A stretch of DNA of 39,692 nt from a virus: positions 1-39,692 of IMG/VR virus record IMGVR_UViG_3300037189_026252; one strand, written 5' to 3'. The translations under genes were made by a program, and so were the position numbers. The notes under the pieces are model-generated. The model did not search any database. It was not told the origin of the DNA and was given only the letters and a program-made list of their open reading frames with translations. Positions 1-39,692 of this stretch are shown here, piece after piece (within the stretch, counting starts at the first letter, position 1; the number at the start of each line of letters is the position of its first letter).

Positions 1-105
1 CAAATAAACATCTTAAACATGTCACCGATTGATTATATTGTAAACTTCATGTTTTATACAATATTTGGCATTTTGTTGTCTGTGATTATAAAGTTTGTAA
101 GATAG
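1..105 (+). CDS. 3' end of an open frame, or a 28-aa membrane mini-protein (partial)
   Basis: The reading frame is open from the left edge to TAG at 103-105. An internal ATG at 19 would give a 28-residue protein, MSPIDYIVNF..., most of which is one hydrophobic segment (residues about 8-25) followed by K-F-V-R. It could be the C-terminus of a gene outside the window or a stand-alone single-span membrane peptide. A late promoter begins seven bases after the stop. No family was recognised, and the frame is short enough to be chance. Confidence 0.3.
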   Translation, partial: QINILNMSPIDYIVNFMFYTIFGILLSVIIKFVR

Positions 106-111
106 TATTTG

Positions 112-119
112 TATAAATA
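112..119 (+). promoter_or_regulatory. T4-type late promoter (TATAAATA)
   Basis: The octamer TATAAATA matches the T4 late -10 element recognised by the gp55 late sigma factor; T4 late promoters need no -35 box. It faces the SGNH hydrolase gene, about 240 nt downstream. Confidence 0.6.
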
Positions 120-122
120 ATA

Positions 123-361
123 CAGTGAATCAATTCTTTTTCATTAGAAGTACCCAGGAATCGTAGATTCGGTCACTGCTTCAAACAAAAAGAATCGTTA
201 TTTTAATTATAAACCTCTTACATTCTCCTGCGGGATAAAGAATTAAAGTTTATTTCTTAAAATAATAATATATCATAAACAATAGAATAAGAAAAAGGTT
301 ATTTCCAATTTGAATGTAAAAATTCAAAATCCTTAAGGAATTATTCTCATGCGATAAAATA
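123..361 (+). other. Long, probably structured 5' leader of the SGNH hydrolase gene
   Basis: This stretch has no gene. CAGTGA (123-128) can pair with TCACTG (173-178). Inside it GAATC (158-162) pairs with GATTC (166-170) over a 3-nt loop, flanked by a possible ACC/GGT pairing (152-154 with 171-173). The rest is AT-rich. An AAGGA ribosome-binding-like site (335-339) sits before a three-codon frame (ATG-CGA-TAA, 349-357) that ends 4 nt before the hydrolase ATG. It may be a regulatory leader; I recognise no riboswitch class. Confidence 0.3.
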
Positions 362-1027
362 ATGTTACTTACACTTCTGACTTGCATACAATTAGAAACA
401 ATCACAAATAATATACAAAAGAATTTTACTCTTACTCAGACTCAGCGTACTGAGTTAATCTCTCAAGTAAGACAATCGGCACCTCCAACATGTTGGCCAA
501 TGAAACGTGCAGAGGATCCTGTAACATTCGTGGGAGATTCAATTACAGCATTTAATAATTGGCAGGCTGCTTTTCCTGAGAGGATTACATATAATCAAGG
601 TGTTCCTGGTGATACTTCTTATCATATCGCCGTTCGGGCAAATACTATAAAAAGCACTGGAGCCAAAACATATATTATGATGATGGGAATTAATGATATC
701 TTATGGTGGAAATTTGACCCACAAAATATTCGTGATAGAATCGTAATGATTCGAGATTATTTAAAATCAACCACAGGATCTAGAGTTGTAGTACAATCTA
801 CAATTACATGTACCCGATCACTTTGTGGTTCTGAATCATTAAATAAAGTCAACGAATTAAATCGTCTTCTGAGAGATAGAATACCTAAAGAAGATTTTCT
901 TGATATAAACACCGTGTTATCTGATAGAAATGGTTTAAGACCAGAATATACTTATGACGGCATACATTTAAATGCTATTGGTTATTCTGTATGGCAACAA
1001 AAACTTAGATCTAGTGGATTACTATAG
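362..1027 (+). CDS. SGNH/GDSL-family hydrolase
   Basis: This 221-residue protein has all four SGNH blocks. The nucleophile is in GDS (Ser60), the oxyanion residues are Gly80 (NQGVPGDT) and Asn111 (MGIND), and the catalytic Asp199/His202 lie in YDGIHLN. Family members are serine esterases, lipases or carbohydrate deacetylases; the substrate cannot be read from sequence. The first 50 residues precede the domain and do not form a clear signal peptide. The only nearby upstream promoter is the late-type one at 112, so expression is probably late, which would fit a virion-associated enzyme or one acting on cell-surface polysaccharide. The catalytic residues are intact, so it should be active. Confidence is high for the fold and low for the role. 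Confidence 0.88.
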   Translation: MLLTLLTCIQLETITNNIQKNFTLTQTQRTELISQVRQSAPPTCWPMKRAEDPVTFVGDSITAFNNWQAAFPERITYNQGVPGDTSYHIAVRANTIKSTGAKTYIMMMGINDILWWKFDPQNIRDRIVMIRDYLKSTTGSRVVVQSTITCTRSLCGSESLNKVNELNRLLRDRIPKEDFLDINTVLSDRNGLRPEYTYDGIHLNAIGYSVWQQKLRSSGLL

Positions 1028-1180
1028 ATAATTAACTACAGAAACCCTTCAAAAGCGACAAACACACTCTAGACACATAAAAAATAAAAGTCAAGTGTCT
1101 GTGGTACAGTTATTGAACTGTCACACTATATGTTATGAAGACATTATCCGTGATACATTTTTGGTGTTGAATAAAACATC

Positions 1181-1321
1181 ATGAAAACTCTAGACTTTAC
1201 GGATACTGAATTAGAGAAACTTCGTGCTCTGATTTATCGAGAAATGATGGTATGTTGTCGCAATAAGGATCAAATTTATCAGAATGAATTACAAATGATC
1301 TTTGATAAACTTAAGCCTTAA
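1181..1321 (+). CDS. Small hypothetical protein (46 aa)
   Basis: The frame runs from ATG at 1181 to TAA at 1319-1321 and encodes MKTLDFTDTELEKLRALIYR followed by a charged, probably helical second half ending in DKLKP. The amphipathic Leu/Glu/Lys pattern suggests one or two helices. It is followed 39 nt later by the next gene. Upstream are an inverted repeat (ACAGTT-ATTG-AACTGT, 1107-1122) and AT-rich promoter-like sequence. No homologous family is recognised. Despite the MKT start it lacks the rest of the capsid-targeting motif seen at 13.3-14.3 kb. Confidence 0.5.
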   Translation: MKTLDFTDTELEKLRALIYREMMVCCRNKDQIYQNELQMIFDKLKP

Positions 1322-1360
1322 GTTTATCTCAATTACGTATCAATCACGAATTATTACATC

Positions 1361-1678
1361 ATGCAAACTGATCAGAACGAAAATCGTATTATCTGGGTGA
1401 TTGGCGCGATGGAGCGTCTATCATGGCTTGGATATTTTAAGGCGATTGGTTATATTGTAAGTGAAGACGATATAGATCTTTATTATGATCTAGATGATGC
1501 TCGTGAGTATCTTTTTGATTATGATGAACAGATCATGAGTTATCTGGAATGCGTTTTTTATGGGAAAAACATGTCTCCGACAACGATGCACGAAATCTAT
1601 ACATTACTTGTAACTTATAAAAATGACAGAAATCGCGTATTCTCTCATGGTATGAATCATTTGGTGGGAGCAATTTAA
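1361..1678 (+). CDS. Hypothetical acidic protein (105 aa)
   Basis: The protein is very acidic and tyrosine-rich around residues 30-65 (DDIDLYYDLDDAREYLFDYD). No domain is recognised. The net negative charge resembles that of small phage proteins that bind host proteins or mimic DNA, but nothing specific supports this. Its stop codon is one base before the ATG of the next gene, so the two are probably translated from one message. The start at 1361 was chosen because it is the first in-frame ATG and is preceded by AT-rich non-coding sequence. Confidence 0.6.
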   Translation: MQTDQNENRIIWVIGAMERLSWLGYFKAIGYIVSEDDIDLYYDLDDAREYLFDYDEQIMSYLECVFYGKNMSPTTMHEIYTLLVTYKNDRNRVFSHGMNHLVGAI

Positions 1679-1679
1679 A

Positions 1680-1982
1680 ATGTCATACTTGAATCTACAT
1701 GAATTTGCAAAAACATTCATTCAACAATGTTACGATCATGTTCCTTATCAGTTAGATTTTAATTCAGTATGTCAAGAGATTGAAGATATATTGAATGAGA
1801 AGACTATCTGTGGTGATGATGATGTCACGGGATACTGGGAAATTCGTTATTTTTTTGGCCCACATGATTTGAGCTTTATTAATAAGAATTGGTGGGATAC
1901 TTATAATAACCTATCATATGATCAACAAAAAGAAGTTCATGAATATTTAAAGAATGTTTGGCCTGATACTTGGAGACGATAA
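1680..1982 (+). CDS. Hypothetical protein (100 aa)
   Basis: The product is small, acidic and rich in aromatic residues, ending WPDTWRR, with a GDDDVTGYWEI segment in the middle. No family is recognised. The ATG lies one base after the stop of the 105-residue gene, which implies translational coupling and perhaps a joint function. It is the last gene before the cassette array; the first recurrent intergenic module starts about 80 nt downstream. Confidence 0.6.
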   Translation: MSYLNLHEFAKTFIQQCYDHVPYQLDFNSVCQEIEDILNEKTICGDDDVTGYWEIRYFFGPHDLSFINKNWWDTYNNLSYDQQKEVHEYLKNVWPDTWRR

Positions 1983-2060
1983 CATATTAAATATTAGAAT
2001 TTCATTAGAATCTCATTAGATTTTTATAATGGAGTTTTTATTATACTATAATATAATATT

Positions 2061-2169
2061 GCAGGGTGAGTGACGATCTTTTTTATCATAAAGGTTACAT
2101 CACCTCTCGTTCAATTTTTATATTAAACAAGCATAAGAAGAATTTCTTTTAACTGAAGTCAGTCTAGCA
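2061..2169 (+). repeat. Cassette-array intergenic module, copy 1 (divergent, long)
   Basis: It begins GCAGG (2061) and ends CAGTCTAGCA (2160-2169). The internal stem is AGGT/ACCT (2092-2095 with 2102-2105). At 109 bp it is longer than the other copies because of an AT-rich insertion before the conserved end. Upstream lies an AT-rich run of overlapping TATAAT-like sequence. Confidence 0.6.
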
Positions 2170-2259
2170 GGTTTTGATGGCATTTGGGTATAAGCATCGC
2201 TTATCTGTCATATCAGCAGGACTTATTGATGAATGGTCGCAGTGGCCATTTGAGTGTGC

Positions 2260-2274
2260 TATTCTATGAGAGTC
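2260..2274 (+). promoter_or_regulatory. Cassette promoter of the GP88-like gene
   Basis: TATTCT (2260-2265) is followed after 4 nt by GAGTC. The hexamer ends 27 nt before the ATG. No good -35 box is visible at the normal distance. An inverted repeat, ATAAGC-atc-GCTTAT, lies at about 2190-2204. Confidence 0.45.
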
Positions 2275-2291
2275 ACCAATAAATCCCGGTC

Positions 2292-3047
2292 ATGCTCAAG
2301 TTTTCTTTTGGTAACAGCAAACTTGCTAATGACACTCTGATCTTTAGTCTTCCTGCTGGTCAGACTTGTCCCGGTGCAGATAAATGTCTCGCATTTGTGA
2401 ATATGAATGGGGAAGGAAAGCGATCTATTGTGGATGGTCCACAAATGGAATTTCGTTGTTTTGCTGCTTCTAGTGAGGCAACATATCCTCCTGTTTATAA
2501 TTCTCGCCAGCATAATTGGACTACAATCAAAAATCTTATTAAGAATTTTGGTGTAGGTAAGGCTGGTATTATGGTTGCAGAGTATATTCAATCGATTCGT
2601 AAAAAATCTACCAAACTGGTTCGTATTCACGAATCTGGTGATTTTTATTCGGCGGATTACTTTGCGATGTGGATGCATGTTTGTCGTTTGATTCCTGATC
2701 TGACGTTTTATGCATATTCTAAGAATCTTTCTATGATTCTTGATTATGGCATGGACATGTTGCCTCAGAATTTCTATCTGACAGCATCAAAAGGTGGTAA
2801 GTTTGATAACCTGATTGATGAAGGATTCTTTCCACGTTATTCTGTGGTGGTAAAGAATGATGCTGAGGCAGAGGCAATGGGTCTGCAAGTAGATCATGAT
2901 GATTCACATTGCTATAAACAAGATGCGCCATTTGCTCTTCTGGTGCATGGCATTCAGGCGGCTGGGAGTGAATGGGGCAAGGCAATTCGTGAGCGTAAGA
3001 ATAAAAAACAGTTCACCGGATATAATAAAAATAAAGTCGCAGCATAG
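2292..3047 (+). CDS. GP88-like phage protein
   Basis: This 251-residue protein resembles the phage 'Gene product 88' (GP88) family. Visible hallmarks are an N-terminal FSLPAGQTCPGADKC segment with paired cysteines (about residues 17-33), the core RIHESGDFYSADYFAMW (about 116-132), TFYAYSKN soon after, and LTASKGG. Family function is not established to my knowledge. The conserved Cys and His/Asp residues suggest metal binding or catalysis, but that is inference. The gene has its own promoter 27 nt upstream and a hairpin just after the stop, so it is a monocistronic cassette. Length is typical for the family. Confidence 0.7.
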   Translation: MLKFSFGNSKLANDTLIFSLPAGQTCPGADKCLAFVNMNGEGKRSIVDGPQMEFRCFAASSEATYPPVYNSRQHNWTTIKNLIKNFGVGKAGIMVAEYIQSIRKKSTKLVRIHESGDFYSADYFAMWMHVCRLIPDLTFYAYSKNLSMILDYGMDMLPQNFYLTASKGGKFDNLIDEGFFPRYSVVVKNDAEAEAMGLQVDHDDSHCYKQDAPFALLVHGIQAAGSEWGKAIRERKNKKQFTGYNKNKVAA

Positions 3048-3059
3048 TATGTGATAACT

Positions 3060-3081
3060 GTGCCAGTGATACAACTGGCAC
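3060..3081 (+). terminator. Hairpin after the GP88-like gene
   Basis: GTGCCAGT (3060-3067) and ACTGGCAC (3074-3081) form a perfect 8-bp stem with a 6-nt loop, 13 nt after the stop. There is no strong U-run, so termination is likely but not certain. Confidence 0.55.
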
Positions 3082-3111
3082 ATAAATCTCCCATTCGCTT
3101 TTCCTTTCCCG

Positions 3112-3117
3112 TATATT
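3112..3117 (+). promoter_or_regulatory. Putative -10 element of the gene at 3141
   Basis: TATATT lies 24 nt before the ATG, the same spacing seen for the other array genes. The downstream GAGTC element is absent. Confidence 0.35.
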
Positions 3118-3140
3118 ATTCAAGTAATCAACTAAAACAC

Positions 3141-3452
3141 ATGAACCGGTCACTCATTGTTGTTAAAATCAGACCCAAAATGTTTTGTTCGATTCGATTG
3201 CATTGGGAATATGGTCAAAAAATTGAAGATTGGCTGAATAGTCTGAATCTATCTGAGATTCATGATCTCATTGCTGTAGGTCATCGATCCACAATTAAAG
3301 AATCTTATCGAGCACTTCCTTATACTTTACCTGATGCTGATTGTAAGCATTGGACACATAAAACACTAAAGGAAGCAGTTCTTAACATTGAACATAAAAC
3401 TCTTGCTTATCATAATGGCAAGACATGGAAATTCACTCATAATAATGATTAA
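3141..3452 (+). CDS. Hypothetical protein (103 aa)
   Basis: The start at 3141 (MNRSLIVVKIRPKM...) is preferred over a longer frame beginning at 3051, because the stretch between holds a perfect hairpin and a -10 hexamer 24 nt before this ATG, like the neighbouring cassettes. The protein is mixed alpha/beta and slightly basic, with HWEYGQKIEDWLNSL in the N-terminal third and a basic C-terminus. No family is recognised. Confidence 0.6.
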   Translation: MNRSLIVVKIRPKMFCSIRLHWEYGQKIEDWLNSLNLSEIHDLIAVGHRSTIKESYRALPYTLPDADCKHWTHKTLKEAVLNIEHKTLAYHNGKTWKFTHNND

Positions 3453-3553
3453 ATTGTAGGAAGGAGTTTGCCTTAAAAGTTACTCAATGTGTAGATGTTA
3501 ATATAAAATAGTATGCCTCATTTTTATCGTTTAGTGTAGATGGTTCTTGTTTT

Positions 3554-3583
3554 AAGGAAAGGATTGCCCCTTTCCTTTTTTTT
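3554..3583 (+). terminator. Intrinsic terminator
   Basis: AAGGAAAGG (3554-3562) pairs with CCTTTCCTT (3569-3577) over a 6-nt loop and runs into eight T residues (3576-3583). This is a classic Rho-independent terminator about 100 nt after the stop of the 3141 gene. Confidence 0.85.
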
Positions 3584-3605
3584 ATGTTTATATAATTATA
3601 AATTT

Positions 3606-3677
3606 GCAGGGAAATTGTCGATCATTTAATCATAAAGCCTACTTCGGCTCTCCTTTCCTTGTGACATCATTCTAGCA
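3606..3677 (+). repeat. Cassette-array intergenic module, copy 2
   Basis: It runs from GCAGG (3606) to TCTAGCA (3671-3677), 72 bp. The stem is AGCC/GGCT (3636-3639 with 3646-3649). It follows directly on a terminator and an AT-rich TTTATATAATTATAAA run. Confidence 0.65.
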
Positions 3678-3754
3678 CCTTCCAGCGGCTTCTGTGAGCC
3701 TCTGGTGATCAGTGTTGCTTATGAGTCGAATCAGCAATGCTTATGAATAAATGC

Positions 3755-3783
3755 TTGACTTTGGAATCGTTATGCCTTATTCT
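3755..3783 (+). promoter_or_regulatory. Sigma70-type promoter of the 60-aa gene
   Basis: TTGACT (3755-3760), a 17-bp spacer and TATTCT (3778-3783) sit 26 nt before the ATG. It is one of the few array promoters with a good -35 box. TCAGCAATGCTTAT lies just upstream (3731-3744), a motif also found at 2213 and 9245. Confidence 0.65.
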
Positions 3784-3808
3784 ATGAATGTAGAAACGCA
3801 TCAGATTC

Positions 3809-3991
3809 ATGAATCAATCATTCTGCATGGCTTCGGATATTGAAACTCGTGCCACGATGTGGGCCGCGATTCATACTGACGGCACACCGATTTACGTACA
3901 GCCTTGTGAACCACTTCTGTTTGATTCGGTGTGTTTAGCAAGTCTTTATGCAAATCTTCACTCTCGCTTCAATTACGATCCTTTTTCGTAA
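3809..3991 (+). CDS. Small hypothetical protein (60 aa)
   Basis: MNQSFCMASDIETRATMWAA begins a short protein with no recognised domain. A second in-frame ATG at 3827 is also possible; 3809 was preferred because it fits the 24-30 nt promoter-to-start spacing of the array. Three cysteines and a hydrophobic C-terminal third are the only notable features. The following gene starts 40 nt later with no obvious terminator between, so the two may be co-transcribed. Confidence 0.55.
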   Translation: MNQSFCMASDIETRATMWAAIHTDGTPIYVQPCEPLLFDSVCLASLYANLHSRFNYDPFS

Positions 3992-4031
3992 TCAAAAAGT
4001 TTAATTCTAAATCAACTATTCCTTATTTGTC

Positions 4032-4670
4032 ATGCTTACTCCTATTCAATTCAAGCGAAACTTCTACCAAATGGTGAAGGAAATTGAAGACAAAAGTCTT
4101 CAGGCCCTTTATGGATTTGCGGAGGAACTTGCTTCTCAAGTTTATCTCCGTGCTCATGAGTTTGATGCACAAATCACTCAATTTCAGTGGAACAATCTGG
4201 TTAAAACGTGTTCGGTAATTGCGGCTAATACAAATCGCTTTTATATGAACTCATATCATGATGCTTACAGGTCTGAGTGTGGTACAACTCATTGTCTTGC
4301 AGGTTGGGCAATCTCGTTGCTGTTGAAGGATACTAACTATGATGATTCCCAAGTAGGCAAACTATTGATTGTACTGGAGAATTACACTGCTGACACGGGA
4401 CGATTTTTTAGTGAATATTCCGGTCCGAATAACTCTCAAATTGGTGCATTTTTGTTGTCGCAATATGTAAAGCCTTTCTTTCATATTACCAACAGAAATA
4501 TATGGCAAGATAATCAACTTGCACTTAACAATACGGCCGAGGAATTGGTTACCAAATATCTCATCAATCCTGTACTGGAAGAAGCTAAACGTGAAAGCTA
4601 TGAATTGACTACTGAAGTACAACAATTCATCGAACGTGCCGGAAACAAAATTGAATGTGGTATTAAATGA
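4032..4670 (+). CDS. CGTTHCLAGWA-motif protein, paralog A (212 aa)
   Basis: The protein opens with MLTPIQFKRNF and contains SECGTTHCLAGWAISL (about residues 83-98), then FLLSQYVKPFFHITNR (about 142-157). All three blocks recur in the gene at 5553, so the two are paralogs. The Cys-Gly-Thr-x-x-Cys-x-Ala-Gly-Trp signature occurs in uncharacterised proteins of bacteria and phages. Its Cys and His residues could bind metal or be redox-active, but no function is known to me. A strong terminator follows. Confidence 0.7.
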   Translation: MLTPIQFKRNFYQMVKEIEDKSLQALYGFAEELASQVYLRAHEFDAQITQFQWNNLVKTCSVIAANTNRFYMNSYHDAYRSECGTTHCLAGWAISLLLKDTNYDDSQVGKLLIVLENYTADTGRFFSEYSGPNNSQIGAFLLSQYVKPFFHITNRNIWQDNQLALNNTAEELVTKYLINPVLEEAKRESYELTTEVQQFIERAGNKIECGIK

Positions 4671-4706
4671 TTAAATCAAAAGAATATACAGTTTGAAAAC
4701 TGGCAC

Positions 4707-4732
4707 AAGGGGAGCTTTCCGGCTCCCCTTTT
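4707..4732 (+). terminator. Intrinsic terminator
   Basis: AAGGGGAGC (4707-4715) pairs with GCTCCCCTT (4722-4730) over a 6-nt loop and ends in a T-run. It closes the 4032 cassette and lies immediately before the promoter of the next gene. Confidence 0.8.
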
Positions 4733-4737
4733 CACGC

Positions 4738-4743
4738 TACAAT
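4738..4743 (+). promoter_or_regulatory. Putative -10 element of the gene at 4768
   Basis: TACAAT ends 25 nt before the ATG. The terminator stem overlaps the position where a -35 box would lie. Confidence 0.4.
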
Positions 4744-4767
4744 TCTTTTGTTCATCACAGAACTCCA

Positions 4768-5304
4768 ATGTCCTACACACAATTCATCGGAACTGCTACT
4801 CTGACGGTTGATGAATCGTTTGATCTTGATTCTTTTCTGAAAAGTCTTTCTGATCTTTGTATTCAGGAAGAAAACTTCATTTATGAAGAGTATGGGGCAG
4901 TGAATGGAGAAATTGATCTTCATTTTACAAAGTTTGTCTCTCGTAGTGGCAATGAAATCGAGATTGATGTAGATACCGAAGAATACAATAGCAACAGTGA
5001 AGTTTGGGATTGGCTGATTGATCAGTTTGCTCCTATCATGACTTCCGATCTTATGCAGATCAAATCTTCCTTGATTTGCAGTCGGAATGGTACTGAATCG
5101 TGTGTTGCTTATGTGACCAAAGATAAACAACAAATCAGTCAAGATGATCTTATTCAAAATTATCTTAAAGATGTTTCTACTCTTGATGTGATTCAAAGGA
5201 TTCTGGACACATACGATAAAGCGGAAATGTCGGAATCTGATCATGAAAATGCACTCTGGGCGATTGCAATGATTAAACATGAAATGAAGAATCGAAAAGA
5301 ATAA
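4768..5304 (+). CDS. Hypothetical protein (178 aa)
   Basis: The start at 4768 (MSYTQFIGTATLTVDESFDL) is chosen over 4693, because the longer frame would read through a perfect terminator hairpin and the promoter. The protein is acidic. Its N-terminal half alternates like a beta-sheet domain and its C-terminal half (from about residue 120) looks helical. No family is recognised. It is a monocistronic cassette ending in a perfect-palindrome terminator. Confidence 0.6.
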   Translation: MSYTQFIGTATLTVDESFDLDSFLKSLSDLCIQEENFIYEEYGAVNGEIDLHFTKFVSRSGNEIEIDVDTEEYNSNSEVWDWLIDQFAPIMTSDLMQIKSSLICSRNGTESCVAYVTKDKQQISQDDLIQNYLKDVSTLDVIQRILDTYDKAEMSESDHENALWAIAMIKHEMKNRKE

Positions 5305-5323
5305 ATCACAAGTAAAACAATCG

Positions 5324-5347
5324 GGAGCCAAATTTGGCTCCTTTTTT
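5324..5347 (+). terminator. Intrinsic terminator (18-bp palindrome plus T6)
   Basis: The sequence at 5324-5341 is a perfect palindrome with GGAGCC and GGCTCC arms, followed by six T residues. Confidence 0.8.
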
Positions 5348-5369
5348 ATTGTTTATATCTTATAATTCT

Positions 5370-5439
5370 GCAGGCGAAATGTCCTGTTTTGTGTTGTGGC
5401 GGTTTCCCGCTTTCCTTGTTTGTTGAATACAGTCTAGCA
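5370..5439 (+). repeat. Cassette-array intergenic module, copy 3 (70 bp)
   Basis: It runs from GCAGG (5370) to TCTAGCA (5433-5439). Stem 1 is CAGG/CCTG (5371-5374 with 5383-5386) and stem 2 is GCGG/CCGC (5399-5402 with 5407-5410). An ATG at 5379, directly after GCAGGCGAA, opens a 15-codon frame MSCFVLWRFPAFLVC ending at TGA 5424-5426. Confidence 0.7.
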
Positions 5440-5519
5440 TGGCACAGCCGGCCCCGTGACCAACCCCGACCAGTTTTCTAACTGTCCACCACCAGCCCCG
5501 GTTGCCAGTTTCTAGGTTG

Positions 5520-5534
5520 TATACTAATTGTGTA
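5520..5534 (+). promoter_or_regulatory. Cassette promoter of paralog B
   Basis: TATACT (5520-5525) lies 28 nt before the GTG start. It is preceded by a block containing TAACTGTCCACC and GGTTGCCAGTTT that recurs with variation before the genes at 6172, 7213, 7792 and 8377. No canonical -35 box is visible. Confidence 0.5.
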
Positions 5535-5552
5535 GACAAGGATTTCTCTCTC

Positions 5553-6086
5553 GTGCTTACTCCTCTTGATTTTCAGCGCAACTTTAATCAAATTATTGCA
5601 GAAATTGAGGCCAAAGATCTTCCCGTCAACACTATTTGCCCACAAGAGAATTACAAAAATATTCTTGCTAATGTAACGGAAACAGATACTTTCACTGCAT
5701 ATCAGTGGTGGAAGCTGGTCAGAGTTTGCCGGGTGATCAAAGAATATGAAACTCGGTTTTCAATGGATGATTGGCATCATAAAAAAGATTGCGGAACAAC
5801 ACATTGTCTGGCTGGTTGGGCAATTGCTCTAGAATATGGTGATATCGATATTGATGATATTGATGTGTATGATCGCAGGATGCTTGTTCCTGATGATTAT
5901 GTGGAGGATGAATATTTGAGCACAACCGAGACTGCTGTGTTTTTTCTATCAAAATATACTCAACCATTCTTTTACTTCACGAATCGAGCTGATGGTTTTA
6001 ATAAAGATGCAGAGAGGTTGGTCATGAAATACTTTATCGAGCCCATCATTCAAGAAGATGATAAAGATAAGCTCAACAGCTTCTGA
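5553..6086 (+). CDS. CGTTHCLAGWA-motif protein, paralog B (177 aa, GTG start)
   Basis: The GTG at 5553 was chosen because the product then begins (M)LTPLDFQRNF, matching the start of paralog A, and because it lies 28 nt from the promoter. A frame open from 5502 would include promoter sequence. The signature KDCGTTHCLAGWAIAL is present, followed by a very acidic insert (DIDIDDIDVYD) and FFLSKYTQPFFYFTNR. The sequence has diverged from paralog A outside these blocks, so the duplication is old or the copies were acquired separately. Function is unknown. Confidence 0.7.
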   Translation: MLTPLDFQRNFNQIIAEIEAKDLPVNTICPQENYKNILANVTETDTFTAYQWWKLVRVCRVIKEYETRFSMDDWHHKKDCGTTHCLAGWAIALEYGDIDIDDIDVYDRRMLVPDDYVEDEYLSTTETAVFFLSKYTQPFFYFTNRADGFNKDAERLVMKYFIEPIIQEDDKDKLNSF

Positions 6087-6136
6087 ACCACTTCGATAAC
6101 TGTCTACCGGTAACCACGGTTGCCGGTTTAATTTTC

Positions 6137-6151
6137 TAAAATAACCAAGTC
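6137..6151 (+). promoter_or_regulatory. Cassette promoter of the gene at 6172
   Basis: TAAAAT (6137-6142) is followed after 4 nt by AAGTC, 30 nt before the ATG. Upstream TAACTGTCTACC and GGTTGCCGGTTT match the block before paralog B. Confidence 0.45.
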
Positions 6152-6171
6152 AACCACTTTTCTTTCGAAAA

Positions 6172-6603
6172 ATGCTCGTCAATCCTCAGGCCATGGAAAA
6201 TCTGACCAAAAATGTAGATTGGGCCGAAACGATTCAACAACTGAAGGAGACTGATCCTGCGTCTTATGAATCTCTTCTTAATCTTCTGTTTTCTTCAGTT
6301 CAACCAGTTTACAAAATCGAAATCAAACAAGACTACAATCCAGTAAAAACTATTGATCCTCAGTTGATTCAAACTTACGACTTCGTTGTAACTGCGGTTA
6401 AAAATACCGTGAATGGCAGGTGTGTCGATAGCTCTAGGCTGTCCGCAATCAAGGCTTTTCGTTCTGAGTTTGGTGTGTCTCTCAGGAATGCACAAGACTG
6501 TGTTTATAAAATGATGGAAATGTATAAAAATAATCCTGACTGTAGTTTTATGTATTATTATAAAACCGGTGGTGATATCGACATTAGCTCCCATGCCCAG
6601 TAA
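6172..6603 (+). CDS. Protein with an L7/L12-C-terminal-like segment (143 aa)
   Basis: Residues about 81-110 (SRLSAIKAFRSEFGVSLRNA followed by QDCVYKM) resemble the helix-turn-helix core of the ribosomal protein L7/L12 C-terminal domain, pattern K-x-x-V-I-K-x-h-R-x-x-x-G-h-x-L-K-E-A-K. That surface contacts translation factors in L7/L12. Such segments also occur in small unrelated bacterial and phage proteins. The N-terminal 40 residues are a separate, probably helical, acidic region. The whole protein is therefore not a ribosomal protein; a role in contacting the host translation or proteolysis machinery is inference. An unusual nested inverted repeat follows the gene. Confidence 0.6.
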   Translation: MLVNPQAMENLTKNVDWAETIQQLKETDPASYESLLNLLFSSVQPVYKIEIKQDYNPVKTIDPQLIQTYDFVVTAVKNTVNGRCVDSSRLSAIKAFRSEFGVSLRNAQDCVYKMMEMYKNNPDCSFMYYYKTGGDIDISSHAQ

Positions 6604-6605
6604 AA

Positions 6606-6689
6606 GCCTCTAGAAGGCCCTTCTACGCTGAATCATGGGCCATCCTAGACAGGATGGCTTTTTCATGCCTTCTAGGGCCTTCTAGAGGC
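6606..6689 (+). repeat. Perfect 16-bp inverted repeat enclosing a terminator
   Basis: GCCTCTAGAAGGCCCT (6606-6621) is exactly complementary to AGGGCCTTCTAGAGGC (6674-6689). Between the arms lies a terminator hairpin. The 84-bp structure can fold as one long nested hairpin. It resembles no other intergenic region in the window. Confidence 0.75.
6639..6663 (+). terminator. Intrinsic terminator inside the inverted repeat
   Basis: GCCATCCT (6639-6646) pairs with AGGATGGC (6651-6658) over a 4-nt loop and is followed by five T residues. Confidence 0.8.
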
Positions 6690-6745
6690 CATGTGCCAAT
6701 CCTGAAAGTGCACACAAATCACCTGGCTTCACCGTCAACATGCTG

Positions 6746-6760
6746 TAGAATAAGGGAGTC
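6746..6760 (+). promoter_or_regulatory. Cassette promoter of the 62-aa gene
   Basis: TAGAAT (6746-6751), 4 nt, then GAGTC (6756-6760). The hexamer ends 27 nt before the ATG. Confidence 0.5.
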
Positions 6761-6777
6761 CCAGACAAATTCGGATC

Positions 6778-6966
6778 ATGAGTAACAACCTTTATCTGGA
6801 AAATGGATACGCTAATCGTCGAGAGTATCTTGATTCTCTTCGTGAAGACTATGGTGATCTGGTTGATGTTTTGATTAGTGTTCTTCCTGCATCGGAAGAT
6901 TTTGATGGGTTGATTACTGAACTGGAAGATGCAAAGGAGTCGGGATTATATGAAGATTTGATCTGA
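6778..6966 (+). CDS. Small phage/bacterial hypothetical protein (62 aa)
   Basis: The sequence NGYANRREYLDSLREDYGDL and PASEDFDGLITELEDA follows a pattern I recognise from short uncharacterised proteins in many phages and bacteria (NREEYL..LA.DYG.....LLGP.EDFDGL...LED). It is acidic and probably all-helical. Function is unknown. It is a monocistronic cassette with a GAGTC-type promoter upstream and a hairpin 8 nt after the stop. Confidence 0.65.
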   Translation: MSNNLYLENGYANRREYLDSLREDYGDLVDVLISVLPASEDFDGLITELEDAKESGLYEDLI

Positions 6967-6973
6967 TTCTTTA

Positions 6974-6996
6974 CCCCGAGTTTCTTATACTCGGGG
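6974..6996 (+). terminator. Terminator-like hairpin
   Basis: CCCCGAGT (6974-6981) pairs perfectly with ACTCGGGG (6989-6996) around the loop TTCTTAT. The following T-run is weak. A near-identical hairpin follows the gene ending at 8133. Confidence 0.65.
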
Positions 6997-7027
6997 TTCG
7001 CACTATTCTTTATAGTGTAACATAACT

Positions 7028-7100
7028 GCAGGAGAAGTTTCTTATTTTTTATCATAGAGCTTTCCGGCTCTCTTTTTCGTTTGTTGAATATAGTATAACA
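7028..7100 (+). repeat. Cassette-array intergenic module, copy 4
   Basis: It runs from GCAGG (7028) to the degenerate end TATAACA (7094-7100). The stem AGAGC/GCTCT (7056-7060 with 7067-7071) is followed by CTTTTTCG, so this copy is terminator-like. The leader frame here would start at GTT and meets TAG after six codons. Confidence 0.65.
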
Positions 7101-7181
7101 CAGCATAAGCGGCAGCCGTGAGCCCCGTGGGACAGTTCTCTAACTGGCACAAGGACAGCCAGAGTTCAGGTTTTCGTGTTC

Positions 7182-7196
7182 TATACTAATAAAGTC
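7182..7196 (+). promoter_or_regulatory. Cassette promoter of the 108-aa gene
   Basis: TATACT (7182-7187), 4 nt, then AAGTC; the hexamer ends 26 nt before the ATG. The upstream 50 nt (TAACTGGCACAAGGACAGCC, AGGTTTTCGTG) closely match the region before the gene at 7792. Confidence 0.5.
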
Positions 7197-7212
7197 CCAA
7201 AGACATCTGATC

Positions 7213-7539
7213 ATGGCTTACAAGGATTATCGTCCTGAAACTCGCAGCCTGTTCAAGAGACTCAAAGAGCATGATTTCTCTCTGAGTGCCGTCAACAATG
7301 GCGAAGAATGGGTAAAACTCAGTGATGTCGGTGATAGGGAGTTTCTGGAAGAAACTGTTGCTGCTGATGATGCAGTTGTCACGGTTCGTTATACTGATGG
7401 CAAGCGTTACAAACTGTACCTGGTTTTCGGAAACTGTCCGGGTGAATTAGTTTGTGATTGTTCGTCTTTTGATCCACTAAGTGTGGTTGTTGATCAACAT
7501 GCTGATAAGTGGGAAAATCGCAAACAACCCACACGATGA
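7213..7539 (+). CDS. Phage hypothetical protein (108 aa)
   Basis: The core LYLVFGNCPGELVCDCSSFD followed by a VVDQHADKWENRKQPTR tail matches a pattern I recall from uncharacterised proteins of phages and plasmids (L.L.LGN.PGELV.D......V.D.H...W..RKQP). An N-terminal helix precedes a beta-rich core. Function is unknown. The ATG lies 26 nt after a -10 hexamer, and a terminator follows, making this a clean single-gene cassette. Confidence 0.65.
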   Translation: MAYKDYRPETRSLFKRLKEHDFSLSAVNNGEEWVKLSDVGDREFLEETVAADDAVVTVRYTDGKRYKLYLVFGNCPGELVCDCSSFDPLSVVVDQHADKWENRKQPTR

Positions 7540-7560
7540 ATTAAAATCAAATAATAAACA

Positions 7561-7583
7561 TCCCCGAAAGGGGATTTATTTTT
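7561..7583 (+). terminator. Intrinsic terminator
   Basis: TCCCC (7561-7565) pairs with GGGGA (7570-7574) around a GAAA tetraloop, followed by a T-rich run. Confidence 0.65.
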
Positions 7584-7607
7584 TATTCTTTATAGTATTA
7601 TTAAAGT

Positions 7608-7681
7608 GCAGGTGAAATTTCTTATTTTTTATTATAGAGGATTTCGCCTCTCGATCTTCGTTTGTTGAATATAGTCTAACA
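7608..7681 (+). repeat. Cassette-array intergenic module, copy 5
   Basis: It runs from GCAGG (7608) to TCTAACA (7675-7681). The stem is AGAGG/CCTCT (7636-7640 with 7647-7651); relative to copy 4 the closing pair has changed on both sides (C/G to G/C). The leader frame would start at ATT, meets TAG at codon 7, and its end is out of register with the other copies. Confidence 0.65.
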
Positions 7682-7760
7682 GGCTGGCCAATGTTTTCGT
7701 GGTCCCCTTGTGCCAGTTTTTAAGTGTCACAAGGGCAGCCAGGGTTTAGGTTTTGTGCCC

Positions 7761-7775
7761 TAGGATGATGAAGTC
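7761..7775 (+). promoter_or_regulatory. Cassette promoter of the gene at 7792
   Basis: TAGGAT (7761-7766), 4 nt, then AAGTC. It aligns base for base with the promoter region at 7182 and ends 26 nt before the GTG start. Confidence 0.45.
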
Positions 7776-7791
7776 CCAAAAGAAACTGACT

Positions 7792-8133
7792 GTGAACGAA
7801 ACCGAGCTTCAACAGCAAATCGTTTCCCAAGCAAATACGCACGGAAGCTATCTGATGCAGGCTGAGTTTGGTGGGTTGATTGATGAAGCATGTGCATCCA
7901 ATTGGTTTCAACTTCGGGATGAAGGTGTTGCCACTCTCGATGAGATTTTCACTGAGCATTTTCTCCCCTGGGTGAAAGGTTACGTTTACTATTCCGCCCT
8001 GGTTTGTTCATGTAAAGATGAGCAAGAAGTACTCGTTCAGTTGCGTGAAGATTTTGATGAACTTTATTTCATCTGGTCAAAAGAAGCGCAAGAGTTGATG
8101 AATCAAGAACTCGAAGATAATGAGTTGATGTGA
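7792..8133 (+). CDS. Hypothetical acidic protein (113 aa, GTG start)
   Basis: The GTG at 7792 was chosen by aligning the leader with that of the 7213 gene, whose ATG falls at the same place. The longer frame from TTG 7753 would translate the -10 element. The protein is acidic and helical. It has a possible central globular part (FGGLIDEACASNWFQL, then HFLPWVKGYVYYSALVCSC) and an acidic tail ending ELEDNELM. No family is recognised. Confidence 0.55.
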   Translation: MNETELQQQIVSQANTHGSYLMQAEFGGLIDEACASNWFQLRDEGVATLDEIFTEHFLPWVKGYVYYSALVCSCKDEQEVLVQLREDFDELYFIWSKEAQELMNQELEDNELM

Positions 8134-8143
8134 CAAATCGTGG

Positions 8144-8166
8144 CCCCAAGTTTCTTATACTTGGGG
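8144..8166 (+). terminator. Terminator-like hairpin
   Basis: CCCCAAGT (8144-8151) pairs with ACTTGGGG (8159-8166) around the same TTCTTAT loop as the hairpin at 6974. One base pair differs and is compensated on both sides. Confidence 0.65.
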
Positions 8167-8197
8167 TTCACTATATTCTTTATAGTATTATTAAAAT

Positions 8198-8267
8198 GCA
8201 GGAGAAATGTCCTGTTTTGTATTATCACGCTTCTGCGCTTTCTTCGTTTGTTGAATACAGTCTAGCA
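8198..8267 (+). repeat. Cassette-array intergenic module, copy 6 (70 bp)
   Basis: It runs from GCAGG (8198) to TCTAGCA (8261-8267). Stem 1 is CAGGA/TCCTG, and stem 2 is CGC/GCG (8228-8230 with 8235-8237). An ATG at 8207, two bases after AGGAG, opens the 15-codon frame MSCFVLSRFCAFFVC, with its stop at 8252-8254. Confidence 0.7.
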
Positions 8268-8347
8268 CACCTGAAGCCCAACTGCGAGTCACTGTGGCCA
8301 GTTTTCTAACTGTCCACCAGCAGCCACGGTCGGTGGTTTCGGTGCTC

Positions 8348-8362
8348 TATGATGATGGAGTC
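8348..8362 (+). promoter_or_regulatory. Cassette promoter of the 230-aa gene
   Basis: TATGAT (8348-8353), 4 nt, then GAGTC (8358-8362). The hexamer ends 24 nt before the ATG. It is preceded by CCACC...GGTGG inverted-repeat sequence. Confidence 0.5.
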
Positions 8363-8376
8363 GCAAACAACCGGCC

Positions 8377-9069
8377 ATGAAAAAGTATTCTGTTACGCTT
8401 CGTGAACATGAAGAATATGGCGAAATTGGCCTAGTTGTAGATACTCGGCGGGGCTATTTTGAGCCTGCTATTAGTGGATTGCAGTGTGCTCACGATATAA
8501 TCGAGCACCCCGTAAAACCTCATTGTGATGGATATATTGACGAACTAATGGCTCTGGGTGGAGTTATTGCAGGAAGAATTGCCTATGGTTGGTCTTTTAA
8601 GTATGGCACAATCAATCTGGATGATATTAAATCGGACATCTCTTCTCTGGCTACTTCTGCTTATCACGAGCAGTGCGATTTCGTGAATGATGAATGCAAC
8701 AATACACTGAAAGATAAAGATTTGGTTCAATCTATCCGAAACATGGTTCGTGATGGATTAATTGAAGCAATGGGAGAATATAATGGCGACTACATTAATC
8801 CTGTCATGAATAAGTCCGACTTTCAGCAATTAGTGGAAGAGAAGTATAACATAAATCGCATTGTTGCATGGATTTGTAAGGGTTATCAGACATACAAAAA
8901 GAGATTCGCTAACATACAAGAATATACGATTCAAAATATTTTCAGTGAGATTCAGCGAGTGTGTGATAACTTTATCAAGAATGGAATTCAGTATCAGCAA
9001 GCTACTTTGTGTGTTGATTTTACCAACGGTCGTGTATATTTACAGGAAGAATATGAAGATGATTATTGA
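8377..9069 (+). CDS. Hypothetical protein (230 aa)
   Basis: This is one of the largest products of the array. The N-terminal half reads GLQCAHDIIEHPVKP and DELMALGGVIAGRIAYG, an alpha/beta pattern with a conserved-looking HD-x(2)-EH cluster at about residues 39-43. That cluster could hold a metal but does not match a known nuclease or HD-domain spacing. The C-terminal half is helical with a YQTYKKRF segment and ends in a very acidic tail. I do not recognise the family. It has its own promoter and a strong terminator. Confidence 0.6.
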   Translation: MKKYSVTLREHEEYGEIGLVVDTRRGYFEPAISGLQCAHDIIEHPVKPHCDGYIDELMALGGVIAGRIAYGWSFKYGTINLDDIKSDISSLATSAYHEQCDFVNDECNNTLKDKDLVQSIRNMVRDGLIEAMGEYNGDYINPVMNKSDFQQLVEEKYNINRIVAWICKGYQTYKKRFANIQEYTIQNIFSEIQRVCDNFIKNGIQYQQATLCVDFTNGRVYLQEEYEDDY

Positions 9070-9087
9070 TAACAATCAATATCAAAG

Positions 9088-9118
9088 ACTCTGAGATTGT
9101 TATGCTCAGAGTTTTTTT
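9088..9118 (+). terminator. Intrinsic terminator
   Basis: ACTCTGAG (9088-9095) pairs with CTCAGAGT (9105-9112), followed by seven T residues. Confidence 0.85.
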
Positions 9119-9143
9119 GTATTCTTTATAATGTAACATAACT

Positions 9144-9213
9144 GCAGGAGAAGTGTCCTGTTTTATGTTATCACGCTTCTGCGCTTTCCTTGTTTGTTGA
9201 TAACAGTCTAGAA
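9144..9213 (+). repeat. Cassette-array intergenic module, copy 7 (70 bp)
   Basis: It runs from GCAGG (9144) to TCTAGAA (9207-9213). It is almost identical to copy 8. The leader frame starts with GTG at 9153 and reads (M)SCFMLSRFCAFLVC, with its stop at 9198-9200. Confidence 0.7.
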
Positions 9214-9301
9214 CAGCCACAAGGGAAACGGGGGAATTCATCGATCAGCATTGCTTATCAATTCAATTTCGTTTTATGTAGCAGTTGATACCGTTACATG
9301 C

Positions 9302-9339
9302 TTGCGGCATTCAAACCAGTCGGTTATGCTTAGGGAGTC
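9302..9339 (+). promoter_or_regulatory. Sigma70-type cassette promoter
   Basis: TTGCGG (9302-9307), a 17-bp spacer and TATGCT (9325-9330), followed after 4 nt by GAGTC. The hexamer ends 26 nt before the ATG at 9356. TCAGCATTGCTTAT (9245-9258) lies upstream. Confidence 0.55.
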
Positions 9340-9355
9340 CAAAACAAAAAGCGTC

Positions 9356-9691
9356 ATGACTTTCACTCTTCCTTCCGTACTGGTTTCGGATACGATTGAA
9401 CAGCTTATGAGCCACTTGGCTACAGCTGAGAGAGCAAAAAAAGAAGCTGAGGAAGAATATGAACGGCTGCGTAAAGAATTGAAGGAAATTATGATTGCTG
9501 GGGAAATAACTACACAAAAAACTGTTTGGGGTACTGCTACTCTATGTGAAGGCCGCAAAAGCGTGACTTACTCTAAATCAATTATATTGCGAGAGGCTAA
9601 GCTCAAGGCGGCAAAAGAGATTGAAGAACTGAAAGGTAAGGCTAAAGTCACGCACGGTGAAAAATCAATTCGTACAACTTGGGTGAAGTGA
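9356..9691 (+). CDS. Coiled-coil phage protein (111 aa)
   Basis: The start at ATG 9356 (MTFTLPSVLVSDTIEQLMSH) is set by the promoter spacing; a longer frame from TTG 9251 would include the promoter. Residues about 15-47 (ATAERAKKEAEEEYERLRKE) form a long charged coiled coil. A small beta-like domain (GTATLCEGRKSVTYSKSII) follows, then a second short helix rich in Lys/Glu. The layout recalls siphophage Gp157-type or Gam-type coiled-coil proteins, but the sequence is too generic to assign. It ends before a 14-bp-stem terminator. Confidence 0.6.
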   Translation: MTFTLPSVLVSDTIEQLMSHLATAERAKKEAEEEYERLRKELKEIMIAGEITTQKTVWGTATLCEGRKSVTYSKSIILREAKLKAAKEIEELKGKAKVTHGEKSIRTTWVK

Positions 9692-9711
9692 AATATAACT
9701 AAAAAATGACT

Positions 9712-9750
9712 GAATGGCTGTGGGTGTTATACTCACAGCCATTCTTGTTT
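9712..9750 (+). terminator. Strong terminator hairpin
   Basis: GAATGGCTGTG (9712-9722) pairs perfectly with CACAGCCATTC (9734-9744). The stem extends inward by three more pairs, one of them G-U, and is followed by TTGTTTG. Confidence 0.75.
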
Positions 9751-9773
9751 GCTATTGTTTATATTATTAAAGG

Positions 9774-9843
9774 GCAGGAGAAGTGTCCTGTTTTATGTTA
9801 TCACGCTTCTGCGCTTTCCTTGTTTGTTGAATACAGTCTAGCA
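9774..9843 (+). repeat. Cassette-array intergenic module, copy 8 (70 bp)
   Basis: It runs from GCAGG (9774) to TCTAGCA (9837-9843). The leader frame starts with GTG at 9783 and encodes the same 15 residues as copy 7, with its stop at 9828-9830. This is the last copy; the array ends one or two genes later. Confidence 0.7.
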
Positions 9844-9942
9844 CAGCACAAGCGGTAGCGGCGAGGCATCGTAACAATCTGTAACAATAGAAATTTTATA
9901 GTGTCTTAAGATTTGGACCCGCTGAACCGGTTCCCGGTAGTG

Positions 9943-9948
9943 TAGAAT
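9943..9948 (+). promoter_or_regulatory. Putative -10 element of the AbrB-like gene
   Basis: TAGAAT ends 25 nt before the ATG at 9973, and GGGCACCAAAC replaces the usual GAGTC region. The directly repeated GTAACAAT (9871 and 9881) lies upstream. Confidence 0.4.
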
Positions 9949-9972
9949 ATGAGGGCACCAAACATCAATCCG

Positions 9973-10377
9973 ATGAACACCAAAATCACCGGTCAAGATC
10001 TCATCAATTATCGGGAACATTGGAAGGCCCAAGGTGCAACCAATGCCGGCATTGTTCGTGCTGCTGGTTATATCACGATTCGTAAAGATGGCACACAGCG
10101 GCTAAACTTTACTGAATTTTACGAAAACATTCTCATTGCACGGGGTAGAATGTGGAGAATCACTGTAAACGTAGCCGAAAATACTTCGGCTGGAGCACAA
10201 CCAATCTGGAGTGATTCGTTCACCACAAGTAGCCGAAGTGCAAGAAGTGTCGCCCATAAAGTAAGGGCATTGACTCATCTTACTGGGGCTCGTTGTAAGC
10301 GAGTCGTGGAGAATGGCGTGGTGAAACTTTATCCTTACCGTTCGAATCAAATGGTAGCCTACAATCTGCCTGCATGA
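9973..10377 (+). CDS. AbrB-like transcriptional regulator of cyanobacterial type
   Basis: The segment KITGQDLINYREHWKAQG...VRAAGYITIRKDGTQRLNFT...FYENILIARG (residues about 3-60) matches the pattern of cyanobacterial AbrB-like proteins and their cyanophage relatives (TG..L...........AC GY....K.G..R.N...FY..ll.AKG). Those proteins bind DNA and act in nitrogen and carbon regulation in cyanobacteria. The C-terminal half (about 61-134) is beta-rich and not recognised. ATG 9973 is preferred to ATG 9949, because the latter begins directly after the -10 hexamer and could not be on the transcript. It may regulate host or phage promoters, possibly the array itself (inference). Confidence 0.65.
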   Translation: MNTKITGQDLINYREHWKAQGATNAGIVRAAGYITIRKDGTQRLNFTEFYENILIARGRMWRITVNVAENTSAGAQPIWSDSFTTSSRSARSVAHKVRALTHLTGARCKRVVENGVVKLYPYRSNQMVAYNLPA

Positions 10378-10388
10378 TGTAAACAATC

Positions 10389-10432
10389 GTGGCCCACAGT
10401 ATAATGTACTTGGGCCACACAATCGTTTTTTT
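10389..10432 (+). terminator. Intrinsic terminator with a -10-like sequence in its loop
   Basis: GTGGCCCA (10389-10396) pairs with TGGGCCAC (10411-10418); the inner AGTA/TACT can pair too. Seven T residues follow (10426-10432). TATAAT (10400-10405) spans the inner stem and loop and could serve as the -10 of the next gene, whose ATG is 39 nt away. Confidence 0.7.
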
Positions 10433-10443
10433 CTCTATTAATT

Positions 10444-10815
10444 ATGAAAGGCATTCTCTGGTTAGCACTCGATTCATACACTTTCCCGGTTGAGTGTATC
10501 TACAATCCCGTACAACATCTGCACGTTACACTTGAATACGGGGTGAATTACGAAAGTTGTGACTTTTTAATTGGCCGTAAAGTAGAAGTAATTGCAGTTT
10601 CTAACTGTTGGAATGATAAGGTACAAGCACTGCGAGTCAATCTTCCTCCTGAGTATGCGGCTATCTGCGACAATGTGCATCCTCATATGACTATCTCAAC
10701 CGCTGATAATGTTCGCCCGGTTGAGTCTAACAATATGTTGAGTGGTGAATATAATGAACTCGCAGTACAAATCGTGATGCAGACTACCGTAGATTTTATT
10801 ACATTAATGAAGTGA
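10444..10815 (+). CDS. 2H phosphoesterase-like protein
   Basis: Two H-x-T motifs, LHVTL (His27/Thr29) and HPHMTIS (His81/Thr83), are the catalytic pair of the 2H phosphoesterase superfamily. The spacing and surrounding pattern (W-L-A-L-D at the N-terminus, KVQALRVNLP before motif 2, PVESNNMLSGEY after it) resemble phage RNA-repair-like 2H proteins. The superfamily includes RNA ligase/cyclic phosphodiesterases and the anti-CBASS enzyme Acb1 of T4. Possible roles are cleavage of 2',3'-cyclic phosphate RNA ends or of cyclic nucleotide signals; sequence alone does not decide. At 123 residues it is compact but has both halves of the fold. Confidence 0.7.
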   Translation: MKGILWLALDSYTFPVECIYNPVQHLHVTLEYGVNYESCDFLIGRKVEVIAVSNCWNDKVQALRVNLPPEYAAICDNVHPHMTISTADNVRPVESNNMLSGEYNELAVQIVMQTTVDFITLMK

Positions 10816-11145
10816 GTGTGAGCAATTGCATTTGATTCTTTATGCTTATGTCAGTGTATTTGATGGTTTCGTATAATTATTTCAATATGTAACGAGCAGT
10901 TGACAGTAGGCCCGTTCCATGTTATGATGTAAGCCTGGGCCTAAGCGGTTCATAAGGATCGGGGATTGACCCTTTTAAAATAATATTCGACTTTTATCAT
11001 AAGAATTCTCCTCATTTTATAAAGAACTCATTTTTTATAAGAAACCGATTTCAAAAATCGAAATCATATTTCCGAGTTTCAAAAAAATCCGCGCCGGTAA
11101 AAATACCCCAAATAGGCCGCATATATAGAGGGAGTTTCATAAAAA
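10816..11145 (+). other. Non-coding junction between accessory and late regions
   Basis: No gene is visible. The stretch holds a consensus sigma70 promoter (10900-10928), a short GGG-attga-CCC-TTTT hairpin at about 10963-10976, two similar AT-rich tracts around CTCATTTTATAAAG and CTCATTTTTTATAAG, the palindromic CGATTTCAAAAATCG (11047-11061), and GCATATATAGAGGGAG (11119-11134), which may supply a late promoter and the ribosome-binding site of the next gene. Confidence 0.5.
10900..10928 (+). promoter_or_regulatory. Consensus sigma70 promoter without an adjacent gene
   Basis: TTGACA (10900-10905), exactly 17 bp, then TATGAT (10923-10928). It is the best host-type promoter in the window, but the nearest downstream start codon is about 215 nt away. 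Confidence 0.7.
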
Positions 11146-11337
11146 TTGAAATTGACTAAAAAATATCACATATACATCAACGGATATTGTCATTATCCGA
11201 ATCTTGATGAAGAGATATTTCATAAAACATGGAATAGACTCATAGACAATAATCCACATTTTCTACATGAGCAAATTTCTTATGAAGAAGTGATTGACAA
11301 TAAAGAAGAATATTCTTTAGAAGGAAAAATTTATTAA
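11146..11337 (+). CDS. Small hypothetical protein (63 aa, TTG start)
   Basis: The frame starts at TTG 11146, about 12 nt after GAGGGAG; TTG 11152 is an alternative. The product, LTKKYHIYINGYCHYPNLDE and a helical second half with W-N-R-L-I, resembles a class of small cyanophage proteins that begin K-x-Y-x-V/I-x-I-N-G. The function is unknown to me. It ends 21 nt before the glycosyltransferase gene and probably shares its message. Confidence 0.5.
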   Translation: MKLTKKYHIYINGYCHYPNLDEEIFHKTWNRLIDNNPHFLHEQISYEEVIDNKEEYSLEGKIY

Positions 11338-11358
11338 ACATTTATTAGGAAATAAAAA

Positions 11359-12243
11359 ATGGCAAAAGGTTTTAGTGTGAAGGCGAATAATCCCACTCCT
11401 CAGGATGAACCATGGGATTATGGGAAAATCAAAGAAAAGATGAGAGGTAAAAAAATAGTTTTTTGTTTACCTGGTAGAAATTGCTCTTATACTTTCTTAA
11501 AGAGTTTTGTTCAACTTTGTTTTGATCTAGTACAAAATCAAATGAGTATTCAGATCTCTCAAGATTATAGTTCCATGGTAAACTTTGCTAGATGTAAAGT
11601 TCTAGGAGCAAACGTAACAAAAGGCCCATGGCAAGATCCTTGGCAAGGACAACTTGAATATGACTATCAGTTATGGATTGATAATGACATTGTTTTCAAT
11701 TCTGAAAAGTTTTGGCAATTGTGTGATCTAATGGTAAAAGATTCTCCAGTTGAAAAAGACTTTGATGTGAAAGAATATCCGCTATGGGATATTTCTGATG
11801 AAGAATTATACAATATGAATAAATCAGACTTTACTGTAAGAAGAGAGAGAATTCGTCGGTTGAATAAACTGGCAAATCCAATCGTAAGTGGTTGGTATTC
11901 TACTGAAGATGGTAGAACTACTTCCTGTGCTCATTGGTTAGAGGCTGATGACTTCATTAAAAATGGTGGAGTTATGAATCATGAAACCATAGAAAGTATC
12001 AGTAAGAGAAATAAACCTTTCACGGTTGATTATGTGGGTGGTGGTTGGATGATGGTAGCCAAAGGAGTTTTTGAATGTATGGAATATCCTTGGTGGGGAC
12101 CAAAGCTACAGACGTTTGAAAATGGTATTCAAGACTTTTGTGGAGAAGACGTTTCATTCTGTCTAGATGCAAAAGACCTAGGCATTGATATTATTGTAGA
12201 TCCTCGTGTTCGTGTTGGTCATGAAAAAACAAGAATTCTGTGA
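11359..12243 (+). CDS. GT-A-type glycosyltransferase
   Basis: After an N-terminal tail of about 28 residues, KKIVFCLPGRNCSYTFLKSF starts a Rossmann-like strand-helix unit. The DxD motif is DND (residues 108-110, in WIDNDIVF), which would bind the metal and nucleotide-sugar. Later VDYVGGGWMMVAKGVFE and FCGEDVSFCLDAKDLG give the usual Gly-rich acceptor region and the E-D pair. The protein ends DPRVRVGHEK, so it looks complete at 294 residues. Similar enzymes lie near structural genes in T4-like cyanophages and may modify virion proteins or other targets; the acceptor is unknown. A GGA-type ribosome-binding site precedes the ATG. The last 23 nt overlap the inserted endonuclease gene. Confidence 0.75.
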   Translation: MAKGFSVKANNPTPQDEPWDYGKIKEKMRGKKIVFCLPGRNCSYTFLKSFVQLCFDLVQNQMSIQISQDYSSMVNFARCKVLGANVTKGPWQDPWQGQLEYDYQLWIDNDIVFNSEKFWQLCDLMVKDSPVEKDFDVKEYPLWDISDEELYNMNKSDFTVRRERIRRLNKLANPIVSGWYSTEDGRTTSCAHWLEADDFIKNGGVMNHETIESISKRNKPFTVDYVGGGWMMVAKGVFECMEYPWWGPKLQTFENGIQDFCGEDVSFCLDAKDLGIDIIVDPRVRVGHEKTRIL

Positions 12244-12757
12244 TTTCGGCGCTCTGCGCGAAATTAAAAACTGGCCTGGGTATTTCCTTCATATTAGTGA
12301 AACTGGAATTGACATTTATTCCACTCGGCATAAACCAAACTCATATTATAAAATGAAGCTTCAGGTGAATACAGGGGGATACCTGATAGTGGGGCTAACT
12401 CGTACGGATACAATCCAAAAAAAAGTGAGACTTCATCGCTTGATTGCGGAAACTCTAATTCCTAATCCACATAATCTAGAATGTGTAGACCATATTGATG
12501 GAAATAAATTAAATAATTTTCCATCAAATCTCCAATGGATTACCAATAGAGATAACACATTAAAAGCCAATGCAATGGGTTTATGGGGAACTCCTCCCAA
12601 AAAGTATCAAATTCATCATGAAGATGGAAGAGTTCAAATCATAGAAAATGCACGTAAATTTGCAAGAGATCATGGCTACGATAATTCGAGCATTATTTCG
12701 ATTGCCAATGGCCGTCGCAATCGACACTACGATATTATAAAAGTAATTACATTATGA
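12221..12757 (+). CDS. HNH homing endonuclease (NUMOD4-HNH-NUMOD1 layout)
   Basis: REIKNWPGYFLHISETG (about residues 14-30) is a NUMOD4-type DNA-recognition segment. HRLIAETLIPNP, VDHIDGNKLNN and NLQWITNRDN make up the HNH_3 nuclease core with its catalytic histidines. The C-terminal part (about 125-170, ENARKFARDHGYDNSSII, SIANGRR) is a NUMOD1-like helix-turn-helix. This is a free-standing mobile endonuclease. It starts inside the end of the glycosyltransferase gene and stops in an ATGA overlap with the next gene, so it has slipped between two genes without breaking either. GTG 12206 in the same frame is an alternative start. No ribosome-binding site is visible, so it may depend on coupling to glycosyltransferase translation. 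Confidence 0.85.
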   Translation: MKKQEFCDFGALREIKNWPGYFLHISETGIDIYSTRHKPNSYYKMKLQVNTGGYLIVGLTRTDTIQKKVRLHRLIAETLIPNPHNLECVDHIDGNKLNNFPSNLQWITNRDNTLKANAMGLWGTPPKKYQIHHEDGRVQIIENARKFARDHGYDNSSIISIANGRRNRHYDIIKVITL

Positions 12758-12909
12758 TAAATATCCTATATGATGGAAGAATCATTTATCACAACATAAA
12801 TGAGGAAGAAATTTCACAAATACTTCTTGAATTGGCATCCGACGAAACTATTGACCAAACCAAAATTGAAATTGAGGAAATTGAATACGGAAGATCGAGT
12901 AAGAATTGA
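12754..12909 (+). CDS. Small acidic hypothetical protein (51 aa)
   Basis: ATG 12754 overlaps the endonuclease stop as ATGA. The product begins MINILYDGRIIYHNINEEEI and continues in the same acidic style (SQILLELASDE, IEIEEIEYG) with a beta-strand then helix pattern, like short proteins seen in T4-like cyanophages. In the alternative frame of this stretch the translation is unnaturally Lys/Leu-rich, which suggests that this frame is the real one up to about 12880. GATAAATA at 12756-12763 resembles a late promoter for the next gene. Confidence 0.5.
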   Translation: MINILYDGRIIYHNINEEEISQILLELASDETIDQTKIEIEEIEYGRSSKN

Positions 12910-13330
12910 TATAGAAGAATGGTTAATCAGAGTCTCTGAAGTTCGTCCCGAACTCGGAGGCTTTTCTATATGTCCTTTTGCCAAAAAAGCAAAATATAAG
13001 ATATTGAATATCGATATTGATAAAATTTATCCTATTGAAAACTATGACGTCATCATTTATGTGATTCAAGAAGAGAATTTAGATATCATTAATTCGTGGG
13101 TTCAATTTTATAATCAAAAATATTCGGAATGGCTTTTCTTTGAGGACTGTGCTTCTTATGATACATTCATAAATGGCGTTCAGACAAATAATGGCCTACA
13201 CAATTTAATTCTAGGGCAACCTAAAGAAGAACTTAAAAAATTTAGAGAAATATTGAAGAAGACGAATTACTACTCCTATTGGTCTCAAGAATACTATAAC
13301 GAAATTATGAGTTCGGCTTCCGAATCATAG
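12881..13330 (+). CDS. Conserved phage hypothetical protein (about 149 aa)
   Basis: The start is uncertain. TTG 12881, which follows TTGAGGAAA, gives (M)NTEDRVRIDIEEWLIRV. The frame is open back to ATG 12800, but that extension overlaps the acidic 51-aa gene and reads as a low-complexity basic peptide. The core SICPFAKKAKYKI is reminiscent of the 'CPFA' motif of DUF1415-type proteins. WLFFEDCASYDTFINGVQTN and NYYSYWSQEY follow. Function is unknown. Its last 26 nt overlap the end of the convergent minus-strand gene. Confidence 0.6.
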   Translation: MNTEDRVRIDIEEWLIRVSEVRPELGGFSICPFAKKAKYKILNIDIDKIYPIENYDVIIYVIQEENLDIINSWVQFYNQKYSEWLFFEDCASYDTFINGVQTNNGLHNLILGQPKEELKKFREILKKTNYYSYWSQEYYNEIMSSASES

Positions 13331-13682
13331 TATCTGAAACTGAAAAATCTTTATTTCTTCCTTTATTTGAAACAAAGCCAAATCTTTTATAAAAAGTATC
13401 TAATTTCTTTTTATATCTTGGTTCGGATTGTTGTGAAAGAGTTATTCTCTGTTTTTGTTTATCGGCTGACTTAGTTAACCCTTTCATGAATTTAGAGCCA
13501 ATTCCCTTTCCTCTTAATTCTTTTGGAACTTCTAACGAATGTAATTTCACATCACCTTGATGGCTGTTCACCACATGAGCCTTCATGCCAGGATATTTTC
13601 TCTCATAATTACGACCAATTGTGATATGTGCATCCTGTTTTGGTGATTTGCCTTCTTTTATAAACTGTGAATATGTCTTCAT
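13305..13682 (-). CDS. Internal head protein-like GNAT acetyltransferase (copy 1)
   Basis: The first 11 residues, MKTYSQFIKEG, match the capsid-targeting sequence of T4 internal proteins (MKTYQEFIAE). FIKE|G fits the gp21 prohead protease cleavage rule (hydrophobic-x-Glu, then a small residue). The remainder is a GNAT fold: SLEVPKELRGKGIGSKFMKG (about residues 49-68) is motif A with an intact R-G-K-G-I-G acetyl-CoA loop, and YKKKLDTFYKRFGF is the typical motif B end. I infer a protein packaged in the head and released into the host. The ATG overlaps the stop of the upstream paralog, and the gene is last in a late operon. The 3' end overlaps the convergent plus-strand gene by 26 nt. The acetylation target is unknown. 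Confidence 0.72.
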   Translation of the reverse strand: MKTYSQFIKEGKSPKQDAHITIGRNYERKYPGMKAHVVNSHQGDVKLHSLEVPKELRGKGIGSKFMKGLTKSADKQKQRITLSQQSEPRYKKKLDTFYKRFGFVSNKGRNKDFSVSDTMIRKPNS

Positions 13683-14068
13683 TTTGGCTTCCGAATCATA
13701 GGATGAGGTGCGATATCTTTGGTATCGTTATTTTCGAATCCATGATTATTATACCAAGTATTCAACTTTTTCTTATATCCTCTTTCTGCTACTGGTTTTA
13801 CACTAACGGGTAGTTTATTTTTGTCGGCATATCTTGTAATGCCCTTAACAAATCTTGATCCTTTTTTCTTTCCTCTCTCTTTCTTATTTACATTAATTAG
13901 ACCAATATATACATGCTCTTTTTGTTTTCCGTCTTGAGTGGCTGGACGGTGCTGTACATTAAAATTGGAACCTGGATTTTTCCTATCCCAATTTCTTGTG
14001 ATGGTCTTCATTACCTCATCGTGTGACTTTTTCTCGGCTTCTGTAATAAACTGGGAATATGTTTTCAT
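13679..14068 (-). CDS. Internal head protein-like GNAT-related protein (copy 2)
   Basis: It starts MKTYSQFITEA, again a T4-like capsid-targeting sequence with a predicted cut at FITE|A. The body is paralogous to the downstream gene: NKKERGKKKGSRFVKGITRY aligns with its motif A, YKKKLNTWYNNHGF with its motif B, and both end in MIRKP. Here the acetyl-CoA loop reads R-G-K-K-K-G, with Lys replacing Gly and Ile, so catalysis may be impaired or altered. The protein is strongly basic after cleavage, which suits packaging with DNA. Stop and start codons overlap those of both neighbours (ATGA), indicating coupled translation. Confidence 0.7.
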   Translation of the reverse strand: MKTYSQFITEAEKKSHDEVMKTITRNWDRKNPGSNFNVQHRPATQDGKQKEHVYIGLINVNKKERGKKKGSRFVKGITRYADKNKLPVSVKPVAERGYKKKLNTWYNNHGFENNDTKDIAPHPMIRKPK

Positions 14069-14277
14069 GACTCAGATGTTCTTTTAACACTATAGATATT
14101 TGCCCCATACTCTTGATTCAATTTATCGGCTTTTCTACCAGCACTTTTTCTGGTTTTATATGAAGATTTATTTACTCTAACTGCTTCAGATGATCCAACT
14201 TTTGTCCCATCAATAGTTGTGTTTCCGCGATAAATGTCAAAGGGTGCCTCGGAGATGAATTGTCTATATGTCTTCAT
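14065..14277 (-). CDS. Small internal head protein-like protein (70 aa)
   Basis: MKTYRQFISEA is the third copy of the capsid-targeting motif, with a predicted cut at FISE|A leaving about 60 basic residues (RVNKSSYKTRKSAGRKADKL). No enzymatic domain is visible. It is the first gene of the minus-strand operon, 23 nt downstream of a late-type promoter. Size, charge and leader resemble T4 internal proteins of the IP type, which are packaged in hundreds of copies and injected with DNA. Its function after injection is unknown. Confidence 0.68.
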   Translation of the reverse strand: MKTYRQFISEAPFDIYRGNTTIDGTKVGSSEAVRVNKSSYKTRKSAGRKADKLNQEYGANIYSVKRTSES

Positions 14278-14300
14278 TTCTCTTGTAGTATCACATAAAA

Positions 14301-14309
14301 GTATTTATG
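14301..14309 (-). promoter_or_regulatory. Late promoter of the internal-protein operon (CATAAATAC)
   Basis: On the minus strand CATAAATAC matches the T4-type/cyanophage late motif (NATAAATA). It ends 23 nt before the ATG at 14277. Late timing is expected for proteins that must enter the prohead. Confidence 0.6.
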
Positions 14310-14380
14310 AATTCCTAAATATCCTCGGTGATTTAGAAACCACCAAAAAAAAGTTTCTCTTAACCCATTAAGGAGACAAA

Positions 14381-14572
14381 ATGACTGATCGTAACGTAAA
14401 ATTTATGCAAGAAACCTGGGGAACTACCAGTCTTGTGACTGACTATCAACCCACAAAAAAGAAAATGCTTCGGGAAGTTTCAACTGAAAAATTCCTAGAT
14501 GAAAAACTGAATGAGGAGACTGAAATTTTTGATAATTGGGATTATGGACTTGAATCTTTTCACGCTAAATAA
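14381..14572 (+). CDS. Small hypothetical protein (63 aa)
   Basis: A strong AAGGAG ribosome-binding site lies 5 nt before the ATG. The product (MTDRNVKFMQETWGTTSLV followed by an acidic helical second half) is not recognised. It lies between the divergent internal-protein operon and gp25, at the head of the structural gene block. CCTAAATATCC (about 14313-14323) may be a degenerate late promoter for it. Confidence 0.6.
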   Translation: MTDRNVKFMQETWGTTSLVTDYQPTKKKMLREVSTEKFLDEKLNEETEIFDNWDYGLESFHAK

Positions 14573-14575
14573 ATA
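14568..14575 (+). promoter_or_regulatory. Possible late promoter variant before gp25
   Basis: AATAAATA differs from TATAAATA at one position and lies 18 nt before the gp25 ATG, across the stop of the preceding gene. The sequence around it is AT-rich, so a chance match is possible. Confidence 0.3.
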
Positions 14576-14593
14576 ATAAAACATTAATTTAAA

Positions 14594-14986
14594 ATGGCGA
14601 TTAGGTCCAGTCGAGGTTTCAAAGATATTAGTGCAACATTTCAAATTAATCCTCTAAATCGGGATGCGATTGCAATTAAAAATGAGACCGCAATCTCTAG
14701 GGCCGTTCGTAATCTAATTTTTACTATTGTAGGTGAGGTTCCATATTCTGATGTTGGAAGTTCGGTAAACAAACTTCTTTTTGAGAATATGGATTCTCTC
14801 ACCTCATCAGTATTAGAATCAGAAATACAAAATACATTAAGACTTGAACCTAGAATTAGAGTTATAGATGTTAAAGTATTTCCGAATTATGAAAATAATG
14901 AGTTCAATGTTACTCTCACATATAATATCGTTGGAATCGATGTTCCGGCTCAACAATTAACCCTAGCACTCGTTTCGGCAAGATAA
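14594..14986 (+). CDS. 25: Baseplate wedge subunit gp25
   Basis: This 130-residue protein is a typical GPW/gp25-family member: FKDISATFQINPLNRDAIAI near the start, the core ETAISRAVRNLIFTIVGEVPY, and the LRLEPRI and VDVPAQ-like strands at the end. In T4-like phages gp25 joins gp6 and gp53 in the wedge core that drives sheath attachment. Length is right for the family. Its stop overlaps the gp6 start (TAATG). Confidence 0.93.
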   Translation: MAIRSSRGFKDISATFQINPLNRDAIAIKNETAISRAVRNLIFTIVGEVPYSDVGSSVNKLLFENMDSLTSSVLESEIQNTLRLEPRIRVIDVKVFPNYENNEFNVTLTYNIVGIDVPAQQLTLALVSAR

Positions 14987-16884
14987 TGTCTCTTACTCAA
15001 TTTACAAATTTAGATTTTGACCAAATTAAGGAATCTATACGGGATTATTTAAGAGCTAGTAGTGATTTTACTGACTATGATTTTGAGGGATCTAATTTTA
15101 CAGTCTTAATCAATACTCTTGCATACAATACCTACATTAATTCATATAATGCCACTGCAATTTGTAATGAGGTATTTTTAGATAGTGCTACTCTACGTGA
15201 AAACGTAATCTTAAGAGCAAAAGAAATAGGTTATTTACCTAGATCCAGAACCGCAGCCAGAGCAAATATTTCTTTTTTCGTAGATACCACAAATTTAACC
15301 ACAAATCCACTAACACTAACTCTAAAAAGAGGAACTGTTGCTGTTACTTCGGCTCGGTTTAACTCTACTAATTATACATTTTCAATTTTAGAAGATATTA
15401 CAGTACCTGTAGTAGATGGTTTGGCATTTTTTGACAATATTACTGTATATGAAGGCAACTATATTGTTCAAAATTACACTTTTACATCAAATCAGCGAAT
15501 TATCTTGAGTAATATTGGTATTGACACCTCTCTATTGTCCGTGAGTGTCAGAAGTAGTGAAACATCCACATTTACTCAAAAATATAACTTAAGTAAAGAC
15601 ATATTTGACGTAAATTTTGAGTCAAAAGTCTTCTTTATTCAAGAAATAGAAGATGAAAGATACGAAATTTTCTTCGGTGATGACATTTTTGGCAAAAAGT
15701 TAGATAATGGTAATTATATTGACATCTCATATATTACTTGTCTTGGTGAAGAGGCTAATGGTGCCACTGGATTTACATTCTCTGGTCGAATTTTCGACAA
15801 TAATGGAGGTATTGTAACTAGTGATATATCAAGAGTAACAGTAAATACTCCTGCTTTCGGTGGTAAAACGATTGAATCAGTAGATTCCATCAAAAAATAC
15901 GCCCCAAAGATATACTCAGCGCAGAATAGAGCAGTAACTTCAGCTGACTATGAGGCAATTGTACAGAAGATTTATCCTGAAGTCGAATCTATTTCTGCAT
16001 TTGGTGGTGAAAACTTAAATCCACCACAATATGGCAAGGTCTTTATTAGTGTAAAGCCAGTAAATGGCCCATTTTTATCAAATAAAATCAAAGATAATAT
16101 CAAAACGACTCTACGTAAATATGCTGTTGCTGGAATTGTCCCAGAAATTATTGACCTAAAGTACCTCTACATTGAATTTGATTCATCCATATACTATAAT
16201 TCCAATTTTACAATATCCACTGATGGTCTAAAGTCAAATGTGTTAGAGATCGTAAATGCTTATTCTAGATCATCAGAATTAAATAAATATGGTGCAAGAT
16301 TTAAATATAGTAAATTTTTAAATCTAATTGATGAATCATCCGAAGCAATTACATCAAACATTACAAAAATTTCTATTCGTAGAGATCTACGAGCAGAAGT
16401 AAACAAAATTGCAACATATGAAATCTGCTATGGGAATGCGTTTCATATTGCAAATTTAAATGGAAATAACATTAAATCATCCGGTTTTTATATTCCTGGC
16501 ATAGCTTCGCCCGTATATCTCTCAGATATTCCAACTACAGCAGATACTGGTTCATTATTTCTTTTCACGACTCCAGATAATCAAACAATTAATATAGTAA
16601 AAAGAAATATAGGTGAGATAAATTATGTCAAAGGTGAAATTATATTATACCCTCTAAATATTAGAGACACCGTTAAAAAGTACGGATTTGATAATATTAT
16701 AGAAATTTCGGTTACACCAAAATCAAATGATGTAATTGCGTTACAAGACTTATATTTACAATTAGATGTTTCTAATAGTATAGTTAATATGGTGATTGAT
16801 AATATTTCATCTGGGGCTGATATCACAGGGTCTAATTACATTAGTACATCAAGTTATTCAGAAAATATATTTACTAGAAAATGA
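14986..16884 (+). CDS. 6: Baseplate wedge subunit gp6
   Basis: At 632 residues it is close to T4 gp6 (660). The N-terminal part has QIKESIRDYLRASSDFTDYDFEGSN-type sequence, then an FFGDDIFGKKLDNG block (about residues 230-243), and the J-like segment IESVDSIKKYAPKIYSAQNR (about 292-311) followed by AVTSADYEAIVQ. gp6 dimers form the inter-wedge ring of the baseplate. The gene is translationally coupled to gp25 upstream and overlaps the next gene by ATGA. Confidence 0.92.
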   Translation: MSLTQFTNLDFDQIKESIRDYLRASSDFTDYDFEGSNFTVLINTLAYNTYINSYNATAICNEVFLDSATLRENVILRAKEIGYLPRSRTAARANISFFVDTTNLTTNPLTLTLKRGTVAVTSARFNSTNYTFSILEDITVPVVDGLAFFDNITVYEGNYIVQNYTFTSNQRIILSNIGIDTSLLSVSVRSSETSTFTQKYNLSKDIFDVNFESKVFFIQEIEDERYEIFFGDDIFGKKLDNGNYIDISYITCLGEEANGATGFTFSGRIFDNNGGIVTSDISRVTVNTPAFGGKTIESVDSIKKYAPKIYSAQNRAVTSADYEAIVQKIYPEVESISAFGGENLNPPQYGKVFISVKPVNGPFLSNKIKDNIKTTLRKYAVAGIVPEIIDLKYLYIEFDSSIYYNSNFTISTDGLKSNVLEIVNAYSRSSELNKYGARFKYSKFLNLIDESSEAITSNITKISIRRDLRAEVNKIATYEICYGNAFHIANLNGNNIKSSGFYIPGIASPVYLSDIPTTADTGSLFLFTTPDNQTINIVKRNIGEINYVKGEIILYPLNIRDTVKKYGFDNIIEISVTPKSNDVIALQDLYLQLDVSNSIVNMVIDNISSGADITGSNYISTSSYSENIFTRK

Positions 16885-19800
16885 GAATTTCCGTTTCAAG
16901 CATTGTTGATTCACAATTACCATCCTTTGTTAGGGAGGAATATCCTCTTTTTTCTGAATTCTTAAAACAATATTATCTGTCAGATGTAAGTCAAGATTTA
17001 GTTCAAAATTTGGACAAAAATCTAGACCTGGATGTAATTTTTAATCTTAGAACAACCGCAATATTATCAACAGAGTTGGATTTCAACGATGATGTTGTTT
17101 ATGTTGATAATACTGAAGGATTTCCTGATTCTTATGGTCTAATAAAGATAGACGATGAAATTATATTATACACCTCAAAAACTGCAACGGAATTTATAGG
17201 TTGTTCTAGGGGATTTAGTGGAATATCAAATATAGATAAAAATTCTCTAGAATTTTCATCCACTCAAACCGAACAACATGCTGATAACAGTATTGTATAT
17301 AATTTAAGTATATTATTTCTACAGAAATTCGCATTTAATGTAAAGAAGAAAATTTCTCCTGGATTTGAAGAAAGAGAATTCTTTTCGACATTAAATGGGT
17401 CGAATTTTATAAAAAATATAAAATCTTTTTATACCTCTAAGGGATCGGATGAATCATTCAGAATCCTTTTTGGGGCGCTTTATGGTAAAGCCGTTGAGGT
17501 TATTAGGCCAAGAGACTTTTTAATTCGACCATCTGATGCTCAATATAAGCTCACTAAAGATCTTGCGATTGAAGTAATTGAGGGTGATCCATATCAACTA
17601 TTAAACTCCACTGTTTATCAAGATGCAACCGATTTTATCGAGCCCGCACAAGGTACAATTATTGATATCACAAAAACTCTAAGAAATAATAAAGAGTATT
17701 TTATTATAAGTCTTGATTACTCATATAATCGAGACGTTGATGTGTCTGGAACAACTCGTAGTGAATTTAGTATACACCCAAAAACATTTTCAACCTCTAG
17801 TGTTTTAGAAGAATCTACTTATATTGATGTCGATTCCACGGTTGGATTTCCTGAATCAGGTGAATTAGAAATAGATCTGGCCGATGGTAGTTCCTTTATT
17901 ATAAATTATCTTTCTAAAACTCTTACTCAATTTTTAGAGTGTTCGAATATACTATCTAATATCCCAGAGAAGACTGAAATCAAAACCACCGATTTTATCT
18001 ATGGTATAGGTATCGATGATTCTAAAATTTTGATGAAAGTCACTGGAGTTTTAGGTAATATTGATTATATTGATGAAACTTATGGTTATTTACCTAGTGA
18101 AAAGATAAAAATCGCAACTCTAGGTGAAGATTCTAAAGATTTAAAGTCTAATAATTGGTTTTTCAATGTGCCGGTCACATATGATGTGGAACAAATTGAA
18201 ATATCTGATATTTCTGATATTTCATATCGAGTAAAGACCTACGATACTCACACTTTCTTAATTGGTGATACATTTACTTTATATGCTTCGGATGGTATTG
18301 TAACTAATGGGGCTATACTTTTTGTTGAAAACAAAAATAATGTAATAATTAGAGGCCAGGGATTATTAAATCTAAATTTAACACATAAAATAAGAAAAAA
18401 TATATCGAAGGTTAATATTGTTGACGAAAAATATTTAAATTTAAATACATATAGTTCAAATGTTGAAAATGTTTACTTGGATTATGGTGAAAATCTTTAT
18501 ATAGCTTCCTCTTCATTACCAACATATTCAAATTATTCTCTAGAAATCAAAGATTTTGTACTTAAAATCCCAGCCGGTAATTATACAGGACTCAATCAAA
18601 TTGATTTTACTGCTCCTCACAGCCTTTTCACTGGGGATTCAGTCGTTTATCGAGCAGCAAATGCAGAAAATTCTATTGCTATTTTAGGAATATATTATGT
18701 AGAAAAAGTTTCCGATAATTCTATAAAATTAGCACGAAGTCTGGATAATATTGAGAAACAATTATATGTAACTTTTGATGGAGTGATAAATTCAGGATTT
18801 GAAAGCGAATTAAGCCCAACACGATTCAATGACGTTAACTTAAATAAATTAGAAATCAAGCCACAAGCTGAACTCAAAAAGTTATTCACACCTGAAATAG
18901 CACTGGTAAAAGAAGATACTTTGCCTGGAACTACGGGAATACTAATAAATGGAGTTGAGGTATCCAATTACAAATCTGAGGATGTTGTTTTTTATGGTGG
19001 ATTATCTAAGATTGAGATATCTTCTGGTGGTGATGGGTATAATGTACTAAATCCTCCAGAGATTCTAGTTACCGATTCTGTTGGATATGGGGCATCTTTA
19101 ATTCCAGCAATAGAAGGCGTTCTTGAAAGAATCGATATAATAAATCCTGGTTTTGGGTATATTGAACAACCGATTATTTCTATCGTTGGTGGATCTGGTT
19201 CTGGGGCAAAAGCAACTACTAAATTAACTACCTTCACACACAGTGTTAATTTTAATGCAGAAACTCTTGTAAATTTAACAAATGATACTGTAGAATTTTT
19301 AGAAGATCATAAATTTAGACCAGGCGAAGAAGTAATTTATATAACAAATCAACAGAAAAATGTTTCAGGTATTACTACAGAATCTGCATACTATGTTGAG
19401 GTCGTTGATAGAACAAAAGTTAAATTCCATTCCACTTTAGATAACGCAATTTCTGGTATTAATACTGTAAACTTAACTGGATTTGGTGTTGGTATACATG
19501 CTGTGGTTTCTAAAAAACCAAAGAATAAAATATCACAAATTAATATTATCGACCCAGGTACTGGATATAAGAATAAAAAGGTAAAAGCATCTGGTATTAA
19601 CACTGCTTCAAATGTAATCATTATTCCAAATCATGAGTATGTTAATGGTGAAATCATTAAATATTACCCAACAAATCAATCGATATCTGGTTTATCTACT
19701 GTAGTAAATTATTATGTTACTGTTGTAGATAATCAAAGCATAAGACTTTCTGGAATATCGACAATTGACCGACCAGATTCACAGTATATCAAAAAAGAAT

Positions 19801-22800
19801 ATGTAGAATTAACCACAATTGGCACTGGTGATCATTATTTTAACTACCCTGAAATTGAAGTTAAAATTACAGGTGCAATAGAGACTCCTCCATTACCCGG
19901 CCAGGATTTCAATGCTATACTTCAGCCGGTTTTCTCTGGTAAAATATATTCAGTTTTCATTGAAGATCCAGGTCAATCTTATGGTAGTCAAAATATCATT
20001 AATTATGAGAAATCACCGACAATTCAACTAGAAGATGGATATGGTGCTCAAGTCACTCCAATTATTGTAAATGGTAGCATAGTAAGAGTTGTAGTAAATG
20101 CAACTGGAACACAATATAAACAAATTCCAGAATTAATCGTTGGCCCTAGAAATAGTGGAGCGGTACTCACCCCAATAATATCTGACAGTAAACTTATTGA
20201 AGTACTGATAATTAATGGTGGAACGGGATTCGATCCAACTAGTACGACAATTACTGTAGTTCCCCGTGGCAGTGGTGCTAAATTTGTTCCAAGAATAGAG
20301 TTTAGGACAATTAATATTGTAGAAAAATTAAGCTTAACTAACAATATAACAAAAGACGATGGGTATATTGCCAGAAATATAAACGCACTTCAATACACAC
20401 ATTTATATTCCCCTCGATATCTAAGAGAAATTACTTTAAGGCAAGTTGGTAATCTAAATGTAAAGGACCTGAATCTTAGTTTGGGTAGGGAACAACTATC
20501 CGTTGTTCATTCTCCTTTAATTGGATGGGCTTATGATGGAAATCCAATATATGGCCCATATGGATACTTGAATGGCAATTCTGGTCCAGTAAGAGCACTG
20601 AAATCTAGCTACAGAATAAAGACGAGAGATGAATTATTATTAGAAGATAGACCAGGATTAGAAGTTTATCCTGCCGGATTCTTTGTTGAGGACTATATAT
20701 TCATTGGTGAAGGAGATTTAGATGAACATAATGGAAGATACTGTATAACACCAGAATTTCCAAATGGGATATATGCTTACTTCTTTACTATTTCTGATGT
20801 TATATCCGATTCAAGTAGCCCATTTTTAAACTATTTTGCTCCAAAATTTCCATATATTATCGGACCAAAATATAACAATAAAAGACTAAAAGAGCTAGTT
20901 AATTTTGATTCCCTTGGTGATAAACTCATTAGAAATACTACACCATATAATTTGGCCAATAGTAGAAGTAGCTATGAATATATTTTAAACCCAAATAAAA
21001 TAAAAGAAGAATCCCTACAGATAATAAAAACAAAATCATCTACTATCGATAGCATTGATATAAAAAACCCAGGTAATTTATATAAAGTAAATGATAGCAT
21101 AATATTAAATGATGGCACAATTGCAAAAATAAGCACTCTTGCTGGTGTTGCAATCTCATCGATGCATGTAGAATATTATTCAATTAATGATATAGAGGTT
21201 GTTCCATTTAGAGATAATTTCATAGGTGTATGTACCGTTCCACATAACATAAATTCCACAGAAAGATTCAAATTTAATTCAAAATATGAAATTGATGTAC
21301 CAATAGTTGTCTCAACTTATGATAATATCCTAGCTCTTTCATCTATAGTACAACCAACAGCGATTACTGGAATTATTACTTATTTTAATATAAATGGTAA
21401 TTTAAATTTTCCAGTAATGGAAAATGACATTTATACAATAGGTAACGAAAAGATAAAGATATTAACAATTGATAAAAAATCATCCAGAATAAAAGTAGAA
21501 AGAAATCAAGATGGAACGGTTGGTATTAATACATATTCTATTAATACTATATTACTCGAAAACCCCAGAAAAATTTCTTTTGATATAGGTATATCTACTA
21601 ACTATAATTATAAACTGAATAAACAGTTCTATATTAACCCAGCAGAAACATTAGGTATTGGTACAAACGGAAACTACACTTTAACTTTCCCAACCCCCGG
21701 CTTAGGTAAAACATTTCTAACTATACCAAGTAGAACGCTATATCTTGAGGACCACCAATTAGTATCAGGGGATTCTCTATTTTATTCACCAAATTTAGGT
21801 GAATCGATATCAGTTTCTTCCGATGGGGTTGCATCTACTACATTCCTCAATAATCAAGAACTTTATGTGACCAAGATCAATAATGATCTAATAGGTTTAT
21901 CTACAGAAAGATCTGGAGTTGGAACTACAGACAACATTCTATATTTTACAGGAATTGGTAGTGGTATTAATCATAGCCTAATCACAAATTATGATAACAT
22001 TTTAATTGGTAATATTTCAAAAAATACTGTAATTGTATCAACTTCGGCCACTCATGGGTTGAATTTGGATGATGAAATACAAGTAGAGGTATCTTCGGAA
22101 ATACAAAGTACTTATCAAGTATTTTATGATGAGTTTAATAGGAGATTTTGTATCAACAAAAGAATCATAACTAATGTTAATGTTTTAACTAACATAATAT
22201 ATTGTGAAAATCACAACTTTAAGCAAGGCGAAAAGGTAATATACGTCACAAATTCCCCAATTGGTGGATTACAGAATAGGGAAATATATTATATAATTCC
22301 AATAACAAAAGATTCATTTAAATTAGCCAGAACATATTATGTCGCAACTCAAGAAACATCCAAGAATATTAATCTAATATCTTCTGGTACTGGATATTTC
22401 TATAGCATTAGTCCAACAATTGAAATAGTAAAAAATCAACCAATCGTATTTGATGTATCAGATAATTCTTTGTCTTTTGAATTTGGCGGTAGAAATTACC
22501 CGGCGTTTGAATTAAAATTATACAATAATAAAGAATTGACTGATGAGTATTTCACATATGATTTAGTGCGAGAAGGTATTGTTGGCATCGATAGCACTGC
22601 CAAATATACTCTAAGCACTGAAAATATCCCAAATAAGTTATATTATGGATTAAAGGTTGTTAATGCAACTATTGCTCCGCAAATAAAAAAAGATCTTCAT
22701 TTAGATATAGGTGAAAATCATCTATTTGAAATGAAAAAAGTTAATAGTAAGTATTTTGGATCATATAATGTAACCCCTACATCACCAAATACTTTTTCAT

Positions 22801-25418
22801 ATATTATTGATGAATATCCAGAAGCTATTGAGTATTTGTATGATACATCTAAATTAAGCTATATTACTTCTTCTTCAAATTATTCCGGTCCAATTGGTTC
22901 TATTAAAATAGACAATTTTAGTACTAACAATAGATTACCAGAAATAAAAAATATTTTAACTGAAAATGGTTTTGGTGCCGTATTGGAAGCAAAATCTGAA
23001 AATATTGGTAAAATAGAAAAAGTCGAAAAGTTAAATATCGGTTTTGATTATAATATAGACTACACTATAAGACCAAAAGTTAATCTACCCAAAATCATAA
23101 AGCTACAGAAACTATCTACAATAGATCGAATTGATGTAGTTAATAAGGGATTTGGTTATAGTGATTCACAGGGATTTGGTTATAATGCTTCACCCGATTT
23201 ATTACTGGTAGGAGAGGACACAAAAACAGTTTATTCAAATGTAATATTAGATTATATTTTAAATGAAAACAAAGTAATTGTAATTCAAAATACCACAAAT
23301 ATTACAGATGAAAATCTAAAAATAATTACGATTAATAATGATAATGGATTTGGTATTGAACAAATTTCATATGATGATACCAGACAAATTATGACCGTCA
23401 GGTTAAAAACCGGGTTCAATAATATTAATGAGTATCCATTTGGAATTGGAGAAAAAGTTTATGTTGAAAATGTTCCAATCTTGCCTGCAGAGGAGGCTAA
23501 GGGATATAATTCAAGTAACTATAATTATGTTCCTTTTGAGATTTTAGAAACTACCCCAAGAATAGGTGGAGTAGGTGCAACTTTCACTTACAGCCTAAAT
23601 GGTTTAATTGGAATTGGTATAACTCCAGGTACCGTCGATAATTTTTATACTAATGGATTCGTAGTTCCTGAAAAATATTTACCTGAATTCAATATTACCA
23701 CTAGAACTAATGACTTTTTAATTGGAGAAACTGTTAAATTTTCTTCGGGTGCAATTGGTGAAGTTGTTGGGTGGGATTCTAAAAATAATATCATAAAAAT
23801 TATTTCTAATATGGATGTAAATCCAAATGAAATTATCTACGGTGAGGGTAGTAAGAGTTATTCAATTATCGTTGATTCTTATTCACCAACTGGATATATT
23901 GATGTCGATTCAAATACTATAGTCAGAAAAGGTTGGAACGATTCTATTGGTGTTCTAAACGACAGTGTACAAAGGATTCATGATAGCGATTATTATCAAT
24001 ACTTTTCATATGATTTACGGTCAGAGATTGATTATTCGGTTTGGACTGATGTTGTAGATTCACTGAATCATACTGCCGGATTCAAAAAATTTGGAAACCT
24101 TTTAGTCAATAGTACACATGGAAATGTAGGCATTGAAACTTCACAAAATCTGGGCCAAGTTGAGGTAATAAATGATTTTTATAATGTGATTGATGTTAAT
24201 TGCTTTAGTGATTTTGATTTAGTTACTGAAAATTATTTCGACATTGAAAATAATTTGAAATCAAATGAAATATACTTTAAATCTAGAAGATTACAAAATT
24301 ATATTGAATCTATTGGGAATAAAGTCATTATGGTTGATGATATTTCCGATCAATTTAGACAAGAAATTTTTACAGATTCCTCAGTAATTGATAGTTTTAA
24401 TAAATCTCAGATTAGATTTAAAAAATATATTTTACATGTTGTAGATGAACTCAACCCAGAAAATACTCAGGCTGTATTGGTAAATTTAATTCACGATGAT
24501 TCGAAAGTATCAATAAATCAATATGCTTTAGTGGAGAGTATTTTTGAAATTGGATATTTTGATTCGGCAGTTGTTGGACCAGATATTAATTTAATATTCA
24601 CTCCTATTACAAAGGAAGATAAGATCTATAGTGTTAATAATTTTTCGTATAATATAAATGACGCTATTCCAACAGTCGGATTTACTACAATTGGAGAATC
24701 TGTAACCATAAATTCTCATAGTACCACCGGAATTGGCACTACTGTAATTGTTGGAATTTCTACGGACAAGAGATCAGCAAAAATTATTCTACTTTATTCC
24801 GATTTAACAAACGCCTCATGTTATTCTGATGAAATTAACTATATCCACAATGGCAATACGATTTATTATAACACATATGGTAAGTTAAATTCAGATACCT
24901 CCACGGGAATCGGAACATATAATATATACTACCAAGGTTCAAATATCAATATTGAATTGTGCCCAGAAGAAAATGTTGAATATAAGGTAAACTGTTTGTC
25001 TATTGAAATTTCAGATTCTTCTGTCATAGATACTGGAAATATTTCTGTGGGTGGTAATATATTAGAGTCCACTTATGTTGGAATAGCATCAACTGCAACA
25101 ATAGCCAAATCTTTAATTTATTCTCATAGTAATGATTACACTACCAGTTTGCACCAAATTAACATAGAAGATGCCAATAATAACGTTAGTTTTATTGAAT
25201 ATATATCTCTATTAAATAGTCTAAATGAAGAAGTATATTATGTTGATTTTGGCAATTTAAATTCAAATACTGAAATTGGATCATTTGACTTCCAGTATTC
25301 TGATACTAATAGAGAATTACAAATTTATTTTACACCTTACCAAAACATAGATTATCAAATTAAAATTTTTAGTACATTAATTTCAAAATCTAAAGAATCA
25401 GAAACATTAGAATTATGA
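16881..25418 (+). CDS. Giant gp7-like baseplate wedge protein with YHYH domain (2845 aa)
   Basis: The N-terminal 250 residues resemble the C-terminal domain of T4 gp7: QLPSFVREEYPLF (12-24) and FYTSKGSDESFRILFGALYG (about 183-202), which parallels FYSTKGIEASYKFLF in T4. Position after gp6 agrees. A beta module with IKIDDEIILYTS...FIGCSRG lies at about 70-120. Gly-Tyr repeats (G-x-GY...P-x-I...GSGA) occur at about 710-790, 890, 1025-1135 and 2085. A YHYH-type domain begins at about 1215 (GWAYDGNPIYGPYG, then DEHNGRYC and FPNGIYAYF). T4 gp7 is 1032 residues, so most of this protein is extra, probably surface-exposed beta structure. The start overlaps the gp6 stop and the end overlaps the next start. 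Confidence 0.78.
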   Translation: MRISVSSIVDSQLPSFVREEYPLFSEFLKQYYLSDVSQDLVQNLDKNLDLDVIFNLRTTAILSTELDFNDDVVYVDNTEGFPDSYGLIKIDDEIILYTSKTATEFIGCSRGFSGISNIDKNSLEFSSTQTEQHADNSIVYNLSILFLQKFAFNVKKKISPGFEEREFFSTLNGSNFIKNIKSFYTSKGSDESFRILFGALYGKAVEVIRPRDFLIRPSDAQYKLTKDLAIEVIEGDPYQLLNSTVYQDATDFIEPAQGTIIDITKTLRNNKEYFIISLDYSYNRDVDVSGTTRSEFSIHPKTFSTSSVLEESTYIDVDSTVGFPESGELEIDLADGSSFIINYLSKTLTQFLECSNILSNIPEKTEIKTTDFIYGIGIDDSKILMKVTGVLGNIDYIDETYGYLPSEKIKIATLGEDSKDLKSNNWFFNVPVTYDVEQIEISDISDISYRVKTYDTHTFLIGDTFTLYASDGIVTNGAILFVENKNNVIIRGQGLLNLNLTHKIRKNISKVNIVDEKYLNLNTYSSNVENVYLDYGENLYIASSSLPTYSNYSLEIKDFVLKIPAGNYTGLNQIDFTAPHSLFTGDSVVYRAANAENSIAILGIYYVEKVSDNSIKLARSLDNIEKQLYVTFDGVINSGFESELSPTRFNDVNLNKLEIKPQAELKKLFTPEIALVKEDTLPGTTGILINGVEVSNYKSEDVVFYGGLSKIEISSGGDGYNVLNPPEILVTDSVGYGASLIPAIEGVLERIDIINPGFGYIEQPIISIVGGSGSGAKATTKLTTFTHSVNFNAETLVNLTNDTVEFLEDHKFRPGEEVIYITNQQKNVSGITTESAYYVEVVDRTKVKFHSTLDNAISGINTVNLTGFGVGIHAVVSKKPKNKISQINIIDPGTGYKNKKVKASGINTASNVIIIPNHEYVNGEIIKYYPTNQSISGLSTVVNYYVTVVDNQSIRLSGISTIDRPDSQYIKKEYVELTTIGTGDHYFNYPEIEVKITGAIETPPLPGQDFNAILQPVFSGKIYSVFIEDPGQSYGSQNIINYEKSPTIQLEDGYGAQVTPIIVNGSIVRVVVNATGTQYKQIPELIVGPRNSGAVLTPIISDSKLIEVLIINGGTGFDPTSTTITVVPRGSGAKFVPRIEFRTINIVEKLSLTNNITKDDGYIARNINALQYTHLYSPRYLREITLRQVGNLNVKDLNLSLGREQLSVVHSPLIGWAYDGNPIYGPYGYLNGNSGPVRALKSSYRIKTRDELLLEDRPGLEVYPAGFFVEDYIFIGEGDLDEHNGRYCITPEFPNGIYAYFFTISDVISDSSSPFLNYFAPKFPYIIGPKYNNKRLKELVNFDSLGDKLIRNTTPYNLANSRSSYEYILNPNKIKEESLQIIKTKSSTIDSIDIKNPGNLYKVNDSIILNDGTIAKISTLAGVAISSMHVEYYSINDIEVVPFRDNFIGVCTVPHNINSTERFKFNSKYEIDVPIVVSTYDNILALSSIVQPTAITGIITYFNINGNLNFPVMENDIYTIGNEKIKILTIDKKSSRIKVERNQDGTVGINTYSINTILLENPRKISFDIGISTNYNYKLNKQFYINPAETLGIGTNGNYTLTFPTPGLGKTFLTIPSRTLYLEDHQLVSGDSLFYSPNLGESISVSSDGVASTTFLNNQELYVTKINNDLIGLSTERSGVGTTDNILYFTGIGSGINHSLITNYDNILIGNISKNTVIVSTSATHGLNLDDEIQVEVSSEIQSTYQVFYDEFNRRFCINKRIITNVNVLTNIIYCENHNFKQGEKVIYVTNSPIGGLQNREIYYIIPITKDSFKLARTYYVATQETSKNINLISSGTGYFYSISPTIEIVKNQPIVFDVSDNSLSFEFGGRNYPAFELKLYNNKELTDEYFTYDLVREGIVGIDSTAKYTLSTENIPNKLYYGLKVVNATIAPQIKKDLHLDIGENHLFEMKKVNSKYFGSYNVTPTSPNTFSYIIDEYPEAIEYLYDTSKLSYITSSSNYSGPIGSIKIDNFSTNNRLPEIKNILTENGFGAVLEAKSENIGKIEKVEKLNIGFDYNIDYTIRPKVNLPKIIKLQKLSTIDRIDVVNKGFGYSDSQGFGYNASPDLLLVGEDTKTVYSNVILDYILNENKVIVIQNTTNITDENLKIITINNDNGFGIEQISYDDTRQIMTVRLKTGFNNINEYPFGIGEKVYVENVPILPAEEAKGYNSSNYNYVPFEILETTPRIGGVGATFTYSLNGLIGIGITPGTVDNFYTNGFVVPEKYLPEFNITTRTNDFLIGETVKFSSGAIGEVVGWDSKNNIIKIISNMDVNPNEIIYGEGSKSYSIIVDSYSPTGYIDVDSNTIVRKGWNDSIGVLNDSVQRIHDSDYYQYFSYDLRSEIDYSVWTDVVDSLNHTAGFKKFGNLLVNSTHGNVGIETSQNLGQVEVINDFYNVIDVNCFSDFDLVTENYFDIENNLKSNEIYFKSRRLQNYIESIGNKVIMVDDISDQFRQEIFTDSSVIDSFNKSQIRFKKYILHVVDELNPENTQAVLVNLIHDDSKVSINQYALVESIFEIGYFDSAVVGPDINLIFTPITKEDKIYSVNNFSYNINDAIPTVGFTTIGESVTINSHSTTGIGTTVIVGISTDKRSAKIILLYSDLTNASCYSDEINYIHNGNTIYYNTYGKLNSDTSTGIGTYNIYYQGSNINIELCPEENVEYKVNCLSIEISDSSVIDTGNISVGGNILESTYVGIASTATIAKSLIYSHSNDYTTSLHQINIEDANNNVSFIEYISLLNSLNEEVYYVDFGNLNSNTEIGSFDFQYSDTNRELQIYFTPYQNIDYQIKIFSTLISKSKESETLEL

Positions 25419-28400
25419 GTAACGTATCCTTTTCAGCTGGTTATAGTCAATATGTTAATGGGGAAGCATTAAATTATATTCCATTTGAGTTAAAATCTAA
25501 TGATCTTCATATATTTTCTAGAGAATTTATTTCAAATTCAGATTCTTTTGTGGATTTAATTGGTGATAGCTTTCTGTTTGCGGGCCATAACTTTATAACC
25601 GGCGAAGAACTTGTTTACGCTTATGATTTGGAGAGTGGTAATGCCCCAATAGGCATCGCAGAAACAGTGATTTCTGGTATTCTAACTAATATTTTACCAA
25701 AAACAATATATGCCGTAAAAAATCGATCTAATTCAATACAAGTGGCATTTTCAGAGGAAAATTCTCTTCTATCTACACCATTAATTCTAGATTTAGTATC
25801 TTATGGTAGTGGAACTCATAAAATATCATCAAAAAATCCAAACAAAAATACTTTAATTACCATAAACAACATAATACAGGATCCAATTGTTTCTACTTCA
25901 ATAACAAGTCACATTATAAACACAATCTGTAATACGGATTGTTCTTTTTTGGTAGACGATCCTTATTTGTTTGAAGCTGGATCACTAATAAAAATAAACG
26001 ATGAAATTTGTAAAATAATATCGGTTGGAGTTGGTACCGAAAGTAATATTATTGTTCAGAGAGGTTTTATCGGTACCAAGAGACAGGAGCATAATATTAA
26101 TTCAATAATCACAAAAATAAAGGGAAGCTATAATATAGTTGATAATTTGATTTATTTTATAGAGACACCATATGCTAATATTTTTGATCCCAATACTGGG
26201 TTATCTAATGGATCAACATTCAGTGGTAGAGTATTCTTAAGGTCCGGCACTAAGAATACTGATATTGGACCATATGATACCAATTATATTTTTGATGATA
26301 TTTCTACTTCATTCGATGGTCAAAATACGGACTTTACATTAAAACAAGATAATTTAAATGTAATCGGATTTTCAACATATAACGCTATCGTAACAGTAAA
26401 TGATGTTTTTCAATCCCCAACTAGATTGATTGGTAACCCTATAACTGGTGCATATGTTTTATCCCAAAGTGCCGGGATTAGTTCTATAAGATTCACAGGA
26501 AATGATCCATTCCCAACTTATGACGTTAATACATCACAGTTGCCTAGAGGTGGTATTCTCTTCTCTATTGGTTCAAGCGAAGGCTTTGGATATCAACCTC
26601 TGATATCTGCTGGTGGAACCGCCACAGTATCTATTGCAGGTACTATACAATCAATTTCTATTGGATATAGTGGTTCGGGTTATAGATCAGGAATTCAAAC
26701 TGTAAATGTCGGAGTAGCTCTAAGTGATGTATTTGATACTGAAATTATAATTATAGGAACAGCCGAGATTTTAAATGGAGAAATTAGAAAAGCTAATATA
26801 ACTAATCCTGGAACTGGATATACTTTTACAAATCCACCCACAGTAATATTTGACGCTCCTTTACCATATAGTAAAATACCACTGATTTATTCATCTGAAT
26901 CTATTCCGGGTGATGGTGTTGGTGCAACAATAGATATTGAAGTAGGACAAGATTCTAGTGTAATAAATTTCAATCTTAGTAATTTAGGTTATGCGTATAA
27001 GCGGGGTGAAATCTTAACAATTCCTGTTGGTAATACAACTGGTATTCCTACAGATACAAGCAAACCATTTGATGAATTTAAGATTATAGTAGACGACGTA
27101 TATACTGATACCGCTTTCATTAGAACAATCGGTCAATTAATTATATTTGATCCAATTGACAATCAATTTAACAATCAACGAAAATCATTCCCATTAAGTA
27201 TAAATGGAGAGCGGACTGCTATTTTATCTAAAATAGGTTTTGACATAAGTGTGGAAAATTGTATTTTAGTTTTTATTGATGGGGTATTACAAGTTCCAGG
27301 TGAAGGATATTCCTTCAGTGGTGGTAGTATCTTAACTTTCAATGAGGCACCTAGATCAGGCGCAAAATCAATTATATTATTCTATGCGGGCACTGGTGGT
27401 ATCGATACACGCGAAGTAAAAATACTTGATGTAATACAAGATGGAGATACAGTTCAGATTTTTGATTCCACTAACAGAATAAATGATCAAAACCCAAGAA
27501 CCGTTACTGATATTATTTCAGTTGATACAATCGTAACAAATTTATATAGTAAACAGGGTATATCTGAGGCCAATGACATAAGACCGATAAAATGGTGCCC
27601 ACAGAATGTGGATAGATTTATAACTAGCGCAGGTTCAACAGAAACGTTTGTTGCAACTAAAGATAGAATAATATATGAGCCACTGGTTTATCCAGTTGCA
27701 TATTTAATAAAAGATGTCAATCCAACAGATACTCATATATATGTTGATAATGTTAAAACATTTTTTGACAGTGTTGGGGAATCTCCAATATCTAATGATA
27801 TTTTTATCATATCGCAAGATCCAAAAGTTTCGGCAGCTTTAACCGCCATTGTTTCCATTGGTGGATCAATTGCTGGTATTAGTGTTTCAAATCCTGGTTT
27901 CGGATACACAATAGCACCTCAAATAAAAATTTCATCTCCAGTTGGAATGGGTATAACTGTAGGATTGGGGGTCACCGCAATAATAAATTCCACCATAGAT
28001 GTATATGGGCGAATAAATTCAATTACAATACCAGATCCCGGTATTGGATATGATATGAATTCACCACCTCGTATTATAGTTGAGAAACCAAGAGAAAATA
28101 TAAGAGTGGTAGAAGATGTTGTATATAAGGGTGATTTTGGAATCATTTCTGGTGTCGGCACAACCACAATATCTGGTTCGAATGTTATTATATTCGATTT
28201 ATACATTCCCAATAATTCTGTTTTACGTGATTCTTACATAAATAGCGATCCGTCCACATTAATAGGGATTAGTGGTATTTCTACTGGTTATTATTTCCAT
28301 GTTTCAAACTCTAATGTTGGAAATTCTATAATTTCTCTAGCCCAAACTAATTCAGTGATTGGTATTGGAACTTCTTTTATGGATAACGTATATGAAGTTT

Positions 28401-28660
28401 TGAGTTTTACAATAAAACAAAAAAATATTTCTGGCGTTGGACTAACAAACGTAAATGAAGTATTAGTAAAAGTACAAAATAATAGTTCTTTGGTTGGAAT
28501 TAGTAGTGGTGTTTATTATGGTGATTATAGTTGGGGTAAAATTTACTTACCTCAAGAAATTGGTAAGTCATTTAAAGCATACCCACAAGGAATAACCACC
28601 TCAGCTTTAATACAAAGAAATTACTTAAAATATGTTGATTACTTGCCTACTCCAGTTTGA
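25415..28660 (+). CDS. Large virion structural protein with Gly-Tyr repeats (1081 aa)
   Basis: It starts in an ATGA overlap with the giant gp7-like gene and has no counterpart between gp7 and gp8 in T4. It contains a SLIKINDEICKII...VQRGFIGTKRQEH module like those in the two other giants, and repeats such as YSGSGYRSGI (about 418), NPGTGYTFTNPPTVIF (about 466), and two more near 826-890 (NPGFGYTIAPQIKI, PDPGIGYDMNSPPRI). The fold is probably beta-rich. A role as a baseplate or fibre component is inferred from position and repeats. Confidence 0.65.
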   Translation: MSNVSFSAGYSQYVNGEALNYIPFELKSNDLHIFSREFISNSDSFVDLIGDSFLFAGHNFITGEELVYAYDLESGNAPIGIAETVISGILTNILPKTIYAVKNRSNSIQVAFSEENSLLSTPLILDLVSYGSGTHKISSKNPNKNTLITINNIIQDPIVSTSITSHIINTICNTDCSFLVDDPYLFEAGSLIKINDEICKIISVGVGTESNIIVQRGFIGTKRQEHNINSIITKIKGSYNIVDNLIYFIETPYANIFDPNTGLSNGSTFSGRVFLRSGTKNTDIGPYDTNYIFDDISTSFDGQNTDFTLKQDNLNVIGFSTYNAIVTVNDVFQSPTRLIGNPITGAYVLSQSAGISSIRFTGNDPFPTYDVNTSQLPRGGILFSIGSSEGFGYQPLISAGGTATVSIAGTIQSISIGYSGSGYRSGIQTVNVGVALSDVFDTEIIIIGTAEILNGEIRKANITNPGTGYTFTNPPTVIFDAPLPYSKIPLIYSSESIPGDGVGATIDIEVGQDSSVINFNLSNLGYAYKRGEILTIPVGNTTGIPTDTSKPFDEFKIIVDDVYTDTAFIRTIGQLIIFDPIDNQFNNQRKSFPLSINGERTAILSKIGFDISVENCILVFIDGVLQVPGEGYSFSGGSILTFNEAPRSGAKSIILFYAGTGGIDTREVKILDVIQDGDTVQIFDSTNRINDQNPRTVTDIISVDTIVTNLYSKQGISEANDIRPIKWCPQNVDRFITSAGSTETFVATKDRIIYEPLVYPVAYLIKDVNPTDTHIYVDNVKTFFDSVGESPISNDIFIISQDPKVSAALTAIVSIGGSIAGISVSNPGFGYTIAPQIKISSPVGMGITVGLGVTAIINSTIDVYGRINSITIPDPGIGYDMNSPPRIIVEKPRENIRVVEDVVYKGDFGIISGVGTTTISGSNVIIFDLYIPNNSVLRDSYINSDPSTLIGISGISTGYYFHVSNSNVGNSIISLAQTNSVIGIGTSFMDNVYEVLSFTIKQKNISGVGLTNVNEVLVKVQNNSSLVGISSGVYYGDYSWGKIYLPQEIGKSFKAYPQGITTSALIQRNYLKYVDYLPTPV

Positions 28661-28706
28661 TCTATAAGTACTAAATCCTAAATATGCCCAAATTTCTAAG
28701 AATAAA

Positions 28707-28714
28707 TATAAATA
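28707..28714 (+). promoter_or_regulatory. T4-type late promoter of gp8
   Basis: A perfect TATAAATA ends 20 nt before the gp8 ATG, in the only sizeable gap (73 nt) of the structural operon. Confidence 0.7.
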
Positions 28715-28733
28715 ACTAATAAAATACACAAAG

Positions 28734-30314
28734 ATGCCTGCCATTATAACCGATCAGATGAGAATATCCCGCGCAAAACAATTTGTGTCAGCGGCATCCT
28801 CTTCAAATTATTATAGTTTTATAGGGCTCACTAACCCCAATGATTTTTTTACTGATTGGAATGTGTCCCCGCCCGCACCAAAAGATAGTTTTGAGCAAGA
28901 ATTAGGATACTGGGATACAATGATCGCACTGAAAAAAGTGTATCCAAATGATATACGCCAGTCAATCAGAAAAATTAACTGGGAAGATGGTGTAATTTAT
29001 GATATGTATAGACACGATATAAGCAGAGATAATACAGCAAAACCATCAGGTGCTACAAGCTTGTATTCATCAAATTTTTATATTGTAAATAGCAATTATC
29101 AAGTATACATTTGTTTACATAATGGTACTTCACCTAACAATCCAATAGGAAAACCGTCTCAATTTGAGCCAACCTTTACTGATCTAGAGCCAAGATCAGT
29201 TGGTAATGGTTCGGATGGATATATTTGGAAATACTTGTTTACTTTAAATGCGGTTGATATAATACGTTTTGATAGTACAAATTTTATACCAGTTCCCAGA
29301 AATTGGGGAAACGACGAGCAAACTTCAATTATAAGAAATAATGCAATAAATACTGGACAAATAAAAATATGCGTCATAAAAAATCGGGGGAATTATTCTA
29401 ATATTTCTGATATAAGTAACAGCGTGTTTAGAGATGTCCCAATTAAAGGTGATGGTTCTGGTGGACTAGTTACTATTACATTTAATAATAATGCGGAAGT
29501 TGAGAATATTTTTGTGACAAATGGTGGTTCAAATTACACTCACGGCCGAGTTGATATTTTTGCGGGTGGACTTCCATCTCCTCAAATTAAACCCGAGTTT
29601 GATGTAATTATACCACCTAAAGGCGGCCATGGGTATGATGTATACAATGAATTGGGCGCTTTTTATGTTTCATTGTATGCTAGAATTGAAAATGATTTGA
29701 ATAATCCAGATTTTATAACTGGAAATGAAATAGCACAAATTGGAATTGTTGAAAATCCAGAAAAATACAATTCAAATGAGCAATTAACCGGTGATAAAGT
29801 TAGTGCTCTTTCTGCAATTAAACTTGTTGGTATAACTAATCCAAATGATTATCGGGCAGCATCATTTAATCCCGATTCATATATCACCCAAACAATAGGA
29901 ACTGGTACAACTGCAGTTGGTAGAGTTGTATCTTATGATAAAAATACTGGAGTTCTAAAATACTGGCAAGATAAATCTCTTGTTGGATTTAATACAAATG
30001 GTACTCAAAAAAATCCTCTGTATGGATTTAATTTGGAGAGATTTACTGCAACTCCCACAGGTGCCGGAAATCTAGTTATTTCAGGTGGAAGTATAAATCT
30101 AAATATTGATGTTTTATATGGATCTATCGAAAATCCAGGTATAACTACTGTGATAAATAATAGGACATATAGATTAGGTCAATCTTTTGTAAATGGGCTC
30201 GCTGAGCCTGAAGTGAAAAAATATTCCGGCAATGTTATCTATGTTGATAATAGACCAGCTATAACTAGATCCCAAAATCAAAAAGAAGATATTAAAGTAA
30301 TTCTGCAGTTCTAA
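28734..30314 (+). CDS. 8: Baseplate wedge subunit gp8
   Basis: The ending NVIYVDNRPAITRSQNQKED followed by IKVILQF parallels the T4 gp8 C-terminus (IYMENRPPI...QTEEINILFTF), and GSDGYIWKYLFTL (about residues 161-173) matches GDGYVWEYLFEI. gp8 dimers form the outer part of the wedge next to gp7. The protein is 526 residues against 334 in T4; extra loops lie in the second half, including a GGSNYTHGRVDIFAGG repeat-like stretch. It has its own late promoter. Confidence 0.88.
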   Translation: MPAIITDQMRISRAKQFVSAASSSNYYSFIGLTNPNDFFTDWNVSPPAPKDSFEQELGYWDTMIALKKVYPNDIRQSIRKINWEDGVIYDMYRHDISRDNTAKPSGATSLYSSNFYIVNSNYQVYICLHNGTSPNNPIGKPSQFEPTFTDLEPRSVGNGSDGYIWKYLFTLNAVDIIRFDSTNFIPVPRNWGNDEQTSIIRNNAINTGQIKICVIKNRGNYSNISDISNSVFRDVPIKGDGSGGLVTITFNNNAEVENIFVTNGGSNYTHGRVDIFAGGLPSPQIKPEFDVIIPPKGGHGYDVYNELGAFYVSLYARIENDLNNPDFITGNEIAQIGIVENPEKYNSNEQLTGDKVSALSAIKLVGITNPNDYRAASFNPDSYITQTIGTGTTAVGRVVSYDKNTGVLKYWQDKSLVGFNTNGTQKNPLYGFNLERFTATPTGAGNLVISGGSINLNIDVLYGSIENPGITTVINNRTYRLGQSFVNGLAEPEVKKYSGNVIYVDNRPAITRSQNQKEDIKVILQF

Positions 30315-30320
30315 AATATT

Positions 30321-33300
30321 ATGCCACAAGAAACTAATCTAAATGTATCTCCATATTTTGATGATTTTGATGCTGAAAATAATTACTATAAGGTATTATT
30401 TAAGCCAGGATATCCAGTGCAAGCTAGAGAATTAACTAGCCTACAATCTATACTCCAAAATCAAGTAGAGCAATTCGGTAATCATATATTTAAAGAAGGT
30501 TCTGTAGTTATACCTGGACAACTTTCTCTTGATAACCCATTTCATGCTGTAGAAATTGAACCCGAATTCAATAATTTACCAATTTCAGTATATTTTAATG
30601 AACTTTTAGGTAAAACCATAAGGGGTAGTTCAAGTGATGTGAGTGCAAAGGTTGTTTATGTTTTAGATAAAAATAAGTCAGAAAGAAATAATTATACTTT
30701 ATACGTCCAATATTTAGAAAGTGGTGGGGTTAATTTTGAGAACAAGGTATTCTTCTCAGGTGAGACAATACTAACAGAAACCCCTATAACTTATTCTGGA
30801 ATAACGATCCAATTTGGACAACAAATATGTAACACAATTGCGGCAAATGCAATTTCAGATGGTTCTGCCGTAAAAGTTGCTTCTGGTGTATATTTTATAC
30901 GTGGAGTTTTTGCTAGAGTAAATGAACAAAGAATTTTACTTGACCAGTATGGTACCAAACCATCATATAAAGTTGGTTTTAATGTAATTGAAAGAATTGT
31001 AACTCCTTTTGAAGATGAATCTCTGTACGATAATTCGCAGGGATTTTCTAACTATGCGGCGCCCGGTGCCGATAGATTTCAATTAGAATTAGAATTAAAA
31101 AAATATAATCTAAAGGATAATCCTGATAATTTTGTAGAGATTTTACGAGTTGTTAATGGTACCACTCAATTTTTTGAGAAAAATGCACAATATAACTTAA
31201 TCCGAGATGAATTGGCCCGAAGAACCGCCGATACCAATGGTGATTATTATGTAAAGCCATTTACATTATTTGTAAGAGATTGTCTTAATGACAGAACTCT
31301 CAGTAATGGTATCTATTTTGAAGGACAAAATACCATAAATGGAAATACTCCATTGGAAGAGGTGATGATTTATCAGATCGGACCCGGTAAGGCATATGTC
31401 AATGGTTATGACGTAGAAACAATATCACCAAGATTATTAGAAGTACCTAAGACTAGAACTACGAATAATTTAGTGGATCAAGTTATACCATATAACGCTG
31501 GTCAGTTAGTAGTTCTGAATAATGTTTATGGTTCACCTAATATTGGTTTAGGTACTAATACCACAGTAAACTTGATGGATTCTCGTGTAGGTCCAAGCCC
31601 TTCAGTGGCAACTGGAACTACAATTGGTGTGGCCCGAGTTTATGATTATATACCCGAGAGCAATTATGCTGACGCATCTAGTAATTTAAATATTAGACTT
31701 TTTGATATTCAAACATATACAAAAATTAATCTAACTACACCAATTACTCAGACTACACCTGCTCACATAAAAGGTAAAAGAAGTAACGCAACTGGATATC
31801 TGAAATCAAATGTTTCCAATGGCAGAGAGTTAGTACTATATCAAGTATCTGGTAAATTCTCAGAAAATGAGCCAATATTGATCAATGGTATAGATAATGG
31901 GAGATTAATTGATAATGAAACTGATTATTCTATTTCTGACATAAAATCAATTCATTCTACTGTGGGTGTATCTACATTCAATGCTGATTTTCTGTTAGAT
32001 AACAAATTTTATATTGCCCCTCCAGGTACACAATTTGGTATAACTGCTGCTAGTGGTGGCATAAGTACGGTTTCTTCGGGGATCAGTACAAGTTTTATAA
32101 CTACTATAAAAGCTGGAGACATTATTGCATATTCAAATCCAAACGTATCTAATACTATAATTTATAATAAAGTTGGTCAGATTAGTTCTAATGGTAATTC
32201 CTTTACTGTTTCTGGTATTACCAGCGTCATTAATGTGTGCAACGGTGCATTACCAACTAATGCAATTAGCGTAACAAATATAACCAAAGTAACAACATCA
32301 ATATATTCTCAAAATTCTTCATTATTGACTCAACTGAATCGATTCAACGTCGCTTCACTTAGTCTGGATGGTAATGAAATAATACAGAGAAGGTCTTTTC
32401 CGAATCAAATTGTATCGGCAAACACTATAGTTTTGAATATAGTTGAGGATGATATATTTTTCGACTCATTTGATGAAGATAAATTTGTAATTACCTATAC
32501 TGATGGTTCAATTGAGCCAATGAGAAGTGATAAGTACAATTTAAGTGTTAATGGAAAACAATTACAATTTAATGGACTCAGTAAGGTTAGTGGAGTAGCA
32601 AATGTAATTGCTACGGTAAAAAATGTTAAGCCAAATTCAAAAAATAAAAAATTAAACAAAGTTAATTCTTTAATTATAAGTAATTCAAAATTAACTTCGT
32701 CTGGAACTGCCACCACCTCATTGGGTGACGGATTAACCTATAATAAAATTTATGGAACTAGGGTACAAGATGAGGAAATTAGTTTAAATCTACCAGATGT
32801 TGTTAGAGTATTAGCGGTTTATGAGTCATCTGGCATTGAAGATCCAAAATTACCAACACTACAATTGACTTCATTTACTGGACCAACAAATAGTAATCAA
32901 GATCTCTTTATTGGTGAGCAGATTGTGGGTCAAACGTCTGGAGCAGTTGGTTTAGTAATTAATAAAATTGGTATAAGTGAAATTGAATATGTATACTTAA
33001 ATACATTCAAATTTGCTATCAATGAAATTATAAAATCTAAAGAATCAAACATACAGGCAAATATAATAGCAAAAACATTGGGTGATAACAATATCACTCA
33101 GAACTTTTCTTTTGATTCTGGTCAACGGGATACTATTTTAGATTACTCTAGAATAATTAGAAAGAAGAATGTTATTGAGCCATCTAGAAAAATAAAAATA
33201 ATATTTCAAAATTATTCAATAGATTCAAGTGATGTCGGTGAATTTGTATCCGTCAATAGTTATTCAGCAGAAAACTTTAAATATGATATTTTAAGCTATA

Positions 33301-36300
33301 ATAATGTTCGACTAACTGATTATATTGATATAAGACCAAGAGTAGCACCATATGTTTTAAGTTCTAAATCACCATTTGAATTTGATTCTAGAAATTTTGC
33401 TGCTGATGGGCAATATTCAAGTTATATACTTGCACCTGATCAGAATCTAAGATTAAATTATTCTTATTATTTACCAAGAGTAGACGTAGTATTTTTAAAT
33501 CAAGATGGTACTTTTGAGGTTGTGCAGGGTAATCCCGCTGATAATCCACTACCCCCAGAATATAAAGCAAATGCTTTAGATGTTGCAGTTGTTACTGTTC
33601 CAGCATATGTATATGATGTAAAAAATATTCTAGTAAATATGTCTGAGCATAAGAGATATCGAATGGGTGATATCTCTTTATTGGAAAATAGAATTAAAAA
33701 AATTGAGGAATTCACAGTACTTTCTGCATTAGAAAATAAAACTGAAAACTACGTAATCAAAGATGCTGAAACTGGTTTAGATCGTTTCAAGTGTGGATTC
33801 TTCGTAGATGATTTTAAAAATCATGCGTATCATGATCTACAAAATCTAAACTTTAGAGCTGCTATTGACAAAGAAAAGAAAATATTACGTCCTCTTCATT
33901 ATACAACATCACTTGATTTGCAATTAGGTTCAGAGGCAATTTCTGGAGTGGGTCAAACATTCAATCCAAATGTAGACCAAAGTTATGTGACGGACTTAGG
34001 TTCTCCTGGAATTAGAAAAACAGGTGACTTAATAACACTAAATTATGATGAAGTGTTATATACTGAGCAACAATTAGCAACAAAAACTGAGAGTGTTACT
34101 GCTTTCCTTGTTAGATATTGGGCTGGTCTATTGACACTTAACCCAGCTATTGATACTTGGATCGATGAAAAAGCAATAACAACAACTAGTTTCAATGAAA
34201 TTAGAAATATTGATATACAACCTGACATAAACGTAACAGTAGTTAATAACGTAAATGAAAATGAAATAGTTTGGAGAAACTCTCCTAATGCTCAAAGTGG
34301 ACTACTACCATTTGATTGGCTTCAAAATGCAAGGAACAGAATCGCCCAAGGTGGACAAAACGCACAAGTGGGATGGAGTGGGAATAGCAGGCCAGGATTG
34401 ATTATTGGTAGCAATATTTTCGGCAATCAAAGAAGCCTCGAAATTATAAATGATACAATTAGAATTGATGGTACTTTTTGGACCGCTGGTGATAGTGCAC
34501 TATTGCAACAGTTTGTCCCACCCGATGTCGCTAATCAATTTTTAACAAGAATGGCGGCTTTTCCGGGCTTAGCCTTTGGTCCAGCAGGATTCCTTGAATT
34601 TACTCCACCTAGACTTGTTGAAAGAAGAGAAGCCTCAACCTCACTTAGAACCTCATCAAATACAGTAACAACCATTACTCCAGAGCAAATTATTGAAAAT
34701 GATACAATCTCTAGTTCTATTTCACATTATACTGAGCCAGTTAGATATCTAAGAAGTAGAAATATTGAATTTGATGCTAAGGGACTAAAACCAAGAACAA
34801 TATTCTACAATTTCTTCCAGGGAATTGATATTAGCAAATATGTAACTCCTAAATTACTTGAAATAGAAATGATTTCGGGTAAATTTCTAATCAGTGAAAC
34901 GGTAGTAACTGATCCTAATTTTACATCTCAAAAAATCTCATTCAGACTATGTACACCTAATCATAAAACTGGCCCATATAATGCTCCAATAGAAACTTAT
35001 ACTCTGAATCCATATAATCAGCAACCACTTGAAGCAATTTATAGTGAAACATCAAGTACTTTAAATGTGGATACTCGATCTCTTGAACTAGCCTCCGAGA
35101 TTGATTTTTATGGTCAAGTTGTTATCGACATGCCATTAATCGGCGCTACTTCAGGTGCAGTAGCAAGAGTTAAGAATATCAGGTTGCTTTCTGATAATGG
35201 TGGTAGATTAATTGGATCATTTTATATACCTGATCCCAATGTTGTGGGTAATCCACAATGGATTAATGGTGAAAATACATTTACTACTATAGATACAGAA
35301 ACACTTGATCAAATTAAGTTAATAGAATTTACACCTAATTCTAGAATTAATGAGAGTGCAGCCGAAGCTGAATTTAGTTCAAGTGCAACTGCTAATGTTG
35401 AGGAGACAAATATTCTAACCACAAGAAACGTCAGAATTATACCTCCAAGAAATGTCAATACCACTACAATTACAAATATTAGAACAAATACGACTACAAT
35501 CACTAATGATGTTTTAGCTAGTGCTATTCAAATTGAACAGCCATATGACCCATTAGCCCAGTCATTCTATGTGTTTGAAGACACCGGAGTATTCCTAACT
35601 TCTGTTGATGTTTACTTTGAAATAAGAGATGAGGATAACATCCCAGTTACTCTTCAAATTAGGCCAATGATAGCGGGGGTTCCAAGTAATGTTGTTGTTC
35701 CATTCTCCGAAGTTACCTTAACTCCAGATCAGATTAATTTATCTGTAGACGGTACAGTTGCAACTAAATTTACTTTCCCCTCACCAGTTTATCTACAAGG
35801 TCCACAACAACAAACAGTAAGACAGGCACCTATTGCAAGTCAAACTCAAGCAGAATATGCTATTGTACTATTATCTAATAGTTCAAATTATAGAGTATTC
35901 GTCACTGAATTGGGCCAGAATGATATTCTAACGGGCGTTAAGGTATCAAGACAACCAACACTTGGTAGCATGTTTAAGTCTCAGAATGGTACTGTGTGGA
36001 CTCCATCTCAATTAGAAGACCTGAAGTATAGAATATACAGAGCGGATTTCCAAGGCGAAGGAGTATTGAGATTGTTTAATCCTAAATTAGGATTAGGTAA
36101 TAAGAAAGTTTCAGTAACTGGACCAAACCAATTTGAATTCTTATCTAAGAGAATTGTGGTTGGATTGGGTTCAACTGGATATTCATCGAATGTCTCAACT
36201 GGTGTAACCGTTATTCAAAATTCAACCATGGCCTCAGGTACCTTAATTGGTATTGCTGGCGCTGTGACTTCTGGGGCTGGCACTACTATTTCTTCTGTTG

Positions 36301-38057
36301 GTATTGGATATACTAATGGTACTTTTTCGGGAGTTGAACTAGTTACCGAAACTGGATTTGGTATTGGCGCTATAGCGAATATTGGAGTCGTAAATAGTGG
36401 AATTGCTACCGTTATCATTACGAATGGTGGTATTGGTTATCAAATTGGTGATTCTTTAGAAGTGCCACCACTGGGTCAAGGGGTTGGATTTGGTGGTAAA
36501 GTTACTGTTACTTCAGTAAATTCATTTAACACCTTTATATTAGACGAGGTTCAGGGTAATTTTGTAGTTGGTGTTTCTACTCTAAGTTATGTTAATTCTG
36601 CTGGTATAACAACTTCTGTTGGTCCTGGTGTAACAATATCATCAATTACCGAAGATCAATATTATGATGGTCTACATATGAAGATTTATCAACAAAACCA
36701 TAGTATGCATTCATACGAAAATTATGTTGAAATAAGTGATTTCAGGCCATTAAATAGTGAGATTAATAGTAATACCACTGAATTAATTTCAGCAACGGAA
36801 AATACTTCAATTCCAATTGTATCTTCAACTGGATTCCAATTATTTGAAGGCCAAGAGGTAAATATAATAAATCCTGGTTATGTCATCATTGGAAATGAGG
36901 TTATTTCGTATACTGGGACTACCGCAAATTCCTTAACCGGTATTACTCGTCAAATCGATGGTACTAAATCAATAGCATATTCGATTGGAACTCCTGTTTA
37001 CAGGTATGAATTCAACGGGGTATCTCTGAGAAGAATAAACAAAATTCATAACTTTAGTGAAGTTGATTCTAATACCGAAAAATATCCAATTGATTTGAAT
37101 AGCTATTATATTAAAGTTGATATGAGCGAAACGGATTTTGATAATAAGAATATTGGATTAAATAGAGAGAATGATCTATACTTTAGAAGAAATATTCAGG
37201 GTGGCCAATCTGGTGTTGTGGTTTCGAATAACATTCAATATGAATCAATTACGCCAAGTATTGCAAATATCATTCCAGCCAAAACCAATATTGTAACTAA
37301 AATTAGAACATTTACTGGATCTAGTGTTGGTGGTAATGAGAAATCGTTTACTGATCGTGGATTTGAAATTATTTCTTTAAATGATCCCACCTATTTTACT
37401 GAGCCCAAATTAATTTGTTCAAAGGTAAATGAGGATAGGTTTATTACTGAATCTCCAGGAAATAGATCACTAACGGTGGAATTATTATTATCCACTAATG
37501 ATAGGAGAGTTTCACCTGTAATCGATAGCATTAATACTGCAGTTACATTGTCTTCTAATTTGGTAAACAGTCCGAATGGAATTGGTAAATTGGCAACTTA
37601 TTCTACTAACAATAAAGTAAGAAGTTCTAATAACGATGATCATTCTGCGGTATACATATCCAAGGCCACTAGATTAAAAATCCCTGCCAATTCACTTAAG
37701 GTTATATTAAGTGCAAGTAGAAATGATTTAAATGATATAAGAGTTCTTTATCAGATCTTCAGGGATGATGAATCAAATTCCGCACCATCATTTGAATTAT
37801 TCCCTGGATATTCAAATTACAGAATAGATGGTGTTGGGATCAAACGAGTTATTGATCCTTCTCAAAATGACGGATCAGCAGATTCCGAATATAGAGAAAC
37901 AACTGATAGGTCGTTTAAAGACTACGAATATTCCGTCGATGATTTACCTGATTTTAATGCATTTGCAATTAAAATAGTAATGGCAAGTAGCAACCAGGCA
38001 ACCCCACCTCTAATTCGACAGTTGAGAGCAATCGCTACTGTTAAGCCTAGGATTTGA
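30321..38057 (+). CDS. Giant DUF4815-type virion structural protein (2578 aa)
   Basis: The N-terminus (YFDDFDAENNYYKVLFKPGY, then PVQARELTSLQSILQNQVEQ) is typical of DUF4815 proteins found in tail or fibre components of large phages. The middle contains long low-identity beta regions. At about 1960-2050 lie Gly-rich repeats (SSVGIGYTNG, TNGGIGYQIGDSLEVPP) like those of the gp7-like giant. At about 2170-2230 there is a module containing GNEVISYTGTTANSLTGITR. The C-terminal 350 residues look globular. Between gp8 and gp13, T4 carries genes 9-12 and wac; here this protein fills that interval and may supply the outer baseplate and fibre functions (inference). Confidence 0.72.
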   Translation: MPQETNLNVSPYFDDFDAENNYYKVLFKPGYPVQARELTSLQSILQNQVEQFGNHIFKEGSVVIPGQLSLDNPFHAVEIEPEFNNLPISVYFNELLGKTIRGSSSDVSAKVVYVLDKNKSERNNYTLYVQYLESGGVNFENKVFFSGETILTETPITYSGITIQFGQQICNTIAANAISDGSAVKVASGVYFIRGVFARVNEQRILLDQYGTKPSYKVGFNVIERIVTPFEDESLYDNSQGFSNYAAPGADRFQLELELKKYNLKDNPDNFVEILRVVNGTTQFFEKNAQYNLIRDELARRTADTNGDYYVKPFTLFVRDCLNDRTLSNGIYFEGQNTINGNTPLEEVMIYQIGPGKAYVNGYDVETISPRLLEVPKTRTTNNLVDQVIPYNAGQLVVLNNVYGSPNIGLGTNTTVNLMDSRVGPSPSVATGTTIGVARVYDYIPESNYADASSNLNIRLFDIQTYTKINLTTPITQTTPAHIKGKRSNATGYLKSNVSNGRELVLYQVSGKFSENEPILINGIDNGRLIDNETDYSISDIKSIHSTVGVSTFNADFLLDNKFYIAPPGTQFGITAASGGISTVSSGISTSFITTIKAGDIIAYSNPNVSNTIIYNKVGQISSNGNSFTVSGITSVINVCNGALPTNAISVTNITKVTTSIYSQNSSLLTQLNRFNVASLSLDGNEIIQRRSFPNQIVSANTIVLNIVEDDIFFDSFDEDKFVITYTDGSIEPMRSDKYNLSVNGKQLQFNGLSKVSGVANVIATVKNVKPNSKNKKLNKVNSLIISNSKLTSSGTATTSLGDGLTYNKIYGTRVQDEEISLNLPDVVRVLAVYESSGIEDPKLPTLQLTSFTGPTNSNQDLFIGEQIVGQTSGAVGLVINKIGISEIEYVYLNTFKFAINEIIKSKESNIQANIIAKTLGDNNITQNFSFDSGQRDTILDYSRIIRKKNVIEPSRKIKIIFQNYSIDSSDVGEFVSVNSYSAENFKYDILSYNNVRLTDYIDIRPRVAPYVLSSKSPFEFDSRNFAADGQYSSYILAPDQNLRLNYSYYLPRVDVVFLNQDGTFEVVQGNPADNPLPPEYKANALDVAVVTVPAYVYDVKNILVNMSEHKRYRMGDISLLENRIKKIEEFTVLSALENKTENYVIKDAETGLDRFKCGFFVDDFKNHAYHDLQNLNFRAAIDKEKKILRPLHYTTSLDLQLGSEAISGVGQTFNPNVDQSYVTDLGSPGIRKTGDLITLNYDEVLYTEQQLATKTESVTAFLVRYWAGLLTLNPAIDTWIDEKAITTTSFNEIRNIDIQPDINVTVVNNVNENEIVWRNSPNAQSGLLPFDWLQNARNRIAQGGQNAQVGWSGNSRPGLIIGSNIFGNQRSLEIINDTIRIDGTFWTAGDSALLQQFVPPDVANQFLTRMAAFPGLAFGPAGFLEFTPPRLVERREASTSLRTSSNTVTTITPEQIIENDTISSSISHYTEPVRYLRSRNIEFDAKGLKPRTIFYNFFQGIDISKYVTPKLLEIEMISGKFLISETVVTDPNFTSQKISFRLCTPNHKTGPYNAPIETYTLNPYNQQPLEAIYSETSSTLNVDTRSLELASEIDFYGQVVIDMPLIGATSGAVARVKNIRLLSDNGGRLIGSFYIPDPNVVGNPQWINGENTFTTIDTETLDQIKLIEFTPNSRINESAAEAEFSSSATANVEETNILTTRNVRIIPPRNVNTTTITNIRTNTTTITNDVLASAIQIEQPYDPLAQSFYVFEDTGVFLTSVDVYFEIRDEDNIPVTLQIRPMIAGVPSNVVVPFSEVTLTPDQINLSVDGTVATKFTFPSPVYLQGPQQQTVRQAPIASQTQAEYAIVLLSNSSNYRVFVTELGQNDILTGVKVSRQPTLGSMFKSQNGTVWTPSQLEDLKYRIYRADFQGEGVLRLFNPKLGLGNKKVSVTGPNQFEFLSKRIVVGLGSTGYSSNVSTGVTVIQNSTMASGTLIGIAGAVTSGAGTTISSVGIGYTNGTFSGVELVTETGFGIGAIANIGVVNSGIATVIITNGGIGYQIGDSLEVPPLGQGVGFGGKVTVTSVNSFNTFILDEVQGNFVVGVSTLSYVNSAGITTSVGPGVTISSITEDQYYDGLHMKIYQQNHSMHSYENYVEISDFRPLNSEINSNTTELISATENTSIPIVSSTGFQLFEGQEVNIINPGYVIIGNEVISYTGTTANSLTGITRQIDGTKSIAYSIGTPVYRYEFNGVSLRRINKIHNFSEVDSNTEKYPIDLNSYYIKVDMSETDFDNKNIGLNRENDLYFRRNIQGGQSGVVVSNNIQYESITPSIANIIPAKTNIVTKIRTFTGSSVGGNEKSFTDRGFEIISLNDPTYFTEPKLICSKVNEDRFITESPGNRSLTVELLLSTNDRRVSPVIDSINTAVTLSSNLVNSPNGIGKLATYSTNNKVRSSNNDDHSAVYISKATRLKIPANSLKVILSASRNDLNDIRVLYQIFRDDESNSAPSFELFPGYSNYRIDGVGIKRVIDPSQNDGSADSEYRETTDRSFKDYEYSVDDLPDFNAFAIKIVMASSNQATPPLIRQLRAIATVKPRI

Positions 38058-38059
38058 AC

Positions 38060-38290
38060 ATGGATTACATAAAGGTAAAAGATAAAGATAATCTCTTACG
38101 AGATGTCAACTCAAATGGAATAGTTAACACCGATGTGGAGTCTTATGCGATATATGCTGACAATTACAAAAGGCGACTAAATTCTATCAAAAGAGTTGAA
38201 AGATTAGAAGATCAAGTTGATGAAATTAAAGATGATATAAGTGAAATAAAAACTTTACTTCTTCATTTGGTAAACCAAACTAATCATTAA
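38060..38290 (+). CDS. Small coiled-coil protein (76 aa)
   Basis: MDYIKVKDKDNLLRDVNSNG leads into VERLEDQVDEIKDDISEIKT, a clear heptad coiled coil ending LLLHLVNQTNH. Proteins of this shape sit just before gp13 in T4-like cyanophages I know of. ATG 38060 is preferred to the overlapping TTG 38054. It may be a small fibre or wac-like component, but it is far shorter than T4 fibritin, so the role is open. Confidence 0.65.
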   Translation: MDYIKVKDKDNLLRDVNSNGIVNTDVESYAIYADNYKRRLNSIKRVERLEDQVDEIKDDISEIKTLLLHLVNQTNH

Positions 38291-38313
38291 ATAGTAATAT
38301 ATTGTAAAAACCA

Positions 38314-39132
38314 ATGGCTAAACCCTCCTCTAGACGCGAACTTATTGATTATTGTAAAAGAAAATTAGGGGCACCTGTACTAGAAATTAATGTTGCCGAT
38401 GAGCAAATTGAAGATCTAGTTGATGATGCTGTTCAATTTTTCCAAGAAAGACATTTTGATGGTGTAGCCCAGACCTTTCTAAAATATCAAATAACTCAAG
38501 AAGATATTGATAGGGCAAAAGGTAAATCTGGTACCGGTCAATTATCTAAAGTTGGAACAGCTAAAACATATACGTACTCGGAAAATTCAAATTATATTGA
38601 AATTCCCGACCATATTATTGGTATCAATAAAATATTCAAATTGTTCGGGGGTAACAGTTTGGGATATGGTATGTTTAATTTTAAATATCAATTATTTTTA
38701 AATGATATTTATTATTGGGGTTCTGTCGATATTTTATCCTACTTTATGGTTAAGCGATATATTGAAGATTTAGATTGGATTTTAAGTCCAGATACAATGG
38801 TGAGATTCAATAAGCGCGACTCTAAACTCTACGTTGATATTAATTGGTCAAGTGTTTCACCAGGAAATATTCTTCTAATCGATTGTTACAGAGCATTGGA
38901 TCCGACAGATTCCACAAAAGTGTGGAACGATAGTTTCTTAAAGCAATATCTAACAGCTTTGATCAAAAGACAATGGGGACAGAATCTAATTAAATTCAGA
39001 GGAGTAAAGCTTCCAGGTGGAGTCGAACTTAATGGAAGAGAAATATATGAAGATGGTCAAAGGGAAATTGATATACTCATGGAAAGAATGAGTTCGACAT
39101 ATGAAGAACCACCTTTCGATCTTGTGGGATAA
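38314..39132 (+). CDS. 13: Neck protein gp13
   Basis: SRRELIDYCKRKLGAPVLEI and VADEQIEDLVDDAVQFFQER at the N-terminus are the signature of T4-like gp13, followed by YIEIPDHIIGINKIF. The protein is 272 residues (T4: 309). gp13 with gp14 closes the filled head and forms the neck to which the tail joins. The gp14 gene starts 4 nt after the stop, so the two are co-translated. Confidence 0.92.
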   Translation: MAKPSSRRELIDYCKRKLGAPVLEINVADEQIEDLVDDAVQFFQERHFDGVAQTFLKYQITQEDIDRAKGKSGTGQLSKVGTAKTYTYSENSNYIEIPDHIIGINKIFKLFGGNSLGYGMFNFKYQLFLNDIYYWGSVDILSYFMVKRYIEDLDWILSPDTMVRFNKRDSKLYVDINWSSVSPGNILLIDCYRALDPTDSTKVWNDSFLKQYLTALIKRQWGQNLIKFRGVKLPGGVELNGREIYEDGQREIDILMERMSSTYEEPPFDLVG

Positions 39133-39135
39133 AAT

Positions 39136-39692
39136 ATGTTAAATCCATTTTTTCTTCAGGGGTCTAGAACTGAACAAGGGCTTATACAGGATCTAATTAA
39201 TGAAACCATTCAAATGCATGGCGTTGAAATATATTATCTACCAAGGCAATATGTAACAAAACGTACAGTAGTTCGTGAAGTTATTGAGTCTAAATTTTCC
39301 ACTGCTTTTCCCATAGAAGCATATGTCGATACATATGAAGGATATGAAGGCGCCGGGGTCCTTCTGAGTAAGTTTGGAATTCAACCAAATAATGATTTAT
39401 CTCTTATAATATCTAAAGAAAGATATGAGAATTACATCACTCCACTTATCACTAATTTACCTAACGTGGAATTACCCACTAGACCAAAAGAAGGTGATTT
39501 GATCTGGTTTCCTTTGGGCGACAGATTATTTGAAATTAAATTTGTTGAGCACGAAATACCATTTTATCAATTACAAAATACATACGTATATAATCTAAGA
39601 TGCGAATTGTTTAGATATCAAGATGAGATTATTGCAACCGGAATTGATAATATTGATGACAATATACTTGATGTAGGTTATGTCGAAGTCTA
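39136..39692 (+). CDS. 14: Neck protein gp14 (partial, runs off the right edge)
   Basis: The first 185 residues are present: MLNPFFLQGSRTEQGLIQDL at the start, then GVEIYYLPRQYV and EGDLIWFPLGDRLFEIKFVE. This matches the N-terminal two thirds of T4-like gp14 (256 residues in T4). It assembles with gp13 at the head-tail junction. There is no frameshift in the visible part. Confidence 0.92.
   Translation, partial: MLNPFFLQGSRTEQGLIQDLINETIQMHGVEIYYLPRQYVTKRTVVREVIESKFSTAFPIEAYVDTYEGYEGAGVLLSKFGIQPNNDLSLIISKERYENYITPLITNLPNVELPTRPKEGDLIWFPLGDRLFEIKFVEHEIPFYQLQNTYVYNLRCELFRYQDEIIATGIDNIDDNILDVGYVEV

Follow-up and report, generated by a model that had tools for sequence, protein, structure and literature searches.

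Promoter-early stem-loops (PeSLs) are reportedly present in several T4-type phages (RB49/Phi1, PST/T4, and nt-1/KVP40), in work said to be that of Arbiol in 2010 and Comeau in 2014. They are said to combine a strong sigma70-like early promoter with a terminator stem-loop and to give rise to encapsidated mini-circles by exchange between neighbouring units. In PMC4503421, PeSLs are cited as composite promoter/stem-loop units that mediate modular shuffling in T4-type phages, and shuffling of this type is judged unlikely by the authors for the ORFanage region of the cyanophage S-PM2. In the haloarchaeal virus HGTV-1, a TATA-like plus inverted-repeat motif precedes most left-end ORFs and was proposed to drive shuffling (PMC3950731), and in the T4-related Campylobacter group II phages CP21/CP220, repeat units of ~72-86 bp have been linked to rearrangement (PMC4546147).

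Here, we describe an array of genes separated by copies of a repeated module in a 39,692-bp virus record (the window). The record follows the genome of Synechococcus phage B23 (MN695335; Kyanoviridae; 243.6 kb) almost colinearly. Positions 20000-39692 match B23 across their full length at 97.9% identity, and the left part of the window matches piecewise. Its sequence identifies the window as part of the genome of a T4-like Synechococcus phage, with B23 97% identical to it. We consider it very likely that this locus of T4-like cyanophages (Kyanoviridae) is hyperplastic and that self-contained cassettes recombine there at modules.

Like the S-PM2 ORFanage, this locus is a cyanomyovirus region with a variable set of small ORFan genes, and like marine Syn1 it has small ORFan genes upstream of gp25; unlike in the array, the Syn1 genes as annotated are tightly packed, with little room for intergenic units. 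The module resembles the HGTV-1 motif in that a repeated TATA-like element and an inverted repeat lie before many ORFs; the HGTV-1 motif is that of an archaeal virus and was assigned its role by analogy, whereas the role of the cyanophage module is backed by breakpoints in relatives. In CP21/CP220, long repeat blocks separate genome modules of 28-55 kb, whereas in the cyanophage array single copies separate gene cassettes.

Module copies and intergenic units in the window

The initial annotation described eight copies of a ~70-bp module, five of them 70-72 nt long, and our measurements agree with both its positions and its lengths. From GCAGG, which begins exactly at the first coordinate of each copy, to TAGCA, these are copy 1 (2061-2169; 109 nt), which is divergent and has a 37-nt insertion, copy 2 (3606-3677; 72 nt), copy 3 (5370-5439; 70 nt), copy 4 (7028-7100; 73 nt), copy 5 (7608-7681; 74 nt), copy 6 (8198-8267; 70 nt), copy 7 (9144-9213; 70 nt), and copy 8 (9774-9843; 70 nt), all on the plus strand. 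The sequence model R1 detects all eight (E values 1e-24 to 6e-7). Copies 1 and 2 are supported by nhmmer and R1 matches, copies 4 and 8 by R1 and the degenerate pattern GCAGGNNARRTNTN{32,62}TTGAATAYAGTMTARYA, copy 7 by R1, and copies 3, 5, and 6 by the pattern and a comparison with B23. The pattern matched five of the eight window copies, whereas 100 dinucleotide shuffles gave no match.

Each copy lies within a longer intergenic unit, which in the 5' to 3' direction consists of the end of a gene, an intrinsic terminator, an AT-rich block (block A), the module, ~100 nt, a predicted host-like promoter, and a start codon. The module itself comprises GCAGG, a conserved block around GTTTTATGTTATCACG, a hairpin (hairpin C), pyrimidine-rich sequence that varies in length, and TTGnnnnnAnnnTAgcA, such that GCAGG...TAGCA encloses a covarying hairpin of 4-6 bp. 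Thus, ~70 bp holds for the module, but the functional unit is longer, with ~22 nt of AT-rich block upstream and a ~100-nt gene-specific promoter region downstream.

Block A before copy 6 (8174-8197, plus strand) has the form TTTATAnT, with equivalents at 2040, 3584, 5347, 7004, 7584, 9120, and 9753, and TATAnT is conserved in 54 of 62 copies compared with 32% in shuffles. A reading of block A as a T4-like late promoter was ruled out; the B23 late genes carry TATAAATA/ATAAATA-like elements, which block A lacks. Hairpin C in copy 6 (8228-8237, plus strand; CGC-TTCT-GCG) has a counterpart in almost all copies. Of 63 copies, 79% contain a Watson-Crick stem of four or more pairs, compared with 9% after shuffling; the stems have many different sequences, and the loops are mostly pyrimidine-rich. 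Among 23 distinct copies, the covariation score was 0.409 compared with 0.149 in shuffles (0 of 500), and covariation was lost when the partner was slid by 1-3 columns. Based on this covariation, hairpin C is structurally constrained. A second candidate hairpin at the 5' end (CAGGA/TCCTG) was rejected, since its well-paired form is found in B23-type copies only and RNAalifold shows no compensatory change there.

Within positions 1900-10500, we identified 21 terminator-like sites compared with 5.5 ± 2.6 in shuffles. On the plus strand, predicted intrinsic terminators precede copy 2 (3554-3577), copy 3 (5323-5342), copy 5 (7560-7575), and copy 7 (9088-9112), terminator-like hairpins precede copy 4 (6973-6997) and copy 6 (8143-8167), and a predicted terminator hairpin precedes copy 8 (9712-9744). 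The proposal that the copies usually follow directly on a terminator therefore holds for most of them but not for that at 2061, which has only a weak AT-rich hairpin upstream. The ~100-nt stretch after the module occurs in several interchangeable types and ends with a host-like -10 element and, after it, a GGGTC/GAGTC motif. Candidate sigma70-like promoters on the plus strand are TTGACT-17-TATTCT after copy 2 (3755-3783), from a promoter scan, and TTGCGG-17-TATGCT after copy 7 (9302-9330), found by eye; by eye, TTGAC-17-TATnnT follows several modules. A scan with the sigma70 consensus gave 25 candidate promoters with 23.6 expected, i.e. no enrichment.

The seven intervals between modules contain, from left to right, 2, 3, 3, 1, 1, 1, and 1 genes. 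The description of the array as single-gene cassettes is consequently accurate for four intervals, all in the right half, but not for the first three with 2-3 genes each. All genes named here are on the plus strand, and the start codons of small genes are uncertain. The left half includes a gene of the GP88 family (PF17338; 2292-3047), a gene of family K10 that lacks a database match (4032-4670), a gene that is missing from B23 (4768-5304), a second K10 gene (5553-6086), and a gene with no assigned function (6172-6603); the two K10 genes are the one related pair noted initially. The single-gene cassettes hold K11 (7213-7539), a 126-aa ORF of uncertain start that is missing from B23 and had no match among 50,697 phage records (7753-8133), K12 (8377-9069), and K3, which has a weak phrog_434 match (9356-9691). 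K4 (9949-10377) follows copy 8. Families were clustered using trimmed starts, which avoids joins via translated promoter DNA. Among all cassette genes, GP88, a UvrD-like helicase (in G001; see below), and DUF7717 have assigned functions, and most others have none.

Distribution of the module and gene order in relatives

We compared the window with B23 and with a 127-kb contig (G001), a 249.8-kb contig (G002), and a 14-kb contig (G003). Core DNA identity is 73.5% between G001 and G002 and 97.5% between G001 and G003. The module is present in these relatives: R1 detected 7 copies in all of B23, 12 in G001, 8 in G002, and 9 in G003. In each genome, all copies map to one locus of ~6-12 kb upstream of gp25/gp6, a confinement that differs from the scatter over the genome expected initially. 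With further module-bearing contigs from a pattern scan, the total is 63 distinct copies in ~10 phage contigs. A few copies are inverted, and some phages have both orientations. Downstream of the array, there is always a conserved block consisting of a phrog_1574 protein with weak glycosyltransferase similarity, an HNH endonuclease, a minus-strand cluster, gp25, and gp6. The HNH gene (12206-12757 in the window, plus strand) forms the right border of the locus and is conserved beside the array in B23, G001, G002, and G003.

Among the 50,697 named phage records, the module was found in B23 only; weak rows for Prevotella and Campylobacter phages were dismissed as AT-rich chance matches. No R1 match was found in RB49, Phi1, or S-CRM01. 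In 257 Gb of bacterial genomes, there were nine single scattered matches, approximately the number expected by chance as estimated by hand.

The order of the genes flanking the modules differs among relatives. Neither of the two outcomes that the initial annotation named as counter-evidence, a module missing elsewhere and flanking genes in a fixed order, was therefore observed. It is K11-x-K12-K3-K4 in the window, K11-K12-K3-K4 in B23, K12-...-K31-K11-K3-K4-K3 in G001, K12-...-K31-K28-K4 in G002, and K29-x-K4-K11-K3-K3 in G003. Accordingly, K11 has different neighbours in G001 and G003, and K12 has different neighbours in G001 and G002. Despite a core identity of 97.5%, several array proteins of G001 and G003 are only 33-77% identical or are absent from one of the two.

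Joints and breakpoints at the modules

For two cassettes, the joints were resolved to the base and are bounded by modules. One is the complete cassette at 7688-8173, which B23 lacks and of which copies 5 and 6 are the left and right joints in the window. The single B23 module at this place corresponds to copy 5 up to GCAGGT and to copy 6 from GTCCTG on; this switch places the joint no more than ~15 nt into the module. The other is the DUF7717 cassette, which encodes a 162-aa protein that is 99.4% identical between G001 and G002 even though their core DNA is 73.5% identical. High identity sets in inside or just after the left module and extends as far as the GCAGG of the right one. Because other DUF7717 relatives, found in 345 phage records mostly of cyanophages, are less than 60% identical, the near-identity is best read, on these sequence data, as a recent transfer.

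To score breakpoints, shared segments were defined as those with at least 90% identity within arrays. Of 38 segment ends, which are not fully independent because the compared contigs are partly related and represent a modest number of independent recombination events, 13 fall inside a module compared with 5.2 expected (P = 0.0006), and 26 fall inside the terminator-module-promoter unit compared with 14.0 expected (0 of 5,000 randomisations). This enrichment, together with the two module-bounded cassettes, supports the initial suggestion that the module may act as a recombination handle for gaining and losing genes.

The module copies are themselves mosaic. Between the window and B23, 7.3% of columns mismatch in modules and 3.2% elsewhere (Fisher P = 6e-6), an excess explained by hairpins that some copies share with a paralogue and not with their orthologue. 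Copy 1 is 100% identical to its B23 orthologue. The hairpin of copy 3 is unlike that of its B23 orthologue, which has the hairpin of paralogous copies and thus looks conversion-like. Gene conversion between modules would leave such a mismatch pattern.

Some array genes were lost through microhomologies of 5-6 bp, situated beyond the module or at its edge, rather than through the module, a departure from the initial expectation. The gene at 4768-5304 was lost from B23 by deletion between two AAATGA, with the gene end and terminator remaining. In G001, a cassette found in G003 was lost between CTATG microhomologies, of which one lies in a promoter and the other in an inverted module. These two deletions indicate that the array also changes by illegitimate recombination.

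Proposed mechanism and alternative explanations

Comparison of the arrays shows that the loss, gain, replacement, and reordering of cassettes, both within one phage and from phage to phage, take place at the repeated homology provided by the module together with the preceding terminator tail and the following promoter region. In the proposed mechanism, each cassette, predicted to be expressed early, brings along a host-type promoter and an intrinsic terminator of its own, and neighbouring cassettes would share a composite intergenic unit of which the module is the constant part. Joints would arise when the phage's homologous recombination enzymes act on two module copies, either of a single genome or of two genomes that infect the same cell; UvsX-like and gp46/47-like genes are annotated in B23. 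Because each unit is predicted to end one transcript and to start the next, exchange would leave working genes, and a transferred cassette would arrive ready for expression. More tentatively, the module might also be retained for a regulatory role, in which an AT-rich, -10-like block and, after it, a short hairpin with its pyrimidine-rich tail would insulate each transcription unit from the next. Recombination at the module may be a passive result of repeated sequence and not an evolved function.

The conservation of TATAnT before GCAGG and the preservation of hairpin C through compensatory changes, together with T-rich tails after this hairpin in the G001/G002 types, would also fit a module that is primarily a gene for a small or regulatory RNA, in which block A is the promoter of a ~50-nt RNA, hairpin C and its T-rich tail are the terminator, and shuffling is a side effect of the many copies. 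We regard this as unlikely, given that the module matches no Rfam family at gathering score, that a pseudoknot between the loop and the 5' purines is unsupported (P = 0.12), and that the tails of the B23-type copies are poor terminators. A far smaller likelihood attaches to the idea that each module encodes a leader peptide in a GTG TCC ... frame. GTG occupies a constant position in 43 of 63 copies, and the most frequent window copies have an open frame of 15 codons, but the other two frames are open more often (52 and 49 of 63 compared with 36 of 63) and codon-position periodicity is absent; on these grounds, we rejected it. It is also highly improbable that the repeats are remnants of MITE-like mobile elements between genes with no role in cassette exchange. 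Such elements would be multicopy and intergenic and, as in some of these phages, present in both orientations, but these copies are limited to one locus in genomes of 244-250 kb, always lie between terminator and promoter, have a conserved hairpin, and contain the breakpoints of gene exchange; no empty site indicative of simple insertion was noticed in the course of these comparisons.

Integron attC sites are ~60-140 bp long with a conserved structure, and as in integrons, mostly single genes alternate with recombination sites in the array. The module could be the site of a dedicated recombination or homing enzyme, possibly the HNH endonuclease beside the array. The locus would then work much like an integron, actively capturing cassettes that are ready for expression and exchanging them among cyanophages. 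The HNH gene adjoins the array in all five phages compared, the modules are limited to this locus, and a few copies are inverted. We nevertheless find this explanation very unlikely: joints are scattered over the unit instead of falling at a single base pair, the HNH proteins of B23 and the other phages are only 32-35% identical, HNH genes are common in T4-like phages, and the B23 annotation lists no integrase. The comparison with integrons itself fails because neither an IntI tyrosine recombinase in the B23 annotation nor, by eye, attC core boxes (RYYYAAC/GTTRRRY) at constant places were found; GTTGAAT is seen by eye in B23-type copies only, and the G001/G002 types have TTGTTTATAG there. Each array cassette also differs from integron cassettes in having its own predicted promoter.

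Recombination between modules of a shared intergenic unit remains the preferred reading and is closest to the PeSLs, as the initial annotation had proposed in likening the logic, though not the sequence, of the module to these elements. As in PeSL systems, composite intergenic units with a stem-loop and a candidate promoter lie between ORFan genes of a hyperplastic region (here 7-12 copies per phage at one ORFan locus, with early expression predicted), the stem-loop component is represented by the excess of terminator-like sites, where termination is predicted, and by the covarying hairpin, and indels and swaps between relatives are bounded by units. The differences are that the module is found in Kyanoviridae cyanophages, has no detectable sequence relation to the RB49/Phi1 elements, is a constant element, located between terminator and promoter, that contains a covarying hairpin of its own, and is confined to a single locus. 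Given the lack of R1 matches in RB49, Phi1, and S-CRM01, we refer to the system as a PeSL-like, sequence-unrelated variant in cyanophages and claim no homology.

The array bears on how ORFan genes come and go in T4-type phages: in this cyanophage clade a sequence-unrelated module would do the job of PeSLs, a type of shuffling that had been explicitly doubted for the marine cyanophage S-PM2 in PMC4503421. With ~10 genomes of natural experiments and a named isolate, B23, the mechanism is directly testable. Moreover, model R1 can be used to mark out which accessory genes of metagenomic cyanophages are exchangeable, candidate host-takeover genes among them.

Terminator hairpins and inverted modules of the array

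Terminator hairpins from different cassettes have in common a GAGTTTnTTATACTC-like apex, while the stem varies. In the window, such hairpins lie at 6973-6997, 8143-8167 and 9712-9744, and many more are present in the array loci L012, L014 and L016 of related phages. By sequence, these terminators behave as if they were a second repeat family. Inverted module copies were identified in the related phage contigs G001 and G003 (L014, 7269-7525; L012, 12849-12954, on the plus strand with neighbours on the minus strand), where they adjoin a UvrD-like helicase cassette.

Genes around the array

A gene at 362-1027, on the left flank of the array locus, encodes a GDSL-like lipase/acylhydrolase (PF13472, E 1.6e-15). 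The HNH endonuclease adjoining the array (12206-12757) comprises 183 aa compared with 391-397 aa for its counterparts in G001, G002 and G003, with which it shares only 33-35% identity; these differences in size and sequence point to a gene that was either replaced or truncated while its position stayed the same. The virion region includes genes for products of 2845 aa (16881-25418; annotated as a gp7-like baseplate protein in Synechococcus phage B23) and 2578 aa (30321-38057; without annotation), which are very large and of a size unusual among T4-like phages.

Minus-strand genes with a common N-terminus

The tandem minus-strand genes at 13305-14277, which have equivalents in L017 and L012, all share the start MKTY(K/S/R)(Q/E)F(I/M)xE, while the rest of each protein is unrelated to the others. 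The product of 13305-13682 (minus strand) contains a GNAT domain (PF13508, E 6.8e-07), and B23 lacks this GNAT copy. Internal proteins of T4 carry capsid-targeting leaders. The arrangement here suggests that the MKTY-type N-terminus is similarly a common targeting leader behind which the cargo would be swapped.

Follow-up and report, generated by a model that had tools for sequence, protein, structure and literature searches.

We found that three adjacent genes on the minus strand of a virus record of 39.7 kb, from a T4-like cyanobacterial phage, the whole of which is referred to here as the window, each begin with a ten-residue leader of the type carried by the internal head proteins of phage T4, and that one of them belongs to the GNAT acetyltransferases. 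The initial annotation had proposed a T4-type leader on a late head-protein cassette that includes a GNAT, and this now gains comparative support from leader conservation, the diversity of the bodies behind it, gp21 in complete relatives, promoter spacing, charge, variability of the locus and a virion protein of phage S-SM1. Taking the reading as a whole, we consider it probable that these genes form a late cassette whose products are tagged in the T4 manner, cut by gp21 and injected, with ORF1 acetylating a host target. Packaging through the T4-type tag, judged from the sequence, is very likely, and action inside the newly infected host, judged by analogy, is somewhat less assured but still favoured. 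Because the head-loading tag of T4 stands on neighbouring proteins, one of which is an acetyltransferase, a protein-modifying enzyme is probably injected together with the DNA; by analogy, its function would be early host modification or counter-defence.

In the mechanism that we propose, ORF1 to ORF3 would be transcribed late and would encode internal head proteins as an exchangeable cassette, in which the N-terminal helix MKTYxxFIxE would act as a T4-type capsid-targeting sequence and bind the prohead scaffold. Then gp21, the prohead protease, would cleave after Glu10 (FIxE, then A or G), and the mature bodies would stay among the packaged DNA and, at infection, exit with it into the cyanobacterial host. 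Once inside, ORF1, which resembles RimI/Naa50 among the GNATs, would most likely acetylate a host protein (or charged tRNA), which would aid takeover or block defence ahead of any phage gene expression, while ORF2, whose catalysis is probably lost, may work through binding and ORF3 would bring in a small basic domain.

As the main comparison we used the complete genome (243.6 kb) of Synechococcus phage B23, a member of the Kyanoviridae; it covers 96.3% of the window at 97.3% identity. Three consecutive minus-strand ORFs starting MKTYSQFIKEG, MKTYSQFITEA and MKTYRQFISEA had been described, and both the ORFs and their translations confirm them; ORF3, ORF2 and ORF1 (70, 129 and 125 aa) lie next to each other with ATGA stop/start overlaps. 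The features of the locus, in window coordinates, are as follows.

14594..14986, plus strand: gp25-like baseplate wedge gene (phrog_261, E 3e-40), the diverging flank, late gene context
14301..14309, minus strand: late-promoter-like CATAAATAC, motif start 32 nt before the ORF3 ATG
14065..14277, minus strand: ORF3, 70 aa, MKTYRQFISEA then PFDIYRGN, first cassette gene, small basic body, pI 9.9
14248..14277, minus strand: ORF3 leader, residues 1-10, predicted cut after Glu10
13679..14068, minus strand: ORF2, 129 aa, MKTYSQFITEA, diverged GNAT paralogue, pI 10.2
14039..14068, minus strand: ORF2 leader, residues 1-10, predicted cut after Glu10
13859..13876, minus strand: degenerate loop of ORF2, R65-G-K-K-K-G70 (RGKKKG against the required R-x-x-G-x-G)
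13686..13700, minus strand: direct repeat copy 1 (TATGATTCGGAAGCC), at the ORF2 end, one edge of the ORF1 insertion or deletion relative to B23
13305..13682, minus strand: ORF1, 125 aa, MKTYSQFIKEG, GNAT acetyltransferase, pI 10.3
13653..13682, minus strand: ORF1 leader, residues 1-10, predicted cut after Glu10, modelled helix at residues 4-11
13497..13514, minus strand: acetyl-CoA loop of ORF1, R57-G-K-G-I-G62, with R57 and G62 invariant in 24 homologues
13315..13329, minus strand: direct repeat copy 2 (TATGATTCGGAAGCC), at the ORF1 end, the other edge of the insertion or deletion
12800..13330, plus strand: phrog_10325 gene, the converging flank of the cassette; a similar gene also bounds the cassette of contig L097

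All three proteins are small and basic, as T4-type internal head proteins are, with pI values of 9.9-10.3, compared to a pI of at least 9.8 in 5% of the B23 ORFs (>= 100 aa).

In the window and in B23, the leader is restricted to these ORFs and their orthologues. Of 508 start sites tested in the window, 3 match the pattern MK[TS][YF]..F[ILMV].E, namely those of ORF1, ORF2 and ORF3, and of 4,223 tested in B23, 2 do, those of the ORF2 and ORF3 orthologues; among the 723 ORFs of B23, 2 have the pattern N-terminally, and none of 89,572 internal positions shows it. The search for the leader in relatives recovered it in many of their arrays, with more than 100 distinct leader proteins among the matches listed in a DNA-pattern scan of viral contigs, and a similar scan of three T4 stretches, used as a control, recovered ipII and ipIII. 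The strict leader did not occur in any of 52 loci whose GNAT is either untagged or part of a larger protein (432 kb, 13,344 starts), and on this result we rejected the leader as a mark of any phage protein. The leader is conserved as a peptide and not as DNA, as had been noted, because ORF1, ORF2 and ORF3 differ by synonymous codons at five residues (Lys2, Gln6, Phe7, Ile8 and Glu10); the codons differ between phages too. Among 12 full-length standalone homologues, M1 (with a TTG start in one), K2, T3, F7 and E10 are invariant, and the mean pairwise identity is 0.65 over residues 2-10, falls to 0.30 over residues 11-20 and is 0.43-0.50 across the GNAT core. Furthermore, all three proteins carry a motif for predicted cleavage, (I/L)xE followed by A, G or S (FIKE-G, FITE-A and FISE-A), and gp23 of B23 carries a similar LRE-A motif.

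ORF1 scores above the Pfam cut-offs for GNATs (PF13508, E 6.8e-7; PF13673; PF00583), and its Tyr98 is invariant among homologues. The AlphaFold2 model has a pLDDT of 85, and upon comparing it to the PDB with Foldseek, the best matches were GNATs, with Naa50 at the top (probability 1.0, at a moderate TM of ~0.5). In a viral structure library the best four matches were segments of giant phage proteins (TM 0.71-0.77), and the sequence homologues include domains of DarB-like/PLxRFG proteins with SLT, SF2 helicase, methyltransferase and LPD39 domains, the nearest homologues outside the tagged group being GNAT domains of polyvalent proteins. ORF1 itself consists of the leader and a single domain, and does not combine several unrelated domains as a polyvalent protein does. 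We predict, with good confidence, that ORF1 is a catalytically active GNAT.

The statement that two of the proteins bear GNAT domains was half right, because the acetyl-CoA loop of ORF2 is broken. ORF2 shares 45% identity with ORF1, and its Pfam GNAT score falls below threshold (E 0.1, 13 bits against a cut-off of 23.6 bits). Its orthologue in S-CRM01, gene 185 ('acetyltransferase'), retains an RGKGMG loop behind the leader MKTFDEFLTEG, with a late-promoter-like motif 30 nt upstream, and is a single gene there, without the cassette. ORF2 is homologous to GNATs by descent, and is probably defective in acetyl-CoA binding and not an active GNAT; on its loop and sub-threshold score we rejected it as a second working enzyme. 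ORF2, used as the sole query against viral contigs, had no matches. When the GNATs were placed in a tree of 51 rows, tagged and embedded forms clustered, and on its well-supported branches the tagged form needed three label changes or more; the alignment is short, with few columns. GNAT tagging may have arisen more than once, with gains and losses indistinguishable in this tree. Additionally, contig L065 (3531-5609) encodes, between baseplate wedge genes, a GNAT-containing protein of 693 aa with the leader-like start VLSFKAFLVEA, which is intermediate between the tagged single-domain and the polyvalent forms.

These properties of ORF1 bear on the most serious alternative, in which the leader docks assembly factors to the scaffold. 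Such proteins would go into the prohead core, share the fate of the T4 core proteins, which gp21 cuts or degrades, and help to assemble the head or compact the DNA, with no injection of active enzymes. The same leader logic would apply, the strongly basic proteins are what DNA condensation would predict, and leader-like N-termini are very common in T4-like contigs, where some may serve assembly only. Conservation of the GNAT loop and of Tyr98 nevertheless counts against it, as does the occurrence of this GNAT inside DarB-like polyvalent proteins, which belong to a class linked to injection (PMC5512222), and the variability of the cassette resembles an accessory arsenal, unlike an assembly gene, so that we regard this alternative as unlikely.

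The late promoter reported ahead of the operon is present as the late-promoter-like CATAAATAC that starts at 14309. The motif NATAAATA lies 30-33 nt upstream of the array-start ATG in the window and B23, in L097, L098, L031/L034, L008, L011 and L028, and in S-CRM01, and at that spacing ~0.002 occurrences are expected per gene; at the starts tested in arrays L007, L012, L019 and L021 it was not found. It also occurs 26-44 nt upstream of the gp25, gp8, sheath, portal and scaffold genes of B23, and in L059 a leader-tagged GNAT sits between the neck genes Ad2 and Hc2. Both gp21 (PF03420) and gp23 were detected in B23, in S-CRM01 and in the large contigs G002, G016, G023 and G045, the first three of which carry tagged GNATs; the gp21 gene is absent from the window itself, a fragment of 39.7 kb that is too short to test. 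A late-promoter motif and a neighbourhood of virion genes are a poor match for takeover within the producing cell, and it is very unlikely that the three proteins are ordinary takeover factors active there, with the leader being, for instance, a partner-binding helix: free phage GNATs of such a kind are known, as in the Rac protein of phiKMV (discussed in PMC7824862), but the leader here agrees with that of the T4 internal proteins.

The leader precedes unrelated bodies in tandem in L008, L010, L011, L012, L028 and L097, and the tagged genes of relatives are tandem and overlapping. A tagged GNAT stands beside a tagged 'KHGPR' protein of 212-215 aa in L008, L010, L011, L028 and L097, and tagged YHGT proteins occur with the GNAT in L010, L023 and L097; the YHGT model folds like KptA/Tpt1, an ADP-ribosyltransferase fold, at a mean confidence of only 72, and these proteins also have one weak PHROG match. 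Tagged proteins resembling a polynucleotide kinase (phrog_505, E 8e-11) and a metallopeptidase (phrog_87, E 2e-6) were found in L011 and L012, respectively, while Pfam gave no match for ORF3, the KHGPR-type protein of 212 aa or the YHGT proteins. The ORF3 body follows different N-terminal sequences in L097, L098, L007 and L011 and always comes after ..EAP, as it should do if modules meet at the protease site. Between the same flanks, the locus holds five genes in L097, three in the window and two in B23, from which ORF1 is precisely missing (window positions 13331-13682 are uncovered). The locus is therefore a variable, exchangeable cassette, with ORF1 present in one phage and absent from a near-identical one, and the repeat of 15-19 nt at the edges of this difference fits recombination at TATGATTCGGAAGCC, as either gain or loss. 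Even though ORF1 and ORF2 are paralogous and recombination at this repeat does occur at the locus, the idea that the shared leader is a by-product of duplication or recombination in the cassette (common 5' ends), without a targeting role, is very unlikely, given the unrelated bodies behind it, the residues kept while codons change, its conservation above that of linker and core, its presence on divergent contigs and on T4 ipII and ipIII, and the separate places of the tag in the GNAT tree.

Evidence from purified virions comes from S-SM1, in which T4-GC190, a putative cytidylyltransferase, is reported among the proteins detected (Sullivan et al. 2010, PMC3037559); we found no virion proteomics on B23 or on the phage of the window. 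We observe that its gene starts MKKFSAFLNEA in S-SM1, MKKYLEFIIEA in B23 and MKTFxxFIxEA in contig homologues, and that it is the only leader-like protein within the 61 kb of S-SM1 scanned. Since this is a single protein with a variant leader (MKKF), and ~41 of the 240 S-SM1 genes are reported as detected in virions (PMC3037559), the probability of chance agreement is non-negligible; the case supports a rule linking the leader to the virion and falls short of proof.

The diversity of tagged bodies suggests a broader and more tentative possibility, which we rate at somewhat below even chances, namely that T4-like cyanophages hold a modular arsenal in which GNAT, ART/Tpt1-like, kinase-like and metallopeptidase-like enzymes, elsewhere fused in one giant injected polyvalent protein, are separate tagged polypeptides, each with its own protease site, in a late cassette gained and lost between near-identical phages, the ten-residue tag on any body deciding its packaging. 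Close to tagged GNATs there are tagged proteins of Tpt1/KptA-like and polynucleotide-kinase-like type (L010:5672-6118, L011:5405-6031, L023:4585-5001 and L097:5912-6370), which suggest RNA-repair or tRNA-directed effectors arriving with the DNA. If the reading of packaged and injected proteins is true, a simple N-terminal pattern predicts the injected proteins of a large, ecologically important phage group from sequence, metagenomes included, and points to enzymes that hit cyanobacteria in the first minutes of infection; shared effector domains would link the tagged internal proteins of T4 with giant polyvalent proteins as two delivery solutions, and the packaged acetyltransferase would be a testable example, with cultured relatives such as S-CRM01.

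Each half of this system is covered by a known kind, T4 internal proteins on the one hand and injected GNAT domains on the other. The T4 internal proteins carry a capsid-targeting sequence and are processed by gp21 (reviewed in PMC3012670), and IPI, IPII and IPIII share with the cassette the leader MKT[YF]xxF(I)xE, the predicted cut after Glu, small basic bodies, the diversity of bodies behind one conserved leader and a variable gene set. Here, in contrast, the leader is followed by a GNAT in ORF1, by a paralogue derived from a GNAT in ORF2 and by an unrelated small domain in ORF3, the cyanophage cassette lies between gp25 and the phrog_10325 gene, and packaging is deduced from sequence. T4 Alt, a packaged and injected ADP-ribosyltransferase (as cited in PMC5512222), is similarly a protein-modifying enzyme entering with the DNA, whereas ORF1 is an acetyltransferase of 125 aa without sequence relation to Alt. 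The initial annotation had considered an injected GNAT not to be an established system, which stands for a separate, T4-tagged form but not in general, as GNATs, of two families, have been described in polyvalent proteins for which injection was argued (Iyer et al. 2017, PMC5512222). An injected GNAT domain thus has precedent, because the closest homologues of ORF1 sit as domains within giant proteins of the DarB-like type, for which injection is presumed. In the DarB-like proteins of Skulduggery and Parlo and the PLxRFG protein of KpnP_ZX1, for which delivery with the phage DNA is predicted, the homologous GNAT is one domain within hundreds to thousands of residues, whereas ORF1 is a separate protein with its own T4-type tag. 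P1 DarB is alike in that a counter-defence protein packaged in the head has its packaging signal at the N-terminus; it differs in its size of 250 kDa and in a capsid signal within the N-terminal 30 residues for which its authors found no consensus across the Dar proteins (PMC9024508). Rac of phiKMV is a phage GNAT that likewise acts on a host protein, modifying host RNA polymerase, and differs in being described, in the discussion of PMC7824862, as a takeover factor and not as a tagged head protein. The open-access literature that we searched held nothing relevant on capsid targeting together with cyanophage or acetyltransferase, and a GNAT made as a separate protein with its own address tag, from a swappable cassette of effectors, was not found there and looks new.

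Finally, several further features were observed at these loci. A second recurrent module, EGYxDSxExAxxIxxxMSDEWLxxILxEA, is found in many otherwise different proteins adjoining tagged genes, often ends in (I/L)xEA and may be another head-targeting or scaffold-binding tag. Its occurrences are as follows.

Contigs: L097:4713-5195, L007:4369-5001, L011:6066-6779, L016:5705-6661 and L028:3493-4002
B23: 108758-109216 and 180924-181943

A 341-aa ORF in L031 (558-1583) fuses a module of this type in frame to an internal MKTYKEFLDEA protein, and in L034 these are two genes. In L027 (~4980-5342) and L028 (4867-5243) the GNAT gene is seemingly frameshifted past the leader, through sequencing error or decay. 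Window positions 4671-5271 and 7679-8173 are, like ORF1, without a match in B23, and the ORFs there have no PHROG match. Leader-tagged nucleotidyltransferase-like proteins (FGRFNPPTTGH) are frequent in T4-like contigs, as in L109, L115, L140 and L206, and are akin in kind to T4-GC190.
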